A stretch of DNA of 64,000 nt. Source: an uncultured Erythrobacter sp. (GTDB lineage: Bacteria; Pseudomonadota; Alphaproteobacteria; Sphingomonadales; Sphingomonadaceae). The stretch is from contig CANKYK010000001.1 of the NCBI GenBank assembly GCA_947488155.1, positions 930,001 to 994,000 of the forward strand. Direction: 5' to 3'. Shown here piece by piece: positions 1 through 64,000 of this stretch (within the stretch, counting starts at the first letter, position 1; each line of letters starts with the position of its first letter). The translations under genes and the position numbers were made by a program. The notes beneath the pieces were generated by a model. That model was not told the DNA's origin and did not search any database. It was given only the letters and a program-made list of their open reading frames with translations.

Positions 1-1061
1 TCGTGCTCGTCCCACTCGAGTCCTCTAGGCTCTGAAAGGTCTGTAGAAATGTCTTTAAGCACTTGGCCGGTACGCGCCAGGTAAGCGGCTAAGCATGTTG
101 AATACATCGACCATTCAGCCATGTTTTCGCCTTTGATCAGATATCTTGCGGCTTCCTCTGGGTGCTCAATTGCCAGATCGACTAAATCGGGATTGCCTTT
201 TGTTATCAAGGCCACGCGGAAGTCGTGAAATGCATCATCAGAGCATCCCCCTCTTGCCGCATAGGCAAGCGCCCAAACATTCCAGTGATATAAGCGTTTC
301 ATGTTCTTGGCGTAGAGGGAATAGAACTTACGGATGCTTGGCCCGCTGAATTCTTCCAATCGCACCAACAATGCTGTGGGATCGAGCTCGTCAGAGGCAG
401 AGTTAGCATGGACGTCTTGAAGAAGTCCCCAAAAGGCAACCTCGTCTATCTTAAGATGAAGGGACTCTGCGAGAGGCTTTCGAAACGCTTCCCGTTTTAG
501 CATCTCGCGGGCCGCGACCGTCTCGGCAAGTCTGTCCTCAATCTCCGTGGCTCGATAGAACGCTGCCAAGTTGTCATATGCGGCCAAAGCATTGATCTTC
601 GCCTGTTCAGATCCGTTTCGAACATCCTCAAGATTGGGATACGCTTGTCGCTCCGCGTACGACTCAAGAAACTGCAGCTTCGTTTTCTCGGCGACATTGC
701 GCCAGATTTTCTCGACCAAGTCGGATCTGCCGTCCGCGCTCGCATGCTCAACAAAAACATTCACCCACTCAGGCACGGGCCAACAAAAGCCGCGATAGGC
801 TGAGGCGAGCGGCTCCCAAGCCTTCCGTGTGTAGTAGGCTTCGGTCATGATGTAGGTGGCTATCGCATACGGTGTGCAACCGTCCTGATTGTAGACTTTA
901 AGCTCCAGGTTATGGAGCAAAGCGTCAGAATCCTGGCTCCACGAGCGAAATTTCAACTTGTTTTTCAAACCTTCAATTTCGGCCGCAATCTCAGGATCAT
1001 CTGCGAAGATGAATGGTTTCATCACTTCTAAATCGAAAAATGCTGCAAGTGGGTCTCTCAT
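1..1061 (-). CDS. DUF4240 domain-containing protein (C-terminus truncated by window edge)
   Basis: Hand translation from ATG at 1061 is open to the window edge: MRDPLAAFFDLEVMKPFIF...FWGLLQDV...YHWNVWALAYAARGGCSDDAFHDFRVALITKGNPDLVDLAIEHPEEAARYL, typical DUF4240 pattern. Not in ORF track because no stop is in the window. Confidence 0.7.
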   Translation of the reverse strand, partial: MRDPLAAFFDLEVMKPFIFADDPEIAAEIEGLKNKLKFRSWSQDSDALLHNLELKVYNQDGCTPYAIATYIMTEAYYTRKAWEPLASAYRGFCWPVPEWVNVFVEHASADGRSDLVEKIWRNVAEKTKLQFLESYAERQAYPNLEDVRNGSEQAKINALAAYDNLAAFYRATEIEDRLAETVAAREMLKREAFRKPLAESLHLKIDEVAFWGLLQDVHANSASDELDPTALLVRLEEFSGPSIRKFYSLYAKNMKRLYHWNVWALAYAARGGCSDDAFHDFRVALITKGNPDLVDLAIEHPEEAARYLIKGENMAEWSMYSTCLAAYLARTGQVLKDISTDLSEPRGLEWDEH

Positions 1062-1172
1062 CCAAAATCCCTGCCTAAGAATGGTCTTGAGTTATGCGTT
1101 TTGACGCCCACGAAGGACCTGATCCGGAGCCTCCCGAGCCCACCTGAATTAGCTCTCAACTTGATTGGATCG

Positions 1173-1595
1173 TCAATCCGAGTCCGGGAAAATAATGGGT
1201 CTAAATGAAAGAAACGTAACAAGACCTACTGATAGTCCTGCGATCGAGAAAAGGATGTCATAAGGGTCATAAACTTGGTCACCTCCCAGATTGTGGAAAC
1301 CAAGTTCTTGGCTGATTACATAGAATGCAGCTGCGACGAACGCGCACGCACAAATCCATGGGAGGGTCAGAAACCGCTTTGCAAAAGCCACTCTCTGCGC
1401 GGCCAGCGATAGCAGCATCGCGAGAGCGAGAAACCCGACCAGCCCTTCAGCAAAGTTGGGAAATGAATAAAGAATGACCTCGAAAGCACCATTGGGAAGG
1501 GCCTCCACCAACTGAGAGCGAAAGCGTTTAAGAATGGCAAAGAGGAGAATTGTAACAATCTGGACGATGATAAGGGGCAGAAAGCGTGTTGTCAT
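1173..1595 (-). CDS. hypothetical integral membrane protein
   Basis: 140-aa ORF with about four hydrophobic segments. Confidence 0.55.
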   Translation of the reverse strand: MTTRFLPLIIVQIVTILLFAILKRFRSQLVEALPNGAFEVILYSFPNFAEGLVGFLALAMLLSLAAQRVAFAKRFLTLPWICACAFVAAAFYVISQELGFHNLGGDQVYDPYDILFSIAGLSVGLVTFLSFRPIIFPDSD

Positions 1596-1680
1596 TGTCT
1601 AGTCCATTCGTTCGCCGCCTGCCTAAACCAATTTGGATGATGATCTCTGGATCTTCAGCCAGGCACCAGCCTGCTTGCTT

Positions 1681-2940
1681 TCAATCTTCAAAAGCCGGGA
1701 CGATCCGTTCCGCTGCTATCTGCAGAGCCTTAGGGTCTCGCATCCCCGCTGTTGTCACAATGACCAGGTCCAGTTCCTCAATCAGGATTATGAACTGTCC
1801 ACCGCCACCTTGCGCTGAAGTTGCGAAATACGTCTTATCGCCGACTTTTAAGTCGGCACTCCACCAGAAATAGCCATATCCCTGACCAGAAACATCTTTG
1901 CCGCCGCCATATATGCGATCATCTCCATTGTAGAAAATTCTGCTGGTCGCTTTGGAGATGTAGGCTTCTGGTATCAGCTGCTCGCCGTTCCACTGGCCTT
2001 TGTTCATGGCAAGAGTGCCAAACTTGAGCATATCTCGTGAAGTGAAGCTGGATTTCCAGCCACCTGCCGGAATGCCTCCTAGACCGGCCCGCCATTCGTA
2101 ACCCGTAATGTCCAACTTTTCGATGAGCTCGGTTCTGACAAAGTTCTCAGCGCCGCCGGGAACTACGGCATCGATCACCTGCATGACCATCATGCTACTG
2201 TAGTTTCCGTAAGCGAATTCGGACAGAACCTCATCGGTTATCGGGCTGCTCTGTTCGAGTACCGACTGAGCGAGTTTCTGCCCATCGATCAGGTCGCGAT
2301 ACTGCTCAAACTCCTCGGCCTTCTCACCTTCGATACGAATGCCTGAGCGCATAGTCAGTGCTTGGTGTAACGTGACTTTGTCCGCGCCTTCGACAAGGTC
2401 GGATCGATCAATATCGTTTAGGAAGCTGATCACGGGTTTGTGCAGATCGTCCATGGTCAGATAGCCTAGCTGGATCGCGCGCCCCAGCGCGAGGCTGGTG
2501 TAGGTTTTCGTTGCTGATGCCTGTGGGTGGCTAAGATTGATCCGCCCCCGTTGATAATAGGACTCAAAAACAAGCTTGCCTTTGTGAGAGATAAGCAAAC
2601 TGTCGACTGCACCATGCTGACCGAGAGACAATTCCTCCGTCAGACCCAAAACCATCTGTCGGTCGCCGCCGTCTACGCCCAATTCACCGACGACAATGCC
2701 GTCGCCTCTGTCTTCAGGAGCAATCTCGAAAAAGCCGCCGTCGAGTACTGGCACCTCTCGGATGTCTAATAGATCACTGCCGTCTTCAATTGGCCACGCT
2801 GATGAAACATAGTCCGCATTGGGATCGCCCCAGTGCACCGAATTTTGCGCATCATTTTGCGCCTTTATCGGCTGAGTTGGCAGGCCGATCATTACGAGGG
2901 GCGCCATCGTGAGAGGGATGAGATGTAAGACACGCTTCAT
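1681..2940 (-). CDS. serine hydrolase (class C beta-lactamase-like)
   Basis: Signal peptide; SATKTYTSLALGRAI (SxxK) and YGNYSSMM (YxN-type) motifs. Confidence 0.85.
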   Translation of the reverse strand: MKRVLHLIPLTMAPLVMIGLPTQPIKAQNDAQNSVHWGDPNADYVSSAWPIEDGSDLLDIREVPVLDGGFFEIAPEDRGDGIVVGELGVDGGDRQMVLGLTEELSLGQHGAVDSLLISHKGKLVFESYYQRGRINLSHPQASATKTYTSLALGRAIQLGYLTMDDLHKPVISFLNDIDRSDLVEGADKVTLHQALTMRSGIRIEGEKAEEFEQYRDLIDGQKLAQSVLEQSSPITDEVLSEFAYGNYSSMMVMQVIDAVVPGGAENFVRTELIEKLDITGYEWRAGLGGIPAGGWKSSFTSRDMLKFGTLAMNKGQWNGEQLIPEAYISKATSRIFYNGDDRIYGGGKDVSGQGYGYFWWSADLKVGDKTYFATSAQGGGGQFIILIEELDLVIVTTAGMRDPKALQIAAERIVPAFED

Positions 2941-2991
2941 GATCTATCCTTTGAAAGGCTCATCTTCTTGTCGTTGGGTACGGGTAGAGAA

Positions 2992-3945
2992 TTACTCGCT
3001 ATTCAACCGCACCACATCGAAACCATCCGCTTCCAGCATGGCAATCAGACTATCTTCGCCAGCGAGGTGACCAAGCCCGACGGTAAAGAACACGGTGCCT
3101 TCGTGCTCTGCCATCAGGGTCTTGATCCGATCACGCCAAGTTTCATTACGGCTCACCAGCATTGCATTGTAAATCGCCTCACTCGACCAGGCACCTTCCT
3201 CTCCGTGCAAGAGCCGCCCTATCAGTTCAACATCGCCAGACAGCCATGCATCAGCGATCATCGCTTGCTGGTCCGGCCTGTCGCGCAAGGACCGCGCGCT
3301 ATGCAGGAGCATGCCCACTTGTTCCTCTTCCGAAAACCTCGCCATGACTTGCATCAGATCTGACGGGCCCTCCAGCGATCTAACCTCGATGGCACGATCT
3401 TTCGCCATGCCTAGCAGTTGGTTCGATGGAACGTTCTCCAGATCATAGCCACCCTGCGAGATCGCCAATACGCCAAGTTGAATGGAAGCAAGCCAAGGCC
3501 TTAGAGGATCAAGGGCCGATAAAGGTGCTCCAATTGCGGTTGAGATGGCGTTGAGTTCGTCGCGCTCATTCTCATCAAGTTGCGAGCTGAGGCTGCGCCC
3601 GTCCGTATTAAGGCCGATCTGCGGAATAAGTGACTGGACAGCGGCCTGCGATTCTGGCGAGCTGCTATCGGTTTCAATCAGAAACAGATTGGCGTCAGTG
3701 AGAGAATCCGAGATCAGTTTGCTTTGCCAATCAGTGCCGGGTTTGAGAACCGGTGCAAATCCAAACAGATGAATGGTCGTATCTTCATCGCTGATTGTCC
3801 AAAGCGCGGGACCGGGGGTTGGCGCGCCCTCCACTGCCGAAACGGGTTCGCTCGAGCGTGCGGTCGCGCAAGCTGTGAGCGCACCTGCAAGCAGAGGTAT
3901 AGCTAGAAATTTGAGTGCAGCTGTCCTGTATGGCGAAAACACCAT
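2992..3945 (-). CDS. TraB/GumN family protein
   Basis: Lipoprotein-like signal; ALWTISDEDTTIHLFGFAPVLKPGTDW and C-terminal FFTVGLGHLAGEDSLIAMLEADGFDVVRL typical of the family. Confidence 0.85.
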   Translation of the reverse strand: MVFSPYRTAALKFLAIPLLAGALTACATARSSEPVSAVEGAPTPGPALWTISDEDTTIHLFGFAPVLKPGTDWQSKLISDSLTDANLFLIETDSSSPESQAAVQSLIPQIGLNTDGRSLSSQLDENERDELNAISTAIGAPLSALDPLRPWLASIQLGVLAISQGGYDLENVPSNQLLGMAKDRAIEVRSLEGPSDLMQVMARFSEEEQVGMLLHSARSLRDRPDQQAMIADAWLSGDVELIGRLLHGEEGAWSSEAIYNAMLVSRNETWRDRIKTLMAEHEGTVFFTVGLGHLAGEDSLIAMLEADGFDVVRLNSE

Positions 3946-3977
3946 GAGAATTCTCCAAATGTTAGATGGTTAAGGGG

Positions 3978-4634
3978 TCAGTTTGTTATCGAACGGCGGA
4001 AGTTCTGGCGGGCAGCAAGCTGACGCGCTTGCAGCCAAGTTAAGGCCTTGAGAGCGCAAATAAGTCCGAGCAGGATCCACTGCGCCATTTGCCCGCCGAC
4101 CAAAAACGGCAGCGGCAATGTAACAAGGACGATTGTCACAAGCCTCCGCCCGAGCATACGATGCGTTTTCGTCCAAACAGTGTGGTCAGAAAGGGTAGCG
4201 GCAGTGCGAAACCCGACCTTGCCTTCAAATGGCACCGTTACAACAAAGTTGCCGATCAAACCGAATGCGAGCGCGATGAAGTAGAAAAATGCAATCTGCG
4301 AACCTTCGGATTCAATAAAACCGTACAGATCGAGTGGAATGAGAACTTGCATCAGCAAGCCCGCCAAGGCGAACAACTGCACAGATAAAGCAGGAAGAAT
4401 TGCAGCCTTCCCTGATGTCTCGGCCAGACGCCGACGTTTGAACCAAATGGTTGGAACCGTCAGCAACAGGCCGAAGCCGGCCCAGAACAGCGGGAATGTT
4501 ATGACGCTTAGCATTTGTGATTTGAATTCGGTCAATCCTGCCTTTTCCGGCGGGTATCCATTGGCCCAAAGGGTGATGCCGATACAGGCGGTGAGCGCCA
4601 CGATGATTGCAGCGGTGAAGAGAGACTGTCTCAT
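3978..4634 (-). CDS. SdpI-like membrane protein
   Basis: Multi-TM with VGFRTAATLSDHTVWTKTHRMLGR, similar to the SdpI G-R-TP-TLS-E-VW-THR signature; adjacent ArsR-type regulator. Confidence 0.65.
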   Translation of the reverse strand: MRQSLFTAAIIVALTACIGITLWANGYPPEKAGLTEFKSQMLSVITFPLFWAGFGLLLTVPTIWFKRRRLAETSGKAAILPALSVQLFALAGLLMQVLIPLDLYGFIESEGSQIAFFYFIALAFGLIGNFVVTVPFEGKVGFRTAATLSDHTVWTKTHRMLGRRLVTIVLVTLPLPFLVGGQMAQWILLGLICALKALTWLQARQLAARQNFRRSITN

Positions 4635-4957
4635 GGGCTTGGTTCCGGTTTTCTAGAATTGGATGCTGCACTGCTTTTGCTGGCGGCCGCATCATTGTGG
4701 CCAAGCAAGTCCATCAAAGCGGACATCGCTTCTTCAGCTACTGTTGCGTTCAGATGATATGTGATGGTGACCCCATCTCTCTCGCCTCGGATGAGATCAG
4801 CTCCTTTAAGAGCAGAGAAATGGGTCGACATCGTCGGCTTGGAAACCTGATACGCCTCAGCGAGGTCTCCAGCGGTGGCAGGACCATCCTTGAGCCGCGC
4901 AACAATATCGCGGCGGATCGGATGGTTGAGCGCTTTCAGGACTTCGGCGAGCTTCAT
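4631..4957 (-). CDS. ArsR/SdpR-type winged-helix autorepressor
   Basis: LKALNHPIRRDIVARLKDGPATAGDLAEAYQVSKPTMSTHFSALKGADLI; overlaps downstream SdpI-like ORF. Confidence 0.85.
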   Translation of the reverse strand: MKLAEVLKALNHPIRRDIVARLKDGPATAGDLAEAYQVSKPTMSTHFSALKGADLIRGERDGVTITYHLNATVAEEAMSALMDLLGHNDAAASKSSAASNSRKPEPSP

Positions 4958-5328
4958 TCCCCTTAGTTAGGGATAGATCTAATTAGAGTCAAGGCTAATT
5001 AAAGGGATCGCATCTAATGATGATGAGTCGGAGTGGCATCATGGCCGGTTCCACTCCCAATGATGGTCATTCTATAGCTGACACGAGACACCTCAAAGCC
5101 AACGCTCAAGTGAGTTCCGGGTACAGTATACTTAACTGACTGTAGCGGCCCACAGCCAAAGCCTCGCCCTCGCGGTCAGACTTGTGCGCATCGTCGTTCC
5201 CCGCATCACGTAACCCAGCGCGGCTATCGCCACTTGCCCATGCTCCTTTTGGGCAATGATCGCACGCATCGCAAAGTCATTTGCTTGGGATTAAGACCGG
5301 CGAAACCCGCGCACCATTGAGGGTGTTA

Positions 5329-5505
5329 CCCCGGATCAAGCCCGGGATGACGAATGAAGCGGGCTGCGATGGCCACCAAACTTGACCGTTCCTTCCTGCA
5401 TCACCCCAAATCCAAACACGTCATGCTGAATTCAGTTCAGCATCCATCGCCGCGCGCTACTGGAGATGTTTGTTCTGAGGATGGACCCTGAACCAAGTTC
5501 AGGGT
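5329..5505. repeat. three short REP-like hairpins
   Basis: CCCGG-N7-CCGGG (5330-5346); ATGCTGAA-TTCAG-TTCAGCAT (5423-5443); ACCCTGAA-CCAAG-TTCAGGGT (5485-5505). Confidence 0.7.
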
Positions 5506-5709
5506 GACGACACGGGGTAAGGCATGGCAGCGAGCCAATTTTCCTACTCGATGCGCCTTCGCTAGAACTGCGGCATGCCTTTGCTCCACGCTCTCCACCC
5601 GCACCTTAATCGAGTAAATCGATCAATCAGCGCGGCTGTGATCGATTGGTTTTTTGACCATGACTGTGTTCCAGCCGTTCCAAGCGTGCCTCACATGCGA
5701 TGGATGGAG

Positions 5710-6708
5710 CTAGGTCAAAATCCGCTCAAACAGCCAGAAGCTGGCGATGGTGCCGATGGCGTAGGTGATGAGCTTCAGAGCAATCGGCCATGCCTGAGGC
5801 GCCCAGCGGAGGACCAGCCAGCGCAGGCAGAGCGCAACGGCGATGACCAGCAATTGCCCCGCCTCAACGCCAATGTTGAAGGCCAGCAAGGCGGCGGGCA
5901 TCTCGCCAGGTGGCAGGCCAATCTCCGACAGCGCGCCCGCAAAGCCAAACCCATGCAGCAGGCCGAAACCCAGCGCGACCAGCCACGGCGCGCGCTGTGT
6001 CCAGCTCCTCGGGCGATCCGGCTTGCCGCGACCGTGCAGCTCCACCGCCAGAAACAGGATAGACAGCGCGATCAGCGCCTCTACGGGTCGCTGCAGCAAT
6101 CCGGCATAGCCCAATGTGGTCGCGACCAAGGTAACCGAGTGCGCTACCGTGAAGGCCGTGGCCGCTTTAACGACCGACCAGCCGCCGCGCACCAGCAGCA
6201 CCAGCGCGATGACGAACAGCAGATGGTCCCAGCCAAGCACAATGTGCTCAACCCCGATGGCAAAGTAGCTGCGCGCGACGCCCCAAGTGGTGGGCGCGGC
6301 GGCGATGAGAACGCTTGGCATGTCGGACGTCAGCCGAGAGGTCTGCGACGCTTGCCCAATCGGAACCACCCGCAGCAGCGCATCCGAACCGCTGGGCAGC
6401 GCAGCAAAGCCAATCCGCTGATCCGCAAGCGCGCCCTCGCATTGCAACCGACCGTGGCCAAGCTGTGCTAGCGGGGCAGCGCGAAGAACGGGCCCTTCGA
6501 TAAAGGCGCAGTTCTCCGGGATCACCAGCGCTGGAACGGGACCGGCAGCCTGGTCGGCCGATGCGACGGGCAGCTTCCAATCGAGCAGCCACTCGCCTGC
6601 CTCTTGCTCAGACAGTTCAACAACGGCGGGGCGGATCTCATCAGCGGACGCGGGCACAGCAAGCAGCACCGCGGCACACGTCAGCAGCCATCCAAGCCAT
6701 GACCTCAC
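5710..6708 (-). CDS. HupE/UreJ family protein
   Basis: Signal peptide plus C-terminal FAIGVEHIVLGWDHLLFVIALVLL...FTVAHSVTLVATTLG...GLLHGFGFAGALSEIGLP. Confidence 0.85.
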   Translation of the reverse strand: MRSWLGWLLTCAAVLLAVPASADEIRPAVVELSEQEAGEWLLDWKLPVASADQAAGPVPALVIPENCAFIEGPVLRAAPLAQLGHGRLQCEGALADQRIGFAALPSGSDALLRVVPIGQASQTSRLTSDMPSVLIAAAPTTWGVARSYFAIGVEHIVLGWDHLLFVIALVLLVRGGWSVVKAATAFTVAHSVTLVATTLGYAGLLQRPVEALIALSILFLAVELHGRGKPDRPRSWTQRAPWLVALGFGLLHGFGFAGALSEIGLPPGEMPAALLAFNIGVEAGQLLVIAVALCLRWLVLRWAPQAWPIALKLITYAIGTIASFWLFERILT

Positions 6709-7538
6709 TCAGCGATCTCAACCGTGTAGGCGCCGCGCAGCAGTTCGTAGGCCGCTTCCTTGCGGGAGGCGATCGTCTCGCTGCGCCAATCGTTCAGGAC
6801 TTGGTCGCGAACCTCGGTAAAGTCGGGCGCAGCCGCGCTGGTTCTCGCTCGCAATCGGACCACATGCCACCCGAAGCCAGAGCGCAAAGGTCCTTGCCAA
6901 CTATCTCCGGGATCAAGCTTAGCGAGCTCCTTCAAGAACACCTCACCAAAGCGGGTGTCGACTTCGCGCGCAGGCATCCCTTGCGCGGACGCGGGCAAGC
7001 TGATGGTCTCGCCGGTGGCGCTCCAATCAGTGCCCGAGGTGAGACCGGCAATCGCAGACTTGGCCGCACTCTCACTCTCGAAATAGAGCTGGTCAAAGCT
7101 GTAGCTCACTGCGCCGGCATAACGCTCCGCATTGGCCTCATACCAAGCGCGCAAGGTCTCGTCAGAAGGCGTCGCAGCTTCTGCACGTGCGCCGGCCGCG
7201 AGGTCCATCTTGCTCGCAAGCCTTCGCCTAACGACAGCATCGCCCTGATCAAAACCCAGACGCAGCGCCTCGCGATACAGCACTTCATCGCGGACAAACC
7301 GCTCAATCTGCTGATCAAGCTCCGCATCAGTTGGCGCCCGGCCCAAGGTCCGCTCAAATCTCAGGGACAGGTCGGCCTGGACCGCGCGATCGATGTCTAT
7401 CGTTCGGTTGGCGGGATCGACCTCGTCGCCGCGCCAAGCAAACAGGGCAAAGACGAGCGCGCCCGCGGCCAGGAAATGGACCAGCGGTTCGCGTGTCCAA
7501 TTGGGCCAGGTTCTGACCCCGTCGTCAGGCTCGCTCAC
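6705..7538 (-). CDS. membrane-anchored peptidylprolyl isomerase (parvulin/PpiC type)
   Basis: N-terminal TM anchor, SYSFDQLYFES..., DSWQGPLRSGFGWHVVRLRAR. Start taken as GTG at 7538 overlapping the upstream stop rather than the longer ORF start. Confidence 0.75.
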   Translation of the reverse strand: MSEPDDGVRTWPNWTREPLVHFLAAGALVFALFAWRGDEVDPANRTIDIDRAVQADLSLRFERTLGRAPTDAELDQQIERFVRDEVLYREALRLGFDQGDAVVRRRLASKMDLAAGARAEAATPSDETLRAWYEANAERYAGAVSYSFDQLYFESESAAKSAIAGLTSGTDWSATGETISLPASAQGMPAREVDTRFGEVFLKELAKLDPGDSWQGPLRSGFGWHVVRLRARTSAAAPDFTEVRDQVLNDWRSETIASRKEAAYELLRGAYTVEIAE

Positions 7539-9547
7539 CCTTCCTCCATGATCGCAGGAGCCGTCGCCACCACCGCAGGCCGAAGCCATATCGGTGAGGT
7601 ATACGCACGCTCTTGCGCTACAGCGTCGGCCATCGCGTCCTCTGACAGAGTTATCCCAAAACGCACCGCATCAAACAGCGACCAGCGCGGCGTTGGGATC
7701 TCGATGACGCGGACATAGTAGAATGCGCGCTGGCCCTCAGAGTAGTCTGGATCAGTCCAGACCGTGCGCAGTTCGGCGGCACCGATGTCATTGGTGTAGG
7801 TTGCCGTCTCGCGGTCGACCGTATCGCCGACAGAGGGCACTTTGCCGCCTGCTAGCGCGCGGCTCTCCATGGCGCTCCACACGACATCATAGACCTGTTC
7901 CTGAGCTTCGCCTGAGGCATCAATCCACCCCTTCACAACCTGAACGCGGTCAAGGTTTGCGCCATCAGGATCTTTCAGGGCAGATATCATGAAGTTTGGA
8001 GCGCTGCCATTATCGGTCAATTCGCCGCCCATTGGCACGCCGCGTGTATAGCCAGCCCTCACCCAATCGCCGTCCCAATCTGCATCGGTGAAGTCAAATC
8101 CGCCAAAGACACGCACAGACATGCGCGGACCAGTGGTGGCGTAAACCTCTCGCCGAGAGAACGCGTCAAAAATCTCTGCCCGTGTGTTGCCGCGCGCCCA
8201 TGCCGCTGCATAACCGCCCGCAAGATAATGCCAGCCGAACCGTCCTTCGCGTGTTCCAAGGTTCTGCGCGGCAGCAGCACGATCTTCGACACTTGGCTCA
8301 TTGCCGGTATGCTTACCGAAGAAATTGTCCTCATCACCCGTGGCGAGCGACGTATGACTATCGGTCGAACCGATCATACCAAAGGCATAGGGGTTCACGC
8401 CAAGCTGTTCTTCTAACGAGAGGCCTCGCTTCAGCGCTTCTCGGACATAATTTCCGCCCAGCATCTCAGGCTCGGTTTTGGCTGTGAGTGGCAAATTGCC
8501 AAGCTCCCAGCCTTTCACGCCATAACCTGCCATCTCATCATTGGGAGAGAGCAGCGGGTGAGCCTCGCTGTCCCCTTTTATCTGCGTGACCTCGACCACC
8601 GGTTCCGCCGCCGCTCGCTTGGCTGCATATTCTGCGGTCATTGCACTGCCATCAGGCATGGTCATCTCAAACATCATCCCGTTGGAAAGGTTCGAGTTGT
8701 GCGGAATGGCGAGCGCTTTCCCGCCCGTCTTATCCGCATAGGCGCTCATATAGTCCCACAATTGCTCTGGCGTCGTGCTCAGGCCCGGGAAAGGCAAGAC
8801 TTGGCTGGTTCGATCGCTGCCATCGCGAAACATCACCACCCGGTGCAAATTATTGCCATTCGGCATGAGGGTCCATTCAAACCCCGCCAGCGCGGTGAAG
8901 CTGCCCGGCTTATTGTAGCGATCAAGGATCTCCAGCTGGGTATTCCAAATGTCGGTGGTGTTTTCCTTTTGCCGCTCTGGATCGCTCATCGCCTCAGGCA
9001 AAGTGCCATTGGCTGCCGCAGTAATTAGCTCCCCGATTGCGCGCTGAGATTGCTCGGGGCTTTCATGCATCATGTCATACCAGCGCAGCATGGTCTCATC
9101 GCCCATCGCTTGCACGCCGATCCGCGGGGCATCGTAAAGCCGCCGCGTCGCCCCGAGACCATCGGAATGGTCAGCAATAACCAGAAAATCGAGCGGCCGG
9201 GCGAGCTTGGCTGGTGCACCAGTGGTCGCCGTTACCTCTTCACCGCTAGCGAAACGCAGCGCCTCTTCCGGACCAAGGCGGACGCCGAAGCCAAAGGCAT
9301 CGACCGAATTGTCTGTATGCAGGTGAGTGTCACCCCAATAGGGGCGGTCGGGAAACTCTGCGAGCTCGATAGTGCCTTCGCCATCGCCGCTTTGCGCCTC
9401 GTCAACGCCGCTCAGCGCGTCGCATCCAGCGAGCGAAATGCTCGCAATCCCAGTCAAAGTTGCCGCTTTCCATGTCATCTGCATGGCGTCCCTCCCATTC
9501 CTCTTTTTATGGCCAAGAATGTGGGCTGAGATAGCGCACTTCGTCAA
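7535..9547 (-). CDS. DUF3604 domain-containing protein
   Basis: PYWGDTHLHTDNSVDAFGFG...PLDFLVIADHSDGLG and FGMIGSTDSHTSLATG typical of DUF3604. ORF start may be over-extended. Confidence 0.85.
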   Translation of the reverse strand: MTKCAISAHILGHKKRNGRDAMQMTWKAATLTGIASISLAGCDALSGVDEAQSGDGEGTIELAEFPDRPYWGDTHLHTDNSVDAFGFGVRLGPEEALRFASGEEVTATTGAPAKLARPLDFLVIADHSDGLGATRRLYDAPRIGVQAMGDETMLRWYDMMHESPEQSQRAIGELITAAANGTLPEAMSDPERQKENTTDIWNTQLEILDRYNKPGSFTALAGFEWTLMPNGNNLHRVVMFRDGSDRTSQVLPFPGLSTTPEQLWDYMSAYADKTGGKALAIPHNSNLSNGMMFEMTMPDGSAMTAEYAAKRAAAEPVVEVTQIKGDSEAHPLLSPNDEMAGYGVKGWELGNLPLTAKTEPEMLGGNYVREALKRGLSLEEQLGVNPYAFGMIGSTDSHTSLATGDEDNFFGKHTGNEPSVEDRAAAAQNLGTREGRFGWHYLAGGYAAAWARGNTRAEIFDAFSRREVYATTGPRMSVRVFGGFDFTDADWDGDWVRAGYTRGVPMGGELTDNGSAPNFMISALKDPDGANLDRVQVVKGWIDASGEAQEQVYDVVWSAMESRALAGGKVPSVGDTVDRETATYTNDIGAAELRTVWTDPDYSEGQRAFYYVRVIEIPTPRWSLFDAVRFGITLSEDAMADAVAQERAYTSPIWLRPAVVATAPAIMEEG

Positions 9548-9561
9548 GCCAAAGGGAATGG

Positions 9562-10011
9562 TCAGCCTGACTTTTGCAGCAAGGCAGAACGCTCACAGCG
9601 GCACACAACCTCATCGTGCTGGTTCGTCAACTCATGGATGAAGGTCACGACGCCCGCCTCTGGGCGTGACTTGCTGGGGCGAAGTTCTTTGACTTCGCTC
9701 GCCGCGCGCAAGGTGTCGCCGATGAACACTGGCTTGGGCGTCACGACCTTATCAAAGCCTAGGTTCGCGACCAATGTGCCCAAGGTTGTGTCGCCCACTG
9801 AGAGCCCAACCAGAAGCGAAAATGTGAAGGTCGAATTGACCAGGATTTGCCCAAACCCGCTTTCCTTCGCCGCCTCCACATCAAGGTGAAGCGGCTGAGG
9901 ATTGTGTGTCATGGTCGAAAACAGGAGGTTGTCCGTCTCGGTCACTGTGCGGCGGATATCGTGTTCGATCCGTTCACCCACCTGCCATTCGTCAAAGTAC
10001 TTTCCTGCCAT
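9562..10011 (-). CDS. MaoC family dehydratase
   Basis: [45 protein letters not shown] hot-dog/MaoC pattern. Confidence 0.9.
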
Positions 10012-10016
10012 TGGCT

Positions 10017-11099
10017 TTAGCCTTCTTTTTTCCAGCTTCCGGCGACGTCTGCGCCATCCATCGCGCTGTCACGGATTACGCCCGGCGTGCGGCTAAATCG
10101 CGGAGCAGGCGCCGTGTGCCACTCGCCGCCGTGCTCGATATAGGCGCCGCGGGCCTTCAAATGCGGGTGTTCGCGGGCTTTCTCGACCGGAAGGACTGGG
10201 GCAAAACACGCATCGCTTCCCTCCAGCAATGTGCACCACTCAGCCTGTGTCTTTGTTTTGAACATGATCGCCAATTGTTCGGCATAGTCATCCCAATTGC
10301 TCGGGTTCAACTGGCCCTCGCTAAGCTCGCCTGGCGCGCCTGATTTAGCGAGAAATTCGGCGTAGAACTGCGGCTCAATCGCGCCCACGGAGACTTCTAA
10401 GCCGTCTGCGCATTCAAAACAGCGATAGAAATGCGCCGCCCCCCCGAGCATCCCTTTGCCCTTCTCCGTCGAGAGGATTGGCCGCGATCCGGCCCCGAAA
10501 AAGAAGCTCATCAGGCTGGTCGCGCCATCGACAATCGCCGCATCGACAACTTGCCCTTTGCCTGACCGCTCCCGTTCATAGAGAGCAGCAAGGATGCCAA
10601 ATGCGCAGTACATCGACCCGCCGCCAAAATCCCCGACAAGGTTTTGCGGCGGTATCGCTGGCTCTCCCTCTCTACCAACCGCAGCGAGCGCGCCGGTGAT
10701 TGCGATGTAATTGATGTCATGGCCAGCCGCCTTTGCGAGCGGGCCGTCCTGGCCCCATCCCGTCATCCGGGCATAGACCAAACGCTCGTTTGCGCTCAGC
10801 ACTTCGTCTGGCCCCAGACCTAAACGCTCCATCACACCAGGGCGGAACCCTTCGATCAAAACATCGGCATGAGCTAACGTTTCGAGGCAAAATGCGCGGC
10901 CTTCATCGCTCTTCACATCCACGGCAACTCGGTTGCGCGCCCTCTCGACCACCGGATTGCTGATTTGTGTGCCATGCCGCTCAATCCGAACGACCTCAGC
11001 GCCCATATCGGCCAGCAGCATCGCAACGTGCGGACCGGGGCCTATGCCCGTGAATTCGACCACTTTGAGGCCCGTTAGCGGCCCATTGGATTGCGTCAT
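10017..11099 (-). CDS. CaiB/BaiF CoA-transferase family protein
   Basis: [36 protein letters not shown] and [30 protein letters not shown]. Confidence 0.95.
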
Positions 11100-11241
11100 G
11101 CAATTTTTCTCCCTCTTGTCAGCGACATTGGCCTGCCCTTGTTATGGTGGCAAGATATCGAAGGGAGATTGATTGACTTTGTAAGCACAAATCACGCAAT
11201 TGTTTGGTCTGCGATTTTTCCAAGTGAGGGCCGGTTACGAT

Positions 11242-11688
11242 ATGAAAAAGGTCCTGGCAGTCGCATCAGGCGGCGGACATTGGGAGCAGTTGATGATGCT
11301 GCGATCATCACTCGATCCGCACGATGTCTGCTATGCGACAACCCGAAGGGATATGGCGGCCACGCATGGTATTGAGCCCGTAGCAGAACTGCTGGATTGC
11401 AATCAGCATACGCCGATTCGCGCACTCCTTTGCCTGATTGCGGCGATACGCCTTGTCCTGAAAGCCAGGCCTTCCGCAGTGATCTCAACCGGCGCCGCAC
11501 CAGGATTTTTCTGCATTCTTGCCGGACGATTGATTGGCGCCAAAACACTATGGGTTGATAGTGTAGCCAATGCTGAGCAGCTCTCAATGTGCGGCAAGCT
11601 GTCCAAGCACGTGGCCCATGAATGCCTGACGCAGTGGGACCATTTGGCGAGCGACACCAAACCGCTTTTTCGTGGGTCGGTTCTGTGA
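11242..11688 (+). CDS. pssD: PssD/Alg14-like glycosyltransferase subunit
   Basis: MKKVLAVASGGGHWEQLMML...; ATG at 11242 chosen inside longer ORF; followed by overlapping PssE-like gene. Confidence 0.8.
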   Translation: MKKVLAVASGGGHWEQLMMLRSSLDPHDVCYATTRRDMAATHGIEPVAELLDCNQHTPIRALLCLIAAIRLVLKARPSAVISTGAAPGFFCILAGRLIGAKTLWVDSVANAEQLSMCGKLSKHVAHECLTQWDHLASDTKPLFRGSVL

Positions 11689-12167
11689 TCTTAGTAACCG
11701 TTGGTATGCAGCTGGGGTTTGATCGGCTGATACGCGCGATGGACGAAATTGCGCCAACGCTTGATATGCCCGTGATCGCTCAGACGGGACGAGGCCGGTA
11801 TCGCCCGATTAATATGGAATTGCACAACAATCTCGACGCAGGCCAGTTTGAAGAACTGGTCGCCGATTCCAAGTTGATCGTCTCACACGCGGGCATTGGC
11901 ACGGTTCTAACCGCCCAAAGGCTTCGAAAGCCAATCGTCTTGATCCCCCGACAAGCGGACTTGAACGAGCATCGCAATGATCATCAGCTGGCAACAGCCA
12001 AGCAATTGCGTAGCCGCCCCGGGATCCTTGTTGCTTGGAGCACAAATGAGCTAGGTGTTACGATCCGAAAGAGCCTGGCAAACTCCACCTTGCCACATGT
12101 CGAACCTCAGGCCTCCTCGGAGCTTCTAAACGCAGTCGCAGGGTTCATTGAGCGAGGCCAGATTTAG
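11685..12167 (+). CDS. pssE: PssE/Alg13-like glycosyltransferase subunit
   Basis: ILVTVGMQLGFDRLI...KLIVSHAGIGTVLTAQRLRKPIVLIPRQADLNEHRNDHQ; GTG at 11685 overlaps pssD TGA. Confidence 0.8.
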   Translation: MILVTVGMQLGFDRLIRAMDEIAPTLDMPVIAQTGRGRYRPINMELHNNLDAGQFEELVADSKLIVSHAGIGTVLTAQRLRKPIVLIPRQADLNEHRNDHQLATAKQLRSRPGILVAWSTNELGVTIRKSLANSTLPHVEPQASSELLNAVAGFIERGQI

Positions 12168-12169
12168 CA

Positions 12170-12736
12170 CTAGCTGCTCTGCTGCCCCGTTACGATCGTT
12201 GCGTATCGCGCCGCGCATCCAGCGACGAGCAGTGAAGCGCCAATATCCATGATCCAGTTCAGTTTTATCGGTCCACCGTAGAGCAGAGCGTCCACTGAAT
12301 GCAGCGATATGATGCGCAGACCGATTAGGAGCAGCATTGCAAAAGCAGATAGCTGTGCTGTGAGCAGCATCCTGTATGCACTCACGCTGACCGCACCAGA
12401 TTTGGCACGAAATCCTTGTCGGGCCATCAAGCCAACGGTGATTGCCGCGATTGCCAATAGAGCAATCACCGCAGGAAGCTGCCAAAAACTGCGCCCCTCA
12501 TAAGCGCCTTGAGATCGCAGCAGATCGCGCATCACATCGCGCAACATGTCCTCAAGACCCAGCAGCCGTGACGCAATGAGCAGACCAAAGAACACGGCCA
12601 TCAGCCGCCACGCGCGCGCTTGAGACACTCTCATGCCCCGCTGCACAGAAACCCTCCATGCCGCGCCGCACATTATGACCACAAACAGATAGAGGCCTGC
12701 GCCAAGCCAATTGAGGAGCGATACATCCAGAAGCAC
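12170..12736 (-). CDS. hypothetical integral membrane protein
   Basis: 188-aa ORF with several hydrophobic segments. Confidence 0.6.
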   Translation of the reverse strand: MLLDVSLLNWLGAGLYLFVVIMCGAAWRVSVQRGMRVSQARAWRLMAVFFGLLIASRLLGLEDMLRDVMRDLLRSQGAYEGRSFWQLPAVIALLAIAAITVGLMARQGFRAKSGAVSVSAYRMLLTAQLSAFAMLLLIGLRIISLHSVDALLYGGPIKLNWIMDIGASLLVAGCAARYATIVTGQQSS

Positions 12737-12981
12737 AGCCGCTGCCCTTTCTTAGCCGAGTGAAATCAAACTTGCCCCAAGTCATAATTTACGTCCGCCA
12801 ACCGGTCCAGGAGCCAGATCGCATTCAATACTCGATCTTCCAGCAATCGACGAATAGGCTCTACTCACCGCGTAGCGCCAGGACACTTCGTAGGAATCTG
12901 CGTAACTTGTTGCGCCTAAGGATTTGCCGCACTAGTCTCCAATACTTAAGGTTCTACCGAAGAGCCTTGGGGATCATTATT

Positions 12982-13704
12982 GTGAGAATTCAGATTATTG
13001 ATCAAGCACTTCGCAGTTCTGTAATCTTGGGCGTCGCAGCCATACTGGGGGCCTGCGCCTCTCTACCTCCAGCCAACATTGGCGCAAGCGTCACCGCGCC
13101 AAATGAAGCGCTGGGACAGGCAGACTATACCTTCCAAAAACCGGGCACATATCGGCTGCGCGCTTCGGACATCATTTCCGTCAGTGTCTTTCGTGAGCCT
13201 GACCTTTCGCTCAGTGATGTACGCGTAGGGGTCGATGGGATCGTTTCTCTGCCAATGTTGGGACGCCACGAAGTTGGCGGCAAGACAACTGGTGAGATCG
13301 AGAGCGAACTCACCCAAAGGCTGGACACTCTGGGCCTCAAAAACCCGCGCGTCAGCGTCAATATCTCCGATTATGCATCCCATTTGGTGACAGTCGAAGG
13401 AGCCGTGCAAGAAGCAGGCGTGTACCCGTTTCAGCCGGGTGCTCGGTTGTCATCCGCGATCGCAATGGCGAAAGGGGTGACCCGCGTTGCTGAACTTAAG
13501 CAAGTGGCGGTCTTCCGCACCCGCCCCGATGGCATTTATGCGGCGCGCTTTGACTATGGCGAGGTCAGCCGCGGCACGATGCTGGACCCGGTGTTAGAGC
13601 CAGGCGACAGAGTTGTGGTCGGCACCTCAACATTGTCGCAGTTCTGGCAAGACACACTCCGCGCGCTACCAGCCTTTGGCGTGTTCGCAAGCCTGGACAA
13701 TTGA
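12982..13704 (+). CDS. polysaccharide export outer membrane lipoprotein (Wza/GumB-like)
   Basis: VAAILGACASLPP lipobox; GTYRLRASDIISVSVFREPDLSLSDVRVGVDGIVSLPMLG. Start GTG 12982 inferred. Confidence 0.85.
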   Translation: MRIQIIDQALRSSVILGVAAILGACASLPPANIGASVTAPNEALGQADYTFQKPGTYRLRASDIISVSVFREPDLSLSDVRVGVDGIVSLPMLGRHEVGGKTTGEIESELTQRLDTLGLKNPRVSVNISDYASHLVTVEGAVQEAGVYPFQPGARLSSAIAMAKGVTRVAELKQVAVFRTRPDGIYAARFDYGEVSRGTMLDPVLEPGDRVVVGTSTLSQFWQDTLRALPAFGVFASLDN

Positions 13705-13711
13705 GCCGATC

Positions 13712-15910
13712 ATGAACGAGACATCTGCAGTCCAGCAGCCCACGCCTCAGCCGCCTCCCGCTTGGTACGATCGCTATCTTCCACCGTCTCAACCGAGCAC
13801 ACAGGAGCGGCGACCACTGTTCGACGTGACAGCCTTGCGCGGACTGCTTTTCAGGCAACGCTGGTCGATTGGCGGCACTGTCCTGCTTGCTCTTGTTGCC
13901 GGGCTCATCCTCACGATGCTGCAACAGCCGGTTTACCAAGCCGAAACAACGTTGAGAGTGGAGCCGCGCGGACTCTATGTCGTCGAAGGTCAGGACGTCG
14001 CCCCGCAAATCTACAACAATGAAATTTCCAGCTACATGGCCACTCAGGTTGGCGTCATCGAAAGCTACAACCTTGCGCTCGTCGTTGCCCAAAATCTCAA
14101 GCTAGCCGAACGACAGGAGTTCATCGGCGCGGAAACAGACAGCGGCCGCGCCAATGGCCGCAATGACGAACAATGGCTTGAAGACAAAACCGCCATGGCC
14201 GCGTCGATGCTGAAGGGCGGGCTGACTGCGGATATTCCCTATGACAGCCGCATTGCGACGATCAGCTACCAGTCGGAAAACCCAGCATTGGCGGCGGAAA
14301 TCGCCAATGCTTATGCCGAGGCCTATGTCTCATCAGACGCGCGGCGGAATGTCGACAGCAACGAATATGCGCGCGCATATTTGCAGGAACAGATCACCGA
14401 TGTGCGGGCTCAGCTCCAAGATGCTGAGAAGGCGGCAAACGCCTATGCCCGAAGCAATGGTATCGTCACTCAAAGGCCAGCAAGCGAAGACGGCGAAGCG
14501 GCGACAACAACGACCGCAGCCAATCTGACGAGCATAAACCAGACCACCAGCGCGGCCCGTGCAAAACGCATAGCCGCGGAGCAAAGATGGAAAGCCGTTT
14601 CCTCCATACCGGCTGCACAATTGCCGGAGGTGCAGGACAACGTGGTCGTCCAAAATCTGCAAAACACGCGAGCGCGGCTGACCGGAGAACGCACCAATCT
14701 GCAGCAGCGCTACAACGACCAGTACCCTTCGATCGTAGAAATCAACGCTCAAATCGCTGAAGTTGACCGTCAGATCGCAAACGCCAGTGCTGATATCAAA
14801 GCAAGCATTCGCAGCGATTTCGTGATTGCCCGTGAGCAGGAACGTGCGCTTACGCGCGAATTGCGCTCGGTCACGCAAGAAACGCTCAACGAACAGGACC
14901 GCCAGGTGCAATACAGTGTGCTCGAACGAGAGGCTGGCGCCCTTCGCAGTCAGCTTGCAGAGCTCTTGGAGCGGTTCAACTCGATTAGCACCGCCGCAAA
15001 TGTGCAAAGCGGCTCCATCACGCGGCTTGACCCCGCCTTGGTGCCATCCTCGCCGATATCACCCAATCTTATGCGCAACCTGCTGATCGCTCTCGTAAGC
15101 GGCCTCGCACTGGCTGGCGGACTAGCGGTGATACGCGAGACCCTCGATGATCGCCTGCGCTCACTCGACGACGTTGAAACGAAAGTTGGATTGCCGCTGT
15201 TTGGGCACACGCCATATGTCGATGAGGCCAAGATCCATGAAGAAGGGACAGAGCAGCATGGGGCATTGGTGGAAGCCTATGCGTCGATACAGTCGACGCT
15301 CGACTACGCGATGTCACGGGATAAAAATGTACTGCAATTCACCAGTGCCCAGCCGGGTGAAGGGAAATCGACCAGCGCGCTAATCCTGGCTGAAATGTTC
15401 GCTCGGCTAGGCCGCAAGACGTTGCTGATTGACGGGGACCTACGCAAACCCTCGATTGCAAAATTGCTTGGCAGCGAACCGCCCGAGGCGGGCCTCGTTG
15501 AGGTCTTGCTCGGGCATTCTGATTTTGGAACAGCGGTGGTCAAAGGGCCTCATGAAAACCTGGATGTGCTGGCTGTAGGGGCCCTTCCGCCCAATCCAGT
15601 TGAGACACTGTCGTCTGATTATCTGGCCAATTTTCTATCAAAGCAGCGGCAAGACTATTCGATCATCCTGATCGATTCCTCTCCCGTTATGGGGATCGCA
15701 GATGCCCCGCTGCTCGCCAAACATGTTGATGGGACAATCTTCATTCTTGAGGCGAACAAAGTGCAATTCGGCCAAGCCAAAGCGGCCGTAAAGCGGTTGC
15801 AAGGTGTCGGCGCCAATGTCTTGGGCGTGGTCCTGACGAAGTATCGCGCGCTGACCGCCGGGCAAAGCTATGATTACCAATACCGCTATTACCAATATGA
15901 GGACAAATAA
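13712..15910 (+). CDS. chain-length determinant/tyrosine autokinase (Wzc/ExoP-like)
   Basis: Wzz N-terminus, coiled coil, FTSAQPGEGKSTSALILAEMFARLGRKTLLIDGDLRKP (Walker A/A'), IILIDSSPVMGIADA, Tyr-rich tail SYDYQYRYYQYEDK. Confidence 0.9.
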   Translation: MNETSAVQQPTPQPPPAWYDRYLPPSQPSTQERRPLFDVTALRGLLFRQRWSIGGTVLLALVAGLILTMLQQPVYQAETTLRVEPRGLYVVEGQDVAPQIYNNEISSYMATQVGVIESYNLALVVAQNLKLAERQEFIGAETDSGRANGRNDEQWLEDKTAMAASMLKGGLTADIPYDSRIATISYQSENPALAAEIANAYAEAYVSSDARRNVDSNEYARAYLQEQITDVRAQLQDAEKAANAYARSNGIVTQRPASEDGEAATTTTAANLTSINQTTSAARAKRIAAEQRWKAVSSIPAAQLPEVQDNVVVQNLQNTRARLTGERTNLQQRYNDQYPSIVEINAQIAEVDRQIANASADIKASIRSDFVIAREQERALTRELRSVTQETLNEQDRQVQYSVLEREAGALRSQLAELLERFNSISTAANVQSGSITRLDPALVPSSPISPNLMRNLLIALVSGLALAGGLAVIRETLDDRLRSLDDVETKVGLPLFGHTPYVDEAKIHEEGTEQHGALVEAYASIQSTLDYAMSRDKNVLQFTSAQPGEGKSTSALILAEMFARLGRKTLLIDGDLRKPSIAKLLGSEPPEAGLVEVLLGHSDFGTAVVKGPHENLDVLAVGALPPNPVETLSSDYLANFLSKQRQDYSIILIDSSPVMGIADAPLLAKHVDGTIFILEANKVQFGQAKAAVKRLQGVGANVLGVVLTKYRALTAGQSYDYQYRYYQYEDK

Positions 15911-15926
15911 GCGGGACCAAAGGCCG

Positions 15927-16799
15927 ATGGACACGGCGTGCTTTACGGTCATCATCCCTGCTCATGATGAGGCCGCAGTGATCGCGCGTTGCCTCGCCTT
16001 TCTGTACAAGGATGCACCGGTAGACGCCGATTTTGAAGTGATCGTGGTCGCCAATGGATGCAGCGATCAAACCGCGCAAATAGCGCGCGAGTTCGCTCCT
16101 CAGGCCAAAGTTATGGAAATAGCTGAGGCGTCCAAAACTGCGGCCATGAACGCGGGGCGAGAGGCAGCGTCGTACTACCCTCAAGTGTTCTTAGACGCAG
16201 ATGTGATGTGTAGCTTTGGAACGCTCCGGTCTCTGACTGACGCACTAGAGAATAGTGAGGTCTTGGCTGCCGTACCCAAAGCGCGCTTCGATACATCGAA
16301 GTCCAGCTCACCCGTGCGAGCCTATTACAAAGTCTGGCAACAGCAGCGCTTTGCGTCCTCGGCGCTGGGCGGTGCGGGATGCTTTGCGATCTCAGAGCAA
16401 GGCTTGGGACGGATTGGTCCCTTCCCCACGATCATCGCAGATGATCTTTGGGCTTTGTCCCGGTTCGCAGGCCATGAAAGAGTGTTGGTGATGCAAGATA
16501 GTGCTGGTGAGCCAGTTTATTGCACCATAACCCCGCCTCAAACTGCGATCAAACAGGTTCGCGTCGAAGCGCGACGCCGGATAGGCAGCGAGCAAGTTCA
16601 TCGCCATTTCCCAAGTCCCCATTTGCCAGCGATGGGCAAGGGCGCCATCTTCAAATCCGCATTTGCAGAAGGGACGCCTCCCTTAGCCGCCATGACTTTT
16701 GCGGGAATGAAATTCGCCTCGAAACTACTGGCGGAATGGCGCAAGCTGCGAGGGAAACAAGCAATTTGGGTCCGCGATCACAGCTCGCGCAAACTGTGA
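15927..16799 (+). CDS. family 2 glycosyltransferase
   Basis: FTVIIPAHDEAAVIARCLAFL...FEVIVVANGCSDQTAQIARE...FLDADVMCS. Confidence 0.85.
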   Translation: MDTACFTVIIPAHDEAAVIARCLAFLYKDAPVDADFEVIVVANGCSDQTAQIAREFAPQAKVMEIAEASKTAAMNAGREAASYYPQVFLDADVMCSFGTLRSLTDALENSEVLAAVPKARFDTSKSSSPVRAYYKVWQQQRFASSALGGAGCFAISEQGLGRIGPFPTIIADDLWALSRFAGHERVLVMQDSAGEPVYCTITPPQTAIKQVRVEARRRIGSEQVHRHFPSPHLPAMGKGAIFKSAFAEGTPPLAAMTFAGMKFASKLLAEWRKLRGKQAIWVRDHSSRKL

Positions 16800-16802
16800 A
16801 CA

Positions 16803-17788
16803 TGGATCAGCCCCGGACATCTTCACCAATCGACATTTCCGTTCTGGTTGTGGCCTTCAATTCGCGGGGCTTCATTGATGAATGTTTGGGCTCCATTGAA
16901 AAAGCTAAAGAGCGAGCAAGTGTTGAAGTTCTGCTCATCGACAATGGCAGTGATGGGACGGAGAAACATGTCTCGGATACCTTCCCGCAAGTCACGACAA
17001 TAGCCAGCGAAGGCAATGTCGGATTTGCGCTAGCGAACAACCGACTGGCCCAGCATGCGAAGGGTCAGTATCTACTGCTGCTCAATCCAGATGCTTTTCT
17101 GCAGTATGGAGCGCTTGATGCGCTGCTGGATAGCGCCGCCCGCCACCCTGATGCCGGTGCCTGGGGCGGGATCACTCTGGATGGCAATGGTCAGCCAGAT
17201 TTTGGCAATTCCATTCAAATGCCATCTTTGCGAGGCTTTCTATCCAGCATGATTGGCCTCTTTGGGGCGCAAGATACCCATTCTTCAGGCATTACGAGCG
17301 ACCGGCGGGCAGACGTTCTGTCCGGTGGTTTCTTCATGATCCGGCGCGATCTTTGGGAAGAGATGAGCGGTTTGGACGAACGCTTCTTCCTATATTGTGA
17401 AGAGGTCGATCTGTGTTTGCGCCTGCACAAATCAGGATATGACTTGTGGCAGATAGCCGCTGCAAAGGCACACCACAAAATCGCGCATGGAAATTTTCAG
17501 TCGCCACTCCGCCGCCTCTATCAAGCCGCTGGGACCATGGAATTTCTTAGGAAGCACTGGCCTATGCATAGGCGGATCATTGCCGCTGGCATGATGTGGA
17601 AGGCTGCAATATTGCGGGTAAGTCTCGGCGCGCTTCTGGGATGGTGTAGCGATAGGCTTGCCGCCGCTGGCAGGGGATATCGCCACGTTGCATTGCGTCC
17701 GGACCTATGGCTGCGCGGCTATCACACCAGGTCCGGCTTGAAGGCTAGGCTTGATCGCGGTGCACTGGCCGATCGAACGAAGCGGTGA
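16803..17788 (+). CDS. family 2 glycosyltransferase (rhamnosyltransferase-like)
   Basis: ISVLVVAFNSRGFIDECLGSI...VLLIDNGSDGTEKHV...FFLYCEEVDLCLRLHKSGYDLW. Confidence 0.85.
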
Positions 17789-18591
17789 GCCTTCAGCACT
17801 TTCTTCTCACGCGTTTCAATATCGCGAGCGACGGCCGAGAGGCCGCAATCCGAGGCCGTAGTGGATGGCTCGACAGACGAATGGATTTGTTTGAAGAAAT
17901 ATGCCTGCCCAGTGTGGCGGCACAAACTGTGCACGATTTCAAATGGCTCATCTATTTCGATGCCAGAACCGATGAGGTCTATCGCAAACGGATCCAAAAC
18001 TGGCGTATGATCGTGCCGTTCGAGGCATTGTTTGTCGATGATTTCGTATCACGCAGAGCGGCTAACGATATCAGAAAACGCCTCAGCGCGAGCACCGAAA
18101 AACTGCTGACAACACGGCTCGACAATGATGATGCAATTGCCCGTTTTTTCGTTGCCAAGCTGCATGAAACAGCAGATCAGATGCCGATTGGGACGGCGCT
18201 TAACTTTCCAACGGGCTACAGTCTAAGGGCGCATAAATTGTACCATGCGAGCGACCCCAACAGCCCCTTTGTGTCTCTGCTAGAAGGGTCGGACGACATA
18301 AAAACCGTTTGGTGCGATCAGCATAGAAAATTACAACGCAGCTATCCATATCAGCAGATTCAATCGCCACCCGCTTGGCTTCAGACAATTCATGGCGAGA
18401 ATGTCTCGAACCGTATCAGGGGCCCGCGCGTGGATAGTCCTACGACGCTTTTGAGCTTTCAAATTACAGAGCACCGACTGCCCCGCCCTCCGAGTGTGCT
18501 TGCGACCAAAACGGACAGATGGATTTGGTGGCCAATGAGATGGGTTCGAGAGCGCGCAATTGCCTTGGCAAAGCGAACTCTAAACCGCTGA
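17785..18591 (+). CDS. putative rhamnosyltransferase-type glycosyltransferase
   Basis: HFLLTRFNIAS...WLDRRMDLFEEICLPSVAAQTVHDFKWLIYFDARTDE...TTRLDNDDAIARFF; GTG overlaps upstream TGA. Confidence 0.7.
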   Translation: MSLQHFLLTRFNIASDGREAAIRGRSGWLDRRMDLFEEICLPSVAAQTVHDFKWLIYFDARTDEVYRKRIQNWRMIVPFEALFVDDFVSRRAANDIRKRLSASTEKLLTTRLDNDDAIARFFVAKLHETADQMPIGTALNFPTGYSLRAHKLYHASDPNSPFVSLLEGSDDIKTVWCDQHRKLQRSYPYQQIQSPPAWLQTIHGENVSNRIRGPRVDSPTTLLSFQITEHRLPRPPSVLATKTDRWIWWPMRWVRERAIALAKRTLNR

Positions 18592-18593
18592 CG

Positions 18594-19988
18594 CTATGTC
18601 TCAGCGGCACTTTGCGCAGTGTGCTGAACAAGCGATGCCGCGATGCCCAGCAAGGCGAAGAACCAGACCTGAGGGGACAACCACAAGGCCACTGAAAACA
18701 CCCCAAGGCACATAACCGACAAGGCGATCGCAGTGCCGCGGATCGTGTTCTGATCCACCGTGGCTAATCGCACTGAATTGCGGGCGAGGCCCACCACGGC
18801 AAGCAATACCCCCAGCAAGGCAAGCAGTGGAGCGATGACCCCATGCCGCATTGCCAAGACCAGCCAGTAATTGTCCACCGATGGCGGCATCCAACGCGGG
18901 CGTGCCCAGTCACCAAAGCCGATCCCAAAAATGGGGTTTTCGACCACCGTCTTGATGCCTTCGTCCCAGATCAGCAGACGGAAGAAGGCGGTTTGATTGT
19001 TCAGCGCCGCAAACCGGGTAATCAGTTTCACAACCCCAGACTGACTGGCGACCTCCAGAAAGATAATCACCACCAGCAATCCCAAAAGCGCGAGCCGCCA
19101 ACTGACCATGCTGGTACGCAAAATCATAAAATTGGCCGCCACCAAAGCGAGGCCCGAAGCGAGCACCAAAAACGCACCGGAGCTGAATGTGAACACGCAG
19201 CACAAGCCTCCGAAAAGGCCAAGCCACAATGGCCATCCACGCAGACCAGCCACCAGATAGAGCGGCAAGAAGCTGCCTAAGAAAATACCGGCGAGAATTG
19301 GATGCGGAAACGGCCCCTGCCCGCGCATCAGACCAAGTCGTATCGACGGCTCAAGCTCGTGAACCTGTCCGGTGATCGCGCTTGCAGCGGGCATAACCAG
19401 ATGCATCTGGAGAAGCGACTCGGCACCAATGATTAGCCCCGTCATTGCCAGCCCCGGTGCACTCAAAACCAGCAGAATGCGCAAATCCCTGAGGGAACTA
19501 ATCGTCGTTCGCAGCCAGAAGTAGGCGACGACTATGTCCAGAACTAAAGAACCAGAGGCCTGCACGGCCTGGTCCAACCCCATCGTCACAATTGAGGATA
19601 TGGCAATCCAAACCCCAAGCGCGGCGACCACATAATCGGCCAGGCAAAGTCGCAGGTGACCCTTAAGAATATCACGCAGGATCACGAAAGCCGCACCGAT
19701 CAGGAAAAGCCGATACGGCGGAAGCAACAAGGTGCCGACGCTAAAATTGAAAGGTAACGGGATCAGTAGAGTATAGACCAGCGCCACCGCACCAAAAACA
19801 CGCCATCGCTCAGCCTCGTGATTTCTCGCCATTTGTGGCGCGGCCATTGAGTGGATTGGTGGGGTTGCAGAATTTCCCATTGCGATATTGCGGCGACTTC
19901 CCTTGATCCTTGAACGATACACTAAGGCTATGAAATACTCGCACTGTGCATCACGGCGCATGTTCTTGCCAGACCCAAGTTCTCGCAA
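18594..19988 (-). CDS. O-antigen ligase/polymerase (Wzy-like)
   Basis: ~12 hydrophobic segments; GIGFGDWARPRWMPPSVDNYWLVLAMRHGVIAPLLAL Wzy_C-like motif. Start likely downstream (MGNSATPP...). Confidence 0.8.
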   Translation of the reverse strand: MRELGSGKNMRRDAQCEYFIALVYRSRIKGSRRNIAMGNSATPPIHSMAAPQMARNHEAERWRVFGAVALVYTLLIPLPFNFSVGTLLLPPYRLFLIGAAFVILRDILKGHLRLCLADYVVAALGVWIAISSIVTMGLDQAVQASGSLVLDIVVAYFWLRTTISSLRDLRILLVLSAPGLAMTGLIIGAESLLQMHLVMPAASAITGQVHELEPSIRLGLMRGQGPFPHPILAGIFLGSFLPLYLVAGLRGWPLWLGLFGGLCCVFTFSSGAFLVLASGLALVAANFMILRTSMVSWRLALLGLLVVIIFLEVASQSGVVKLITRFAALNNQTAFFRLLIWDEGIKTVVENPIFGIGFGDWARPRWMPPSVDNYWLVLAMRHGVIAPLLALLGVLLAVVGLARNSVRLATVDQNTIRGTAIALSVMCLGVFSVALWLSPQVWFFALLGIAASLVQHTAQSAAET

Positions 19989-20003
19989 ACAACTTTCCTA
20001 CAT

Positions 20004-20018
20004 GTTCTTTTTATGTTC
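20004..20018. promoter_or_regulatory. LexA (SOS) box candidate, alphaproteobacterial type GTTC-N7-GTTC
   Basis: GTTC TTTTTAT GTTC, 45 nt upstream of the spike-base ATG at 20064. Confidence 0.5.
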
Positions 20019-20063
20019 TCTATTGCGGATAGTTTCACCAAAAGCGAATCCGAGGACATTGAA

Positions 20064-20333
20064 ATGCAACAAGATCCATTCCGCAACCAAGCCGACAGCC
20101 CAATGGCACCAGCAGAATATTGCTTTGAAATCACACCCAGCGACACTGACGATCTGATGTGCGCGACCAAGGCTTTGTACGTTGGCGAAGGCGGGGACCT
20201 GGCCATCACCTCGGTCCGCGCCGATGCTCCGGTGGTCTTCACCAGCGTTCCATCAGGCAGCATTATCGATGTCCGCGCCCGGAAAGTCAGCGCATCCGGC
20301 ACGACAGCAGCGAACATTATCGGGCTGGCCTAA
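20064..20333 (+). CDS. phage/GTA-type spike base protein (RCAP_rcc01079-like)
   Basis: MQQDPFRNQADSPMAPAEYCFEITPSDTDDLMCATKALYVGEGGDLAITSVRADAPVVFTSVPSGSIIDVRARKVSASGTTAANIIGLA; small conserved protein pattern (ITPSDT-DL--ATKALYVG-GGDL---VP-GSI--VRARKV-A-GTTA--I). Confidence 0.75.
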   Translation: MQQDPFRNQADSPMAPAEYCFEITPSDTDDLMCATKALYVGEGGDLAITSVRADAPVVFTSVPSGSIIDVRARKVSASGTTAANIIGLA

Positions 20334-22363
20334 TGGGGCGCGTCGGATATGGCTTTGGCTCGGTGTCGAGACTGCTGAATGCAGCCTCTGCATCAAGCAA
20401 AGCGACCATCATGCCGGGCGAAAACTGGACTGGAACAGCGGGGAGCGGTTTTGCCTCCACACCCGTCGATCCGGCTCGAACAACCGCCAAGCCTGTGCTG
20501 CGTCTCATCACCCCTCCCAAGCAACGCTTTTCAAGCAATCTCACGGTTGGAGTCCGGGCGGCGGCGAACAATGCTGGCACTTTGTTCGACACAGACGGCC
20601 TGTCATTTGTCCGCGTCCATTATGAGGGCAATGTTGTAGATATTGCCGCCCCGAGTGTGCGAAATCTCGTCGATGCTAATGGCCTCACCAGATGTTATTG
20701 GGGTTGGTGGTGTGAGCTTGAATACACCGGCAATGGCTCTGCCGATGTGTATTTTGAGGCGGTCCCGACCGACACCAGCATGCAGAACCGCGTGATCGGC
20801 CCCTATACGTTTCATCCGAATGACGACGAGTGGGAACTCGACTTCACCGTCAATCCCGACTTGCCGCTTTCAGCCACGAATTATCATGACATCAATCCAG
20901 CCATCAATGCGATGAAGCAGCAGGGTGCCTCCGGTGCATTGCGAGTGCGAATTGAGAAAGCTGGCGATTACGCGCTCACCGACCGTAATTGGAACAGGGG
21001 CGCGACCGCTGAATGGCTCGTCATTGAAGCGACTGTTCCAGGCGTGCGCTTTTCACAGAGCCTGCGAGCGGACGGCACGCTCAACTTCTTTAGGCCCAGA
21101 TTTGAACCAGTTTGCTTTCGTCGCTGCGAGTTCGATTTTGCTGGATCAAGCGAGTATTATTTCGAGCCTGGATGGGCGCGGAACAATTGGTTCGATGGCT
21201 GCGTATTGACCAATAGCAACGGCCGCAATGATGCCCCGCTGAAGGTGCCTCGTAACACGCTGGCTTGGATATTGCGCGGCCGCCATTGGATCACCGAATG
21301 CAGTTTCAGCAATTTGGCAAACTGCGCGACGGGTCAGCATCTGGTGCGCGGATGCGAGTTCACCCAGTGCTGGTCGGATCTCGCCAATGGCACATATGCC
21401 TTTGTCGGCAACACCGTGCAGGATTTCGATGGCAGCTATTACCGCGACGGCATGGCCGCGCTGAGTGTCGAATACGCCGGACCTGCTGGAACCGCGACCA
21501 TCGCAGCAAACGGTATTGGTCCCAAAACCTTCACCCTCCGAGAAGATGGTTCAAGCATCGGAACGTTTGTGACTGGAACCAACAAGGCCGCATTTCTTGC
21601 CGACACCAATTACACAGTCCAAAATCTGGCCGACTGGATCAATGCACAGCCTGGTTGGAGCGCGACCGTGCTGGACAATCGTTTTGCCGCTTTTGCGCTG
21701 TGCTTGGATAGCGGTTCTCCGCAGGCGGCCTTCGGCCAGCAAGATGTAAAGTCAGCGGCGCTTGTCCTGCACACCAAGTTCGACATCCACGCCGATATCT
21801 ACCAATTGAGCGGCAATTCAGCGATTGAGAATCTCATTATCGCAGAAAACCGAATGTGGGATATCGATGCCCAAAACATCTTCCTGACCGCACCAGGAGG
21901 CTTCAGCGATGTGATGATTGTGAATAATGCGTTTGAGAACTTTCTAAGCAGCGGCGCGCAGAGTCAATTTAGCTCAGCGCATAGCCATGTGATTATCGCG
22001 CATAATTCCATGGCGAGCCAAACAATCACCATGCGTAGCGACAGCACGTTCAATCCAGACGGTTACTGCTTGATTGCAAACAATATCTCGCAAGAGTTGC
22101 GGTGGGGCGGAGCCGCTGATCCTGATCCAATTGTTGCTGACAATCACGTGCACGCTGGATCGTCCCCGCCAGCAGGTGCCAGCGGCACGTCCATTGGCGG
22201 CGACTTTGGCTCGCTCTATGTGGACGCTGACAATGGTGACTTTAGCCCGTCCGGCGATCTCCTGATCAATGGCAAGGGCCCGGTGCTTCGCGGCGATTTG
22301 AACTGCGCAAAACGCTCAACCTACGGCGCAGTAGGCGCTGTCGGAAAATCGATCTTTGGTTGA
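20333..22363 (+). CDS. right-handed beta-helix/spike-like protein
   Basis: ATG at 20333 overlaps preceding TAA; N-G-rich short repeats (FVGNTVQDFDG..., NLIIAENRMWDI..., VMIVNNAFENF..., VIIAHNSMAS..., CLIANNISQE) typical of parallel beta-helix spikes. Confidence 0.7.
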   Translation: MGRVGYGFGSVSRLLNAASASSKATIMPGENWTGTAGSGFASTPVDPARTTAKPVLRLITPPKQRFSSNLTVGVRAAANNAGTLFDTDGLSFVRVHYEGNVVDIAAPSVRNLVDANGLTRCYWGWWCELEYTGNGSADVYFEAVPTDTSMQNRVIGPYTFHPNDDEWELDFTVNPDLPLSATNYHDINPAINAMKQQGASGALRVRIEKAGDYALTDRNWNRGATAEWLVIEATVPGVRFSQSLRADGTLNFFRPRFEPVCFRRCEFDFAGSSEYYFEPGWARNNWFDGCVLTNSNGRNDAPLKVPRNTLAWILRGRHWITECSFSNLANCATGQHLVRGCEFTQCWSDLANGTYAFVGNTVQDFDGSYYRDGMAALSVEYAGPAGTATIAANGIGPKTFTLREDGSSIGTFVTGTNKAAFLADTNYTVQNLADWINAQPGWSATVLDNRFAAFALCLDSGSPQAAFGQQDVKSAALVLHTKFDIHADIYQLSGNSAIENLIIAENRMWDIDAQNIFLTAPGGFSDVMIVNNAFENFLSSGAQSQFSSAHSHVIIAHNSMASQTITMRSDSTFNPDGYCLIANNISQELRWGGAADPDPIVADNHVHAGSSPPAGASGTSIGGDFGSLYVDADNGDFSPSGDLLINGKGPVLRGDLNCAKRSTYGAVGAVGKSIFG

Positions 22364-22420
22364 GTCTTGCGGTGAGCGAAGGGAGCCGGCGCTACTTGTA
22401 TGTTCCGGCTCTCACGCCGC

Positions 22421-23647
22421 CTAATTTTGCGCGGGCCTGCTAAGCGAAGGCCAATTCCGCAGCATCACCAGCAAGACCGCGCCGATCCACAAAACCTCAA
22501 ACACAACCTGGATCATGGCCGCCCCGACTGCGCCATGTTGTCCAATCATCCAGGGCGCTGCAAGCAGTGCGGTCAAGGCAAACAGATTGCATTTCAACAT
22601 CGCGCCTGGTCCAATTCTGACGATCGTGAGCGCCCTCATACCCAGGGTCATCAGACTCAAGCAAATGGCCAAGACTAGCCAATGCAAGGTGGCTGCAGCG
22701 GGGACGAATTCTGGCCCTGCGACAAGCTCTATGATTGGCACCCCCAACCAATAGACCGCCGCCAAGGCGGCTGCGGAAGTGAATAGTCCGAATGCGGCAA
22801 TCACACCTGCCAATCGTAGCGGATTTGACGTGGTTGGCATTTCTCGAAACACAGCTTCGAATGCCGCCCGGTAGAGCATCTGCATAATTGAGGCGATCCG
22901 GTCAGCCACGGCATAAATGCCGACCATCGAATTGCCAGCAACTGCCCCCAACAGCACTACTATGCCACGCTGCCTCACCGCACCCACCGCGCCAGATAGC
23001 CCGGTCGGCAGGCAGAACTTCAAAACCTCAAGAACTTCGCCGCGCGCCGGCCGCTCAGGCACGCACAATTGCCATCCCTTTGCGAGCAGAACGGCATTCG
23101 TGCCCACAAAGACCAGCGCAAAGGCGATCAAGTAAGCGTCTATAGGAGCCGCTGCATACCAAAACACCGCGGCTACGAGGAAGGTGATCGCAGCGGATCC
23201 TGACCGCACGAAGGCTAAGCAATCGAAGCGGTCGTACTTGCGCAAAATTCCAGTCAGCGGGTCAGACGTTCGAAACAGCTGGGAACCGATCAGCATGATC
23301 GCCGGCCAGCCGCCCTCCCAATTCAGCCACAGCAGAGCGCAGAGGCCGATTAGCACACCAATCGCCGCCGCTACCAAATTTAAGATGAAGGCCGCGCCCA
23401 ATATTCGGCTCTCACGCCCTTCAGACAATGCCAAGATCGCCTGCCACAATTGCATGCCTGCCAAAGCCTCTAGCATCATCGTAAGGGCCAGCAGTGCGGC
23501 CAGCGTGCCAAGACCGTCGACGCCGAGCGCGCGGGCGTTGAAATACATTGCGGCAAAACCGAACATGGCGACTGCACCCAGTGACACCAGTGACCAGCCT
23601 GCGTTCGTGCGTATTCGTTTCCAGACCATCACGGCGCTATCGGCCAA
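22421..23647 (-). CDS. oligosaccharide flippase (Wzx-like)
   Basis: ~12 TM segments, MATE/PST-like pattern. Confidence 0.75.
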   Translation of the reverse strand: MADSAVMVWKRIRTNAGWSLVSLGAVAMFGFAAMYFNARALGVDGLGTLAALLALTMMLEALAGMQLWQAILALSEGRESRILGAAFILNLVAAAIGVLIGLCALLWLNWEGGWPAIMLIGSQLFRTSDPLTGILRKYDRFDCLAFVRSGSAAITFLVAAVFWYAAAPIDAYLIAFALVFVGTNAVLLAKGWQLCVPERPARGEVLEVLKFCLPTGLSGAVGAVRQRGIVVLLGAVAGNSMVGIYAVADRIASIMQMLYRAAFEAVFREMPTTSNPLRLAGVIAAFGLFTSAAALAAVYWLGVPIIELVAGPEFVPAAATLHWLVLAICLSLMTLGMRALTIVRIGPGAMLKCNLFALTALLAAPWMIGQHGAVGAAMIQVVFEVLWIGAVLLVMLRNWPSLSRPAQN

Positions 23648-24455
23648 TTAACTCGGAAAAGCGCTGCGTTATATGCTGGGCGCGGCCCAGTTCATCACCA
23701 CTCAATCCCTTCAATTCACGCGTTTTAGTAGACTCCTTCAACGCGCCAAGTCCACTTGCGTCACAGTCAAAACCCCAATGGTTTAGCCGTTCAAGAATAT
23801 TACCATCATTTGCCACCATGCTGGCCAGATCGTGGACCATATAGCGGCCCGGGTCACTCGCTTCGACATGATCCAGCAAGCATTGATTGTAGTGTATCCA
23901 GGCCTCCAGATAGTCGCTGCGCAATTGCTCAAACCACGCTTCACTACGCGATCGCGTGGCCCAATAATACACCCGGCGCCAGCCGCGATGGCCGGTCTCT
24001 GCATGGACACGTCGTTCCCGCTCCAGCAATGAAGACACGACTTCCTCAAAGGGGCGAAACAAGATCAGCGCAAAGGGATCGAGCGCCTCGCGGTAGAACG
24101 GGAGGAACAGGCAAGTGCGAGGCTCCTTCCAGCCAAAGTGCTCGTTTACCCTTCGCTTGCGCTCCAAAAGAGCGCGGCCTTCTTCGGCAAGTTCGCCCTC
24201 AACCTCAATCGCTCTATAGGCGGCTGAGTCGAATGAGCGCCCGCCCCAATCGGCCATGCCGTTGCTGGAGAGACCATGCGCCGCCAAAATTTTCGTGTGA
24301 AACGTCAAAAATTCGACATCTTCAAAATGACCATGCTCATTACCAATCCCGGCCCCCAATGTGGAGCCGCCCATATCAATCCCGCAACTGGCCAGCCACC
24401 GCGCGGCGAGCGAAGTGTAGGAACGATGCATGCCCAGCACTGCTAATGATGGCAA
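23637..24455 (-). CDS. sulfotransferase-family-like protein
   Basis: N-terminal SLAVLGMHRSYTSLAARWLASCGIDMGG (PAPS-binding-loop-like) and FALILFRPFEEVVSSLLER. Confidence 0.6.
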   Translation of the reverse strand: MPSLAVLGMHRSYTSLAARWLASCGIDMGGSTLGAGIGNEHGHFEDVEFLTFHTKILAAHGLSSNGMADWGGRSFDSAAYRAIEVEGELAEEGRALLERKRRVNEHFGWKEPRTCLFLPFYREALDPFALILFRPFEEVVSSLLERERRVHAETGHRGWRRVYYWATRSRSEAWFEQLRSDYLEAWIHYNQCLLDHVEASDPGRYMVHDLASMVANDGNILERLNHWGFDCDASGLGALKESTKTRELKGLSGDELGRAQHITQRFSELIGR

Positions 24456-24518
24456 AGACCTAGCCTCCTAGCCGGGAATACCGCTCCGCGTATGTAAAGG
24501 CATCCCAAGTCATCTAAA

Positions 24519-25349
24519 CTATGGATCCTCATAACCTGCTTGCCTAGCGATGTCTTGCGCGTCAGCTTGTAAACAAAGGCCGCGCGACTTTACTTTCCTC
24601 CGCCTCCACTGTGCACGCCAAAGCGCCAGTGGATTGTTCGATAACGAACAAATTGAGGTAGGAATTGGCAGCTTTGCTCGCCATTTTTTTCGGGCGTAAT
24701 GGTAAGCTTCGCGATAGCCTCCACCAAGTGAGACAATTGGGCGGTTGTTATGAACCACGGGCAGCTCCACTGCCCAAGCCGTTCTGCCAGCTGCAATCGC
24801 GGCCTGCGCCAGATCCGTTCCGTAGAGGTGGAAATACGGCAAATCTGGATCGAATTGGAAACCCGGCTCTCGGCGCAAGATCAAAACCAGCTCGTCAAAT
24901 GAACCGACCTCTGCCGGGGCAAAGCCGCTCGATCCCAGCTCTTTGCCCATCGTCACATCCCAAACCCGGCCAACATGCTCGCCGTTTGGACGAACGCCGT
25001 AAGGGCCTGCAACCATCCAGCCAGGTGCGCTCTCGCTGAGTCCATTGAGAACCGCGACTGCCCGCTCAAGCCAACCCTGCGGCAAATAGACATCTTGGTG
25101 GGTGAAGACGCAAATGGGCCGCATAGTTCTCGCCAGGCCTTGATTGTAAGCGTCGGCCATATTGCTTGCGCCACGGATCTCGGTGATTGTCAGAGCGCCG
25201 CTCGCGACATCAGGAGAACGCAGCAAGCATTCGCTTAATATCTCATCATTATCGACCGCCACGATCAGGCAGAAATCATCAGACTTCAGCGCAGCGGACT
25301 TGGCTTGCGGCACGGCTTTATTCAAACCGCCAGCAGAGGGCGCCACCAC
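24519..25349 (-). CDS. glycosyltransferase family protein
   Basis: EIRGASNMADAYNQGLARTMRPICVFTHQDVYLPQGWLERAVAVL, GT2-like. Confidence 0.65.
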   Translation of the reverse strand: MVAPSAGGLNKAVPQAKSAALKSDDFCLIVAVDNDEILSECLLRSPDVASGALTITEIRGASNMADAYNQGLARTMRPICVFTHQDVYLPQGWLERAVAVLNGLSESAPGWMVAGPYGVRPNGEHVGRVWDVTMGKELGSSGFAPAEVGSFDELVLILRREPGFQFDPDLPYFHLYGTDLAQAAIAAGRTAWAVELPVVHNNRPIVSLGGGYREAYHYARKKWRAKLPIPTSICSLSNNPLALWRAQWRRRKVKSRGLCLQADAQDIARQAGYEDP

Positions 25350-26377
25350 GCCTCATTATCCAAATACCAGCGCAGCGATTGCGCCAGACCTTGCTCGAAG
25401 CTGCGTTGAGGTGCGTAACCGAGATCACGCCGCGCTTTCGTTTCATCGATAGCGTATCGACGATCATGGCCAGCGCGATCTTCGACGAAGGTTTTCAGCT
25501 CTGACGTTTCTCGTCCCTGTGCTGCTGGCGCATCAGGGTATCTTTTCACCAATGCCTCGTTCCGCGCAAAGGCCCGGTCGACTTCCAGGCAAATCGCATC
25601 GATCACAGCCATATTGGGGAGCTCAGCGCCGCCACCAATATTGTAGGTCTCGCCAATCTTGCCGCGCTCAATGCAGGCTTCTATTCCGCGGCAATGATCC
25701 TCGACATGAAGCCAGTCACGCACATTCATACCGTCGCCGTAAATCGGCAGGGGCCGACCCGACAGCGCATTTAGCAAGAACAGCGGAATCAGTTTTTCAG
25801 GATATTGGTAGGGGCCATAATTGTTCGAACAATTGCTGGTGGTTACCTGAAGGCCGTATGTGTGGTGGTAGGCCCGGACCAAGTGGTCAGAGGCTGCCTT
25901 TGAGGCGGAATAGGGCGAATTGGGCGCATATGCCGTGGTCTCACTGAACGCAGGTTCATCCGCAGTCAGTGAGCCAAAAACCTCGTCAGTCGAGATATGG
26001 TGGAAGCGATGCTCGCGCCCGCCACCCTCGTCTAACCAAACTTTACGAGCCGCCTTCAAGAGACAATTCGTTCCCAGAATGTTGGTATCGATGAAGGCAT
26101 CAGGCCCAGTGATGGATCTGTCCACATGGCTTTCGGCCGCAAAGTGTACAATCGTGTCAATGTCGCGCTCGCTAAGCAGCCGCTGAACCAAGGTTTGATC
26201 ACGAATATCGCCTTCGATCAGCTCACATTGCTCAACGCCCTCTATAGTCGAACGATTGCCCGCATAGGTTAGCGCATCGAGCACAACAAGCTGGTCAGCA
26301 GGATGGTGCTTACTCCAAAAGTGCACAAAATTGCCGCCAATAAAGCCCGCACCGCCCGTGATGAGTAGATTAGCCAA
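25322..26377 (-). CDS. rfbB: dTDP-glucose 4,6-dehydratase
   Basis: LLITGGAGFIGGNFVHFW...HFAAESHVDRSI...YSASKAASDHLVRAYHHTYGL. Confidence 0.97.
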   Translation of the reverse strand: MANLLITGGAGFIGGNFVHFWSKHHPADQLVVLDALTYAGNRSTIEGVEQCELIEGDIRDQTLVQRLLSERDIDTIVHFAAESHVDRSITGPDAFIDTNILGTNCLLKAARKVWLDEGGGREHRFHHISTDEVFGSLTADEPAFSETTAYAPNSPYSASKAASDHLVRAYHHTYGLQVTTSNCSNNYGPYQYPEKLIPLFLLNALSGRPLPIYGDGMNVRDWLHVEDHCRGIEACIERGKIGETYNIGGGAELPNMAVIDAICLEVDRAFARNEALVKRYPDAPAAQGRETSELKTFVEDRAGHDRRYAIDETKARRDLGYAPQRSFEQGLAQSLRWYLDNEAWWRPLLAV

Positions 26378-27227
26378 GAGCCTGCTCCTGCTTCAGCATC
26401 ACGCGCAGGTTGTCGCGCCAATCAGGGAAACCGCGCCCCAGAACTTCGCTGGTGATCGAACAATCCAGCCGAGAAAACCTGGGCCGCTTGGCTGGTACCG
26501 GGTATTCCTCACTTGAAATTGGCATGATCGGGATAGAGCGATCAAGCAAACCTATTGCCAAAGCCTCATTCTGTATGGCCACCGCGAAATCGTACCAGCT
26601 CGCTTCGCCAGCATCGCAATAGTGAAATACGCCCTGCTTGCCGCCTTCGACCAGTTCCCAAATCACTTTCGCTAAGCTGCCTGCATAAGTCGGTGCGCCT
26701 ATCTGGTCAGACACTACGTGCAGTTCATCGCGCTCCTTCATCAGCCTAAGCATCGTTGTCACGAAGTTAGCATGCCCTGCGGCGTACACCCAACTTGTCC
26801 GCACGATCAGGGCCTTTTTGCCAGCAGCATCTTCACCAGCCATTTTTGTAGTGCCGTAAACCGACAAAGGGTCCCGTCGATCCGTCGGCTTGTAGGAAAA
26901 TTTGCGTTCACCATTGAAAACGAAGTCGGTGGAAATTTGCACCAATCGAGCGCCGCAACCGGCCGCTGCCTCTGCCAAAAATGAGACGGCATCGGTATTC
27001 AGCAGCTGCGCGGCAGAAGCATCACCCTCGGCCTTATCAACGGCGGTGTACGCAGCAGTGTTTATGATCCAGTCTGGTTGATGCTCATCAATCGTGCGCT
27101 GTACACCCAGTTGATCGGTGACATCCAATTGCAGACGATCAAGGGGGATCAGATCAACCCTACCAGGAACGCAGGCCTGCAACGCACGCCCAACCTGCCC
27201 GTTGGCGCCAGTGACAAGCACCTTCAT
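26370..27227 (-). CDS. rfbD: dTDP-4-dehydrorhamnose reductase
   Basis: [17 protein letters not shown]...INTAAYTAVDKAE...STDFVFNGE...VYGTTKMAGE. Confidence 0.96.
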   Translation of the reverse strand: MKVLVTGANGQVGRALQACVPGRVDLIPLDRLQLDVTDQLGVQRTIDEHQPDWIINTAAYTAVDKAEGDASAAQLLNTDAVSFLAEAAAGCGARLVQISTDFVFNGERKFSYKPTDRRDPLSVYGTTKMAGEDAAGKKALIVRTSWVYAAGHANFVTTMLRLMKERDELHVVSDQIGAPTYAGSLAKVIWELVEGGKQGVFHYCDAGEASWYDFAVAIQNEALAIGLLDRSIPIMPISSEEYPVPAKRPRFSRLDCSITSEVLGRGFPDWRDNLRVMLKQEQALG

Positions 27228-27769
27228 GCAAAGGCTTCCACTTCGGCTAGCGTAGCGCCTCGGCAGTCTTTATCCGACAACACCAACTCAAGATCATCAA
27301 TTGGCCAATCAATCGCCAGTTTGGGGTCATCCCAAGCAAGCGTATGCTCATATTCTGGTGCATAGGCAGACGTACATTTGTAAAGAAAATCAGTATCCGG
27401 CGCGAGCGTCAAAAAGCCATGGGCAAAGCCCTCTGGCACCCAAAACATCCGTTTGTTCGCCTCTGAAAGTTCTACGCCGACCCATTTCCCAAAATGCTCA
27501 GATGAACGCCGTAAATCGACGGCCACATCAAACACCGCGCCCTTGGTAACGCGCACCAGTTTGCCCTGAGGATCGGGATTTTGAAAATGCAAGCCCCGCA
27601 ATACTCCGGCTTGAGAGCGGCTATGATTGTCTTGGACAAACCCGGCATCCAGACCGAGTTCTTTGAAGATTCGCTCGTTCCAACTTTCCAAAAAGAAACC
27701 ACGATCATCACCAAACACGCGCGGCTCGATCAATATCGGCCCTGGAATATCGCACTCTATCAACTTCAC
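27224..27769 (-). CDS. rfbC: dTDP-4-dehydrorhamnose 3,5-epimerase
   Basis: [24 protein letters not shown]...[18 protein letters not shown]. Confidence 0.97.
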
Positions 27770-28656
27770 GCTTGCACCGGATTTTTAAGCAATTGCCGCA
27801 AGTAAGTCCCATAGCCCGATTTGCGCAGAGGCTCCGCAATTTCCTGAAGCTTTTCATCGTCTATGAAACCCTGCCGCCAAGCGATCTCCTCAGGGCAACA
27901 CAGCTTCAAACCCTGACGCTCTTCTGTGATGCGAACAAAGGTCGCAGCATCAAGCAATGAAGCATGCGTACCAGTGTCCAGCCACGCATAGCCGCGCCCC
28001 ATCAACTCCACCGAAAGCGCCTCATCGTCTAGGTACAAGCGATTGAGATCGGTGATTTCCAACTCGCCGCGCGGCGATGGCCTTAGGTCCCGAGCCCGGT
28101 CCACGACCGTCTTATCGTAAAAATATAATCCCGTTACCGCATAATTGGATTTCGGAGCTGCCGGCTTTTCTTCGATGGACACAGCCCGTCCGCGATCATC
28201 AAATTCTACGACGCCATATGCCGCTGGATTGTTTACGCGATAAGCAAATACGCTTGCACCAGAGGTGCGGGCATCGGCATTGGTCAGGTCGCGCGGTAAC
28301 CCGTGGCCATAGAAAATATTATCACCGAGAATGAGAGCGCTTGGCTCGCCATTGATAAAATCTGCACCAATATGAAAAGCCTGCGCCAACCCCTCAGGAT
28401 TTGGCTGCTCCGCATAGCTCAGAGATAAGCCCCAATCGCTGCCATCACCCAGCACTCGGTGAAATTGCGCCGCATCCTCTGGCGTGGTGATGATCAATAT
28501 ATCGCGGATCCCGGCCAGCATTAGAGTGCTGAGCGGATAGTAGATCATTGGCTTATCGAAAACTGGCATCAACTGCTTAGAAACACCGCGCGTCAGCGGG
28601 TATAAACGCGTGCCCGAGCCACCAGCTAGAATGATGCCTTTACGGCTGGTGGTCAT
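27766..28656 (-). CDS. rfbA: glucose-1-phosphate thymidylyltransferase
   Basis: [57 protein letters not shown]. Confidence 0.97.
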
Positions 28657-28898
28657 AGAAAGAAGGCTCCTAATTCTGGAGCAAACACCTCATGCGTTTG
28701 CAACTTCGATTCATTGCAGTGCAGTCTAGCCTGGTCAATGTACAACAGCCGGCTTCCACCAAACTCCTTGGACTAGCCGGAGCAGCCAATCGCACGGACG
28801 CGGCAAAAGCCTGATTGATACGCTGGATAATATGCCAAAAATAACGCACCTTCTGCGGGAAGTAATTGCCCGAACCCAAGAGGCTTGTCGCCAAACAG

Positions 28899-30035
28899 AT
28901 GACAGAAACCGCGACCATCGATGCAATGTTAGCCAGCGCAATGCGCGGCCAGGCTGCGCAATGGACAGGCGAAGGCGTTACGCAGGTTTGGGACCGGATC
29001 GCCTTCCACGGGATCGCAGGAGCGCTCAATTTATGCCGCAACCAACTCTCGGACTGGCCCATCCGGATACTGAATGACATCGGGCAGGAAGCCCAGATTG
29101 CCGCTTTATGGGAAGAAACGCACCGCCTTTGTGTGGCAAAACTTATCCAGCATTTGGCAGAGCGAGGCGTTGAAACAGTCGTCATGAAAGGAACCGCCCT
29201 TGCCTATTCTCTCTACGAGGATGCTTCGGTCCGTCGGCGCGGTGACACGGATTTACTGGTAAAACCGAGTGACCGAAAGACAGCGCGAGACGTGCTCTCA
29301 TCGAGTGGCTGGATCATGCGTGAGGTGCCGCACGGTTTAGTCTATCAGGAAACATGGCTGTTCAAGACAGGCGCCCATTTCGTGCATGAACTGGACCTCC
29401 ATTGGCAAGCGATCGATGGTCCCACATTGCAAGCAATCCTGCCTGCTGAGCTATATTTCGAAGAAGCCGTTCCCCTGCCCAACCTCAGCAAAGCTGCGAT
29501 GGCAGCACCGCCTGTGCTCACCTTGGTCCAAATTGCGCTCAATCAGGCGTGGCACCAAACACATGGCTATGCAGTCAATGAAACCAAAGTGCATGGTGGA
29601 GAGCGGCTGATCTGGGCGAAGGACTACGATTTGCTTGCCCGCAGTTTCGGTCAGCGCGATTGGTCCATGCTAGCAGAGTTCTGCGAAAAGGTCGGTGTAG
29701 GGCCAATTGTATATGCGGCCCTAAAAACCGCGAGAAATGCTTTCCACACCCCCATTCCTGAAGAAGTCGAAACCCAACTAGCACCCCAAACTGGATGCCC
29801 CGAAATTCAAGCCTATCTCGCAGAAACAGACCCAGTCACGCGGTTCAAAACCGATCTCGCCAATGTGCATTCGCCGGCGGCTAAAGCTCGCTTCGCCCTT
29901 GCGCAGGCTTGGCCCAGTGCAGCACATCTGAAGGAGAAATCCGGGGCGGCCCAAAACTGGTCAGTCGCTGGCCTGCGCTTGCAGTGGTTGGCTCGCTCCT
30001 TCATCAGATTAGTGGCTGGACGAAAGCCTTCATGA
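28899..30035 (+). CDS. lasso-cluster-type nucleotidyltransferase family protein
   Basis: TVVMKGTALAYSLYEDASVRRRGDTDLLVKPSDRKTARDVLSSSGW, pattern of the large nucleotidyltransferase family often found in RiPP clusters; ATG 28899 chosen. Confidence 0.75.
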   Translation: MTETATIDAMLASAMRGQAAQWTGEGVTQVWDRIAFHGIAGALNLCRNQLSDWPIRILNDIGQEAQIAALWEETHRLCVAKLIQHLAERGVETVVMKGTALAYSLYEDASVRRRGDTDLLVKPSDRKTARDVLSSSGWIMREVPHGLVYQETWLFKTGAHFVHELDLHWQAIDGPTLQAILPAELYFEEAVPLPNLSKAAMAAPPVLTLVQIALNQAWHQTHGYAVNETKVHGGERLIWAKDYDLLARSFGQRDWSMLAEFCEKVGVGPIVYAALKTARNAFHTPIPEEVETQLAPQTGCPEIQAYLAETDPVTRFKTDLANVHSPAAKARFALAQAWPSAAHLKEKSGAAQNWSVAGLRLQWLARSFIRLVAGRKPS

Positions 30036-31687
30036 AGCGCTCATTCCTATGGCGGCGCGCGCTGGAGTTTAAGCGCGAGCTATCTCTTATCAGCGGGCTT
30101 ACTCTATTAAGTTCCATGGCCACGCTATCCGTGCCTTGGCTGGCCGGACAATTGCTCGGCAGGCTTGCTGATGATACGCCTACCGACCTCGGCAAGATCA
30201 CAGGCCTGTTGGTGCTCGCGCTGGTCATTATGACTGCCATGAATATTGCTGCAAGCATGGTAACCGCTCAGACATCAGGGCGAATACTCGCCAGGCTGAG
30301 ACTTGATGCCTACGGCCACATCCAGAACCTTCCGATAGGTTTTCACGAACAAAGCAGAAGAGGCGATCTCCTGGCGATGATGACTTATGAAGTACGCTTA
30401 CTCAGCGACTTCCTAACCTCCACCATCGCCAATGTGCCAGCCATGCTAATGACGGCTGGCGGCGCGGTGATATTGTTGTTTCTCATCGATCCAACAATCG
30501 CTTTCATCGTTCCGATACTCGTGCCCGTATTCTTCATCGTACTCAAACTCCTTAGCCGGCGGCTCAGAGGGCTGGCCGAGCGGGTCAGAGAAACAGAGGC
30601 AAAGGTGATGTGGATTGCGGACAGCGATCTGGAGATGATCCCCGCGATCAAATCCTTTGCAACCGAAGCCCGGCACAGCAAAGCCTACGCTAGAATTGTT
30701 GATGCGGCGCGTGTCCTCAGCTTGCAGGAAGACCGCATTACAGCCTCAATTGGCCCTGTGATCGCCCTTGCCGCTGGATTGGCCACCATCGCAATTATCG
30801 TGCTTGCTACCTCTGGGGAAGCTGTCGGTGAGCGCGATCCGGCAGAAATGTTCGCCTTTCTGCTCTATGCTGCCTTGCTTACTCGTCCTGTCGGCGGCTT
30901 AGCCAATGTCTACGGCCAGTGGCAGATCGCACGTGGAACGGCCGCGCGGATGGAAAAAATCTTCGCGGTGGAGCCTGAAATCGACGGTTTTGGAAACGAC
31001 ATCACAAACGCCTCACTTTCGACCATCCGGTTCGAAAATGTGAGCTTTGGATATGATAGCCGCGAGCCGATTCTTCGCGGCATCAACTTTGTGATAGAAC
31101 CTGCGCAAGTGATTGCGCTGACCGGAGCAAATGGCGCTGGAAAGTCGACCCTTATCCGATTGCTCTTGCGCTTTTACGAGCCAGACGCGGGACGCATCTT
31201 GCACGGATCGAACAATATCGCCGATTTGCAAATACAGGCCTGGCGCAGGCAGATCGGATATGTTCCTCAGCGCGCGTTGTTGTTCAACGGGACGATAGCC
31301 GACAACATCGAGTTTGGATGCGAAGAAGCAGAACCGCAAGCAATGGAGCGTGCCGCCAGGCAGGCTCAGGCATGGGAATTCATCGCGCAGCTCCCCGATG
31401 GCCTCCACACGGAGATTGGCGACAATGGTATCCGATTGTCAGGTGGAGAGCGTCAGCGCATTGCGCTGGCCCGGGCACTGCTCAATGATCCACCCATCCT
31501 CATACTGGACGAAGCAACCAGCATGTATGACCTTGAAAGCGAAGCAGCCTTCATTGCCGAATGCGAAAGCGCGCTTAGCGGTCGCACCATCATCATCATA
31601 ACACATCGCACAGCGAGCCTTGCGCTTGCCGACCGGGTTTTCGAGGTGAGCGATCAGACCGTATGCGAGGTTGCTACTCAATCCTGA
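30032..31687 (+). CDS. ABC transporter, fused permease/ATPase (lasso peptide exporter candidate)
   Basis: 6-TM domain then LTGANGAGKSTLIRLLLRFY (Walker A), LSGGERQRIALARALLNDPPILILDEATSMYD; ATG overlaps upstream TGA. Confidence 0.9.
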   Translation: MKRSFLWRRALEFKRELSLISGLTLLSSMATLSVPWLAGQLLGRLADDTPTDLGKITGLLVLALVIMTAMNIAASMVTAQTSGRILARLRLDAYGHIQNLPIGFHEQSRRGDLLAMMTYEVRLLSDFLTSTIANVPAMLMTAGGAVILLFLIDPTIAFIVPILVPVFFIVLKLLSRRLRGLAERVRETEAKVMWIADSDLEMIPAIKSFATEARHSKAYARIVDAARVLSLQEDRITASIGPVIALAAGLATIAIIVLATSGEAVGERDPAEMFAFLLYAALLTRPVGGLANVYGQWQIARGTAARMEKIFAVEPEIDGFGNDITNASLSTIRFENVSFGYDSREPILRGINFVIEPAQVIALTGANGAGKSTLIRLLLRFYEPDAGRILHGSNNIADLQIQAWRRQIGYVPQRALLFNGTIADNIEFGCEEAEPQAMERAARQAQAWEFIAQLPDGLHTEIGDNGIRLSGGERQRIALARALLNDPPILILDEATSMYDLESEAAFIAECESALSGRTIIIITHRTASLALADRVFEVSDQTVCEVATQS

Positions 31688-31949
31688 TCAGGTTTTGCTC
31701 GCTTAACTCTATTGCCAGGCCGAGCACGTCTTGCTGGATACTCACAAGCGGCGCATCAAATTCCGCTTCAATTACCTCGCAAAGCTCGGCAATCGAATAG
31801 GGTTTCTCATCGAGCAGGCTCCAAATTCGAGTGCCAACAGCATTCAGACCAAAATAAGTCCCGCTGGCCATATCGAGCAGCACCATTTCGCCGCTCACCT
31901 CTCGCGAGACCACGTCTTCAGACGCACATATGACATCACTCAATTGCAT
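31674..31949 (-). CDS. PqqD-family RRE protein (lasso B1)
   Basis: VVSREVSGEMVLLDMASGTYFGLNAVGTRIWSLLDEKPYSIAELCEVIEAEFDAPLVSIQQDVLGLAIELSEQNLI, classic PqqD layout. Confidence 0.9.
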   Translation of the reverse strand: MQLSDVICASEDVVSREVSGEMVLLDMASGTYFGLNAVGTRIWSLLDEKPYSIAELCEVIEAEFDAPLVSIQQDVLGLAIELSEQNLIRIE

Positions 31950-31959
31950 TGTGCACCTC

Positions 31960-32808
31960 CTACCTGCTCCTCACTGCACGAACCGCTTCGATAACATGCT
32001 CAAGCTCGCGATAGTCGCGGCGATAGTCCAGCGCATAGCACGGAACGTCCTGCGACAGATCGACAAGCCTTGAGAAATGGGCCTTAAGGCGCGGCTTGTC
32101 TTCGACATCTAGAATGAATGAGTGCGGTATCAAGTGCGTCAAAGCGCTGAGTGGGCTGAGCCTGGTGATGCTTACTTTCTCTGGCTCTGCGCTGGCTAGT
32201 ACAAAGATTGCGTCCAATCCTGCAACCTCCTGAGCAAATGGCAATTGCTCAGGCACTGAAACAGCTTGTTTATCCTCGGCTTCAATCCAGTGGTCTTGCG
32301 AGCCGAGCAGAAACTCAGCACTGTCATTGAAAAGGCGCAGCGCTGTAGCCTTTGGCTGGACCCAATAATCGCTTTCTCGCCGTTCAAGCTCAACCACATC
32401 TTCTGTAAGAAATGGAGCGTCTGATTTTGCAAAGGCTCCTGCTAGTGTCGTCTTGCCGCTGCGTGATGGCCCCAAAAAGGCTGCAGCCCTACCGTCAATC
32501 ACAACCGCGCTCCCGTGAAGGCACAGCCCGCCGGAATAATTGGTGAGCAGCGGAAGTATTGCATTGTGAAACAGGTTCTGCGCCGTTTGCTCGGTGCTGC
32601 CGGGCGCAGGCCAAGCGATCACCCCTTGACCATTGCTCGTGATTTGAAAGTCGGCCTCATCCAGGAACCTCAAGTGGAAGCCATCGCCATCTCGCCGGAA
32701 TTCGGCCTTTATCTCGCCATCAGGATCAACCCAGCGATCATAGGGCTGGGGCGATAAATCTGTTTGCGCTCGCACCTCTGCGAGTTCCAGGCGGATCACA
32801 GCGTGCAA
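31960..32808 (-). CDS. HPr kinase-like protein (RiPP tailoring kinase candidate)
   Basis: LCLHGSAVVIDGRAAAFLGPSRSGKTTLAGAF (Walker A) with LTEDVVELE; adjacent PqqD. Confidence 0.8.
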   Translation of the reverse strand: MHAVIRLELAEVRAQTDLSPQPYDRWVDPDGEIKAEFRRDGDGFHLRFLDEADFQITSNGQGVIAWPAPGSTEQTAQNLFHNAILPLLTNYSGGLCLHGSAVVIDGRAAAFLGPSRSGKTTLAGAFAKSDAPFLTEDVVELERRESDYWVQPKATALRLFNDSAEFLLGSQDHWIEAEDKQAVSVPEQLPFAQEVAGLDAIFVLASAEPEKVSITRLSPLSALTHLIPHSFILDVEDKPRLKAHFSRLVDLSQDVPCYALDYRRDYRELEHVIEAVRAVRSR

Positions 32809-33923
32809 TCCTTGGCTAACACCTGCATCACAAAGTCACGAACGGCCTGATCACTTGGAAACAACTTTGGTCGGTCCCTCAAGACCTGATCCACAATCTC
32901 TTGACTCGTGCGCACCCCATCAACCTGGGCCAATACAAACGCACGCGCCGCGCCATGATCTGATAAAGCAGGCGCTTGTCCGTTTGACACCGCCAAGTCA
33001 GTGGGTTTCAGCAAGGTCCCTTGCCAGGTTGAGAGCTTCTGAACGGGCGCGTCATTGGGGGGCTGTATCGTCCAAGCCAGCATCTCTTCCGCATGGCGAA
33101 TGCGGATTGAGAATTCGACTTCATCGCCCTCTTCAACCCGGAAAGGTTCGGCTGCTGGCAAGAACGCTTGCGAGCGGCCAATGCTGGCAGGATCAAACGG
33201 CGAATTGGTCATCCGCACACCCTGACTCAATGCACAATCAAACCACCCAGCCACTCCGTCAAACACGCCGGAATGAATGATCGATAGCGAAGCGCTAAAC
33301 CTGAAAATCTCTGGGTTGTCTTCACAAAAGGATATGCGACCCAGTTGCACCGCACCACTAATCAGTTCGTCAACAGAGTAGCTGTGGTGATGCTTTGCGT
33401 GCCGATTATAGCCATCAAGCCAGCGATATTCTGACGGAATATGCTCTGCCTGCCATGCGCCGGCCTTACTCCGGCATTCCTCGCTTGAAACGCCCGCAAC
33501 CATCAAATTCATCGACTGAGGCACAATTGCGCCGCCCGGCTTTAGAAACCGCCTGCGCGCATCCTCAAGCATCGCAATGATGCCATAATCGAACCCGAAA
33601 AAGCCAACGTGGTCGCAAATCAGCAGATCGACCTTCTCTGGTAACTCAGCGTGGAAAGCTGATTGCGGAACGCAGTGATAGCGATCTTCCAAACCAGCCT
33701 TCGCCATGCTCTCGCGCGCGAGATGGATCGCATCGCTGCTATCAATGCCCCACACCTCTGAAGCGCCTGTCTCCAAGCAAAGCAGCCCTAAAACGCCGAG
33801 CCCGCAGCCAAGATCCGCTACGGTATCTCCAGGCTGAATAGCCTCTTCGATAGCTTGGCGATATATCGTCAGGCGCTCTGAGAGATTGAGATATTCAAGA
33901 TGCTCGTTCAGGATGTCGATCAT
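32796..33923 (-). CDS. PRMT-like class I SAM methyltransferase with PqqD-like C-terminal segment
   Basis: GDTVADLGCGLGVLGLLCLETGASEVWGIDSSDAIHLARE (motif I/post I), LPEKVDLLICDHVGFFGFDYG; C-terminal LKPTDLAVSNGQAPALSDHGAARAFVLAQVDGVRTSQEIVDQVLRDRPKLFPSDQAVRDFVMQVLAKDCTL resembles PqqD helices. Confidence 0.75.
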   Translation of the reverse strand: MIDILNEHLEYLNLSERLTIYRQAIEEAIQPGDTVADLGCGLGVLGLLCLETGASEVWGIDSSDAIHLARESMAKAGLEDRYHCVPQSAFHAELPEKVDLLICDHVGFFGFDYGIIAMLEDARRRFLKPGGAIVPQSMNLMVAGVSSEECRSKAGAWQAEHIPSEYRWLDGYNRHAKHHHSYSVDELISGAVQLGRISFCEDNPEIFRFSASLSIIHSGVFDGVAGWFDCALSQGVRMTNSPFDPASIGRSQAFLPAAEPFRVEEGDEVEFSIRIRHAEEMLAWTIQPPNDAPVQKLSTWQGTLLKPTDLAVSNGQAPALSDHGAARAFVLAQVDGVRTSQEIVDQVLRDRPKLFPSDQAVRDFVMQVLAKDCTL

Positions 33924-33984
33924 TTAGGCGAAGGCACCTCTTGAGCCACCGGCCTTATCCGTCCGGCGTGAAAACAGCAGGATG

Positions 33985-34113
33985 CTAGTTCATCGCCATC
34001 ATGATCATACCGTCCATCATCATGGTGGCGCTACCGCCGGTCAAATTTCGTACAGAACCGTATGCGGTCAGGCGTGGCGGTGTATATTTCGCTTTTTTTG
34101 CTTGCTGTTTCAT
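33985..34113 (-). CDS. lasso peptide precursor, predicted core GSATMMMDGMIMMAMN
   Basis: MKQQAKKAKYTPPRLTAYGSVRNLTG|GSATMMMDGMIMMAMN; leader matches Y-x2-P-x-L-x3-G-x5-T with Thr at -2; core Gly1 and Asp8. Confirmed codon by codon on the minus strand. Longer 76-aa ORF start (34215) runs into the upstream cyclase gene. Confidence 0.92.
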   Translation of the reverse strand: MKQQAKKAKYTPPRLTAYGSVRNLTGGSATMMMDGMIMMAMN

Positions 34114-34160
34114 AAGGCGACCTTGCTGGTTTGGCCGCGCGTCAGGAAACATTGCGACCA

Positions 34161-36071
34161 TCAGCGGAAATGATACAAAAAAGCCGCGCAAGCGTAAACT
34201 CCCCACACCTCCCACGAACGCTCATCTGGGATTGTGCCAGACGCATCTGGCCGCAGAAGACACTGAAACCCGGCTTCATCGCACATATTATCGAGCAGAG
34301 GATCGGCATTCTTGCGAGCGAAGTCAGCGAATTCTCGGTCCAGCTCTGGCGACGGGAAATCCGCTTTGGTAGTCCGATCTAGGATCACATCCGGCACAAT
34401 TCCTCGCAGTGCCCTACGATGGATATATTTGCTGTGACCAGCTCGCCGACGAATATGTTCCGGCGTGCTGGCCGAAAATTCGATGAAGGCCTTGCTCAAC
34501 ATTGGATTGCGCGGTTCCAAACCAGCCCTCGCATATTGCCCCTGCATCATCGTGTTTGCCATGTCCGTGCCCGGCGCGCGTACGAGATTGAGCTTGCTCC
34601 AACGCACCGGCTCGCTTGGCAGTGAGGTGACGTAGCTGTCTTCAAACTCGGCCAGTCGGTGTCTGGTCTCCTCCGTCAACCAATCGAGATATTCCTTCCG
34701 CTCCCTCGCTTTCTGCCGCTTATAGTCTCGGCCCCGATCTCGAATGATTTCCGGCAGAAGCGTCATGGTCATATGCCGCAAGGCAATGGGCAACGTTTGC
34801 CGCCATCCTTCAGCCGCCGCGTCCTGGCGCAAGGCCCGCGCAAACCCCGCAACGTCGCCAGCCTCGGTAAACTCTCGGTAGTAGTGACGGCTGCCTTGCA
34901 GCCATTCATCACCCCCGTCGCCGCCCATCAAAGCCCTGCAACCATCTGCCGCAGCTGCATTTTCCAACCCAATACTCATCGCGCCATTGGTAGGGATCGG
35001 TAGATCATATTGCGTGCGTGCCTGCTCCGTGAACCAATCGATGGGCGGCTGCGTTAGAGGCACTTCACATAATTGGGCACCAACATGCTCCGCCGCGGCT
35101 CTGGCGAACGGCAATTCATAGGCGGGGGAGCCTGACGCTCCCGCAAGAGTATACCCTGAGATTGATGGCGCGGGCAGTTCGCCTCGCTCTGCTAATTGAT
35201 ATGCCAAACAATAGAGAGCGCTAGAATCGAGACCGCCGCTTACCGTCACTCCAAGAGGCCCATGAGAACGCGAAGTTCGGCGGACACAATCTTTCAATAG
35301 ATGTCGGTAATGCTCAAAATAGTCCTCATCACGGGGATACCGAGTGGTGACTTCCGGGTCCAGCGACCAGTGCTCTTTTAAGGTCAGGCGATTTGCCGAG
35401 AAACTCAGCGAATGGGCAGGCAATAAGCGCTTGATACCCTGCCAAGGTGTTGCATCGCGCTGATGCCATTTGTCCGCCATGACGCCGGCCAAATAATCAA
35501 GATCTGGCCTTGGCTTTGGTTCAATCCGCGGAACCAGTGCCGATAGGTCAGAAGCAAACAGCAATTGCTGGCCATCAAAGTGATAAAACAAGGGCCGCAG
35601 ACCCATGTGATCGCGCGCGCAATAAACAAGCGGATTGCTCGGATCGGACCGACAATCAGTCAGAGCGAGGGCAAATTCGCCGTCTAAATGACGTGCGCAA
35701 TCCTCGCCCCATTGCTGGTACGCGCGCAGCACCAGCTCCGTGTCCGTTCGATTGCGCAGCACCACGCCAAGTCTCAGCAAGTCGGCGCGAAGCTCCTCCC
35801 AATTGATGAGGAACCCATCAAACACGAGAGCAATCCGCCGGTCTTCGCTGCAATGCGGCTGGGTTTCGTCCTGCGCTTCGCTCGTTACACGCAGTAGGCT
35901 GGCACCCAATCCCACGAGGCTCTCATTTCCCGTTGAGCGACCACGGTCGGATGCGTTCGATAGCCAAGTAGCGGCGCCATCCTGGCCGCGATCCGCGATG
36001 GCGTCCGTCATTGCCTTGAGGGTCGCAGGGTCCGCACCATCAGCACAATAGAGCCCAGCGATCCCGGTCAT
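34161..36071 (-). CDS. asparagine synthase-like lasso macrolactam synthetase (lasso C)
   Basis: MTGIAGLYCADGADPATLKAMTDAIADRGQDG and LGVTVSGGLDSSALYCLAYQL (SGGLDSS). Residue 2 is Thr, not the Cys nucleophile of glutamine-dependent enzymes. Confidence 0.92.
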   Translation of the reverse strand: MTGIAGLYCADGADPATLKAMTDAIADRGQDGAATWLSNASDRGRSTGNESLVGLGASLLRVTSEAQDETQPHCSEDRRIALVFDGFLINWEELRADLLRLGVVLRNRTDTELVLRAYQQWGEDCARHLDGEFALALTDCRSDPSNPLVYCARDHMGLRPLFYHFDGQQLLFASDLSALVPRIEPKPRPDLDYLAGVMADKWHQRDATPWQGIKRLLPAHSLSFSANRLTLKEHWSLDPEVTTRYPRDEDYFEHYRHLLKDCVRRTSRSHGPLGVTVSGGLDSSALYCLAYQLAERGELPAPSISGYTLAGASGSPAYELPFARAAAEHVGAQLCEVPLTQPPIDWFTEQARTQYDLPIPTNGAMSIGLENAAAADGCRALMGGDGGDEWLQGSRHYYREFTEAGDVAGFARALRQDAAAEGWRQTLPIALRHMTMTLLPEIIRDRGRDYKRQKARERKEYLDWLTEETRHRLAEFEDSYVTSLPSEPVRWSKLNLVRAPGTDMANTMMQGQYARAGLEPRNPMLSKAFIEFSASTPEHIRRRAGHSKYIHRRALRGIVPDVILDRTTKADFPSPELDREFADFARKNADPLLDNMCDEAGFQCLLRPDASGTIPDERSWEVWGVYACAAFLYHFR

Positions 36072-36114
36072 TCGGCTTCAATGACTTTGCATGATTTCAA
36101 GTGACGCAGTTCAA

Positions 36115-37038
36115 TCACCAAATCTGCCTATTTTCAGATTCTGCCGCAAAGACATCGCACAATGGTTGCAATATGCTGAGCTCGAAATGCTCAGCCCAGA
36201 GGTGCGGCCTCACCAGCTTTTCACAGCCAGCGGGATAAAAGTGGAAGAACAAGAGATTGCAATACCCTCCGCGCGTGATCGGATCACGGTAATGCCACTG
36301 GGACGAGCCATTGAAGAGCAACGCCTGGTTCGGCTCTAGCTCATGCGATGTCCAATCCATCCCGGCGTCATCCTTGAGGTCTTCCTCATTCCAAGCCTGC
36401 ATCGCATCAGCATCAGGCAATTCCACTTGCTTGCTGAAGTGTATCGGCCAGCTGCCGCTTTGCTCGATACAATAATCGAGCGTGTACATCGACATCGGCT
36501 CATCCAGATGCGGTGCACACTGGCCAGAACCCCCGTATAGGCTCAGGAAGTTGTATCCCGTCACCAATTCGCGCTCTGCAAGCTCGCTCACCAAAGGCAG
36601 TAGGCCCTGCTGCAATTGCAGAAAGAATGGATGATCGTGGACTACATCACGTCCGAATTTCTCGACCTCGTGGCGTTCGAGCTGCGCGGCGGGAAGGCTT
36701 TGGACCACCGAGCCGATCTCATGCCGAACAGCGTCATCAAACAGCGCATCGATAGTGCAAATCTCGAACTTATCGGCTGGGCGCAGCGGCGCGAATCCAG
36801 CGACAAATCGCTCCAAATACTCGGGAGCCACCTCTCCTATATACAACTTTGCTGCCTCGAACCGGCGCAAGAAATGCGCGTCGTACCACGGCACTTCGCC
36901 GAGCTTTGCGACCGACGCGATGGCCGCCAAATGGAGATCGAGATAGTCACGATCGCCCAACCTGTCCTTGATCGCCTCACTCAGCATTTGGCTCACATAG
37001 CACACCGCGAGGCATAGGCGATAAGGCGGATAAACCAC
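36115..37038 (-). CDS. 2OG-Fe(II) oxygenase-like protein
   Basis: LYGGSGQCAPHLDEPMSMYTLDYCI (HxD) ... NQALLFNGSSQWHYRDPITRGGYCNLLFFHFYP (distal His). Start may be at 36987 (MLSEAIKDRLG...). Confidence 0.65.
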   Translation of the reverse strand: MVYPPYRLCLAVCYVSQMLSEAIKDRLGDRDYLDLHLAAIASVAKLGEVPWYDAHFLRRFEAAKLYIGEVAPEYLERFVAGFAPLRPADKFEICTIDALFDDAVRHEIGSVVQSLPAAQLERHEVEKFGRDVVHDHPFFLQLQQGLLPLVSELAERELVTGYNFLSLYGGSGQCAPHLDEPMSMYTLDYCIEQSGSWPIHFSKQVELPDADAMQAWNEEDLKDDAGMDWTSHELEPNQALLFNGSSQWHYRDPITRGGYCNLLFFHFYPAGCEKLVRPHLWAEHFELSILQPLCDVFAAESENRQIW

Positions 37039-37059
37039 GCTGCGTCATGCGCCCTCAGA

Positions 37060-37587
37060 TTGTCGCAAGCGGCCAAGTCTGGCATCTATTGCAAAGTGAC
37101 AACGAGAGTTTCCTCCGTGCCCACAGAGGGCCAGAAACCCAAACTGAGGGATGCTCTTTGGATTGGGCACTACAGCGTGCGCGGTATGGTGGAGCTTGTT
37201 CAGGCTCGGCTGGCATTCGCGAAACTGGATATGCGCGCACTTGATCAGCGCAATGGAAAGGCGGCCTTGGCCCGTCAAGAGCAGCCTCAGCCTAGCTCAA
37301 AACGAGCGGAGACCATCGCCCGCATCGGCTATATTCTGCCTCGTTTGTCCGCTCGTTTGCCGTGGCGCAGTGATTGCTTGATACAAGCGATCGCTGGGCA
37401 GAACTGGCTAAGCCAATTAGGCATCCCAAGTGTGATTGAGCTTGGAGTTAAACGAGAAGAGGCCAATGGCTTAAACTCGCATGCTTGGTTGCTGTGCGGA
37501 GGCCAGATCGTGCTGGGCAGCAGCAAAGAGCTTTACAATCCGATCTTTCCGCACAATTCAAAGCCAATCACCCCACATAACAAGTAA
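37060..37587 (+). CDS. lasso peptide leader peptidase B2 (transglutaminase-like)
   Basis: RLPWRSDCLIQAIAGQNWLSQLGIPSVIELGVKREEANGLNSHAWLLCGGQIVLGSS: Cys and HAW motif of B2 family. N-terminal start uncertain. Confidence 0.88.
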   Translation: MSQAAKSGIYCKVTTRVSSVPTEGQKPKLRDALWIGHYSVRGMVELVQARLAFAKLDMRALDQRNGKAALARQEQPQPSSKRAETIARIGYILPRLSARLPWRSDCLIQAIAGQNWLSQLGIPSVIELGVKREEANGLNSHAWLLCGGQIVLGSSKELYNPIFPHNSKPITPHNK

Positions 37588-37679
37588 TCGGCATGTCTGA
37601 TCCTCTCAGTGGTCCAGCTCGATTTGTAAATTGCTCCCAACCTAGTAGTATTACATAGATCAGAAGGCGGGAGCGGACG

Positions 37680-37991
37680 ATGGTGCCAACATTACGAGCT
37701 CAAATAGCGTTTTTTGCCGCAGCACTTGGGCTGTTTTTCGCGCCAATCTCTGCGCATGCCAACACGCGAGCAGGCGACTATTCTGTCTGCTGCGCAGCTT
37801 CAACCGATAGGGCCTCGTCTAACGCTATCAGTGATCGAGACTGGTTTGCCGAGGATGCAGATCGCGGTGCACTATGGCTGGCGCTTTTGGGCGGTGTGGG
37901 AATAATCATCGGAATCCTGATCATCCAAGAAGATGATGATCCTGCGCAGCGCGGTGATGGAGGCCTCAATCAATCTCCAGGGGCCAATTGA
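37680..37991 (+). CDS. small secreted/membrane hypothetical protein
   Basis: Signal peptide, one C-terminal TM, acidic tail. Confidence 0.55.
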   Translation: MVPTLRAQIAFFAAALGLFFAPISAHANTRAGDYSVCCAASTDRASSNAISDRDWFAEDADRGALWLALLGGVGIIIGILIIQEDDDPAQRGDGGLNQSPGAN

Positions 37992-38014
37992 AGCAGGCCT
38001 TTTGATCGCTTTCT

Positions 38015-39358
38015 ATGCGTGCTGATCGCATTTCTCCTCGATCAAGCGCCTATGCGCTGGCTGCGCTACTGACCATTGCGGTGATCATTGGTGGAGGCGG
38101 CGTCAGATACGGTCTGGCAAACCTGGCTGTACAACTTGCAGCACTCTTCGTTCTCGGCTTTCATCGCGGTGCCTTTGTTAAGTTTTGGAGCACGACACCG
38201 TTTGGCCTTCGCGCTCTCGTTGGTGCGTGCTTATTGCTTCCGGCTATACAGCTCATCCCGTTACCAAACGGAATTCTTGCAATCTTGCCCGGCAGACACC
38301 TTGTGCTCGAAGCGCACTCGCTGGCCGGGGTGAACACCTGGTTTCCCATAAGCGTTGATCCGGCCAGAACGCTGGTCGCATTTGCCGGCCTGATCTTGCC
38401 ACTCTCGGTACTCGTTGTCGCTTACCAACTTTCGCGGCGCCAATTGATCTGGATCGCTTGGACACTGGTGGGCTTGGCACTGGTTAGCGTATTGCTGGGC
38501 GCCGTACAGGTCGTGAGCCAGGGTCAAAGTGGTCTGCTCTATCCAGAGAACCCAATGCCCGGGGTACTTTTTGGAACCTTTGCCAATCGCAATTCCACTG
38601 GCCTGTTTATGGTTTCGGCGCTTGCGCTTGCCGCACTGTTGCCCGCTCCCTCCAGCACCTCATCGTTTCTTTTCTGGCGCGCCATGATCTGCCTAATGCT
38701 GATCACGGCCATTCTTCTCACTCGCTCACGCACCGCTATTGTCCTGGCCGCGTTGCCACTCGCGATGTTGCTTGCGAAGAGCATGGGAGCAAGGCTGAAC
38801 GAGGCGCAGGCGAACGCTAGCAAAGGACATCGACGAGGCAAGAAAGGCATTGTTGCTGGTCTCTCGTGTGTGGCATTGATCGCCAGCCTTTTCGCCTTTG
38901 CGCCTGGGCGGATCAGCGACAGCCTTGATCGGTTTGAAGCGAGAGACGACGCGCGCATCTATATCTGGGAAGATGCAACCTACACTGCCGGTCGATATTG
39001 GCCGATTGGATCGGGCATAGGCACGTTCGACGAGGTTTTTCAGCTCGACGAATCTCTTGAAAATCTGACACCTCGGCGAGCTGGGCGCGCTCACAACGAC
39101 TATTTGGAAGTCGCAATTGAAGCAGGCCTAATTGGGATTTTCCTCATCGCTTTATGGCTTGCTTGGATCGCCTGGATGACATGGCGGGCGCGGCTGTCAG
39201 CGCATAAATGGGTCGCTTGGGGCAGCAGCGTAATATTGGTTGGCATCGCGGCTCAGTCATTGGTGGATTTTCCACTCCGCAGCCAAACCATGTTGGGGGT
39301 GGCCGCATTCGCGCTCATCTTGCTGCTGCGTTTTAGTAGAGTTGGACAGGAACAATAG
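38015..39358 (+). CDS. O-antigen ligase family protein
   Basis: Multi-TM; GSGIGTFDEVFQLDESLENLTPRRAGRAHNDYLEVAIEAGLIGIFLIALWL Wzy_C motif. Confidence 0.9.
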   Translation: MRADRISPRSSAYALAALLTIAVIIGGGGVRYGLANLAVQLAALFVLGFHRGAFVKFWSTTPFGLRALVGACLLLPAIQLIPLPNGILAILPGRHLVLEAHSLAGVNTWFPISVDPARTLVAFAGLILPLSVLVVAYQLSRRQLIWIAWTLVGLALVSVLLGAVQVVSQGQSGLLYPENPMPGVLFGTFANRNSTGLFMVSALALAALLPAPSSTSSFLFWRAMICLMLITAILLTRSRTAIVLAALPLAMLLAKSMGARLNEAQANASKGHRRGKKGIVAGLSCVALIASLFAFAPGRISDSLDRFEARDDARIYIWEDATYTAGRYWPIGSGIGTFDEVFQLDESLENLTPRRAGRAHNDYLEVAIEAGLIGIFLIALWLAWIAWMTWRARLSAHKWVAWGSSVILVGIAAQSLVDFPLRSQTMLGVAAFALILLLRFSRVGQEQ

Positions 39359-39360
39359 GC

Positions 39361-40077
39361 ATGAAGCAGGCTTTATGGCTCATCGCTTTGGTCCTGATCG
39401 GTCTCGTTACCACAGGAGTGCAGCTGGACCGGCAGGCCCGCGTGTCAGGCGATCTCGCGGCGCCGGTTCCCACACCGTTTCGAGCCTTTGCTCAGGAGAG
39501 GCTCGCCACCCGAACCCTTGCAGCCAGCGACTCAAACCAAGCGCTTGCTGAAGCTCAGCGATTGGTCGCGCGGCGTCCGCTCCCCGCCGAGCATCTTCGC
39601 ATTCTGGCCATAGCCCAAGCCCTCAATCAAAACGACACAGGAAGCCTGCAGACGTTGCAAACCGCGAGCCAGCGCGGCTGGCGCGACCCAATCACGCAAG
39701 AAGCAGTTTTGAGACTAGCCATCGAAACGGGCAACCACAGGGAGGCCGCCAGACGATATGCGGCCTTGATGGCCATGCCAAACACGTCAAACCCCCTACT
39801 GTCCGAACTGGGAGAGGCAGCCTTGGAGACCCCTGATGGTCGCAGCACCTTTGCCGCTGTTTTAGCTCCGGCAAAGCGCTGGCATCGAACTTTCCTAAGG
39901 CGCGGGTTGCCGAACCTGAAGCCGCGGGCGTTCGCTGAACTGATTGCCGAAGCACAAGATCTGGGCGCAAAGTTTGATTGCGCGCAATTGCAGCAAACAG
40001 CACGGGCTCTGAATGACAAAACAGATGCCTCGAGCCAGCCGGCAAGGCTCTCGATCGATCAAGGCTGCGTGGAATAG
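39361..40077 (+). CDS. hypothetical membrane-anchored protein, TPR-like
   Basis: N-terminal TM then alpha-helical Ala-rich repeats. Confidence 0.55.
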   Translation: MKQALWLIALVLIGLVTTGVQLDRQARVSGDLAAPVPTPFRAFAQERLATRTLAASDSNQALAEAQRLVARRPLPAEHLRILAIAQALNQNDTGSLQTLQTASQRGWRDPITQEAVLRLAIETGNHREAARRYAALMAMPNTSNPLLSELGEAALETPDGRSTFAAVLAPAKRWHRTFLRRGLPNLKPRAFAELIAEAQDLGAKFDCAQLQQTARALNDKTDASSQPARLSIDQGCVE

Positions 40078-40281
40078 AAACGGTGCAAGCCGAGAAACCT
40101 CATCCGTTTATCACTGCCTTTTTACGTTCACGCCCGTTTCAAGCTAGTTTTCCCTTCTCCATCAGGCTGAGCCGATACAACCGCCACCAGCCCAAGGTCA
40201 CGTCACCGAAATTTGTAACCGAAACTATCGTGTCGACGAATGTTTTGGCGCAGGACAGAAATTCTCGAGTAAGGGGCGAGC

Positions 40282-41247
40282 ATGGCTGACACCATTGATA
40301 AGCGCGCCAAAGAAAGCACAGACCAGGAAATCCGTCGCCCACGGACCTTGGCGTTTGTCATTACCTTCGGTCTGTTAATCGCTCTTTCAGAGGGTCTTTT
40401 GCGATTGGTCGCTTGGGCTCAAGACGCGGTCGGCTGGGCGTTGATCGACCATGATATTGATCTCCTCTGGGCCGGCTTCGCAGCAGCCTTGGTCAATGCG
40501 ATCTTTACTTACACAGGCTTGGTCGCGCTCTTCGCCTTCTTTGAATGGCGTCACCTGGGCTTTAAAGACTTTCGCCGACGTTATGCCGAGGGTTTGCTGT
40601 ATGGAGCCACAGCTATTGTCATCGCGGTGATGCTGCAAACTGCGGCTTTCTCCAGTCTGCAAACCTTGGATTTCGAGCCCGTTTTCCAGATCCAAGATTT
40701 GGGGCCTGTCTCGTTGCTATTCCCGATCATCTACATGGTCATAATCGGCTTCTTCGAATACTGGCTGCACCGCGCGCTTCACGATGTTCCCTTCCTTTGG
40801 CGGCTGCACGCTATCCATCACCAAATCGAAGACATGAACGCCGCGCGCAGCTACTCCCACTGGGCTCAGGACGCGGTATATCTGGCAGTTATTACAGTCC
40901 CTCTGATCTTTCTGGTAGAGAGCCCGCAGGGTTTTGTCGCATTGCTAACGACGTTCTATTTGATCTCGAACTACTACATGCACACCGACAATCCGGCCTT
41001 GTCGTTCCCACCGATTCTTCGACATGTGCTAGCCGACAATGTCTATCATCATTATCACCATTCGCGCCGCATCGAGCATTGGGGGCGCAACTATTGCTCG
41101 TTCTTTTCTTTCTACGACCGGATTTTTGGCACGCAGCATATGCCGCGAGACGAAACCTTTCATGCAACCGGCATTGACGGCTACGCGCCGCTGGAAAACT
41201 GGCGTGATTATCTGATCCGCCCTTTTACAAACCGGGGCAAGACATGA
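40282..41247 (+). CDS. sterol desaturase/fatty acid hydroxylase family protein
   Basis: EYWLHRALHDVPFLWRLHAIHHQIEDMNAARSYSHWAQD and DNVYHHYHHSRRIEHWGRNYCSFFSFYDRIFGTQHMP histidine boxes. Confidence 0.93.
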   Translation: MADTIDKRAKESTDQEIRRPRTLAFVITFGLLIALSEGLLRLVAWAQDAVGWALIDHDIDLLWAGFAAALVNAIFTYTGLVALFAFFEWRHLGFKDFRRRYAEGLLYGATAIVIAVMLQTAAFSSLQTLDFEPVFQIQDLGPVSLLFPIIYMVIIGFFEYWLHRALHDVPFLWRLHAIHHQIEDMNAARSYSHWAQDAVYLAVITVPLIFLVESPQGFVALLTTFYLISNYYMHTDNPALSFPPILRHVLADNVYHHYHHSRRIEHWGRNYCSFFSFYDRIFGTQHMPRDETFHATGIDGYAPLENWRDYLIRPFTNRGKT

Positions 41248-41807
41248 CCGAACGCAGATGGCTTTACCTAGGTCTTGCTAGCGTCCTCAGCGCACCTTTG
41301 CTTTGGGCGACAGCAACATTCCTTTGGACACCGGCAAGTGACTTGGCCGGTGTCCACAGCACCATTAAAGCAAACATACCCGAAATTGCGCATATTTCGG
41401 CGCAGCAGCTTGCGGCCAGCGATCCCGACACAACGATCATCTTTGATACCCGTGAGGCAGAAGAATACGCCGTCAGCCACCTCCCCGGCTCCATTCGCAT
41501 CCCGCCAGAGATGTCAGTTGCAGATTTTATGAGAAATTTTGAGCATTTGATATCGGGTAAAACGGTGGTTTTCTATTGCTCGGTTGGCGTACGCTCAACA
41601 CAATACGCAAGCAAAATTCAGAACGCGATACGAACAAATGGGGGCATCAAAACCGTCAATTTAGAGCTCGGCCTGTTCGGCTGGCACAATGATGGTCGCC
41701 CGCTTGTCAACCAGCGAGGTGAAGCAACTATGCTGATCCATCCCTATGATGATAATTGGGGGCAACTTCTCGAACGAAAATCGTTCGCATCCAAATTTCC
41801 GAAATAA
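41244..41807 (+). CDS. rhodanese-like domain protein, membrane-anchored
   Basis: TTIIFDTREAEEYAVSHLPGSIRIPPE...GKTVVFYCSVGVRSTQYASKI (Cys active-site loop). Confidence 0.9.
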   Translation: MTERRWLYLGLASVLSAPLLWATATFLWTPASDLAGVHSTIKANIPEIAHISAQQLAASDPDTTIIFDTREAEEYAVSHLPGSIRIPPEMSVADFMRNFEHLISGKTVVFYCSVGVRSTQYASKIQNAIRTNGGIKTVNLELGLFGWHNDGRPLVNQRGEATMLIHPYDDNWGQLLERKSFASKFPK

Positions 41808-41886
41808 TTTTTCAGAATTTTGTAACCCAATCGACTCTTCCAACGAACGGACGGGTAACGTCTATATCAATTGTAGGGAAAACATC

Positions 41887-42225
41887 GTGCGAAGCGCAAT
41901 CTTATCAACGGCAGCCATCGTCTTGGCATTGGGTTCCGCTCCAGCTTTCGCGTCAGGTTCTGGCGGGGGTGGAGGCGGTTATGGCGGCTTCAGTGGCGGT
42001 TCCGGTGCCTCAGCACCGCGCATCTCACCAGCTGAAAGATTGGAGCGCCGCGGCAAATCCCAAGTGCGCAAACGCATCACGTGTAAAAAGTGCAGTTATC
42101 ATGGGAAGTTGAATCAGCAAACAGCCGCTGAAGTTGCAAAAGCTGTTCAAGGCGGTCAGTTCAATTTGAAAGGCAAAAACCGTGAAGCGGTTTTGTACTA
42201 TCTGCGGCAACGCTACGGAGTTTAA
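41887..42225 (+). CDS. small secreted Gly-rich protein with CKKC motif
   Basis: GTG start inferred; signal peptide ending AFA, SGSGGGGGGYGGFSGGSG, then KRITCKKCSYHGKLNQQT. Confidence 0.55.
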   Translation: MRSAILSTAAIVLALGSAPAFASGSGGGGGGYGGFSGGSGASAPRISPAERLERRGKSQVRKRITCKKCSYHGKLNQQTAAEVAKAVQGGQFNLKGKNREAVLYYLRQRYGV

Positions 42226-42243
42226 CAGCCTCCGCTAGCCTCA

Positions 42244-44325
42244 TTGGGCTATACAATCATGCCCGAAAAACATTCGCACAAAACGCTTCGCTACCGTTTG
42301 GTAGGCGGGGCGTTTTTGTGTTTGGTGACTATATTTGCATTGGTCTTGCTGTCGCGGCAGCCAGACACATCGGTTCTGGCGTACGTTGCGGCACTATCCC
42401 TGGGCAGCGCTTTGACCAGTGCGCTGCTATGGCAATCAGGCCCGCTAAGGCCGGTTACCGTTATGGCTATTGCGCTACTCGGCAATGGAATTGCGCTGTT
42501 CGGCTTCACGATTTTTGAAGACGACTATTATCGTTTCATCTGGGATGGATGGCGCATTCTGGAAACCGGTACACCTTACGGTATCCCGCCGGCAGACTTT
42601 TTCGATAATGAGAGCGTACCACCGCAAATGCTAGCGGTGCTAGAGTGGGTGAACTATCCTCAATATCCGACCATTTACGGTCCGGTTCTCCAAATCATCT
42701 TCGCCATTACCAGTGTCTTTGCTGGCACTGATGAATTTGGCCTGCGGTTAGTTTTTGCCGCGGCAAGCCTGCTGACAAGCGGATTGCTACTTCGCAAATT
42801 TCGGCCCGAACGCGTAGTCCTGTTCGCCTGGAACCCGGTCGTGATTGCAGAAACAACATTGCATTTGCATTCCGACATTTTTGTTGGATTGGCGCTGTTC
42901 GCGGCCATCGTAGCAGGGCGACGACATCCCCTTATGGCTGGCAGTCTCTTGGCGGTCGCGGCAGGGGTTAAGTTGGTGGCATTGGCCGCTTGGCCGATTT
43001 TGTTGCGGCTCAGGCCAAGAGCCTTGATTGCGGCTTTGACAACATTGCTGCTGCTATACGGCATCTTTGCAGTTCAAGGCCAAGGTGTGGGGCTCGACTC
43101 CACTGAGACTTTCGCGACAATTTGGTACTATAACCCGCTTGCTTATCAGCCTCTTTTCCTGCTTTTTGGACCGACTTGGGGGCGGTTGGTCGCCTTGTTT
43201 GTAGCAGGCATGATTGTCCTTTGGATGCACGCCCAATCACGCAGTTTTGATGATGTGCCATTGGCGGCAATATTCGGAGTGATTTTGCTCTTCGCTCCGG
43301 CGGTCAACACTTGGTATCTGATGTGGCTATTGCCTTTGGCGGTTGGACGCAAAGAGGTCTGGCCGTATGTTGCCAGTGCAGCTTTGCCGTTGTCATACCT
43401 GACCGGTCTAAATTTGGAGAATTTTACGCTTGAAGAATTTCAGGTCCATCCGGCTGCACAATATGTCGAATGGAGCTTGATTGCCGCTGCGATAATTTAT
43501 GATTGTTGGCGGCTTAGAGGCAGTCGATCGGCGAAAGAACGCACTGCCGCGCCTATATCATCTCCGCAAGTCTCAGTAGTGATCCCCGCGCTGAATGAAG
43601 AGAGGTCCATTGGTGAAACAGTCAGCGGCATTATGCGCGCTAACCCCGATGGCCTAAAAGAGGTCATTGTCGCCGACAATGGTTCGCAAGACCGGACGGC
43701 ACAGATCGCGAAAGAAGCCGGTGCTGTCCTCGTTACGGAACCAGAAAAAGGATACGGGGCGGCTTGCCTGGCTGGTTTGGGAAAGGTTGATCTTAAGAGT
43801 AATATCATCCTGTTTATGGATGCCGATTTGTCTGATGTTCCTGAGGAAGCCGCAAGTTTAATTGCACCGATAGTTGCAGGCGATGCTGATATGGTGATTG
43901 GATCGCGCCCCTTGGGTACAATTGATCCAGGAGCAATGACTGTACCGCAGCGCCTCGGCAACTGGCTAGCTCCAGCGTTGGTAAGGTTGATTTGGGGGAT
44001 ACGTTACACTGATCTTGGCCCCTTCAGAGCGATCCGCCGCGATGCCCTGGAACGTCTTACAATGGCCGATCGAGACTTCGGCTGGACGATCGAAATGCAG
44101 GTTAGGGCAGCGAAGATGGGCTTACAGGTATGTGAGCGTCCGGCACGCTACCGAAAGCGTGTCGGCACCTCAAAAATATCTGGCACGATAAAGGGCGTTT
44201 TCGCCGCTGGCTGGAAAATTTTGTACGTTATCGGGCGCGAGGCCTTCGGTGATTTTGACCACTCTCACCTAGGGTCACTAACCACTACTGGACGCAAAGC
44301 CGCCAAAGCAGCAGCTCAGAACTGA
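42244..44325 (+). CDS. bifunctional GT-C-like membrane glycosyltransferase fused to GT2 (DPM1-like) domain
   Basis: N-terminal ~11 TM with EDDYYRFIWDGWRILETGTPYGIPP (GT-C-like); C-terminal VSVVIPALNEERSIGETVSG...VIVADNGSQDRTAQIA...ILFMDADLSDVPEE. Confidence 0.8.
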   Translation: MGYTIMPEKHSHKTLRYRLVGGAFLCLVTIFALVLLSRQPDTSVLAYVAALSLGSALTSALLWQSGPLRPVTVMAIALLGNGIALFGFTIFEDDYYRFIWDGWRILETGTPYGIPPADFFDNESVPPQMLAVLEWVNYPQYPTIYGPVLQIIFAITSVFAGTDEFGLRLVFAAASLLTSGLLLRKFRPERVVLFAWNPVVIAETTLHLHSDIFVGLALFAAIVAGRRHPLMAGSLLAVAAGVKLVALAAWPILLRLRPRALIAALTTLLLLYGIFAVQGQGVGLDSTETFATIWYYNPLAYQPLFLLFGPTWGRLVALFVAGMIVLWMHAQSRSFDDVPLAAIFGVILLFAPAVNTWYLMWLLPLAVGRKEVWPYVASAALPLSYLTGLNLENFTLEEFQVHPAAQYVEWSLIAAAIIYDCWRLRGSRSAKERTAAPISSPQVSVVIPALNEERSIGETVSGIMRANPDGLKEVIVADNGSQDRTAQIAKEAGAVLVTEPEKGYGAACLAGLGKVDLKSNIILFMDADLSDVPEEAASLIAPIVAGDADMVIGSRPLGTIDPGAMTVPQRLGNWLAPALVRLIWGIRYTDLGPFRAIRRDALERLTMADRDFGWTIEMQVRAAKMGLQVCERPARYRKRVGTSKISGTIKGVFAAGWKILYVIGREAFGDFDHSHLGSLTTTGRKAAKAAAQN

Positions 44326-44395
44326 ATTCTATGTAACAATTGCTGGCAACGCGGCGAACATCAATTGAACGCTTTTAGGTTACAAGGATGAAGTC

Positions 44396-45238
44396 ATGAC
44401 GGCTCCGCAAGTTCAGATACAATCATCAATGCAAATGTCGCGCCGCACCATAATCGGCGCGATACCCGCGACCGCCTTGTTGGCAGCATGCGGAGGCTCC
44501 GATCCCGGTGGCTTAGGAGAAGACAGCTTCACGACGAATGAGGATTCAAGCGAAATGATCGACCATTCGGAATGGGACGCGTTGCTGCGCGAATATGTGA
44601 CCGCGGGCGAAAATGGCGTCAATTTGGTGGACTATAACCGGATGAAGGGCGAAGCCGCCGATGCTCTGAAATCCTACCTTGATGCAATGCAGGCTGTGGC
44701 CGTCGAAGATTTCTCAAGCGATGAGCAATTCGCGTTCTGGGTCAATCTCTACAATGCCGTAACAGTAGACGTGATCCTCAAAAATCTGCCGTTGGACTCT
44801 ATCCGTGATATTGGTTTGCTGGGCAGCGGACCTTGGAAGGACGACGCCGTTACCGTTTCGGGTCGCACGCTGAGCCTCGACAATATTGAGCATGATATTC
44901 TGAGGCCAGAATGGCAGGATGTCCGTATCCACTATGCCGTGAATTGCGCCTCAATTGGCTGCCCGAATTTGGCTCTCGAAGCCTATACGGCGGCAAAATT
45001 GGAGCCAATGCTCGAACAAGCAGCTGCCGCATATGTAAACCACCCACGTGGTTTTGGCGGCGAGAACGGCCGTATTATCGCATCCAACATTTACGAATGG
45101 TATCAGGATGATTGGGGATCTGTAGAGGATGTCTTGGATCATGCCCGCGAATATGCCACTGGACCAACAGCGGCCTTGCTCGACGGAGCAACCGATGTTG
45201 CAGGCTATGCTTATGATTGGTCACTTAACAATGGCTAA
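44396..45238 (+). CDS. DUF547 domain-containing protein
   Basis: EQFAFWVNLYNAVTVDVILKNLP...IRDIGLLGSGPWKDD...LSLDNIEHDILRPEWQDVRIHYAVNCASIGCPNL. Confidence 0.93.
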   Translation: MTAPQVQIQSSMQMSRRTIIGAIPATALLAACGGSDPGGLGEDSFTTNEDSSEMIDHSEWDALLREYVTAGENGVNLVDYNRMKGEAADALKSYLDAMQAVAVEDFSSDEQFAFWVNLYNAVTVDVILKNLPLDSIRDIGLLGSGPWKDDAVTVSGRTLSLDNIEHDILRPEWQDVRIHYAVNCASIGCPNLALEAYTAAKLEPMLEQAAAAYVNHPRGFGGENGRIIASNIYEWYQDDWGSVEDVLDHAREYATGPTAALLDGATDVAGYAYDWSLNNG

Positions 45239-45274
45239 TGCGCGCACTTAGCGCTTGCCACCTGCCAGCGAACT

Positions 45275-45946
45275 GTGATTGATCATTCTATGCCAAACCC
45301 GCGCCTTGTTCAGTTCACTCGCTACCCAGTGGCTGGAGAATGCAAATCCAGACTGATCCCAGCTGTCGGTTCAAAGGGGGCTGCAGCGATCCATCGACAT
45401 CTGACCGAGCACGTTTTTGGTGTTCTGACCAAAGCCGGATGTCCGCTGACGCTTGCTTATACTGGAGGTGACAGAACCGCCTTCATGCGATGGCTCGGCG
45501 AGAGGGCGGCTCTCGTTCCGCAAGCCGAAGGCGATCTCTCGCAGCGGCTCCTAGCATTCGTCGATGATGCACCAATTATTTTTTTCGGTTCAGACACCCC
45601 AGACCTAAGTCCTTCACATGTTTCAGCAGCCATTGCTGGACTGGCCGAGCATGAGTTGGTGATTGGACCCGCACTGGATGGCGGATATTATCTGATTGGT
45701 ATGCGGGAACCTTTGCCGCAATTGCTTACCGATATGCCTTGGAGCACAGATCAAGTCTTGCCAGAGACACTTCGGCGCGCAAAGCAGATGGGTATTACCC
45801 CCTTTTTGCTTGAGTCGCTTTCAGATTGCGATCTGCCAGAAGATCTCAGGCGATGGCCAGAGCTTACAAAGCTCGCTTGCGCGGGACATTCTCTGGCGGA
45901 ACCAGAAAGCGAATGCAGCACAATGACCCCCGCTCTGGAAAGCTAG
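45275..45946 (+). CDS. DUF2064/TIGR04282-type glycosyltransferase
   Basis: LVQFTRYPVAGECKSRLIPAVG...IIFFGSDTPDLSPSHV...LVIGPALDGGYYLIGM. Confidence 0.9.
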   Translation: MIDHSMPNPRLVQFTRYPVAGECKSRLIPAVGSKGAAAIHRHLTEHVFGVLTKAGCPLTLAYTGGDRTAFMRWLGERAALVPQAEGDLSQRLLAFVDDAPIIFFGSDTPDLSPSHVSAAIAGLAEHELVIGPALDGGYYLIGMREPLPQLLTDMPWSTDQVLPETLRRAKQMGITPFLLESLSDCDLPEDLRRWPELTKLACAGHSLAEPESECSTMTPALES

Positions 45947-45949
45947 AAG

Positions 45950-46906
45950 ATGGATGATCAATCCCCATTCGCCTTGAGCAAGACTCAGAAAATTTCGGAT
46001 GAGAAATTTGCAGATCCCTATCACACCGCAAAGGGCGATGAACGAGCCTATGTAGAACTCCAGCGATTGGAAACGCTGTGGTTTAACACAGGGACTTTGT
46101 GCAATTTGGCATGCAAATCTTGCTATATCGAAAGCTCGCCCAAAAATGATGCGCTGGTCTATCTCACACTGGCGGAGGTACAGACCTATCTGGATGAGAT
46201 CGCCGAAACAGACCTTACCACCCGCGAGATAGCGTTCACCGGCGGCGAACCATTTATGAATCCGGACATTATTGAGATCCTGCGCCTGTGTCTGGCTCGC
46301 GGTTTTGATGTCTTGGTCCTATCCAATGCGATGCGGCCGATGCGACGATTTGAACAGGAATTGCTAGAGCTTGAAGGTACCGAGCGAATGACCATCCGGG
46401 TCAGTCTTGATCACTTTACCAAGGCTGTTCACGAGGAAGAACGCGGAACAAGCTGGGACAAGGCAATGGACGGCCTAGAATGGCTGACTTCAAACGGCTT
46501 TAACGTGACGATTGCAGGGCGCCTTTTGGAAGGCGAAACCGAAGCATCTGCACGCCAAGGATTTGCTGACTTGTTCGCCCAGCATGATTTGCCTGTCGAT
46601 GCGAACAATCCGATCGAATTGACGCTTTTCCCGCAAATGGACGCCCATGCCGATATCGCCGAGATCACCAGTGACTGTTGGGACAAATTGAATCTCAACC
46701 CGCAAAGCATGATGTGCGCATCCAGCCGAATGGTGGTGAAGCGTAAAGGTGAGAAGACACCGCGCGTCGCAGCCTGTACTCTTTTGCCCTATCAAAAAGG
46801 TTTTGACTTAGGAGCAACGCTTGAAGAGGCAAATTCTCCTGTTCAACTCAATCATCCACATTGCGCGCGCTTTTGCGTCCTTGGTGGCGCCAGTTGCACT
46901 GCGTAG
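45950..46906 (+). CDS. radical SAM protein
   Basis: LWFNTGTLCNLACKSCYIES (CxxxCxxC), IAFTGGEPFMNPDI; C-terminal CARFCVLGGASC extra Cys cluster. Confidence 0.92.
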   Translation: MDDQSPFALSKTQKISDEKFADPYHTAKGDERAYVELQRLETLWFNTGTLCNLACKSCYIESSPKNDALVYLTLAEVQTYLDEIAETDLTTREIAFTGGEPFMNPDIIEILRLCLARGFDVLVLSNAMRPMRRFEQELLELEGTERMTIRVSLDHFTKAVHEEERGTSWDKAMDGLEWLTSNGFNVTIAGRLLEGETEASARQGFADLFAQHDLPVDANNPIELTLFPQMDAHADIAEITSDCWDKLNLNPQSMMCASSRMVVKRKGEKTPRVAACTLLPYQKGFDLGATLEEANSPVQLNHPHCARFCVLGGASCTA

Positions 46907-47071
46907 TTAACAAAGCTGGCCTTTGGTGCGAATCCACCCGTTCGCCGGTTGTCCAAGCCTAACTCACTCGAAACTGGCTGTGCTCAGTTGGCCGATGGTT
47001 ATGTTCTCTCCGAAGCGATCACTCAATGGCTCTCATCCCCCGGCCTGATTTGCTTTCTCTAGTCCCGTCGA

Positions 47072-48577
47072 TCAACGAGGTTCAGTGCCTCGAAGAGCAG
47101 GTTGAAGGTTGCTTTCAGGCTCCTCTTTGCGTTTGCGGCGAAAGATCAGATGGAACAATTCAATCAATGTCGGTTTCGCGAGCCAGTACAGAACAGCCGC
47201 ACAGATGCAGGCTCCAAGCAGAACGTTTATTGATAGGCTGGCGAAAACGGGCAGCGGCGGCAGGACCGTTTTCGCAAGATACACTGCACCAGCCATGACC
47301 ACAGCGGCAGACAGACCTGGCCAGATCGCCTGGGCAAGGTCCATGGCTGGCAACCGCAAGTGTTGCCGTGAAAGCAAAACAGTTGCGATCGTCACGAGTG
47401 GGAAGCCGCCAACCCATGCATAGGCGAGGCCCATAACCCCAAATTGCGCCCCAATCAGAAAGCCGAGCGACATTACGACCGCACCCACCAAAGTTGCGTG
47501 CAATGAGATCTCCGGATGGCCCATGGCGTTGTTGAGCGGCGCAAACAGAATTTGTAGTGTCATCAGCGGCATAACCAGGGCCATCACTGAGACGATAGGC
47601 ACCATTGGCAACCACTTTTCACCCAACACAACGTGGACCAATTCTGGCGCAGTCACCGCCATCCCCAGGTAGAAGGGGCAAGCGACCATCATTATGAGGC
47701 GGACGGCCTTAAGGAACGCGCGGCGCACGGCTTCTGGGTCATCCTGCATTCTCGAATAGGCGGGAAACGCAACCTCGTTCAAAGGTGGGACAAACTTCGC
47801 CGCAAAAATTGTCGTCAGGAACAACGCTTCTGCATACAGGCCAAGCTCGTAAGTCGTGAGCGATTGGCTGCCGATGAAAATGTCTGATTGGCTTTGAACC
47901 GTCCAAAGCACGTGCGCCAAAAGGATGGTTCCGCCGAAAGCGAACATATCTTTAGAGCCGCGAAAATCGAAGCTCGGCCAGATGAACATCCGGGCAGATA
48001 AGAACAGCCCAATGCCCTGAGTCCAGAAAATCGCCAGCGCGGCGTAAACCAGTGTCCAAACCCCAAGGCCGGACAGGGCACAGCTCAGGGCGACGATTGC
48101 CCCAATTACTGCAGAGAACAGATTTACAATTGCAGTCTTCTTAAACTCCAACTCGCGCGCCATCACAGCTTCGGGCAGCACGATAAAGGGCGTCGCCAGG
48201 AAAATCAGTGCCTGAACGCGGAGCAAATCACCGACGATCGGCTGGTTATAATAGTCGGCGATCAAGGGGGCGAGCAGGAATTGCGCTGCGGCAAGCCCTC
48301 CATTGAGCAGTAACAGCGCTCCAAAGGCTTGCTTAAGTCGGCGCGGGTCAAGCTCCTCGCTCTGAACGATTGAGCTGGCAAGCCCGTAACCATTAAGAAA
48401 ACTCAAGAAGACCAGCACGACCTGCGTCATCGCGAACAGACCATAATCCGACGGGTCAAGGATACGGATCACCGCCAGTGTGCTGCCCCAGGAGATAAGC
48501 TGGGCCAGAACCTGCGTGCCCGAACGCCATATCAAAGCTTTACGCACGCGCTCGCCGAAGGAAAGCGTATCACTCAT
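47072..48577 (-). CDS. lipopolysaccharide/oligosaccharide flippase (Wzx/WzxC-like)
   Basis: IWRSGTQVLAQLISWGSTLAVIRILDPSDYGLFAMTQVVL; ~12 TM. Confidence 0.9.
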   Translation of the reverse strand: MSDTLSFGERVRKALIWRSGTQVLAQLISWGSTLAVIRILDPSDYGLFAMTQVVLVFLSFLNGYGLASSIVQSEELDPRRLKQAFGALLLLNGGLAAAQFLLAPLIADYYNQPIVGDLLRVQALIFLATPFIVLPEAVMARELEFKKTAIVNLFSAVIGAIVALSCALSGLGVWTLVYAALAIFWTQGIGLFLSARMFIWPSFDFRGSKDMFAFGGTILLAHVLWTVQSQSDIFIGSQSLTTYELGLYAEALFLTTIFAAKFVPPLNEVAFPAYSRMQDDPEAVRRAFLKAVRLIMMVACPFYLGMAVTAPELVHVVLGEKWLPMVPIVSVMALVMPLMTLQILFAPLNNAMGHPEISLHATLVGAVVMSLGFLIGAQFGVMGLAYAWVGGFPLVTIATVLLSRQHLRLPAMDLAQAIWPGLSAAVVMAGAVYLAKTVLPPLPVFASLSINVLLGACICAAVLYWLAKPTLIELFHLIFRRKRKEEPESNLQPALRGTEPR

Positions 48578-48613
48578 CGCAAAAGACGTACCGAGAAGCC
48601 AACAACTCCCACT

Positions 48614-49939
48614 CTAGCGGCCGTCAAAGAAGACTGCTGCATGGCCCCAGGCCGGCCCTGTCGGGCCATGCGGCCACTCGCTCCGATGGAGCGAAATGTA
48701 GCCAGGACTTTTGGAGCGGAGAAAGTTGAGCGCACTGTCGCTAGTGTAGTCGGCAAAGTCTGAATCGAACTCAATACGTCCTGTGCTTTCGTCAAAACGC
48801 AGCACGTAGAAGCCCTGCTCTCCGCCAAGTTCTGCGCCCATGATCAATCTATTGCCTGCCGGGTCCTTACCCATCCAGTGCGGTGCAAAACCCTCCGGCG
48901 TATCTAACCGAAAGACTTCTTTGGGTGACTGTGGGTTGGAAATATCGAGGACGACCACTTGCTGCTTCTTGCCAATCGGCTGCACCCAATATTGACCAAT
49001 CAACAATGGGACGCCGCAGGCTCCGCGAATGCGTGTGGGATCTTCAGCGGGATCCGTTTCGACCGAATAGACCAGATCAAGCTGTGGTTTCTCGCTGTCG
49101 ATCGCGCTCAGATGATAGAAATTGCAGCCATAGGAGTTGAGAAAGACAGACCCGTCGCGCAGGACGTGCTGCCCAAAGCTAGCTCCATTCAGACCCTCAA
49201 CCGGCCTACCCTTGTGATCCACACCCACTTCAAGATCGAGCGTGTGCAGCAGTTCGAAATCGGAATAGCGGTATATCTGGACGACTTCAGCCCACGATTG
49301 TTCCATCATTGGCGCGCTGGTTACGGTGATCCGGTCAATTTCGGGAAGTTGGGCGAAGGAATAGGGGCGGATCGCCTTGGTGAAACCAGGAACCTCAGCA
49401 GAGGCTGAACGGATCAATTCTCCGGCTATGGAATATTCCGCTATCCCCCCATGGCCTCCTGGAGTGGTCGTTTCATCAGGGTCGGGGCTTTCGCCAGCGC
49501 TTCGCAAGAATCCAACCAATCGCGTGCCTTCGGCCGTGCGGGCGTAGTCGTGAGCGAAGCGAAGGGGTGATGGCGAGCCAAAGGTCGTCGCAATTGTGGG
49601 TGCGGCCGGGTCGGAAATATCGACGACAAATGTCAGTTCGTGATGGTGACCATTCATGAAAATGGGTTCGCCCTTGGGCGGCGCCTCATATTCCATGTGA
49701 TGCACCATAGATGCCTTGTGCCCAATTGGGGTTGAACCCAAGGGCTGCCCGCGCCCGTCCGAACTGGGATCGACATCCAAGACTGTGATGAAGTCTTCGT
49801 CCTGCTCATCCTGATCGCCGACCAACAGGAGCAAGTGAGGAGAGACACCCGTTAGCTCGATGGTATTTCGCGGAGCAGGCTTAGAACAAGACGCAATGCC
49901 AAGCAGCGCTAAGCAAGTGAATAAGCGAAGGGAGTTCAT
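48614..49939 (-). CDS. lipoprotein, beta-propeller resembling selenium-binding protein (SBP56) family
   Basis: Lipobox LGIASCS; MVHHMEYEAPPKGEPIFMNGHHHELTFVVDISDPAAPTIATTFGSP. Confidence 0.6.
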   Translation of the reverse strand: MNSLRLFTCLALLGIASCSKPAPRNTIELTGVSPHLLLLVGDQDEQDEDFITVLDVDPSSDGRGQPLGSTPIGHKASMVHHMEYEAPPKGEPIFMNGHHHELTFVVDISDPAAPTIATTFGSPSPLRFAHDYARTAEGTRLVGFLRSAGESPDPDETTTPGGHGGIAEYSIAGELIRSASAEVPGFTKAIRPYSFAQLPEIDRITVTSAPMMEQSWAEVVQIYRYSDFELLHTLDLEVGVDHKGRPVEGLNGASFGQHVLRDGSVFLNSYGCNFYHLSAIDSEKPQLDLVYSVETDPAEDPTRIRGACGVPLLIGQYWVQPIGKKQQVVVLDISNPQSPKEVFRLDTPEGFAPHWMGKDPAGNRLIMGAELGGEQGFYVLRFDESTGRIEFDSDFADYTSDSALNFLRSKSPGYISLHRSEWPHGPTGPAWGHAAVFFDGR

Positions 49940-50538
49940 GAAATCACCTTGAAAAAACTCTGAGAAAGCGGCTCAAAACCTTGGTTCTGGAACAGCGCCT
50001 GAGATGCCGAATTGCCGTCCCAAACAGTACCAGAAACCGCGCATTCGCCCCAAGGGGCAAGCTCGGCCAACAAGGTGCTGATCAAAGCCGAAGCCCCGCC
50101 TAGACCGCGCGCGCGCTTATCGACGACGATATCCTCGATATGGCAATGCCAGCGCGGCTTCCCGTAGAAAACATCGTTGGTTTCGCTGAGCCGGTATAGC
50201 AGGTAACCGACCAAACTCTCTTGGAGAAATAGGCCTTTGGCAAACCCAGTGCGTTGGCGAAACGGATTGCGCGGCTTCAAGAAGCCTTGAAGATAAACAG
50301 AAATCGCAACGAAGTTATCTGCTGGACCAAAATGCTCTGGAAAGGATCGATGGTGCGGCTCCTGACCTTGCCCAAACAGGTCAATCATAGCTTCAAGCAA
50401 GGGAGCGCTCTTGCGATCAAGTGAACGCACCTCCGCAGCCTGTTGTGATAAAGGCGTGTTAGGGTTTTGCATCTCAGGCATCAGCGAACCTCTGCATAAT
50501 GGCTTTGGCAGCGCGAGTGCCTGCGAAAATCGGACCAT
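49936..50538 (-). CDS. GNAT family N-acetyltransferase
   Basis: HIEDIVVDKRARGLGGASALISTLLAELAPWGECAVSGTVWDGNSASQALFQNQGFEPL. Confidence 0.8.
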   Translation of the reverse strand: MVRFSQALALPKPLCRGSLMPEMQNPNTPLSQQAAEVRSLDRKSAPLLEAMIDLFGQGQEPHHRSFPEHFGPADNFVAISVYLQGFLKPRNPFRQRTGFAKGLFLQESLVGYLLYRLSETNDVFYGKPRWHCHIEDIVVDKRARGLGGASALISTLLAELAPWGECAVSGTVWDGNSASQALFQNQGFEPLSQSFFKVIS

Positions 50539-51670
50539 ATATCAGACCGCGCCTGGCAACTGCCACATCCATGATTGCCTGCCTGTCCGGCCAAAGTTCA
50601 TTGAGCATGGCATTATCCGGCTGCGTACAGGAATCGATCAAATCGAGTTCATCTTGCCGCTGATAATATTGGAGCGTTTCAAACTCCATCAACACGCCTG
50701 GCGAAAACCTGCGATAATCCGGATGGACCGCCGATTTCAGGCAGAACCCCATGGGCGGAGCAAGAACGTCGAGCGTGTAGGCGATCGGCCTTCCATCGAG
50801 GCTGAGCCTTGTGAGGGTGAGGTTCCCTCCCTCAAACGCGTCTCGAATTGTTGCCCGGTAAACAGCAGTCTCATTAGGACACGAAAGGATCGATGAGCCA
50901 GCCTCGTGCTTCCAACCAGTGTCTTCCATGGACAGAAACTGGTCAGTCCATTCGTCGAGATCATCCCTCTCACTCAATCTTTCGATGGATACCTCACCGG
51001 CTTCATGAAGCCGCTTTTTCGCCCTTCGGATACTCTTGCGCCGCGAAGAACTGAGATGACTGTCGTCTTTGGTTCCCGATCTGACTTTTGGTGCGATTGC
51101 GGCACGCTCATGCCGGTTGGCCACTATGATACCTCGCCCGGTCTTAGCGCAATGCCTCAGCATAGCTTGGGCGAATGGGCCATCACTCGATATCTTTGCC
51201 AATTGCAGAAAACCGCAATGGAACGGAGCCTGGTCCAACCACGAGGTCAATCCCGCCACAAACTCTTCTTCGAAGCCTGCCCGAACCAAAGGCGAACCAA
51301 GGTATTGTTCGTGGTGTAGAGCGCTTTTCCAGAACGGCACCGGCAGCTTCGCATAACCTACATCGCGTCGCAGGATCACAATGCCAATGAGCAAGCCCGC
51401 AGCTCGGACAGTCACAATTTTGGGCTCTTGCTCAGCCAGCAAGGGGAGGGAATTGCGAATGAAGTGAGGGAACTGAAATATGTTCTTTTCGGTCGCCCCT
51501 TGCGTCAATTCTTCCCACTCAGGCGCCAAGGTGCACAAAGTATCAAGCGTTAAGTCCCCACACAGCCATGAGAGAGCGTGATCTTCACGCGAGCGATAGG
51601 TGTTCACTGACTTGGACAAAATGGGTGAGTGCATAACTCTCTGGCCGAAGCGACAGCCTCGTAAGATCAA
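50474..51670 (-). CDS. GNAT/FemAB-like (CelD/BcsL-type) acyltransferase
   Basis: NLTLTRLSLDGRPIAYTLDVLAPPMGFCLKSAVHPDYRRFSPGVLMEFETL. Start probably downstream of the listed one. Confidence 0.75.
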   Translation of the reverse strand: MILRGCRFGQRVMHSPILSKSVNTYRSREDHALSWLCGDLTLDTLCTLAPEWEELTQGATEKNIFQFPHFIRNSLPLLAEQEPKIVTVRAAGLLIGIVILRRDVGYAKLPVPFWKSALHHEQYLGSPLVRAGFEEEFVAGLTSWLDQAPFHCGFLQLAKISSDGPFAQAMLRHCAKTGRGIIVANRHERAAIAPKVRSGTKDDSHLSSSRRKSIRRAKKRLHEAGEVSIERLSERDDLDEWTDQFLSMEDTGWKHEAGSSILSCPNETAVYRATIRDAFEGGNLTLTRLSLDGRPIAYTLDVLAPPMGFCLKSAVHPDYRRFSPGVLMEFETLQYYQRQDELDLIDSCTQPDNAMLNELWPDRQAIMDVAVARRGLIYGPIFAGTRAAKAIMQRFADA

Positions 51671-51749
51671 GAAACTAATCGAATTTAAACGCTCTTTGAG
51701 CTAGCCATTCCTGAATTCCAGCGTAGCTTAAAGATCGTCCAGTCCTGAT

Positions 51750-52769
51750 TTGGGAAATGTGCACTTGCGTGAGTTAATAAAGACTTCCTTGTGGCCTATG
51801 CTGCCCAAGCCATGGAAATCTCCAGATATGGAGTTCCACTATGGGCTATGGCATGGCGTGTCGGCGCTCTATTCAGTCAGTGGCCGCCAATTGGGCGAAG
51901 AAAACACCCGGCCCTTTGCACTAAATCACCATGTGCCTGCTGAAACGATTGCCTGCAAGTATGAGGGATCTCGAAGAGGGCGCCTGATCAATATGTCAGC
52001 TCTTCGGACCGCGATGCAGAATTTTGATGCCGCACTAGCAATCACCAAAGCGGTGCAGTCCTATCATGTTGATCACAAAGGCAGCGCTGATCCGTTGGGC
52101 ATCTGGGATCTTTACATAATGGCGCGTGCCAGCATCGCCCTTATTGCCTATCGAATGCGCTTTAATCGTCAGGCCAAAGTTGCAAACAGGGTGAGCGATG
52201 ATCTGACCAGCCAATTCCAGTTCATTTCCGGTGTCTTCATGATCTGCCGGCATATGATGGAAAATGCGGAACGCCTGATAGAAGAAAACCAGCCTGTCCT
52301 TGCACAAGTGCTGTATGACTATGCAGACGAGAACGGCATTTTCATTTCTTTCAATGGGATGGCCTGTGCGGGTAGCACAAAGAAAATTCTGGAGTTTCTA
52401 GAATTTTGCAACGATGGCTCACCGCAAAACATACCAAAAGCAATTGCCTTGGATGACATCGTTAGCGAACCTGACAATTGGTACCAATACGCTTTGGCCT
52501 CGATCGAACTGGATTGCTTCATTGAGCAAGAGCGCGTGTCTCGCCTAGCCTCCAAAGAGGCCCAAACGAACGGCATGAGCGCTGCGCAAATCTACGGCTC
52601 TGTTGGCGACTATGTGCGCAGCCTCGTGCGATCGCCTGTGCTGGCCGATGACGGTCTATCCTCTTTCGAGGCTGGCGCGCTATTGCGCCAAAATCGGATC
52701 CTTGATCTGCTCGGTCGGAAAAGGATCCGAAAGCTGCCATCAAATCACATTGCAGCAAGACTCGGCTGA
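51750..52769 (+). CDS. hypothetical protein
   Basis: Long 339-aa ORF, no family recognised. Confidence 0.6.
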   Translation: MGNVHLRELIKTSLWPMLPKPWKSPDMEFHYGLWHGVSALYSVSGRQLGEENTRPFALNHHVPAETIACKYEGSRRGRLINMSALRTAMQNFDAALAITKAVQSYHVDHKGSADPLGIWDLYIMARASIALIAYRMRFNRQAKVANRVSDDLTSQFQFISGVFMICRHMMENAERLIEENQPVLAQVLYDYADENGIFISFNGMACAGSTKKILEFLEFCNDGSPQNIPKAIALDDIVSEPDNWYQYALASIELDCFIEQERVSRLASKEAQTNGMSAAQIYGSVGDYVRSLVRSPVLADDGLSSFEAGALLRQNRILDLLGRKRIRKLPSNHIAARLG

Positions 52770-53245
52770 AGAGATTCCATGAGTGCGAAGTCAATGCATT
52801 CAAGTCGAAGGCGTCTGCTTTCCATCTGATGATTGCCAACCTTTGTCCGATGGTTTGGCGTTGCGAAGCGCTATCTCGGTCAAAGCCATATGGGGACCAC
52901 TTTCATTCAGTGCTCAAATGCGGCCCCCATCGTGGCCCCAACCATACTGCGATTGCAGACAAGCTAGACGGACGCCAGCAACCAGGAAACCGTGCATTCT
53001 TGGCAGATTTCTGCGGTTTCTTCAACCGTTAGTGACTTGTGATGATGTGTAAATGGTGTCAGAAGAGGACTCGTTTCCCTTCCTTACTACTCTGTATTAT
53101 TGTATTTTTATGGTAGTCTTGTTCAAGAAAACCCTCATTTATACCCCCATCATACTATAGTGCTCTTTGCGTGACACCCTCGAGCAACATCATAAATACC
53201 CGATGTGTGATCCAAACTTTGGGTGCGTAGTGAAAGCGGGGCGCC

Positions 53246-53383
53246 TTAAGACAAGAGGCCAACTACGGAAACGAGCAACAGGCCCCCAAAAAACAAGGCA
53301 ATGGCACCCCAGAATAATCCGATGCACCCCGAAGCCTGAGCAGCCACAAACTCCTGCGCCTCTCCTTTTTCGTTTTCAGACAT
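53246..53383 (-). CDS. small single-TM hypothetical protein
   Basis: MSENEKGEAQEFVAAQASGCIGLFWGAIALFFGGLLLVSVVGLLS, 45 aa from internal ATG. Confidence 0.4.
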   Translation of the reverse strand: MSENEKGEAQEFVAAQASGCIGLFWGAIALFFGGLLLVSVVGLLS

Positions 53384-53403
53384 AGCTGCGCTCCTTTTTA
53401 CAA

Positions 53404-53700
53404 ATGGGTCGTAAATGCCGTGGCCTATTGCGCCCACTATTTCAAGTTAGTGGTGTGCATCGAGTATCTGGAAAAAACGATCCTGAGGACATCCTCACTA
53501 GGTTGGGTAGTTCTATTAGAGCTGTCAGGCTGCAGGAAGGATTGTCTCAAGAAGCTTTGGCCGACGCATCCGAGATTGATCGTTCGCATCTTGGGCGAAT
53601 TGAGCGGGGCGAACGAAATTTGAGCATCCTGAACCTCAAGAAGATCGCTGGCGCACTCGGGCTTACCGCCGCTCAATTGCTTGAGCTGGCTGGAGGCTAA
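53404..53700 (+). CDS. XRE-family HTH regulator
   Basis: LGSSIRAVRLQEGLSQEALADASEIDRSHLGRIERGERNLSILNLKKIAGALGLTAAQLLELA. Start uncertain. Confidence 0.88.
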   Translation: MGRKCRGLLRPLFQVSGVHRVSGKNDPEDILTRLGSSIRAVRLQEGLSQEALADASEIDRSHLGRIERGERNLSILNLKKIAGALGLTAAQLLELAGG

Positions 53701-53929
53701 CTTTCAATAGGTGGGGTACCTGGATGACCCACAATTCAATCAAGGCCTATTCAGCACGAAACACATCGGCGCCCAAGCTTGTTTTCCTGGGCAGACGCCA
53801 GACTGTCAGATCCATGACCTATGACCAGCTCGCGCTAGTCAAGCCGTGCAATTCTAACTTTGATTGCTCGTTCAAGCTTGCTACGCCCATTCACGACGCG
53901 TGCTAAAATGTGCTGAGGGAAAATAAAGA

Positions 53930-56635
53930 ATGCGAAACTGCCTCGTTCTCTCCCAACATCGAGATGAGGCAAGTGAGTACAACGACTTCATCGGAAAGTT
54001 CTACCACTTCCCTGCCAATAGATCGAAATCATACCTTAGCCAGTTTGATAGGCTGCCTATTGAGTTCATCTATTACGAACCCAAGTCAGAGGGTGGGCGC
54101 GGAGAGTTCTTTGGCTTTGGCCGGATAACCAAACCTCCGTTCAAAGATAAACGGGAGAGCGACCACTACTTTGTAGAGATTGATGACTATAAGCCTTTTG
54201 GGCAACGAGTCCCCTATAAAGATGACGAGGGTAATGTCCGTGAAGCCAGTAGCGAGAGCTACAATCCACAAAACGCCGTCCGGCGAATCCCGGAAACGCT
54301 TCTAGATGAAATCTGTCTCGACGGTGAGATACAACTCAACTTCAACTCGGACGCTCACCTAATCAAAGTCTTAGGTGAGCAACTGATAGCATCCGAAAAG
54401 GTTGGTGTCTTAGAGCTTATCAAGAATGCATACGACGCGCACGCAAGCTACTGCCATGTCACCATCGAGAACTCGCCGGAGCTCAGAGAGCTTCCCGACG
54501 AGTACTATAGGTTTTCGAGGTTTCCTGGCCCAGTCATTGTAATCGAAGATGACGGTTTGGGGATGGACCGCCAAACGATAGAGAATGGCTGGCTAAGGCC
54601 TGCATCCATTATCAAGACACACGTCAAGGATGGACTGAAAGCGGAACGCCAGAACGCGTTGGAGCGCGGTAACCTTGAGATTTTCAACGCATTTGTGAGT
54701 GAGCTAAAAAAGGCAAACAAGGGCAGGATCCCTCTCGGTGAAAAGGGAGTAGGGCGCTTCGCCTCCCATCGCCTCGGCAGATCTCTCGAACTGACAACAA
54801 AAAAGGCCGAATTCGACTATGAATTCGTTCTCAAAATCGATTGGGATCGATTTGACAAATATGAGGCCGTGGGCGTTGATCTTAGGGACATTGGAATTGG
54901 ACTGTCTCGCCAAAAACCATCACGAGATTATGGCCCTACCAACTCTGGAACTCGACTTGTTATATCTGGAGGTAGAGAGAGTTTTGGGTGGAGTGAAACA
55001 AAGATCATCGATCTTAGCCGGTCCATAACTCAACTCAACTCGCCTCATCCCAATCCGGCCAACGAAGACTCGACATTCGTTGCCACACTCGACGTGCCTC
55101 AACTTCCTGATCTGGAAGATCAGAACACCCTCGAATTCGACCCCACGTTCCAGCTCGTTGGGCTGGTCGATGAGAGGGGCAATCTAGATTACACTTTGAC
55201 CTTTGAGCCACCTAAGAGCGTTCCAATGGCTCGATCGGTGGAAGCCGATGTCACTGATTTAACCATGCTTTCGGAAGTGGGCCATTGGAAGCAACGTAAA
55301 GGCAAGCTCACGGAGTGCGGCCCTTTCTTTTTGAACATCAAACTCTGGTACCGACGGGCACCGTGGATTTCCGGTCCAAACGCCTCGAGCTTTATGGAGC
55401 GATTGGACCGATACGGCGGAATCTCAATTTATCGTGACGGCCTCAATGTGTTCCCAGCGGAATGGGGAGCCCAAACCGATTGGCTAGGGCTGTCAAAGGC
55501 ACACATCAAGCAAGGCAAGCGTCTATCTTACTACAATATGGTAGGGAACGTAGAGATCGATCAGGGCGCAAATATTGGACTCACGGACAAGACGAACAGA
55601 GAGGGCATGGTCGAGAATGACGCCAATGCTGATTTCATCATCCTCCTACGCACAATCATAAAGACTATTGTTGAAAATGCTTGGATTGCAAAACGCGACG
55701 AATATACTTCTTTAACAAAGGAAGTGATTAGAGACCCCAAAGCGCTACAGAAATTTGGAAAACAATCGCTCGCGATCCATAAGAGTATCGACACAGGCTA
55801 CCCCATTGAGCAAGATCCGTTCAACATTCTGACCGCCCTGGGTGACGACCCGACAGTGCGCGCAGAACGACACAGCGACCTCACAAGATCACTGGAAGAC
55901 CTTCAAGCGAGCCTTGATCTGATCTCGGACCAGCAAGATTTGCTTACGGAGCAGGCTGGTTACGGTCTCGCGATCGCCTCTTCGATCCACGAGATAAACA
56001 AGATTACGACGAATTTCTTTTACGGAATCAACGAGGTCCTAAAGTCTAGTAGGCCTAGCAAGGAGAGGCTTGAACGGTTGAAGGACAACTCCTCCTCCTT
56101 GCGCGGCGAACTAAAGAGATTGTCCCCTCTAATGGCCCTGCGTGGTGAGAGCCGAAAGGACTTTAAGATTTCGCGCGCAATACGTCTGGCTATTGAAAAC
56201 TACCGAACAAGAATGAAGGATAATGATGTTACATTAATTCTCGATGCAACGGACGATTTCGAAGTCTTTGCAAGATTCGGTGCAATCGCGCAGGTTTTTT
56301 CAAACCTCTTAGACAACTCGTTATACTGGCTGGACAACAGCGAGAATGAGAAGCGCGAAATTAGAATTAAGATAGATAGCGATCATCGCAGCGTATTATT
56401 CTCAGACAATGGGCCAGATATTCATTCCGCAATTATACCTCACTTGTTCATGCCTGGGTATAGCATGAAGGTACCTAGGAGTGGATTAGGTCTCTATATC
56501 TGCAAGTACTACATGCAAGATATGAAGGGTGACATTCAAAATCTCCAGAGTCCGAAGTATAGAGATCCAGAGATGAAGGGCGCTCAGTTTTTCCTAGACT
56601 TTAATATGGTTCGACGAGGTAATAATCACGTATGA
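53930..56635 (+). CDS. double GHKL-ATPase protein (HSP90/MORC-like N-terminal + histidine-kinase-like C-terminal ATPase)
   Basis: VLELIKNAYDAHA, VIEDDGLGM, IPLGEKGVGRFASHRLG (N-terminal N/G1/G2 boxes) and FSNLLDNSLYWLDN, LFSDNGPDI, GYSMKVPRSGLGLYICKYYM (C-terminal boxes). Confidence 0.88.
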   Translation: MRNCLVLSQHRDEASEYNDFIGKFYHFPANRSKSYLSQFDRLPIEFIYYEPKSEGGRGEFFGFGRITKPPFKDKRESDHYFVEIDDYKPFGQRVPYKDDEGNVREASSESYNPQNAVRRIPETLLDEICLDGEIQLNFNSDAHLIKVLGEQLIASEKVGVLELIKNAYDAHASYCHVTIENSPELRELPDEYYRFSRFPGPVIVIEDDGLGMDRQTIENGWLRPASIIKTHVKDGLKAERQNALERGNLEIFNAFVSELKKANKGRIPLGEKGVGRFASHRLGRSLELTTKKAEFDYEFVLKIDWDRFDKYEAVGVDLRDIGIGLSRQKPSRDYGPTNSGTRLVISGGRESFGWSETKIIDLSRSITQLNSPHPNPANEDSTFVATLDVPQLPDLEDQNTLEFDPTFQLVGLVDERGNLDYTLTFEPPKSVPMARSVEADVTDLTMLSEVGHWKQRKGKLTECGPFFLNIKLWYRRAPWISGPNASSFMERLDRYGGISIYRDGLNVFPAEWGAQTDWLGLSKAHIKQGKRLSYYNMVGNVEIDQGANIGLTDKTNREGMVENDANADFIILLRTIIKTIVENAWIAKRDEYTSLTKEVIRDPKALQKFGKQSLAIHKSIDTGYPIEQDPFNILTALGDDPTVRAERHSDLTRSLEDLQASLDLISDQQDLLTEQAGYGLAIASSIHEINKITTNFFYGINEVLKSSRPSKERLERLKDNSSSLRGELKRLSPLMALRGESRKDFKISRAIRLAIENYRTRMKDNDVTLILDATDDFEVFARFGAIAQVFSNLLDNSLYWLDNSENEKREIRIKIDSDHRSVLFSDNGPDIHSAIIPHLFMPGYSMKVPRSGLGLYICKYYMQDMKGDIQNLQSPKYRDPEMKGAQFFLDFNMVRRGNNHV

Positions 56636-58120
56636 TTGGGACGAACATCTGCATTATCGATGACGGATTCCGTCATCCCGCAGTCGAACTCGAAATTGAA
56701 AGCCATTCCTATTTCTCAGGTTCCGCAATCAGCGGCAATGGCAAAGAAAGAATGGGAGCAAGACCCTATACTGAGGCGTCTTTGCCTGTTGTTACTCGAA
56801 GACAGAATGGAGGATGCAACTCCAAAATGGAGCCTCGCTGGCTTCCGCCAGCCCCAGTTCTATCGCGAAGCATTCAACGCTGGAAAATACCGAGCAGATC
56901 TAATTGTATTTGACTGGGAATATGATGGCAATGTCGATCAGGTATCTGAGCTAAGGAAAATCCTTACTGGCACTCACAGCGAAGTCTTCATCTTCACAGG
57001 TGCCGACAAAGTCGACCAGATTAACATAATACTTGCTGAACATTTAGGGGAGTTTAAGGCAAGACTCATTGTTATTGACAAGAACGGCGAAGACGATCGA
57101 CAACACGAGATCCTACATGATCGACTGACAAAGAAACAGTCAGAGTGCTTTGCCTTTAGATTTGGCAGTCAGTTGCGTGCGACCGTAAACAAGAGTCTCG
57201 ATGAAGCGTTGCACAAGCTCTCCACTTTAGACATTCAAAGGATATTGTATTTGCTTTCGAGTGAGGAGGGTCAGGCCGATAACACTGAATTCAAAGAGAT
57301 GCTTGGCGAAAAAATAAAGAACGGGCTTCAAGAGAATGAAGCGTTGCGGGAAGCTCTCAAGGCGAAAGGGGTGAGCGGCAAAGCCTACGATGAACTGCTC
57401 GAGGTTGTCGGTGAGATAATGAAGAATGACGTGGGCTCCGAAGAACTTGTCAATGCTCCTGTTGAGAACGGCGAAGAAAGAGAGCACGACAAGGAAATCA
57501 TAGAAGCTCTTTGGTCGTATCGACTGTACCATAAGCCATCGGATGATCGTGTTAGGACGGGAGATATCCTGGAGCGAGAAGACGGATCCGAACAATTCCT
57601 TGTGCTCACACCGCCCTGCGATCTCACTCGCTTTTGGAAGAATACAGGCGGGATATTGTCGCTAGTGCAGCTTCACGATATCGATGAGAAAGCACCCGAG
57701 TTGAGGAAGTTGGCAGCTCTGACAAGAGCCTTGAAGGAATACAAGAAAAAGGACCGAAGAGTTACCTCTCTGACGAATCCACTCAGCCCACCCGGCGGCC
57801 AAACCCTGCTGCCATTTGTGCAACACGAGGAAGGTCGTAAAGACTATCTCGTCAAACTGAGACAGATACAAAGCATCTATGTAGCTATTCCCGAAAAGCT
57901 CAGTGGTGAAGAAAATCGCGGCGCACGTGCAAATGCGAGCTTGAGCTACACCGATGTCGGTTTTCGACGGATATGTAGAGTTAGCGATCCATTCAATGGA
58001 CCTCTAATCAGCACGGTTCTCGCAACGTTAGCAGGCTGGGGTGTAGAAGATTTCCCGGCCGAATTACAGAAGCAGCTCGGCACAAAACTCATTGAGACAT
58101 ACACAGAGCCGGCGCAATGA
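56632..58120 (+). pseudogene. receiver-like/response-regulator-like protein, apparent frameshift near 56730-56745
   Basis: Coupled ATG at 56632 encodes MIGTNICIIDDGFRHPAVELEIESHSYFSGSAIS, then the frame loses sense while the other frame continues MAKKEWEQDPILRRLCLLLLEDRMED...ADLIVFDWEYDG...VFIFTGAD to 58120. Confidence 0.6.
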
Positions 58121-59181
58121 ACATGTCCTACAACAGTATTGATCTTTTCGCTGGATGCGGCGGCCTAACCGAAGGTATGAGGCAAGCTGGCTTCGACACG
58201 AGAATAGCAATCGAGCTAGAAGCTAGTCCTGCAAGAGCTTTTCTTCTAAACCATGCCGATACCCGGTTGATCGAGAAAGACATCCGACAGGTTAAACTTG
58301 ATAAGGTAGAGGCAGAGCTCGCCGGTGAGCCGCTGCATTTGCTAGCAGGCTGCCCACCGTGCCAAGGGTTTTCGTCAGTCCGCAAGCTCAATCAGAGAGC
58401 TAGCGTTCGTGACCCTCGAAATAAGTTAGTTTTGGAGTATTTCCGCTTCGTCGAAAGACTTCGACCACAGACCCTTATGATGGAGAACGTACCTGGCCTC
58501 ACAGACTACTATCTCTTCAAAAAGATCGTTCGTGATCTGAAAGCTCTAGGCTACTTTATCGACTATCAAGTCGTGAACGTGAAAGACTATGGAGTAGCGC
58601 AAAGTCGACGCCGGCTTGTGATGGTTGGCTCCCTATTAGGAAAGCTATCCGTTGCAACAGGCATCGAGAAATTGGTGACCGTCAGGGAGACGATTTCTCA
58701 TTTGCCTCCGCCGTCGAAGAGTAAAGACAAGCTACACAAGATCGTCGCCAAACACACGCCAGCGGTACTGGAAAGGATAAGACTGACCCCAAAGGATGGT
58801 GGGAGCCGCAAGGATTTGCCACCTGAGCTCACGCTTAAATGCCACAACGACCCTAGAATTGGATTCAATGACATCTACGGTCGCTTGCGATGGGATGCGG
58901 TGTCGACGACAATTACCGGAGGGTGCCTAAACCCTTCAAAGGGACGATTCCTGCATCCGCATCAAGATAGAGTGATAACGCCAAGAGAAGCAGCATTGCT
59001 TCAATCTTTCCCGGAGGCTTACGTATTCCCAACGGATATTCCCAAGCACGATTTGGCATTGATGATAGGTAATGCGCTGCCGCCTGCCTTTAGCCACGCT
59101 CAATCGCTAAATATAAGAAAGCATCTGGAGGTCTATTCAGCGAATGCACACTCCCCAGTTATGCAGTCCTCGTGCAATTAA
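58117..59181 (+). CDS. DNA (cytosine-5) methyltransferase
   Basis: IDLFAGCGGLTEGMRQAGF, AGCPPCQGFSSV, LMMENVPGL, YGVAQSRRRLVMVG, RLRWDAVSTTITGGCLNPSKGRFLHP, IGNALPP; ATG overlaps preceding TGA. Confidence 0.97.
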   Translation: MNMSYNSIDLFAGCGGLTEGMRQAGFDTRIAIELEASPARAFLLNHADTRLIEKDIRQVKLDKVEAELAGEPLHLLAGCPPCQGFSSVRKLNQRASVRDPRNKLVLEYFRFVERLRPQTLMMENVPGLTDYYLFKKIVRDLKALGYFIDYQVVNVKDYGVAQSRRRLVMVGSLLGKLSVATGIEKLVTVRETISHLPPPSKSKDKLHKIVAKHTPAVLERIRLTPKDGGSRKDLPPELTLKCHNDPRIGFNDIYGRLRWDAVSTTITGGCLNPSKGRFLHPHQDRVITPREAALLQSFPEAYVFPTDIPKHDLALMIGNALPPAFSHAQSLNIRKHLEVYSANAHSPVMQSSCN

Positions 59182-59414
59182 TTGCAATTAGGCATCCCAA
59201 AGCTGACTTGCTGTAGGCTCGGGAATGAGAGGACTATCCAAGGTTGGTGGGCAGCCTCAGATTGCAACCACTGAGCTGAGAGCAAACATTCAGCAATCGA
59301 TCAAATTCGGATGTGGCGAAACTTCAATGCGCTTGCGGAGATGGTATATTCGACTCAGACCTTGGCATGGTGTCAATCGCGCGTCCGGATCGCCTCGCAT
59401 GATGCTTGATCCGA

Positions 59415-59789
59415 TTAGAGAAGGGGCAAGCCAGGAATGGCCTCTACAACCTTCGTCACTTTATTGAGCGCTTCGGTGAACTTCTCTATGCTCTTGGTGG
59501 CCTTCTTGATGCGATCGGCCTCAGCCTTCGCCTCTTTGGAGAGCCGTTTCAGTTCATCGACTAGGTTCGATTCCGCGATCTCTTCGTCAAACGATTTGAG
59601 CCCCTGCATGGCGTGCTCCTTGAGCAGGTCCAGCAGATCATCAATGACCTTGTTTGCTTTCACAAACTCTGATGTCTCCTCCTCGGAGTAAGGCTGCGCG
59701 TTAGCGTAGTCCCAAACCATGGCGAGCACGTTGACAATGACGTTTTTGGTTTGAATCCACGGTCCGAAAGTGGTCATGGTCTTCGACAT
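59415..59789 (-). CDS. hypothetical coiled-coil protein
   Basis: 124-aa charged helical ORF; start overlaps upstream stop (TAATG). Confidence 0.6.
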   Translation of the reverse strand: MSKTMTTFGPWIQTKNVIVNVLAMVWDYANAQPYSEEETSEFVKANKVIDDLLDLLKEHAMQGLKSFDEEIAESNLVDELKRLSKEAKAEADRIKKATKSIEKFTEALNKVTKVVEAIPGLPLL

Positions 59790-60898
59790 TATTTCTTCTC
59801 CTCATTCTTAAGCTTTGGTGTGGCTTCTCCGACCGACCTAGCCACCTCGAAAACAGCTCTGATACCAGCCTTCAGATCTTCTTTGGTGGCATCCTTTTGG
59901 GCGGCCTGCTTTAGCGCACTATGAGCGGCACCGATCCGCAAGAAACGATCCTGCGCTCTTGCAAGCAACACGTAGTTTTCTGCAATTTCGATGAAATGAG
60001 CTTGTGCAGCCATTCGCTGTTCAAGTGTTGAGCCGAGGTTTGCGTTTATGCCTTTCAGACCCGATTGCGAAGCTCGCAGCTGTCTCGTGCGATCGGCAGT
60101 ATTGTAAGATCGTTCAGCGATGTAAGCAGCTTGAAGAGCTACGACAGATTCCTGCACAATCGGATCCGCTTCGATAATGATGCTCTTAAGAGCATCGACA
60201 CGCTGCTTCTCCAGCAATAGGCCGCCAACATCGCCGACGATCCCCGCCAAAACACCAAGCTTATCTGTTGCTGGAGGCTTGCCTTCAACTTCAAGAGCCT
60301 TTCTCAGAGCTCCTTCTAACTTCGAAGCTTCGCTTGCTGCATCAGCGAGCGACTTCTTGAAAGTTGCGCGATCTTCGCTGCTATCTTTCGCGAGCTGTGC
60401 AACACTGGCAGAGTAGGAGCCGAGCGCGTCTCCAAGTTTGAGGATGTGAGCAAAGTCCGGTGCTGAGCGCAGCTTTGTTCCAGAGCCGTCTTCGATTGGA
60501 CAGGCCGCCTTGACTTCTTGAATAGTGGCCCCATTCAGAACCGCTGGAAGGCAGTCTCCTGAAATTTGCAGATCGGTTCTCTGTACTGCAAATTTTCGCA
60601 GAATTACGGCATTTTCCGCATCAACAATCGCTTTGAGATTGGTCGATTGCAGATCTACGGCTGCCTTGGTCACTTCGCCAAATTCTGCCACTGACTCGCG
60701 ATAGGTTGTACTGACACAGCCCGCCACCAAAGCAGTTGGCACGAGAACCATTAGCTTGACTGCGCGTGTAGCCTTCCCTCCATCGAATTTCATAAACTGA
60801 TATTTTTTCATCTTGCTCGCCCTGATTGTTATACTCTGACTGCAATCTGGCGAGTTCATTTCACTTCGCGCGTGATCACCGTCACGCTGAACAAACAT
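59789..60898 (-). CDS. hypothetical lipoprotein
   Basis: VKLMVLVPTALVAGCVS lipobox; start probably at the internal MKKYQFM. Confidence 0.65.
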   Translation of the reverse strand: MFVQRDGDHARSEMNSPDCSQSITIRASKMKKYQFMKFDGGKATRAVKLMVLVPTALVAGCVSTTYRESVAEFGEVTKAAVDLQSTNLKAIVDAENAVILRKFAVQRTDLQISGDCLPAVLNGATIQEVKAACPIEDGSGTKLRSAPDFAHILKLGDALGSYSASVAQLAKDSSEDRATFKKSLADAASEASKLEGALRKALEVEGKPPATDKLGVLAGIVGDVGGLLLEKQRVDALKSIIIEADPIVQESVVALQAAYIAERSYNTADRTRQLRASQSGLKGINANLGSTLEQRMAAQAHFIEIAENYVLLARAQDRFLRIGAAHSALKQAAQKDATKEDLKAGIRAVFEVARSVGEATPKLKNEEKK

Positions 60899-61008
60899 TT
60901 CGTCCTACGGCTCCCAGGAACCAACATCGGGCGTCGAGAATTATGCCCTTGCAATATTCATAGTATTGACGTCAGTTCGTCTGATCTATCCAGGGCGGGG
61001 GGCTCACG

Positions 61009-62583
61009 ATGGACAATGTACGAAGAAATTCTGGCCGCAAAGCGAGAGAAGAAGCGCCTAAATTCGGTGCCTTTATAAGTTACAGTCATGCGGACGCTGC
61101 CAAAGTGCGCAAACTACACTCTCAAATAGAGGCTTATCACCTGCCCAAAGGGCTTGGCGCGATTGATGCACTCAATCACCGGCAAGGGAAACTCAACCGA
61201 GTCTTCCGCGATCGTGAGGACCTATCAGCGGCGCAGGATCTCTCCTCTGCCGTTACTGATGCGCTTGACCGATCCAATGTCTTGCTTGTTGCCTGTTCGC
61301 CTGATGCAAGGGCTTCGCGCTGGGTGAATCAGGAGATTGACTATTTCAAAGAGCACTATCCTGAAAGGCCAATACTGGCCGCGATACTATCAGGCGAGCC
61401 AGCTGAGGCCTTTCCCAACGCGCTGACTGAAGGCGGCGCGGAACCCCTTGCCGCTGACTTGCGTAAAGAAGGCGATGGTTGGCGATTGGGGTTCTTGAAG
61501 CTGGTAGCTGGCATCGCTGGCGTGCCACTGGACATGCTGATCGAGCGCGATGGACGACGACGAACGCGCCGCGTGATGGCCGTCACGGGCGTGGTCGCGC
61601 TTATTGCCGTAGCCATGGCTGCAATGACTACGGTCGCACTTCAGGCGCGCAATGAAGCACAGTTCCAGCAGACAGAGGCTGAAGGCCTCGTCGCGTATAT
61701 GATGGATGAGCTGCGCGATGAATTGAAAGGTGTTGGTAGGCTGGATGTGATGGCCGGCGTCAACAAACGCGCTCTGGAGTATTACACGAATCAGGGCGAT
61801 CTATCTGGTCTTCCGCCCGCTAGTTTGGAGCAACGCGCCAAGATTCTCCACGCCATGGGCGAGGATGAAACAGATACTGTTGATGGGGATCTCGAATCGG
61901 CGTTGGGAAAGTTCACGGAAGCGCATCGCACGACCAAAGAACTTTTGGCGCGCGAACCCGACAACCCTGATCGTATCTATGTGCATGCTCAGAGCGAATA
62001 TTGGGTCGGTTGGATCGCTGAACTGCGCGAGGACTTCCGCGGAGCGCATGCACAGTATGAGCGATACCGAGATCTCGCGCGTGAGCTGGCTCGGTTTGAG
62101 CCAGATAGCCACCGGACATTAATGGAACTTGGCTGGGGCGAGTTGAATGTAGGCATCATGTCTTTCAAGCAAGATGATCTCGTTGCTGCTGGAGAGGAGT
62201 TTGATCTGGCAATAAGTTCGTTTGAACAAGCCAATACCATGGCTCCACGGGATCGGTCTACGCAGGATGCCTTGGTCAACGCTCACGCATGGCGGTTCAA
62301 CACCCATTACAATCTGGGTGAGTTCGAGCAAGCACTTGATCAGCGAGCACAGAGTGTCGCGATTATACAGCAGGTCCTGGCTGACAAACCGGAGGATCGC
62401 GAGGCTCAATTTTCACTGCTGGTCGCGCAACGCGCAGTGGCCTTGACCCGAATAGAATTAGGGCAAATTGAGCAAGGACAGGCCGAGCTGCGGGACGTCG
62501 CTGCAAGAGCGCGCAGCCTAGCGCAACGAGACAGCTCAAATCGCGAATGGGCGGACTTCGCCAAGAAATTCCAAGCCAAATAG
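61009..62583 (+). CDS. TIR domain - TM - TPR protein
   Basis: KFGAFISYSHADAAKVRKLHSQIE...RVFRDREDLSAAQDL...SRWVNQEIDYFKEHYP (TIR); single TM VMAVTGVVALIAVAMAAMTTVAL; C-terminal TPR-like helices. Confidence 0.88.
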   Translation: MDNVRRNSGRKAREEAPKFGAFISYSHADAAKVRKLHSQIEAYHLPKGLGAIDALNHRQGKLNRVFRDREDLSAAQDLSSAVTDALDRSNVLLVACSPDARASRWVNQEIDYFKEHYPERPILAAILSGEPAEAFPNALTEGGAEPLAADLRKEGDGWRLGFLKLVAGIAGVPLDMLIERDGRRRTRRVMAVTGVVALIAVAMAAMTTVALQARNEAQFQQTEAEGLVAYMMDELRDELKGVGRLDVMAGVNKRALEYYTNQGDLSGLPPASLEQRAKILHAMGEDETDTVDGDLESALGKFTEAHRTTKELLAREPDNPDRIYVHAQSEYWVGWIAELREDFRGAHAQYERYRDLARELARFEPDSHRTLMELGWGELNVGIMSFKQDDLVAAGEEFDLAISSFEQANTMAPRDRSTQDALVNAHAWRFNTHYNLGEFEQALDQRAQSVAIIQQVLADKPEDREAQFSLLVAQRAVALTRIELGQIEQGQAELRDVAARARSLAQRDSSNREWADFAKKFQAK

Positions 62584-62605
62584 CGAAAACTGTGGGAGTA
62601 AGACA

Positions 62606-63481
62606 TTGCCATTTCAAACAGACAAAGACATCCAATGGTGGACAGATAAGTTTGTGGAAGCAATTGAAAACGAAGATTACAGTGATTTCATTGGAAATGC
62701 TGAACCTATGATCCCGAAAGAGGTCGCAAATGACACGGCATGTGACGATGAAGATCGCTCTAGCGAAAGTTGCAAACCCTGGAGAGATTGCAGCAAGACT
62801 TTCTCTTATCCAGGGCCGAGCGGGCGCGTTTACAGATACTACCCGCCGAGCCACCCCTATCCAAGTAATTTCCCCAAGCCAATGGGAACCGAGATTCGAG
62901 ACAACCTAACATTTTATTACATGAGTTTTGACGAGCATAGCTCCCTCACTACTCGGATATTCACAGGTACTGTCGGCGCACGTGGTTATGCTCAATCGAT
63001 CACAGATTGGATCAAGCGAGCTCGGCAAAACTCTTGGGTGGCGAGCGACGATATAGAAGAGCACAAATGGAAGGCACCGGGCAGATTGGCATTTTTTCTT
63101 GACGATCCGGCGTGGGCTTTGCTCGATCTTAATATCGGCGGCACAGTCTTTGGTAGCAACTCACTTCATTTTGCGCACGAAGAGGCACCGAAACTTGTTC
63201 TCGATAAAGAGGACCAACCAACGTCAAATGAATCCTTCTTCAATGCAAGAAACGAACAGGTTTTAGGAGGAAGTACGCATGAACGTTTTATTATAGTCGA
63301 CAACTACCACCTAACCCGTGACTGCGAAGAACCAACATGTGTTCGTCCTCGCAAGAAGAGCGACAAACCTGATAATTACAAATACGATTTGTATTACAGA
63401 GCTGCAGTTAGAGGAATTCTGCCTAAGGACAAGCGGCTTACGATCGTTATTGATCCCGGCGGTCGGAACACGGGACCATAA
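62606..63481 (+). CDS. hypothetical protein in TIR/TRAFs-binding cluster
   Basis: 291-aa ORF from TTG with GGGAG just upstream. Confidence 0.6.
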   Translation: MPFQTDKDIQWWTDKFVEAIENEDYSDFIGNAEPMIPKEVANDTACDDEDRSSESCKPWRDCSKTFSYPGPSGRVYRYYPPSHPYPSNFPKPMGTEIRDNLTFYYMSFDEHSSLTTRIFTGTVGARGYAQSITDWIKRARQNSWVASDDIEEHKWKAPGRLAFFLDDPAWALLDLNIGGTVFGSNSLHFAHEEAPKLVLDKEDQPTSNESFFNARNEQVLGGSTHERFIIVDNYHLTRDCEEPTCVRPRKKSDKPDNYKYDLYYRAAVRGILPKDKRLTIVIDPGGRNTGP

Positions 63482-63487
63482 AACTAG

Positions 63488-64000
63488 GTGAGTCACCACA
63501 TTCAAATCCTTCGTGTCGCCCGTGCTGGAAATCCAGCGCGGGCGTTGCGCTTGTTTAGTGAGCAGGGTCTCGACCAGCGCAATAACGATCCCAAGCTCCT
63601 GACCCTCCATGGCCGCCTGCTCAAGGAGCGCGCATTGCAATGCTCAGAAGGTAGGCGCAAGGCGCTGCTTCAAGATGCTTCAACAGCCTATCTGGCCGCG
63701 TTCGAGTGCGAGCCAGATACTTATCCGCTAATAAATGCAGCTGCACTCGGACTGCTAGCAGGCACCCCCGCTACCTCACGCAAGTATGCTCAACGCGTAC
63801 TGGATATGATTGAAGCGGACCCCAATGAGGGCGAAACCCCGTATTGGCGTGAGGCGACGCGGGCAGAGGCACTGCTACTGCTAGACCGGCCAGCCGCAGC
63901 GAAGAATGCGCTCGCCGCTGCAATTGAGATGCTTCCGCTGGCGCATGAGGACTTGGCAGCGACGATTGGTCAATTCGAAGCGATCATCGCAGCGCAGAAC
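63488..64000 (+). CDS. TRAFs-binding-domain/TPR-like protein (partial at window edge)
   Basis: Hand translation from GTG 63488: VSHHIQILRVARAGNPARALRLFSEQGLDQRNNDPKLLTLHGRLLKERALQCSEGRRKALLQDASTAYLAAFECEPDTYPLINAAALGLLAGTPATSRKYAQRVLDMI; open to window end. Confidence 0.6.
   Translation, partial: MSHHIQILRVARAGNPARALRLFSEQGLDQRNNDPKLLTLHGRLLKERALQCSEGRRKALLQDASTAYLAAFECEPDTYPLINAAALGLLAGTPATSRKYAQRVLDMIEADPNEGETPYWREATRAEALLLLDRPAAAKNALAAAIEMLPLAHEDLAATIGQFEAIIAAQN

Follow-up and report, generated by a model that had tools for sequence, protein, structure and literature searches.

The 64,000-nucleotide stretch of DNA analysed here (the window) belongs to a marine, Erythrobacter-like sphingomonad and encodes a lasso peptide that is unusually full of methionine. 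A complete lasso cluster lies at 28.9-37.6 kb and comprises B1, B2, cyclase, an HprK-like kinase, a nucleotidyltransferase, an ABC exporter, a methyltransferase (MT) and a 2OG-oxygenase-like protein (OX). Three of the genes are on the plus strand: the nucleotidyltransferase (28866-30035; NTP_transf_5, PF14907, 4.5e-28), the ABC exporter (29909-31687; PF00664/PF00005), whose listed 5' end overlaps the nucleotidyltransferase ORF and thus suggests a later true start, and the leader peptidase B2 (37060-37587; Transglut_core3, PF13471, 3.2e-22; NF033537 above cut-off). On the minus strand are B1, a 91-aa PqqD-type RiPP recognition element (RRE; 31674-31949; PF05402, 2e-16), the 282-aa kinase (31960-32808), which has weak NCBIfam HprK_rel_A/ScmC matches and a P-loop, GPSRSGKTT, that can be read directly, the 375-aa MT (32796-33923), the precursor, the 636-aa asparagine-synthetase-like cyclase C (34161-36071; PF00733/PF13537; NF033535 at 1.1e-76, below its cut-off) and OX (36115-36987, about 290 aa). 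The start of OX was placed at MLSEAIKD from its homologues, the listed ORF extending to 37038. A small plus-strand protein at 37680-37991, which matches no Pfam family and is kept beside B2 in many relatives, may be a member of the lasso cluster or of the adjoining polysaccharide genes.

The cluster sits inside a polysaccharide locus, flanked by rmlA/C/D and a Wzy_C ligase, and in most relatives it occupies this same site, between rml and Wzy genes. The surrounding exopolysaccharide genes (12760-28656 and 38015-49939) include Wza/Wzc-like proteins, glycosyltransferases, rml and two Wzy_C proteins, and the rml/Wzy placement is found genus-wide. Adjoining the polysaccharide genes are a DUF547 protein and then a radical SAM protein (44396-46906). 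Further along, at 53930-63481, an HATPase protein, a C-5 cytosine DNA methylase and a TIR (ThsB-like) protein may form a defence island.

The precursor A gene, at 33985-34113 on the minus strand, runs from ATG to TAG and encodes 42 aa: a 26-aa leader (34036-34113; MKQQAKKAKYTPPRLTAYGSVRNLTG) and a 16-aa core (33988-34035; GSATMMMDGMIMMAMN), with the stop codon at 33985-33987. A purine-rich AAGG lies 8-11 nt upstream of the ATG. The gene is hidden in a listed 76-aa ORF with a GTG start (33985-34215) that overlaps the end of the cyclase gene at 34161, as an earlier note on this DNA had recognized; the coordinates that it gave for the 42-aa precursor were right. The precursor scores 23.5 bits against the NCBIfam leader model lasso_leader_L3 (NF033521; cut-off 19) and has Thr at position -2 of the leader. 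The closest relative (G053, locus L038), whose cyclase is 85% identical, keeps the same ATG and frame; its precursor codons show 11 synonymous and 3 non-synonymous differences, and its core reads GSATLMMDGMIMMAMD. The note had named a different conserved start or frame in homologues as grounds for giving up its claim, and this comparison showed none. Neighbourhood comparison placed homologous precursors at the corresponding position in dozens of relatives. The leader model, the kept frame and start and the homologues confirm that this ORF is a genuine lasso precursor, beyond chance.

The core has G1, D8, seven methionines (positions 5, 6, 7, 10, 12, 13 and 15) and a C-terminal Asn, all as the note had read them, and it contains neither Arg nor Lys. 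It also lacks Cys, as in class II lasso peptides, which have no disulfide. The homologues, the complete set of biosynthetic genes and the acceptor, an Asp or Glu that is kept at position 8 (at 9 in a few) in all 49 cores compared, support the predicted G1-D8 ring. With a B1 RRE, a B2 peptidase and a C macrolactam synthetase encoded near the precursor, the predicted product is a lasso peptide on every feature that can be tested from sequence, new in its tailoring set and of no new class. Its methionine content, which the note was right to single out and for which it knew no equal among characterised lasso peptides, is indeed very high (7 of 16) but not the highest in the family: the core of locus L039 (7161-7307; GSGGAMMDGMLMMSLPGGMMNMGMGNMGMGMGFF) has 12 Met in 35 aa, the most seen, up to ten of them in a tail with a GMGMGMG-like or GNMGMG-like repeat.

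Relatives were found by searching related genomes with the cyclase and MT, and about 50 neighbourhoods were extracted. The comparison set comprised 49 precursors, that of the window included: 31 from MT-bearing clusters with a readable precursor and 18 from kinase-bearing loci at the same chromosomal site that have no MT (for example GSGTRFRDGAVTNSRF). Within the genus the leader block YGSVRNLTG is nearly unchanged and the cores vary widely. A methionine in the tail is present in all 31 cores with MT (at least two in 28, and at acceptor +4 to +8 in 30) and in none of the 18 without. Conversely, tail Arg is found in 18/18 cores from MT-less clusters versus 6/31 from MT-bearing ones, and 21 of the latter 31 contain no Arg or Lys at all. 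Methionine in the ring is optional (15/31). Met is also the sole residue found in every tail of the MT-bearing set, and among the genes compared only MT (plus OX in a subset) differs, core aside, between the two kinds of cluster in the genus. Fisher's test of tail Met against MT gives p 9e-14, a value that ignores the relatedness of the loci. What is new here is thus a comparative rule, by which tail Met occurs exactly where the MT gene is present in about 50 related clusters and is likely to be the target of MT.

On the cyclase tree, changes in MT presence and in tail Met coincide on two branches, one leading to the clade of L052 and L133 (with RRV/RRS tails) and the other to a 16-row RFRDG clade. 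With just two independent losses a pairwise sign test is unable to reach significance (p 0.5), and counting events supports no claim of it. Other evidence argues more strongly for the coupling. Within the deeply diverged MT-bearing rows of the tree, the presence of Met changes 0 times, that of Thr 7, of Ser 8 and of Gly 4. In 16 of the 18 MT-less genomes there is no MT anywhere in the genome, and the other two (G038 and G439) carry MT beside its own Met-tailed precursor, GSANxGxDGALGMTMNP, away from the resident cluster and among housekeeping genes. These orphan precursor and MT pairs (L091, 7749-9125; L092, 7661-9038) have no B, C or transporter gene; it is possible that they are a two-gene supplement that relies on the maturation enzymes of the resident cluster. 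Distant MT proteins of 25-29% identity (L104 and L105) are likewise paired with Met tails in unrelated cores. It is conceivable that MT and tail Met lack any causal link and were simply co-inherited and twice lost together by chance, an idea that draws on there being only two losses and a powerless sign test; with Met persisting across the deep divergence while the other tail residues all turn over, and with the orphan and distant pairs, we regard it as most improbable.

Some observations count against the rule. In more distant clusters where no kinase or MT homologue was found, Met is the last residue of the L056 core and is also present in the tail of L055b. These loci (L055, 9610-10247; L056, 6768-7031) have Cys-bearing cores (GSCAFLADSFVGAPGDGGVFINCP, GSCGFDADTLFGVSPAGNDMGFGC and GSSFTMLDQFCGGSGNGFRDCFRPRM) behind the same leader and are possibly a disulfide-type branch. 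Three relatives of MT have no readable precursor (L053, L109 and L103), L103 lying outside a lasso context; L109 has MT, kinase, B1 and B2 at about 8.9-9.7 kb, no cyclase and, upstream of MT, a possible decayed precursor (...GGSMGVTDIGMAM). Outside the family, a class-wide MT profile search of the Alphaproteobacteria returned PRMT-like proteins, and tblastn on 16 such loci, each only a few kb long, found no other lasso gene. No MT was found on plasmids.

The MT itself is a homologue of the protein arginine methyltransferases (PRMTs) by sequence and predicted fold, over its catalytic and barrel domains. Its profile matches PRMT1 at 5e-40, and its AlphaFold2 model (pLDDT 91) has PRMT6, CARM1 and PRMT3 as the best Foldseek matches (2e-26). 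In PRMTs, two Glu of a conserved loop hold the guanidinium of the substrate Arg. This double-Glu signature, SEWMGYFLLYES (SExMGxxLxxE), reads CDHVGFFGFDYG in MT, with the first Glu replaced by Asp (D104) in 29/29 sequences and the second, in most of them, by Tyr. MT thus shares fold and sequence homology with PRMT1, 3, 4 and 6 but differs from them in this loop, in its presumed substrates, which mostly have no Arg, and in an extra C-terminal helical domain of about 60 aa, for which no match was found. We considered a PqqD/RRE identity for the latter and rejected it, as the fragment has no Pfam match and its hhalign alignment to B1 proteins is not significant. Most MT-bearing cores contain no Arg, which makes it an unlikely substrate, and, with the double-Glu loop gone as well, we reject arginine methylation for most members. 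Since no side chain other than that of Met is shared by all tails of the MT-bearing cores, S-methylation is proposed, and MT probably methylates a tail Met to give an S-methylmethionine that would stand in for Arg. We know of no PRMT-fold enzyme that methylates Met.

With this in mind, one may suggest an ordered tailoring scheme. The kinase would act on the leader-bearing linear precursor and phosphorylate a ring Ser (S2 in the window). MT would then move a methyl group from SAM onto the thioether of at least one tail Met, creating an S-methylmethionine sulfonium, and OX, where present, would add a hydroxyl group. After tailoring, B1/B2 would cut off the leader, C would join G1 to D8 around the tail and the ABC protein would export the finished peptide. 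According to this scheme the threaded tail has to carry Met, the residue on which the PRMT-fold MT of the cluster acts. Because a sulfonium is permanently cationic, the Arg of the MT-less relatives is suggestive: these carry a genetically encoded tail Arg, which the charge of the modified Met would replace. Eight MT-bearing tails already contain K/R, so such a charge replacement is not universal, and the up to ten Met of the L039 tail exceed the need of a single methylation, which counts against the proposal. The whole explanation, a class II-type lasso peptide with a tail in which Met is required as MT substrate, made in this order, is in our judgement evenly balanced between right and wrong. 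The broader reading, that a PRMT-fold enzyme was repurposed from Arg to Met to make Met-sulfonium lasso peptides, S-methyl-Met and encoded Arg interchanging in the family, is offered more tentatively and falls somewhat short of an even chance.

The kinase gene is kept in clusters with and without MT alike. Paeninodin-type lasso kinases modify a C-terminal Ser (PMC8498205), and we rejected this type of phosphorylation (paeninodin, SyanK) for the present family, as the window core ends in Asn and only 1/49 cores ends in Ser. A different site is known from Bradymonas, where BsfK, from a lasso cluster with kinase and nucleotidyltransferase, adds phosphate to Ser3 in the ring of a core with a C-terminal Asp (PMC10368454). 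Ser or Thr occupies core position 2 or 3 in 49/49 precursors (Ser at 2 in the window, at 3 in a few relatives), which fits ring phosphorylation. S2 is also kept in L055 and L056, for which the search gave no kinase homologue, and may therefore serve recognition instead.

The most serious alternative is that MT acts at a site other than Met, such as the C-terminal carboxylate, a backbone amide, a Ser/Thr/Asn side chain or an Asp, the Met tails being kept for another reason, for example contact with a hydrophobic target or membrane. The known lasso methyltransferases do act in this way, on the carboxyl terminus (LasF, StspM; PMC8498205) or on a ring Asp (LihM, aspartimide; PMC13352647), and the C-termini of the MT-bearing cores are patternless (P, M, N, A, V, F, I and others), as a residue-blind carboxyl methyltransferase could tolerate. 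We nevertheless think it unlikely, because it leaves unexplained why Met comes and goes with MT and why it alone is present in every MT-bearing tail, and because MT belongs to the PRMT type. The note's membrane-active peptide had been put forward from composition, and we found nothing specific in its favour. More generally, the comparison points away from the note's ideas on function, as the conserved Met are those of the predicted tail, not of the ring, and are tied to MT; its mention of a possible +14 Da shift was well placed.

A role as metal ligand, which the note had also put forward from composition, would have the Met clusters bind Cu(I) or Ag(I) through their thioethers, with MT tuning or blocking some of them. 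Met-rich motifs are established ligands of these ions, and MxM or MM occurs in 23/31 of the MT-bearing tails, and L039 has its GMGMGMG-like tail. Three of these tails have a single Met, though, no copper or silver gene was found among the window proteins scanned, the conserved neighbours being exopolysaccharide genes, and S-methylation would be unexpected in a chelator, as the sulfur of a sulfonium no longer has an electron pair to donate; a metal ligand thus seems improbable to us.

A redox role, with Met as sacrificial oxidant or with a sulfoxide made by OX as a designed modification, would draw on the properties of OX. This protein matches no Pfam family; its best Foldseek matches (the BesD/HalD family and ALKBH6 at about 1e-7, and SnoN) place it in the 2OG-Fe(II) oxygenase fold, and its HxD...H iron site is intact, with H177-x-D179 and H249 invariant. 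OX occurs only with MT (15 cores, versus none from MT-less clusters). Yet the cyclase tree shows some 7 gains or losses of OX while tail Met persisted, Met being kept in clusters without OX. No residue stood out as OX substrate when the cores of OX-bearing clusters were inspected by eye. The sacrificial oxidant of the note had its origin in composition and gained nothing specific from our comparison; we judge a redox role quite improbable.

Several characterized systems resemble parts of the cluster. The lasso peptides with kinase and nucleotidyltransferase (paeninodin, S. yanoikuyae SyanK, pseudomycoidin and Bradymonas bsf) share with it B1/B2/C, the kinase, the ABC exporter and, in some, the nucleotidyltransferase (PMC8498205, PMC10368454), as well as a YxxPxL leader in which the -2 residue is fixed; the window cluster adds MT, OX and the Met-rich tail and departs from the C-terminal-Ser rule of the kinases. 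SAM methyltransferases are also found in the lasso clusters of LasF and StspM (C-terminal methyl ester) and of LihM (aspartimide), but MT is a PRMT homologue that co-varies with tail Met, and none of these enzymes is described as acting on Met. CanE, the Asp hydroxylase of canucin A, is an iron/2OG hydroxylase in a lasso cluster, as OX is predicted to be; the likeness is one of description rather than of sequence, and OX has no Pfam match. The sole Met-sulfonium RiPP precedent that we found in the open-access literature is longipeptin A, which is not described as a lasso peptide. Its Met13 is an S-methyl sulfonium, with LopH, compared here by description and not by sequence, as the proposed and unproven enzyme (PMC11285071). 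Our searches of that literature returned nothing that joins lasso peptide, methyltransferase and sulfonium, and nothing relevant on methionine-rich lasso peptides.

To our knowledge, programmed S-methylation of Met in peptides is nearly unheard of, and a lasso peptide whose threaded tail bears a permanent cation would, if true, represent a new chemotype. The coupling of MT to Met also bears on the role of PRMT-like bacterial methyltransferases once the arginine signature is gone, and about 30 natural pairs of precursor and MT are available for comparison. Should the methyl group sit elsewhere than on Met, the strict requirement for Met becomes a sharper puzzle.

A separate observation concerns lasso precursors fused to a C-terminal Peptidase_S74 domain, an intramolecular chaperone, in loci L094 (about 8.4-8.8 kb, minus strand), L095 (about 7.3-7.7 kb), L096 (about 7.4-7.8 kb) and, in diverged form, L036 (about 2.6-3.0 kb). 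The domain matches PF13884 at about 1e-6 in L094 and L095. We found no link between lasso peptides and S74 in the open-access literature. In these fusions the S-x4-K dyad (SDPRAK) begins directly after the core, and MyRF is cleaved just before the equivalent S74 Ser (PMC8326128), so that self-cleavage at this point would define the C-terminus of the lasso peptide (...M / SDPRAK).

What the first reader, a model, noticed from the sequence alone, without database searches (positions are those of the whole stretch)
53930..59181. Overlapping operon: double-GHKL ATPase, receiver-like protein, C5 DNA methyltransferase (candidate defence/epigenetic system)
Genes are joined by ATGA overlaps (56632-56635 and 58117-58120) with an XRE regulator just upstream, as in restriction-modification loci, but no nuclease motif was recognised. 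Bacterial GHKL/MORC-like ATPases linked to DNA methylases are known in broad terms (MORC-associated R-M systems). The kinase-like second ATPase plus receiver-like partner suggests a signalling logic (methylation state or phage sensing via a phosphorelay-like pair). Arg codons AGA/AGG appear common here, hinting at horizontal origin.
Basis: partly seen in the sequence, partly recalled or inferred. Interest (0 to 1): 0.75.

Follow-up and report, generated by a model that had tools for sequence, protein, structure and literature searches.

The report
Methylase operon with modified-base-sensing kinase pair
A horizontally acquired three-gene bacterial operon joins a DNA cytosine methylase to a sensor protein that probably reads modified DNA bases and to a signalling partner with a toxin-like end; it is a new variant of a known but untested class, and in this strain the partner gene is broken by a one-base frameshift.

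Summary
The operon is real. It encodes a 901-aa protein (EVE-like N-terminal domain, GHKL ATPase/S5, HisKA-like DHp, second GHKL), a receiver protein, and a C5 methylase. Relatives 40-65% identical keep kinase-receiver-methylase linked in 20 of 20 untruncated loci from Alphaproteobacteria to Bacteroidota and CPR bacteria; 14 of these also carry a Vsr endonuclease, which this genome lacks. Kinase-receiver-methylase linkage with Vsr was published in 2021 (PMC8011034), so the basic finding is a known, experimentally untested class.

The ATGA start belongs to a 93-aa frame holding the receiver's acidic pair; the rest lies in another frame. All 20 relatives are unbroken there: a decayed copy or a sequence error.

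Proposed mechanism (inferred): methylation-informed phosphorelay to a toxin-like effector.

The parts
53404..53700 (+). XRE/control-protein-like regulator, 98 aa; association with the triad uncertain
   Evidence: PF01381 E=8.7e-16; PADLOC Control_protein E=5e-19; similar gene next to only one triad relative (L142, E=1e-12) plus a weak one (L135)
53930..56635 (+). Kinase-like paraMORC protein, 901 aa (EVE-like NTD, GHKL ATPase + S5-like region, DHp, second GHKL)
   Evidence: residues 135-900 align end to end with HEF_HK-type kinases (hhalign E=2e-106)
53930..54340 (+). N-terminal EVE/ASCH/YTH-like predicted modified-base reader domain
   Evidence: AlphaFold2 pLDDT 88, pTM 0.83; best PDB matches are EVE, ASCH, YTH and McrB-NTD structures, E from 5e-5; shared with an HNH_2 endonuclease
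54401..54853 (+). First GHKL ATPase domain (HATPase_c_3), catalytic E162/N166, D207xG, G270xK
   Evidence: PF13589 E=1.5e-12; residues invariant in 20 relatives
55910..56134 (+). DHp-like helical region with candidate phospho-acceptor H687 (codon 55988-55990), motif H-E-I
   Evidence: H687 100% conserved in the relatives; PF19191 itself not detected
56285..56593 (+). C-terminal histidine-kinase-type GHKL (HATPase_c), N792/N796/D826/GLGL
   Evidence: PF02518 E=1.4e-17; conserved
56632..58120 (+). Receiver (response-regulator-like) gene, disrupted by a frameshift; start in one frame (56632-56913), remainder in another (56636-58120)
   Evidence: relatives intact
56731..56740 (+). Approximate position of the frameshift (one extra nucleotide relative to relatives)
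   Evidence: Frame-switch scan against L131, L132, L135
56659..56664 (+). Receiver beta-1 acidic pair (DD), in the upstream frame
   Evidence: conserved DD/ND in relatives
56912..56914 (+). Receiver phospho-acceptor Asp (FDWEY), in the downstream frame
   Evidence: conserved in the receiver alignment
57476..58117 (+). Receiver C-terminal output domain, MazF/PemK-like predicted fold, GD[IV]...CD[L] motif (Cys codon 57617-57619)
   Evidence: AlphaFold2 pLDDT 82.5, pTM 0.76; the 35 best PDB matches are MazF-family, best E=2.5e-4; viral library: PemK-like proteins among the top hits
58117..59181 (+). C5 cytosine DNA methyltransferase, 354 aa
   Evidence: PF00145 E=1.5e-53; catalytic PCQ and target-recognition region conserved in 20 relatives

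Best explanation
The locus is a horizontally acquired, methylase-guarded two-component-like system of the paraMORC/HEF_HK-Response_reg_2 class, in a variant whose sensor carries an EVE-like modified-base reader and whose receiver ends in a MazF/PemK-fold output domain. Most likely working: the C5 methylase marks a specific site in host DNA. When the state is wrong (unmethylated or foreign-modified DNA), its C-terminal kinase half autophosphorylates H687 and passes the phosphate to the receiver, whose output domain then acts as a growth-arresting or defence effector. In most relatives a Vsr endonuclease accompanies it, either repairing 5mC-deamination mismatches or acting as nuclease. Shown by computation: domain content, residue conservation, triad co-conservation, predicted folds. 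Inferred: direction of sensing, phosphotransfer, effector activity, defence role. In this genome the receiver reading frame is broken, so the copy as sequenced probably methylates but cannot signal normally.
For: Kinase-receiver-methylase linked in 20 of 20 untruncated relatives (L050, L051, L131-L146, L148, L149) across phyla; Vsr adjacent in 14. Matched divergence of the three proteins (Mantel r 0.77-0.88, p=0.0005). Phosphorelay residues H687, receiver DD/D/T-S/K and both ATPase sites conserved. Kinase residues 135-900 homologous to HEF_HK-type kinases (hhalign E=2e-106). NTD fold matches EVE/ASCH/YTH/McrB readers, and the same domain fronts an HNH_2 endonuclease; the EVE-HNH enzyme VcaM4I flips 5mC/5hmC into such a pocket (PMC7897488). 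Output domain matches MazF/PemK in two structure libraries and the GD..CD motif is enriched in receiver partners (17/79 versus 2/298 other ORFs). NTD (45-73% identity) and methylase target-recognition region (55-80%) are more conserved than the whole receiver (21-43%), as expected for a shared reader/writer pair and a fast-evolving effector. Present in 1 of 100 genus genomes.
Against: No experiment on any member was found. MazF's catalytic arginine is not retained in the HMM register, and that sequence-level match is weak (P=0.009), so the output domain may not be an RNase. The EVE and MazF assignments rest on shallow alignments (21 and 18 sequences) and moderate TM-scores (about 0.6 and 0.65 by the shorter chain). 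An EVE reader would be expected to bind modified, not unmodified, DNA, so how self-methylation prevents firing is unclear. The window copy has a broken receiver.
Confidence: 0.5

Rival explanations
1. It is an unconventional restriction-modification system: the GHKL/S5 protein loops or remodels DNA, the methylase protects the host, and a nuclease (Vsr in most relatives, another in trans here) cuts. The receiver is a regulatory subunit.
For: Vsr next to the triad in 14 of 20 relatives; published models assign paraMORC ATPases and Vsr to R-M operons (PMC2292703; PMC8011034); a weak match of the first GHKL domain to BbrUII/HgiDII-type restriction enzymes.
Against: No nuclease domain in the three proteins, no Vsr above cut-off in this genome, none found by the search around L131, L138, L139, L140, L143. 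A conserved phosphorelay is not needed for restriction.
Confidence: 0.25
2. It is a cytoplasmic epigenetic regulatory circuit, not defence: the methylase writes marks, the reader-kinase senses them and the receiver regulates the operon or cell physiology.
For: Two-component architecture; XRE regulator upstream; PMC8011034 reports induction of one member's genes under stress.
Against: Sporadic distribution (1 of 100 genus genomes; scattered phyla), frequent Vsr partners, and an output domain of toxin-like rather than DNA-binding fold.
Confidence: 0.12
3. In this genome the locus is decaying: an inactivated receiver has left an orphan methylase and kinase with no function beyond methylation. (This is about the window copy and can be true alongside the best explanation of the family.)
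For: Frameshift in the receiver only in the window; in the same strain no Vsr.
Against: A single-base assembly or sequencing error would look identical; kinase and methylase frames are fully intact and keep every catalytic residue.
Confidence: 0.5
4. The frame change is a programmed translational frameshift that regulates receiver synthesis.
For: The downstream frame is open across the junction; an annotated split of the receiver was also seen in one Pectobacterium genome (PMC8011034).
Against: All 20 relatives encode the receiver N-terminus without a break there; no recognisable slippery run or stop codon at the junction; the Pectobacterium authors attribute theirs to assembly or prediction error.
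Confidence: 0.03

Closest known systems
HEF_HK (PF19191) + Response_reg_2 (PF19192) two-component-like elements with C5 methylases, paraMORC-related (Bellieny-Rabelo et al. 2021, PMC8011034)
   Same: Same gene trio, HATPase_c_3 + DHp-like + HATPase_c kinase, receiver with DD/D/T/K, adjacent C5 methylase and often Vsr; kinase homologous over residues 135-900.
   Different: PF19191 not detected and PF19192 only below cut-off in the window (13.6 bits against 27; 25.7 bits in L050). Extra EVE-like NTD on the kinase; a MazF/PemK-fold output assigned here, whereas the paper found no other known domain in receiver proteins.
paraMORC/MORC GHKL ATPases in R-M operons (Iyer et al. 2008, PMC2292703)
   Same: GHKL + S5-like module linked to C5 methylase and Vsr.
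   Different: Has an added histidine-kinase half and a receiver partner; no helicase or fused nuclease.
EVE-HNH modification-dependent restriction enzymes such as VcaM4I (PMC7897488)
   Same: Predicted EVE-superfamily reader at the N-terminus; the same domain occurs on an HNH_2 protein.
   Different: Reader is fused to a GHKL kinase instead of an HNH nuclease, and a cognate methylase is present.
MazF/PemK toxins
   Same: Output domain's best structural neighbours in two libraries.
   Different: Catalytic Arg not kept in the HMM register; conserved Cys-Asp motif; fused to a receiver, no antitoxin.
Detocs (two-component phage defence; from own knowledge)
   Same: A kinase-receiver relay controlling a defence effector.
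   Different: As recalled: no methylase, no EVE or paraMORC modules. Homology was not tested here.

Membership tests
HEF_HK/Response_reg_2 two-component-like class | Kinase with N-terminal HATPase_c_3 and C-terminal HATPase_c | tested here: met
HEF_HK/Response_reg_2 two-component-like class | PF19191 (HEF_HK) above cut-off between them | tested here: not met
   No PF19191 hit at E<=1, although residues 135-900 align to HEF_HK kinases and H687-E688 is conserved
HEF_HK/Response_reg_2 two-component-like class | Adjacent protein with PF19192 above cut-off | tested here: not met
   Window 13.6 bits and relative L050 25.7 bits (E=1.4e-5) against cut-off 27
HEF_HK/Response_reg_2 two-component-like class | Receiver acidic pair, Asp, Thr/Ser, Lys | tested here: met
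   Conserved in the family alignment; in the window split over two frames
HEF_HK/Response_reg_2 two-component-like class | Linked C5 methylase | tested here: met
   Window and 20 of 20 untruncated relatives
Type II restriction-modification system | Cognate restriction endonuclease | tested here: not met
   No nuclease profile in the triad, no Vsr in the genome; unknown nuclease fold not excluded
EVE/PUA-superfamily modified-base reader | EVE-like fold | tested here: met
   AlphaFold2 + Foldseek, E 5e-5, TM about 0.6
EVE/PUA-superfamily modified-base reader | Pfam EVE profile | tested here: not met
   Only two of 21 members, best E=0.042
EVE/PUA-superfamily modified-base reader | Binding of modified cytosine | not testable with these tools
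   Needs EMSA or structure
MazF/PemK toxin | PemK-like fold | tested here: met
   (predicted fold)
MazF/PemK toxin | Catalytic Arg in the second strand | tested here: not met
   HMM-HMM register places Phe/Leu there; weak alignment
MazF/PemK toxin | RNase activity | not testable with these tools
   Needs biochemistry
Known PADLOC defence system | Profile hits for the kinase and receiver | tested here: not met
   None at E<=0.1; only the methylase hits generic MTase/DruM profiles

The most novel reading that the evidence does not exclude
A nuclease-free, methylation-guarded defence: a base-reading GHKL clamp-kinase converts the modification state of DNA into a phosphorelay signal that switches on a MazF-fold effector, which makes it a hybrid of restriction-modification, two-component signalling and toxin-antitoxin logic.
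Probability: 0.3. Interest if true: 0.85.

Novelty: new variant of a known kind. Interest (0 to 1): 0.55.

Why it matters
The 2021 class had a kinase and a receiver but no known sensor input and no known output. Here both ends get a concrete structural assignment (modified-base reader in, MazF/PemK-fold domain out) in a sharply conserved subfamily spanning CPR bacteria to Alphaproteobacteria. That makes the open question of what paraMORC kinases do in methylase operons directly testable with an intact relative in E. coli.

Tried and rejected
RR protein as query: no close relatives on plasmids, in the first genome-contig scan or in 384 other genomes of the class; it diverges too fast, and the kinase alignment was the query that worked. 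Ordinary histidine kinase: rejected, because the N-terminal half is a GHKL/S5 paraMORC module. XRE as a fixed part: not supported, similar genes near only two relatives. Vsr or hidden nuclease here: none. Programmed frameshift: rejected, relatives unbroken. tRNA or RNA attachment site at 52.85-53.07 kb: no tRNA or Rfam match. Sequence search of PDB with the NTD and output profiles gave nothing meaningful; only fold comparison did. PemK profile comparison weak. A profile comparison of the receiver with a single PF19192 protein was weak too.

Full report
OBSERVATION. The first and third genes are as described: 53930-56635 (901 aa) and 58117-59181 (354 aa). Pfam finds HATPase_c_3 and HATPase_c in the first and a C5 methylase in the third. 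The ATGA overlaps at 56632 and 58117 are in the sequence. The second gene is not what it seemed. The ATG at 56632 opens a 93-aa frame beginning MIGTNICIIDDGF, which carries the receiver's acidic pair. The 494-aa frame is a different frame starting at TTG 56636 and carries the rest (FDWEY, FTG, DK). In the nearest relative, L131, one ORF begins MIGTNICIIDDGF and runs on unbroken. A frame-switch scan against three relatives puts the change at about 56731-56740. Twenty relatives have no break there. So the window holds a one-nucleotide frameshift, real or a sequencing error.

FAMILY. Scans with kinase alignments found L050 and L051 in viral contigs and L131-L149 in genome contigs, 40-65% identical over the full length including the N-terminal domain. 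They include Aliiroseovarius, Kordiimonas, Desulfovibrio, Bacteroidota, Aminicenantes and CPR bacteria (several are MAGs, so single assignments may be misbinned). Apart from the truncated L147, all 20 have kinase, receiver and C5 methylase together, and 14 have Vsr beside them. Divergence of the three proteins is correlated (Mantel r 0.77-0.88). Within the window's genus only the window genome, 1 of 100, has the triad; Arg codon use is atypical; and genus-conserved backbone matches stop at about 52.5 kb. This supports horizontal acquisition.

DOMAINS. Kinase residues 135-900 align end to end with kinases of the published HEF_HK type (hhalign E=2e-106). Both ATPase sites and H687 are invariant in the relatives. 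The first 135 residues are extra. AlphaFold2 gives a confident model (pLDDT 88) whose solved neighbours are EVE, ASCH, YTH and McrB N-terminal domains. The same domain precedes an HNH_2 nuclease domain in L026 and matches similar 300-330-aa ORFs in eight further loci. EVE-HNH enzymes such as VcaM4I flip 5mC/5hmC into an EVE pocket (PMC7897488). The EVE survey paper does not mention GHKL proteins (PMC7641849). The receiver half has the acidic pair, Asp, Thr/Ser and Lys; PF19192 is sub-threshold (25.7 bits in L050, 13.6 in the window). Its C-terminal output domain (57476-58117) was modelled at pLDDT 82.5. The 35 best PDB matches are MazF-family toxins, and several top viral matches are named PemK-like. 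A profile comparison with PemK sequences lines up the GD[IV] and following strand in the right order but weakly (P=0.009), and MazF's catalytic Arg is absent. A GD...CD motif recurs in 17 of 79 kinase-adjacent receiver candidates against 2 of 298 other ORFs, so this is one of several output types. Three Bacteroidota members instead have a short receiver and a separate ~180-aa protein.

MECHANISM. Inference: a fixed writer-reader pair feeding a fast-evolving effector. The GHKL/S5 module probably clamps DNA; the kinase half relays to the receiver; the output domain acts on the cell. Direction of sensing, phosphotransfer and toxicity are inferred. Vsr fits either repair of deaminated 5mC or cleavage; this genome has none above cut-off.

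KNOWN VERSUS NEW. The kinase-receiver-methylase-Vsr linkage and the paraMORC link were published in 2021 (PMC8011034), and paraMORC R-M operons in 2008 (PMC2292703). That 2021 paper is one of only two in the held library that mention these Pfam domains, and no functional test of a member was found in the searches run. New here: the sensor and output assignments, the definition of this subfamily, and the broken receiver in the window.

LIMITS. Alignments for modelling were shallow. MazF-fold similarity is partial (TM about 0.35 by query length because of added helices and an insertion). Relatives outside the searched collections may differ. A protein joined across the two frames was used only as a search and alignment query.

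Noticed in passing
window 61009-62583: TIR-domain (ThsB-like, PF08937 E=9e-12) protein with TPR-like repeats, downstream of the triad in the same accessory stretch.
   Followed up: partly
window 52852-53073: About 110-220 bp element repeated at other places in many genus genomes (70-90% identity), beside the start of the accessory region; no tRNA or Rfam match, possibly a mobile-element remnant.
   Followed up: partly
L139:6670-8076, L143:11685-13059, L144:8350-9728: In three Bacteroidota triads the receiver lacks the CD-motif output and a separate ~180-aa gene with a GGE...SGRYG-like motif sits between receiver and methylase: a different effector type.
   Followed up: partly
L132:14019-15980: 654-aa ORF with a Vsr-like stretch and a hydrophobic N-terminus next to the Kordiimonas triad.
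   Followed up: no
window 58117-59181: The methylase's closest solved structures by sequence are DNMT1 catalytic domains (E about 4e-37), ahead of HaeIII and HhaI methylases.
   Followed up: no
L035-L049, L052-L129: Many further GHKL-kinase plus receiver pairs of other subfamilies, some beside phosphoadenosine-phosphosulfate-reductase-like genes or Vsr, with several different output domains.
   Followed up: partly
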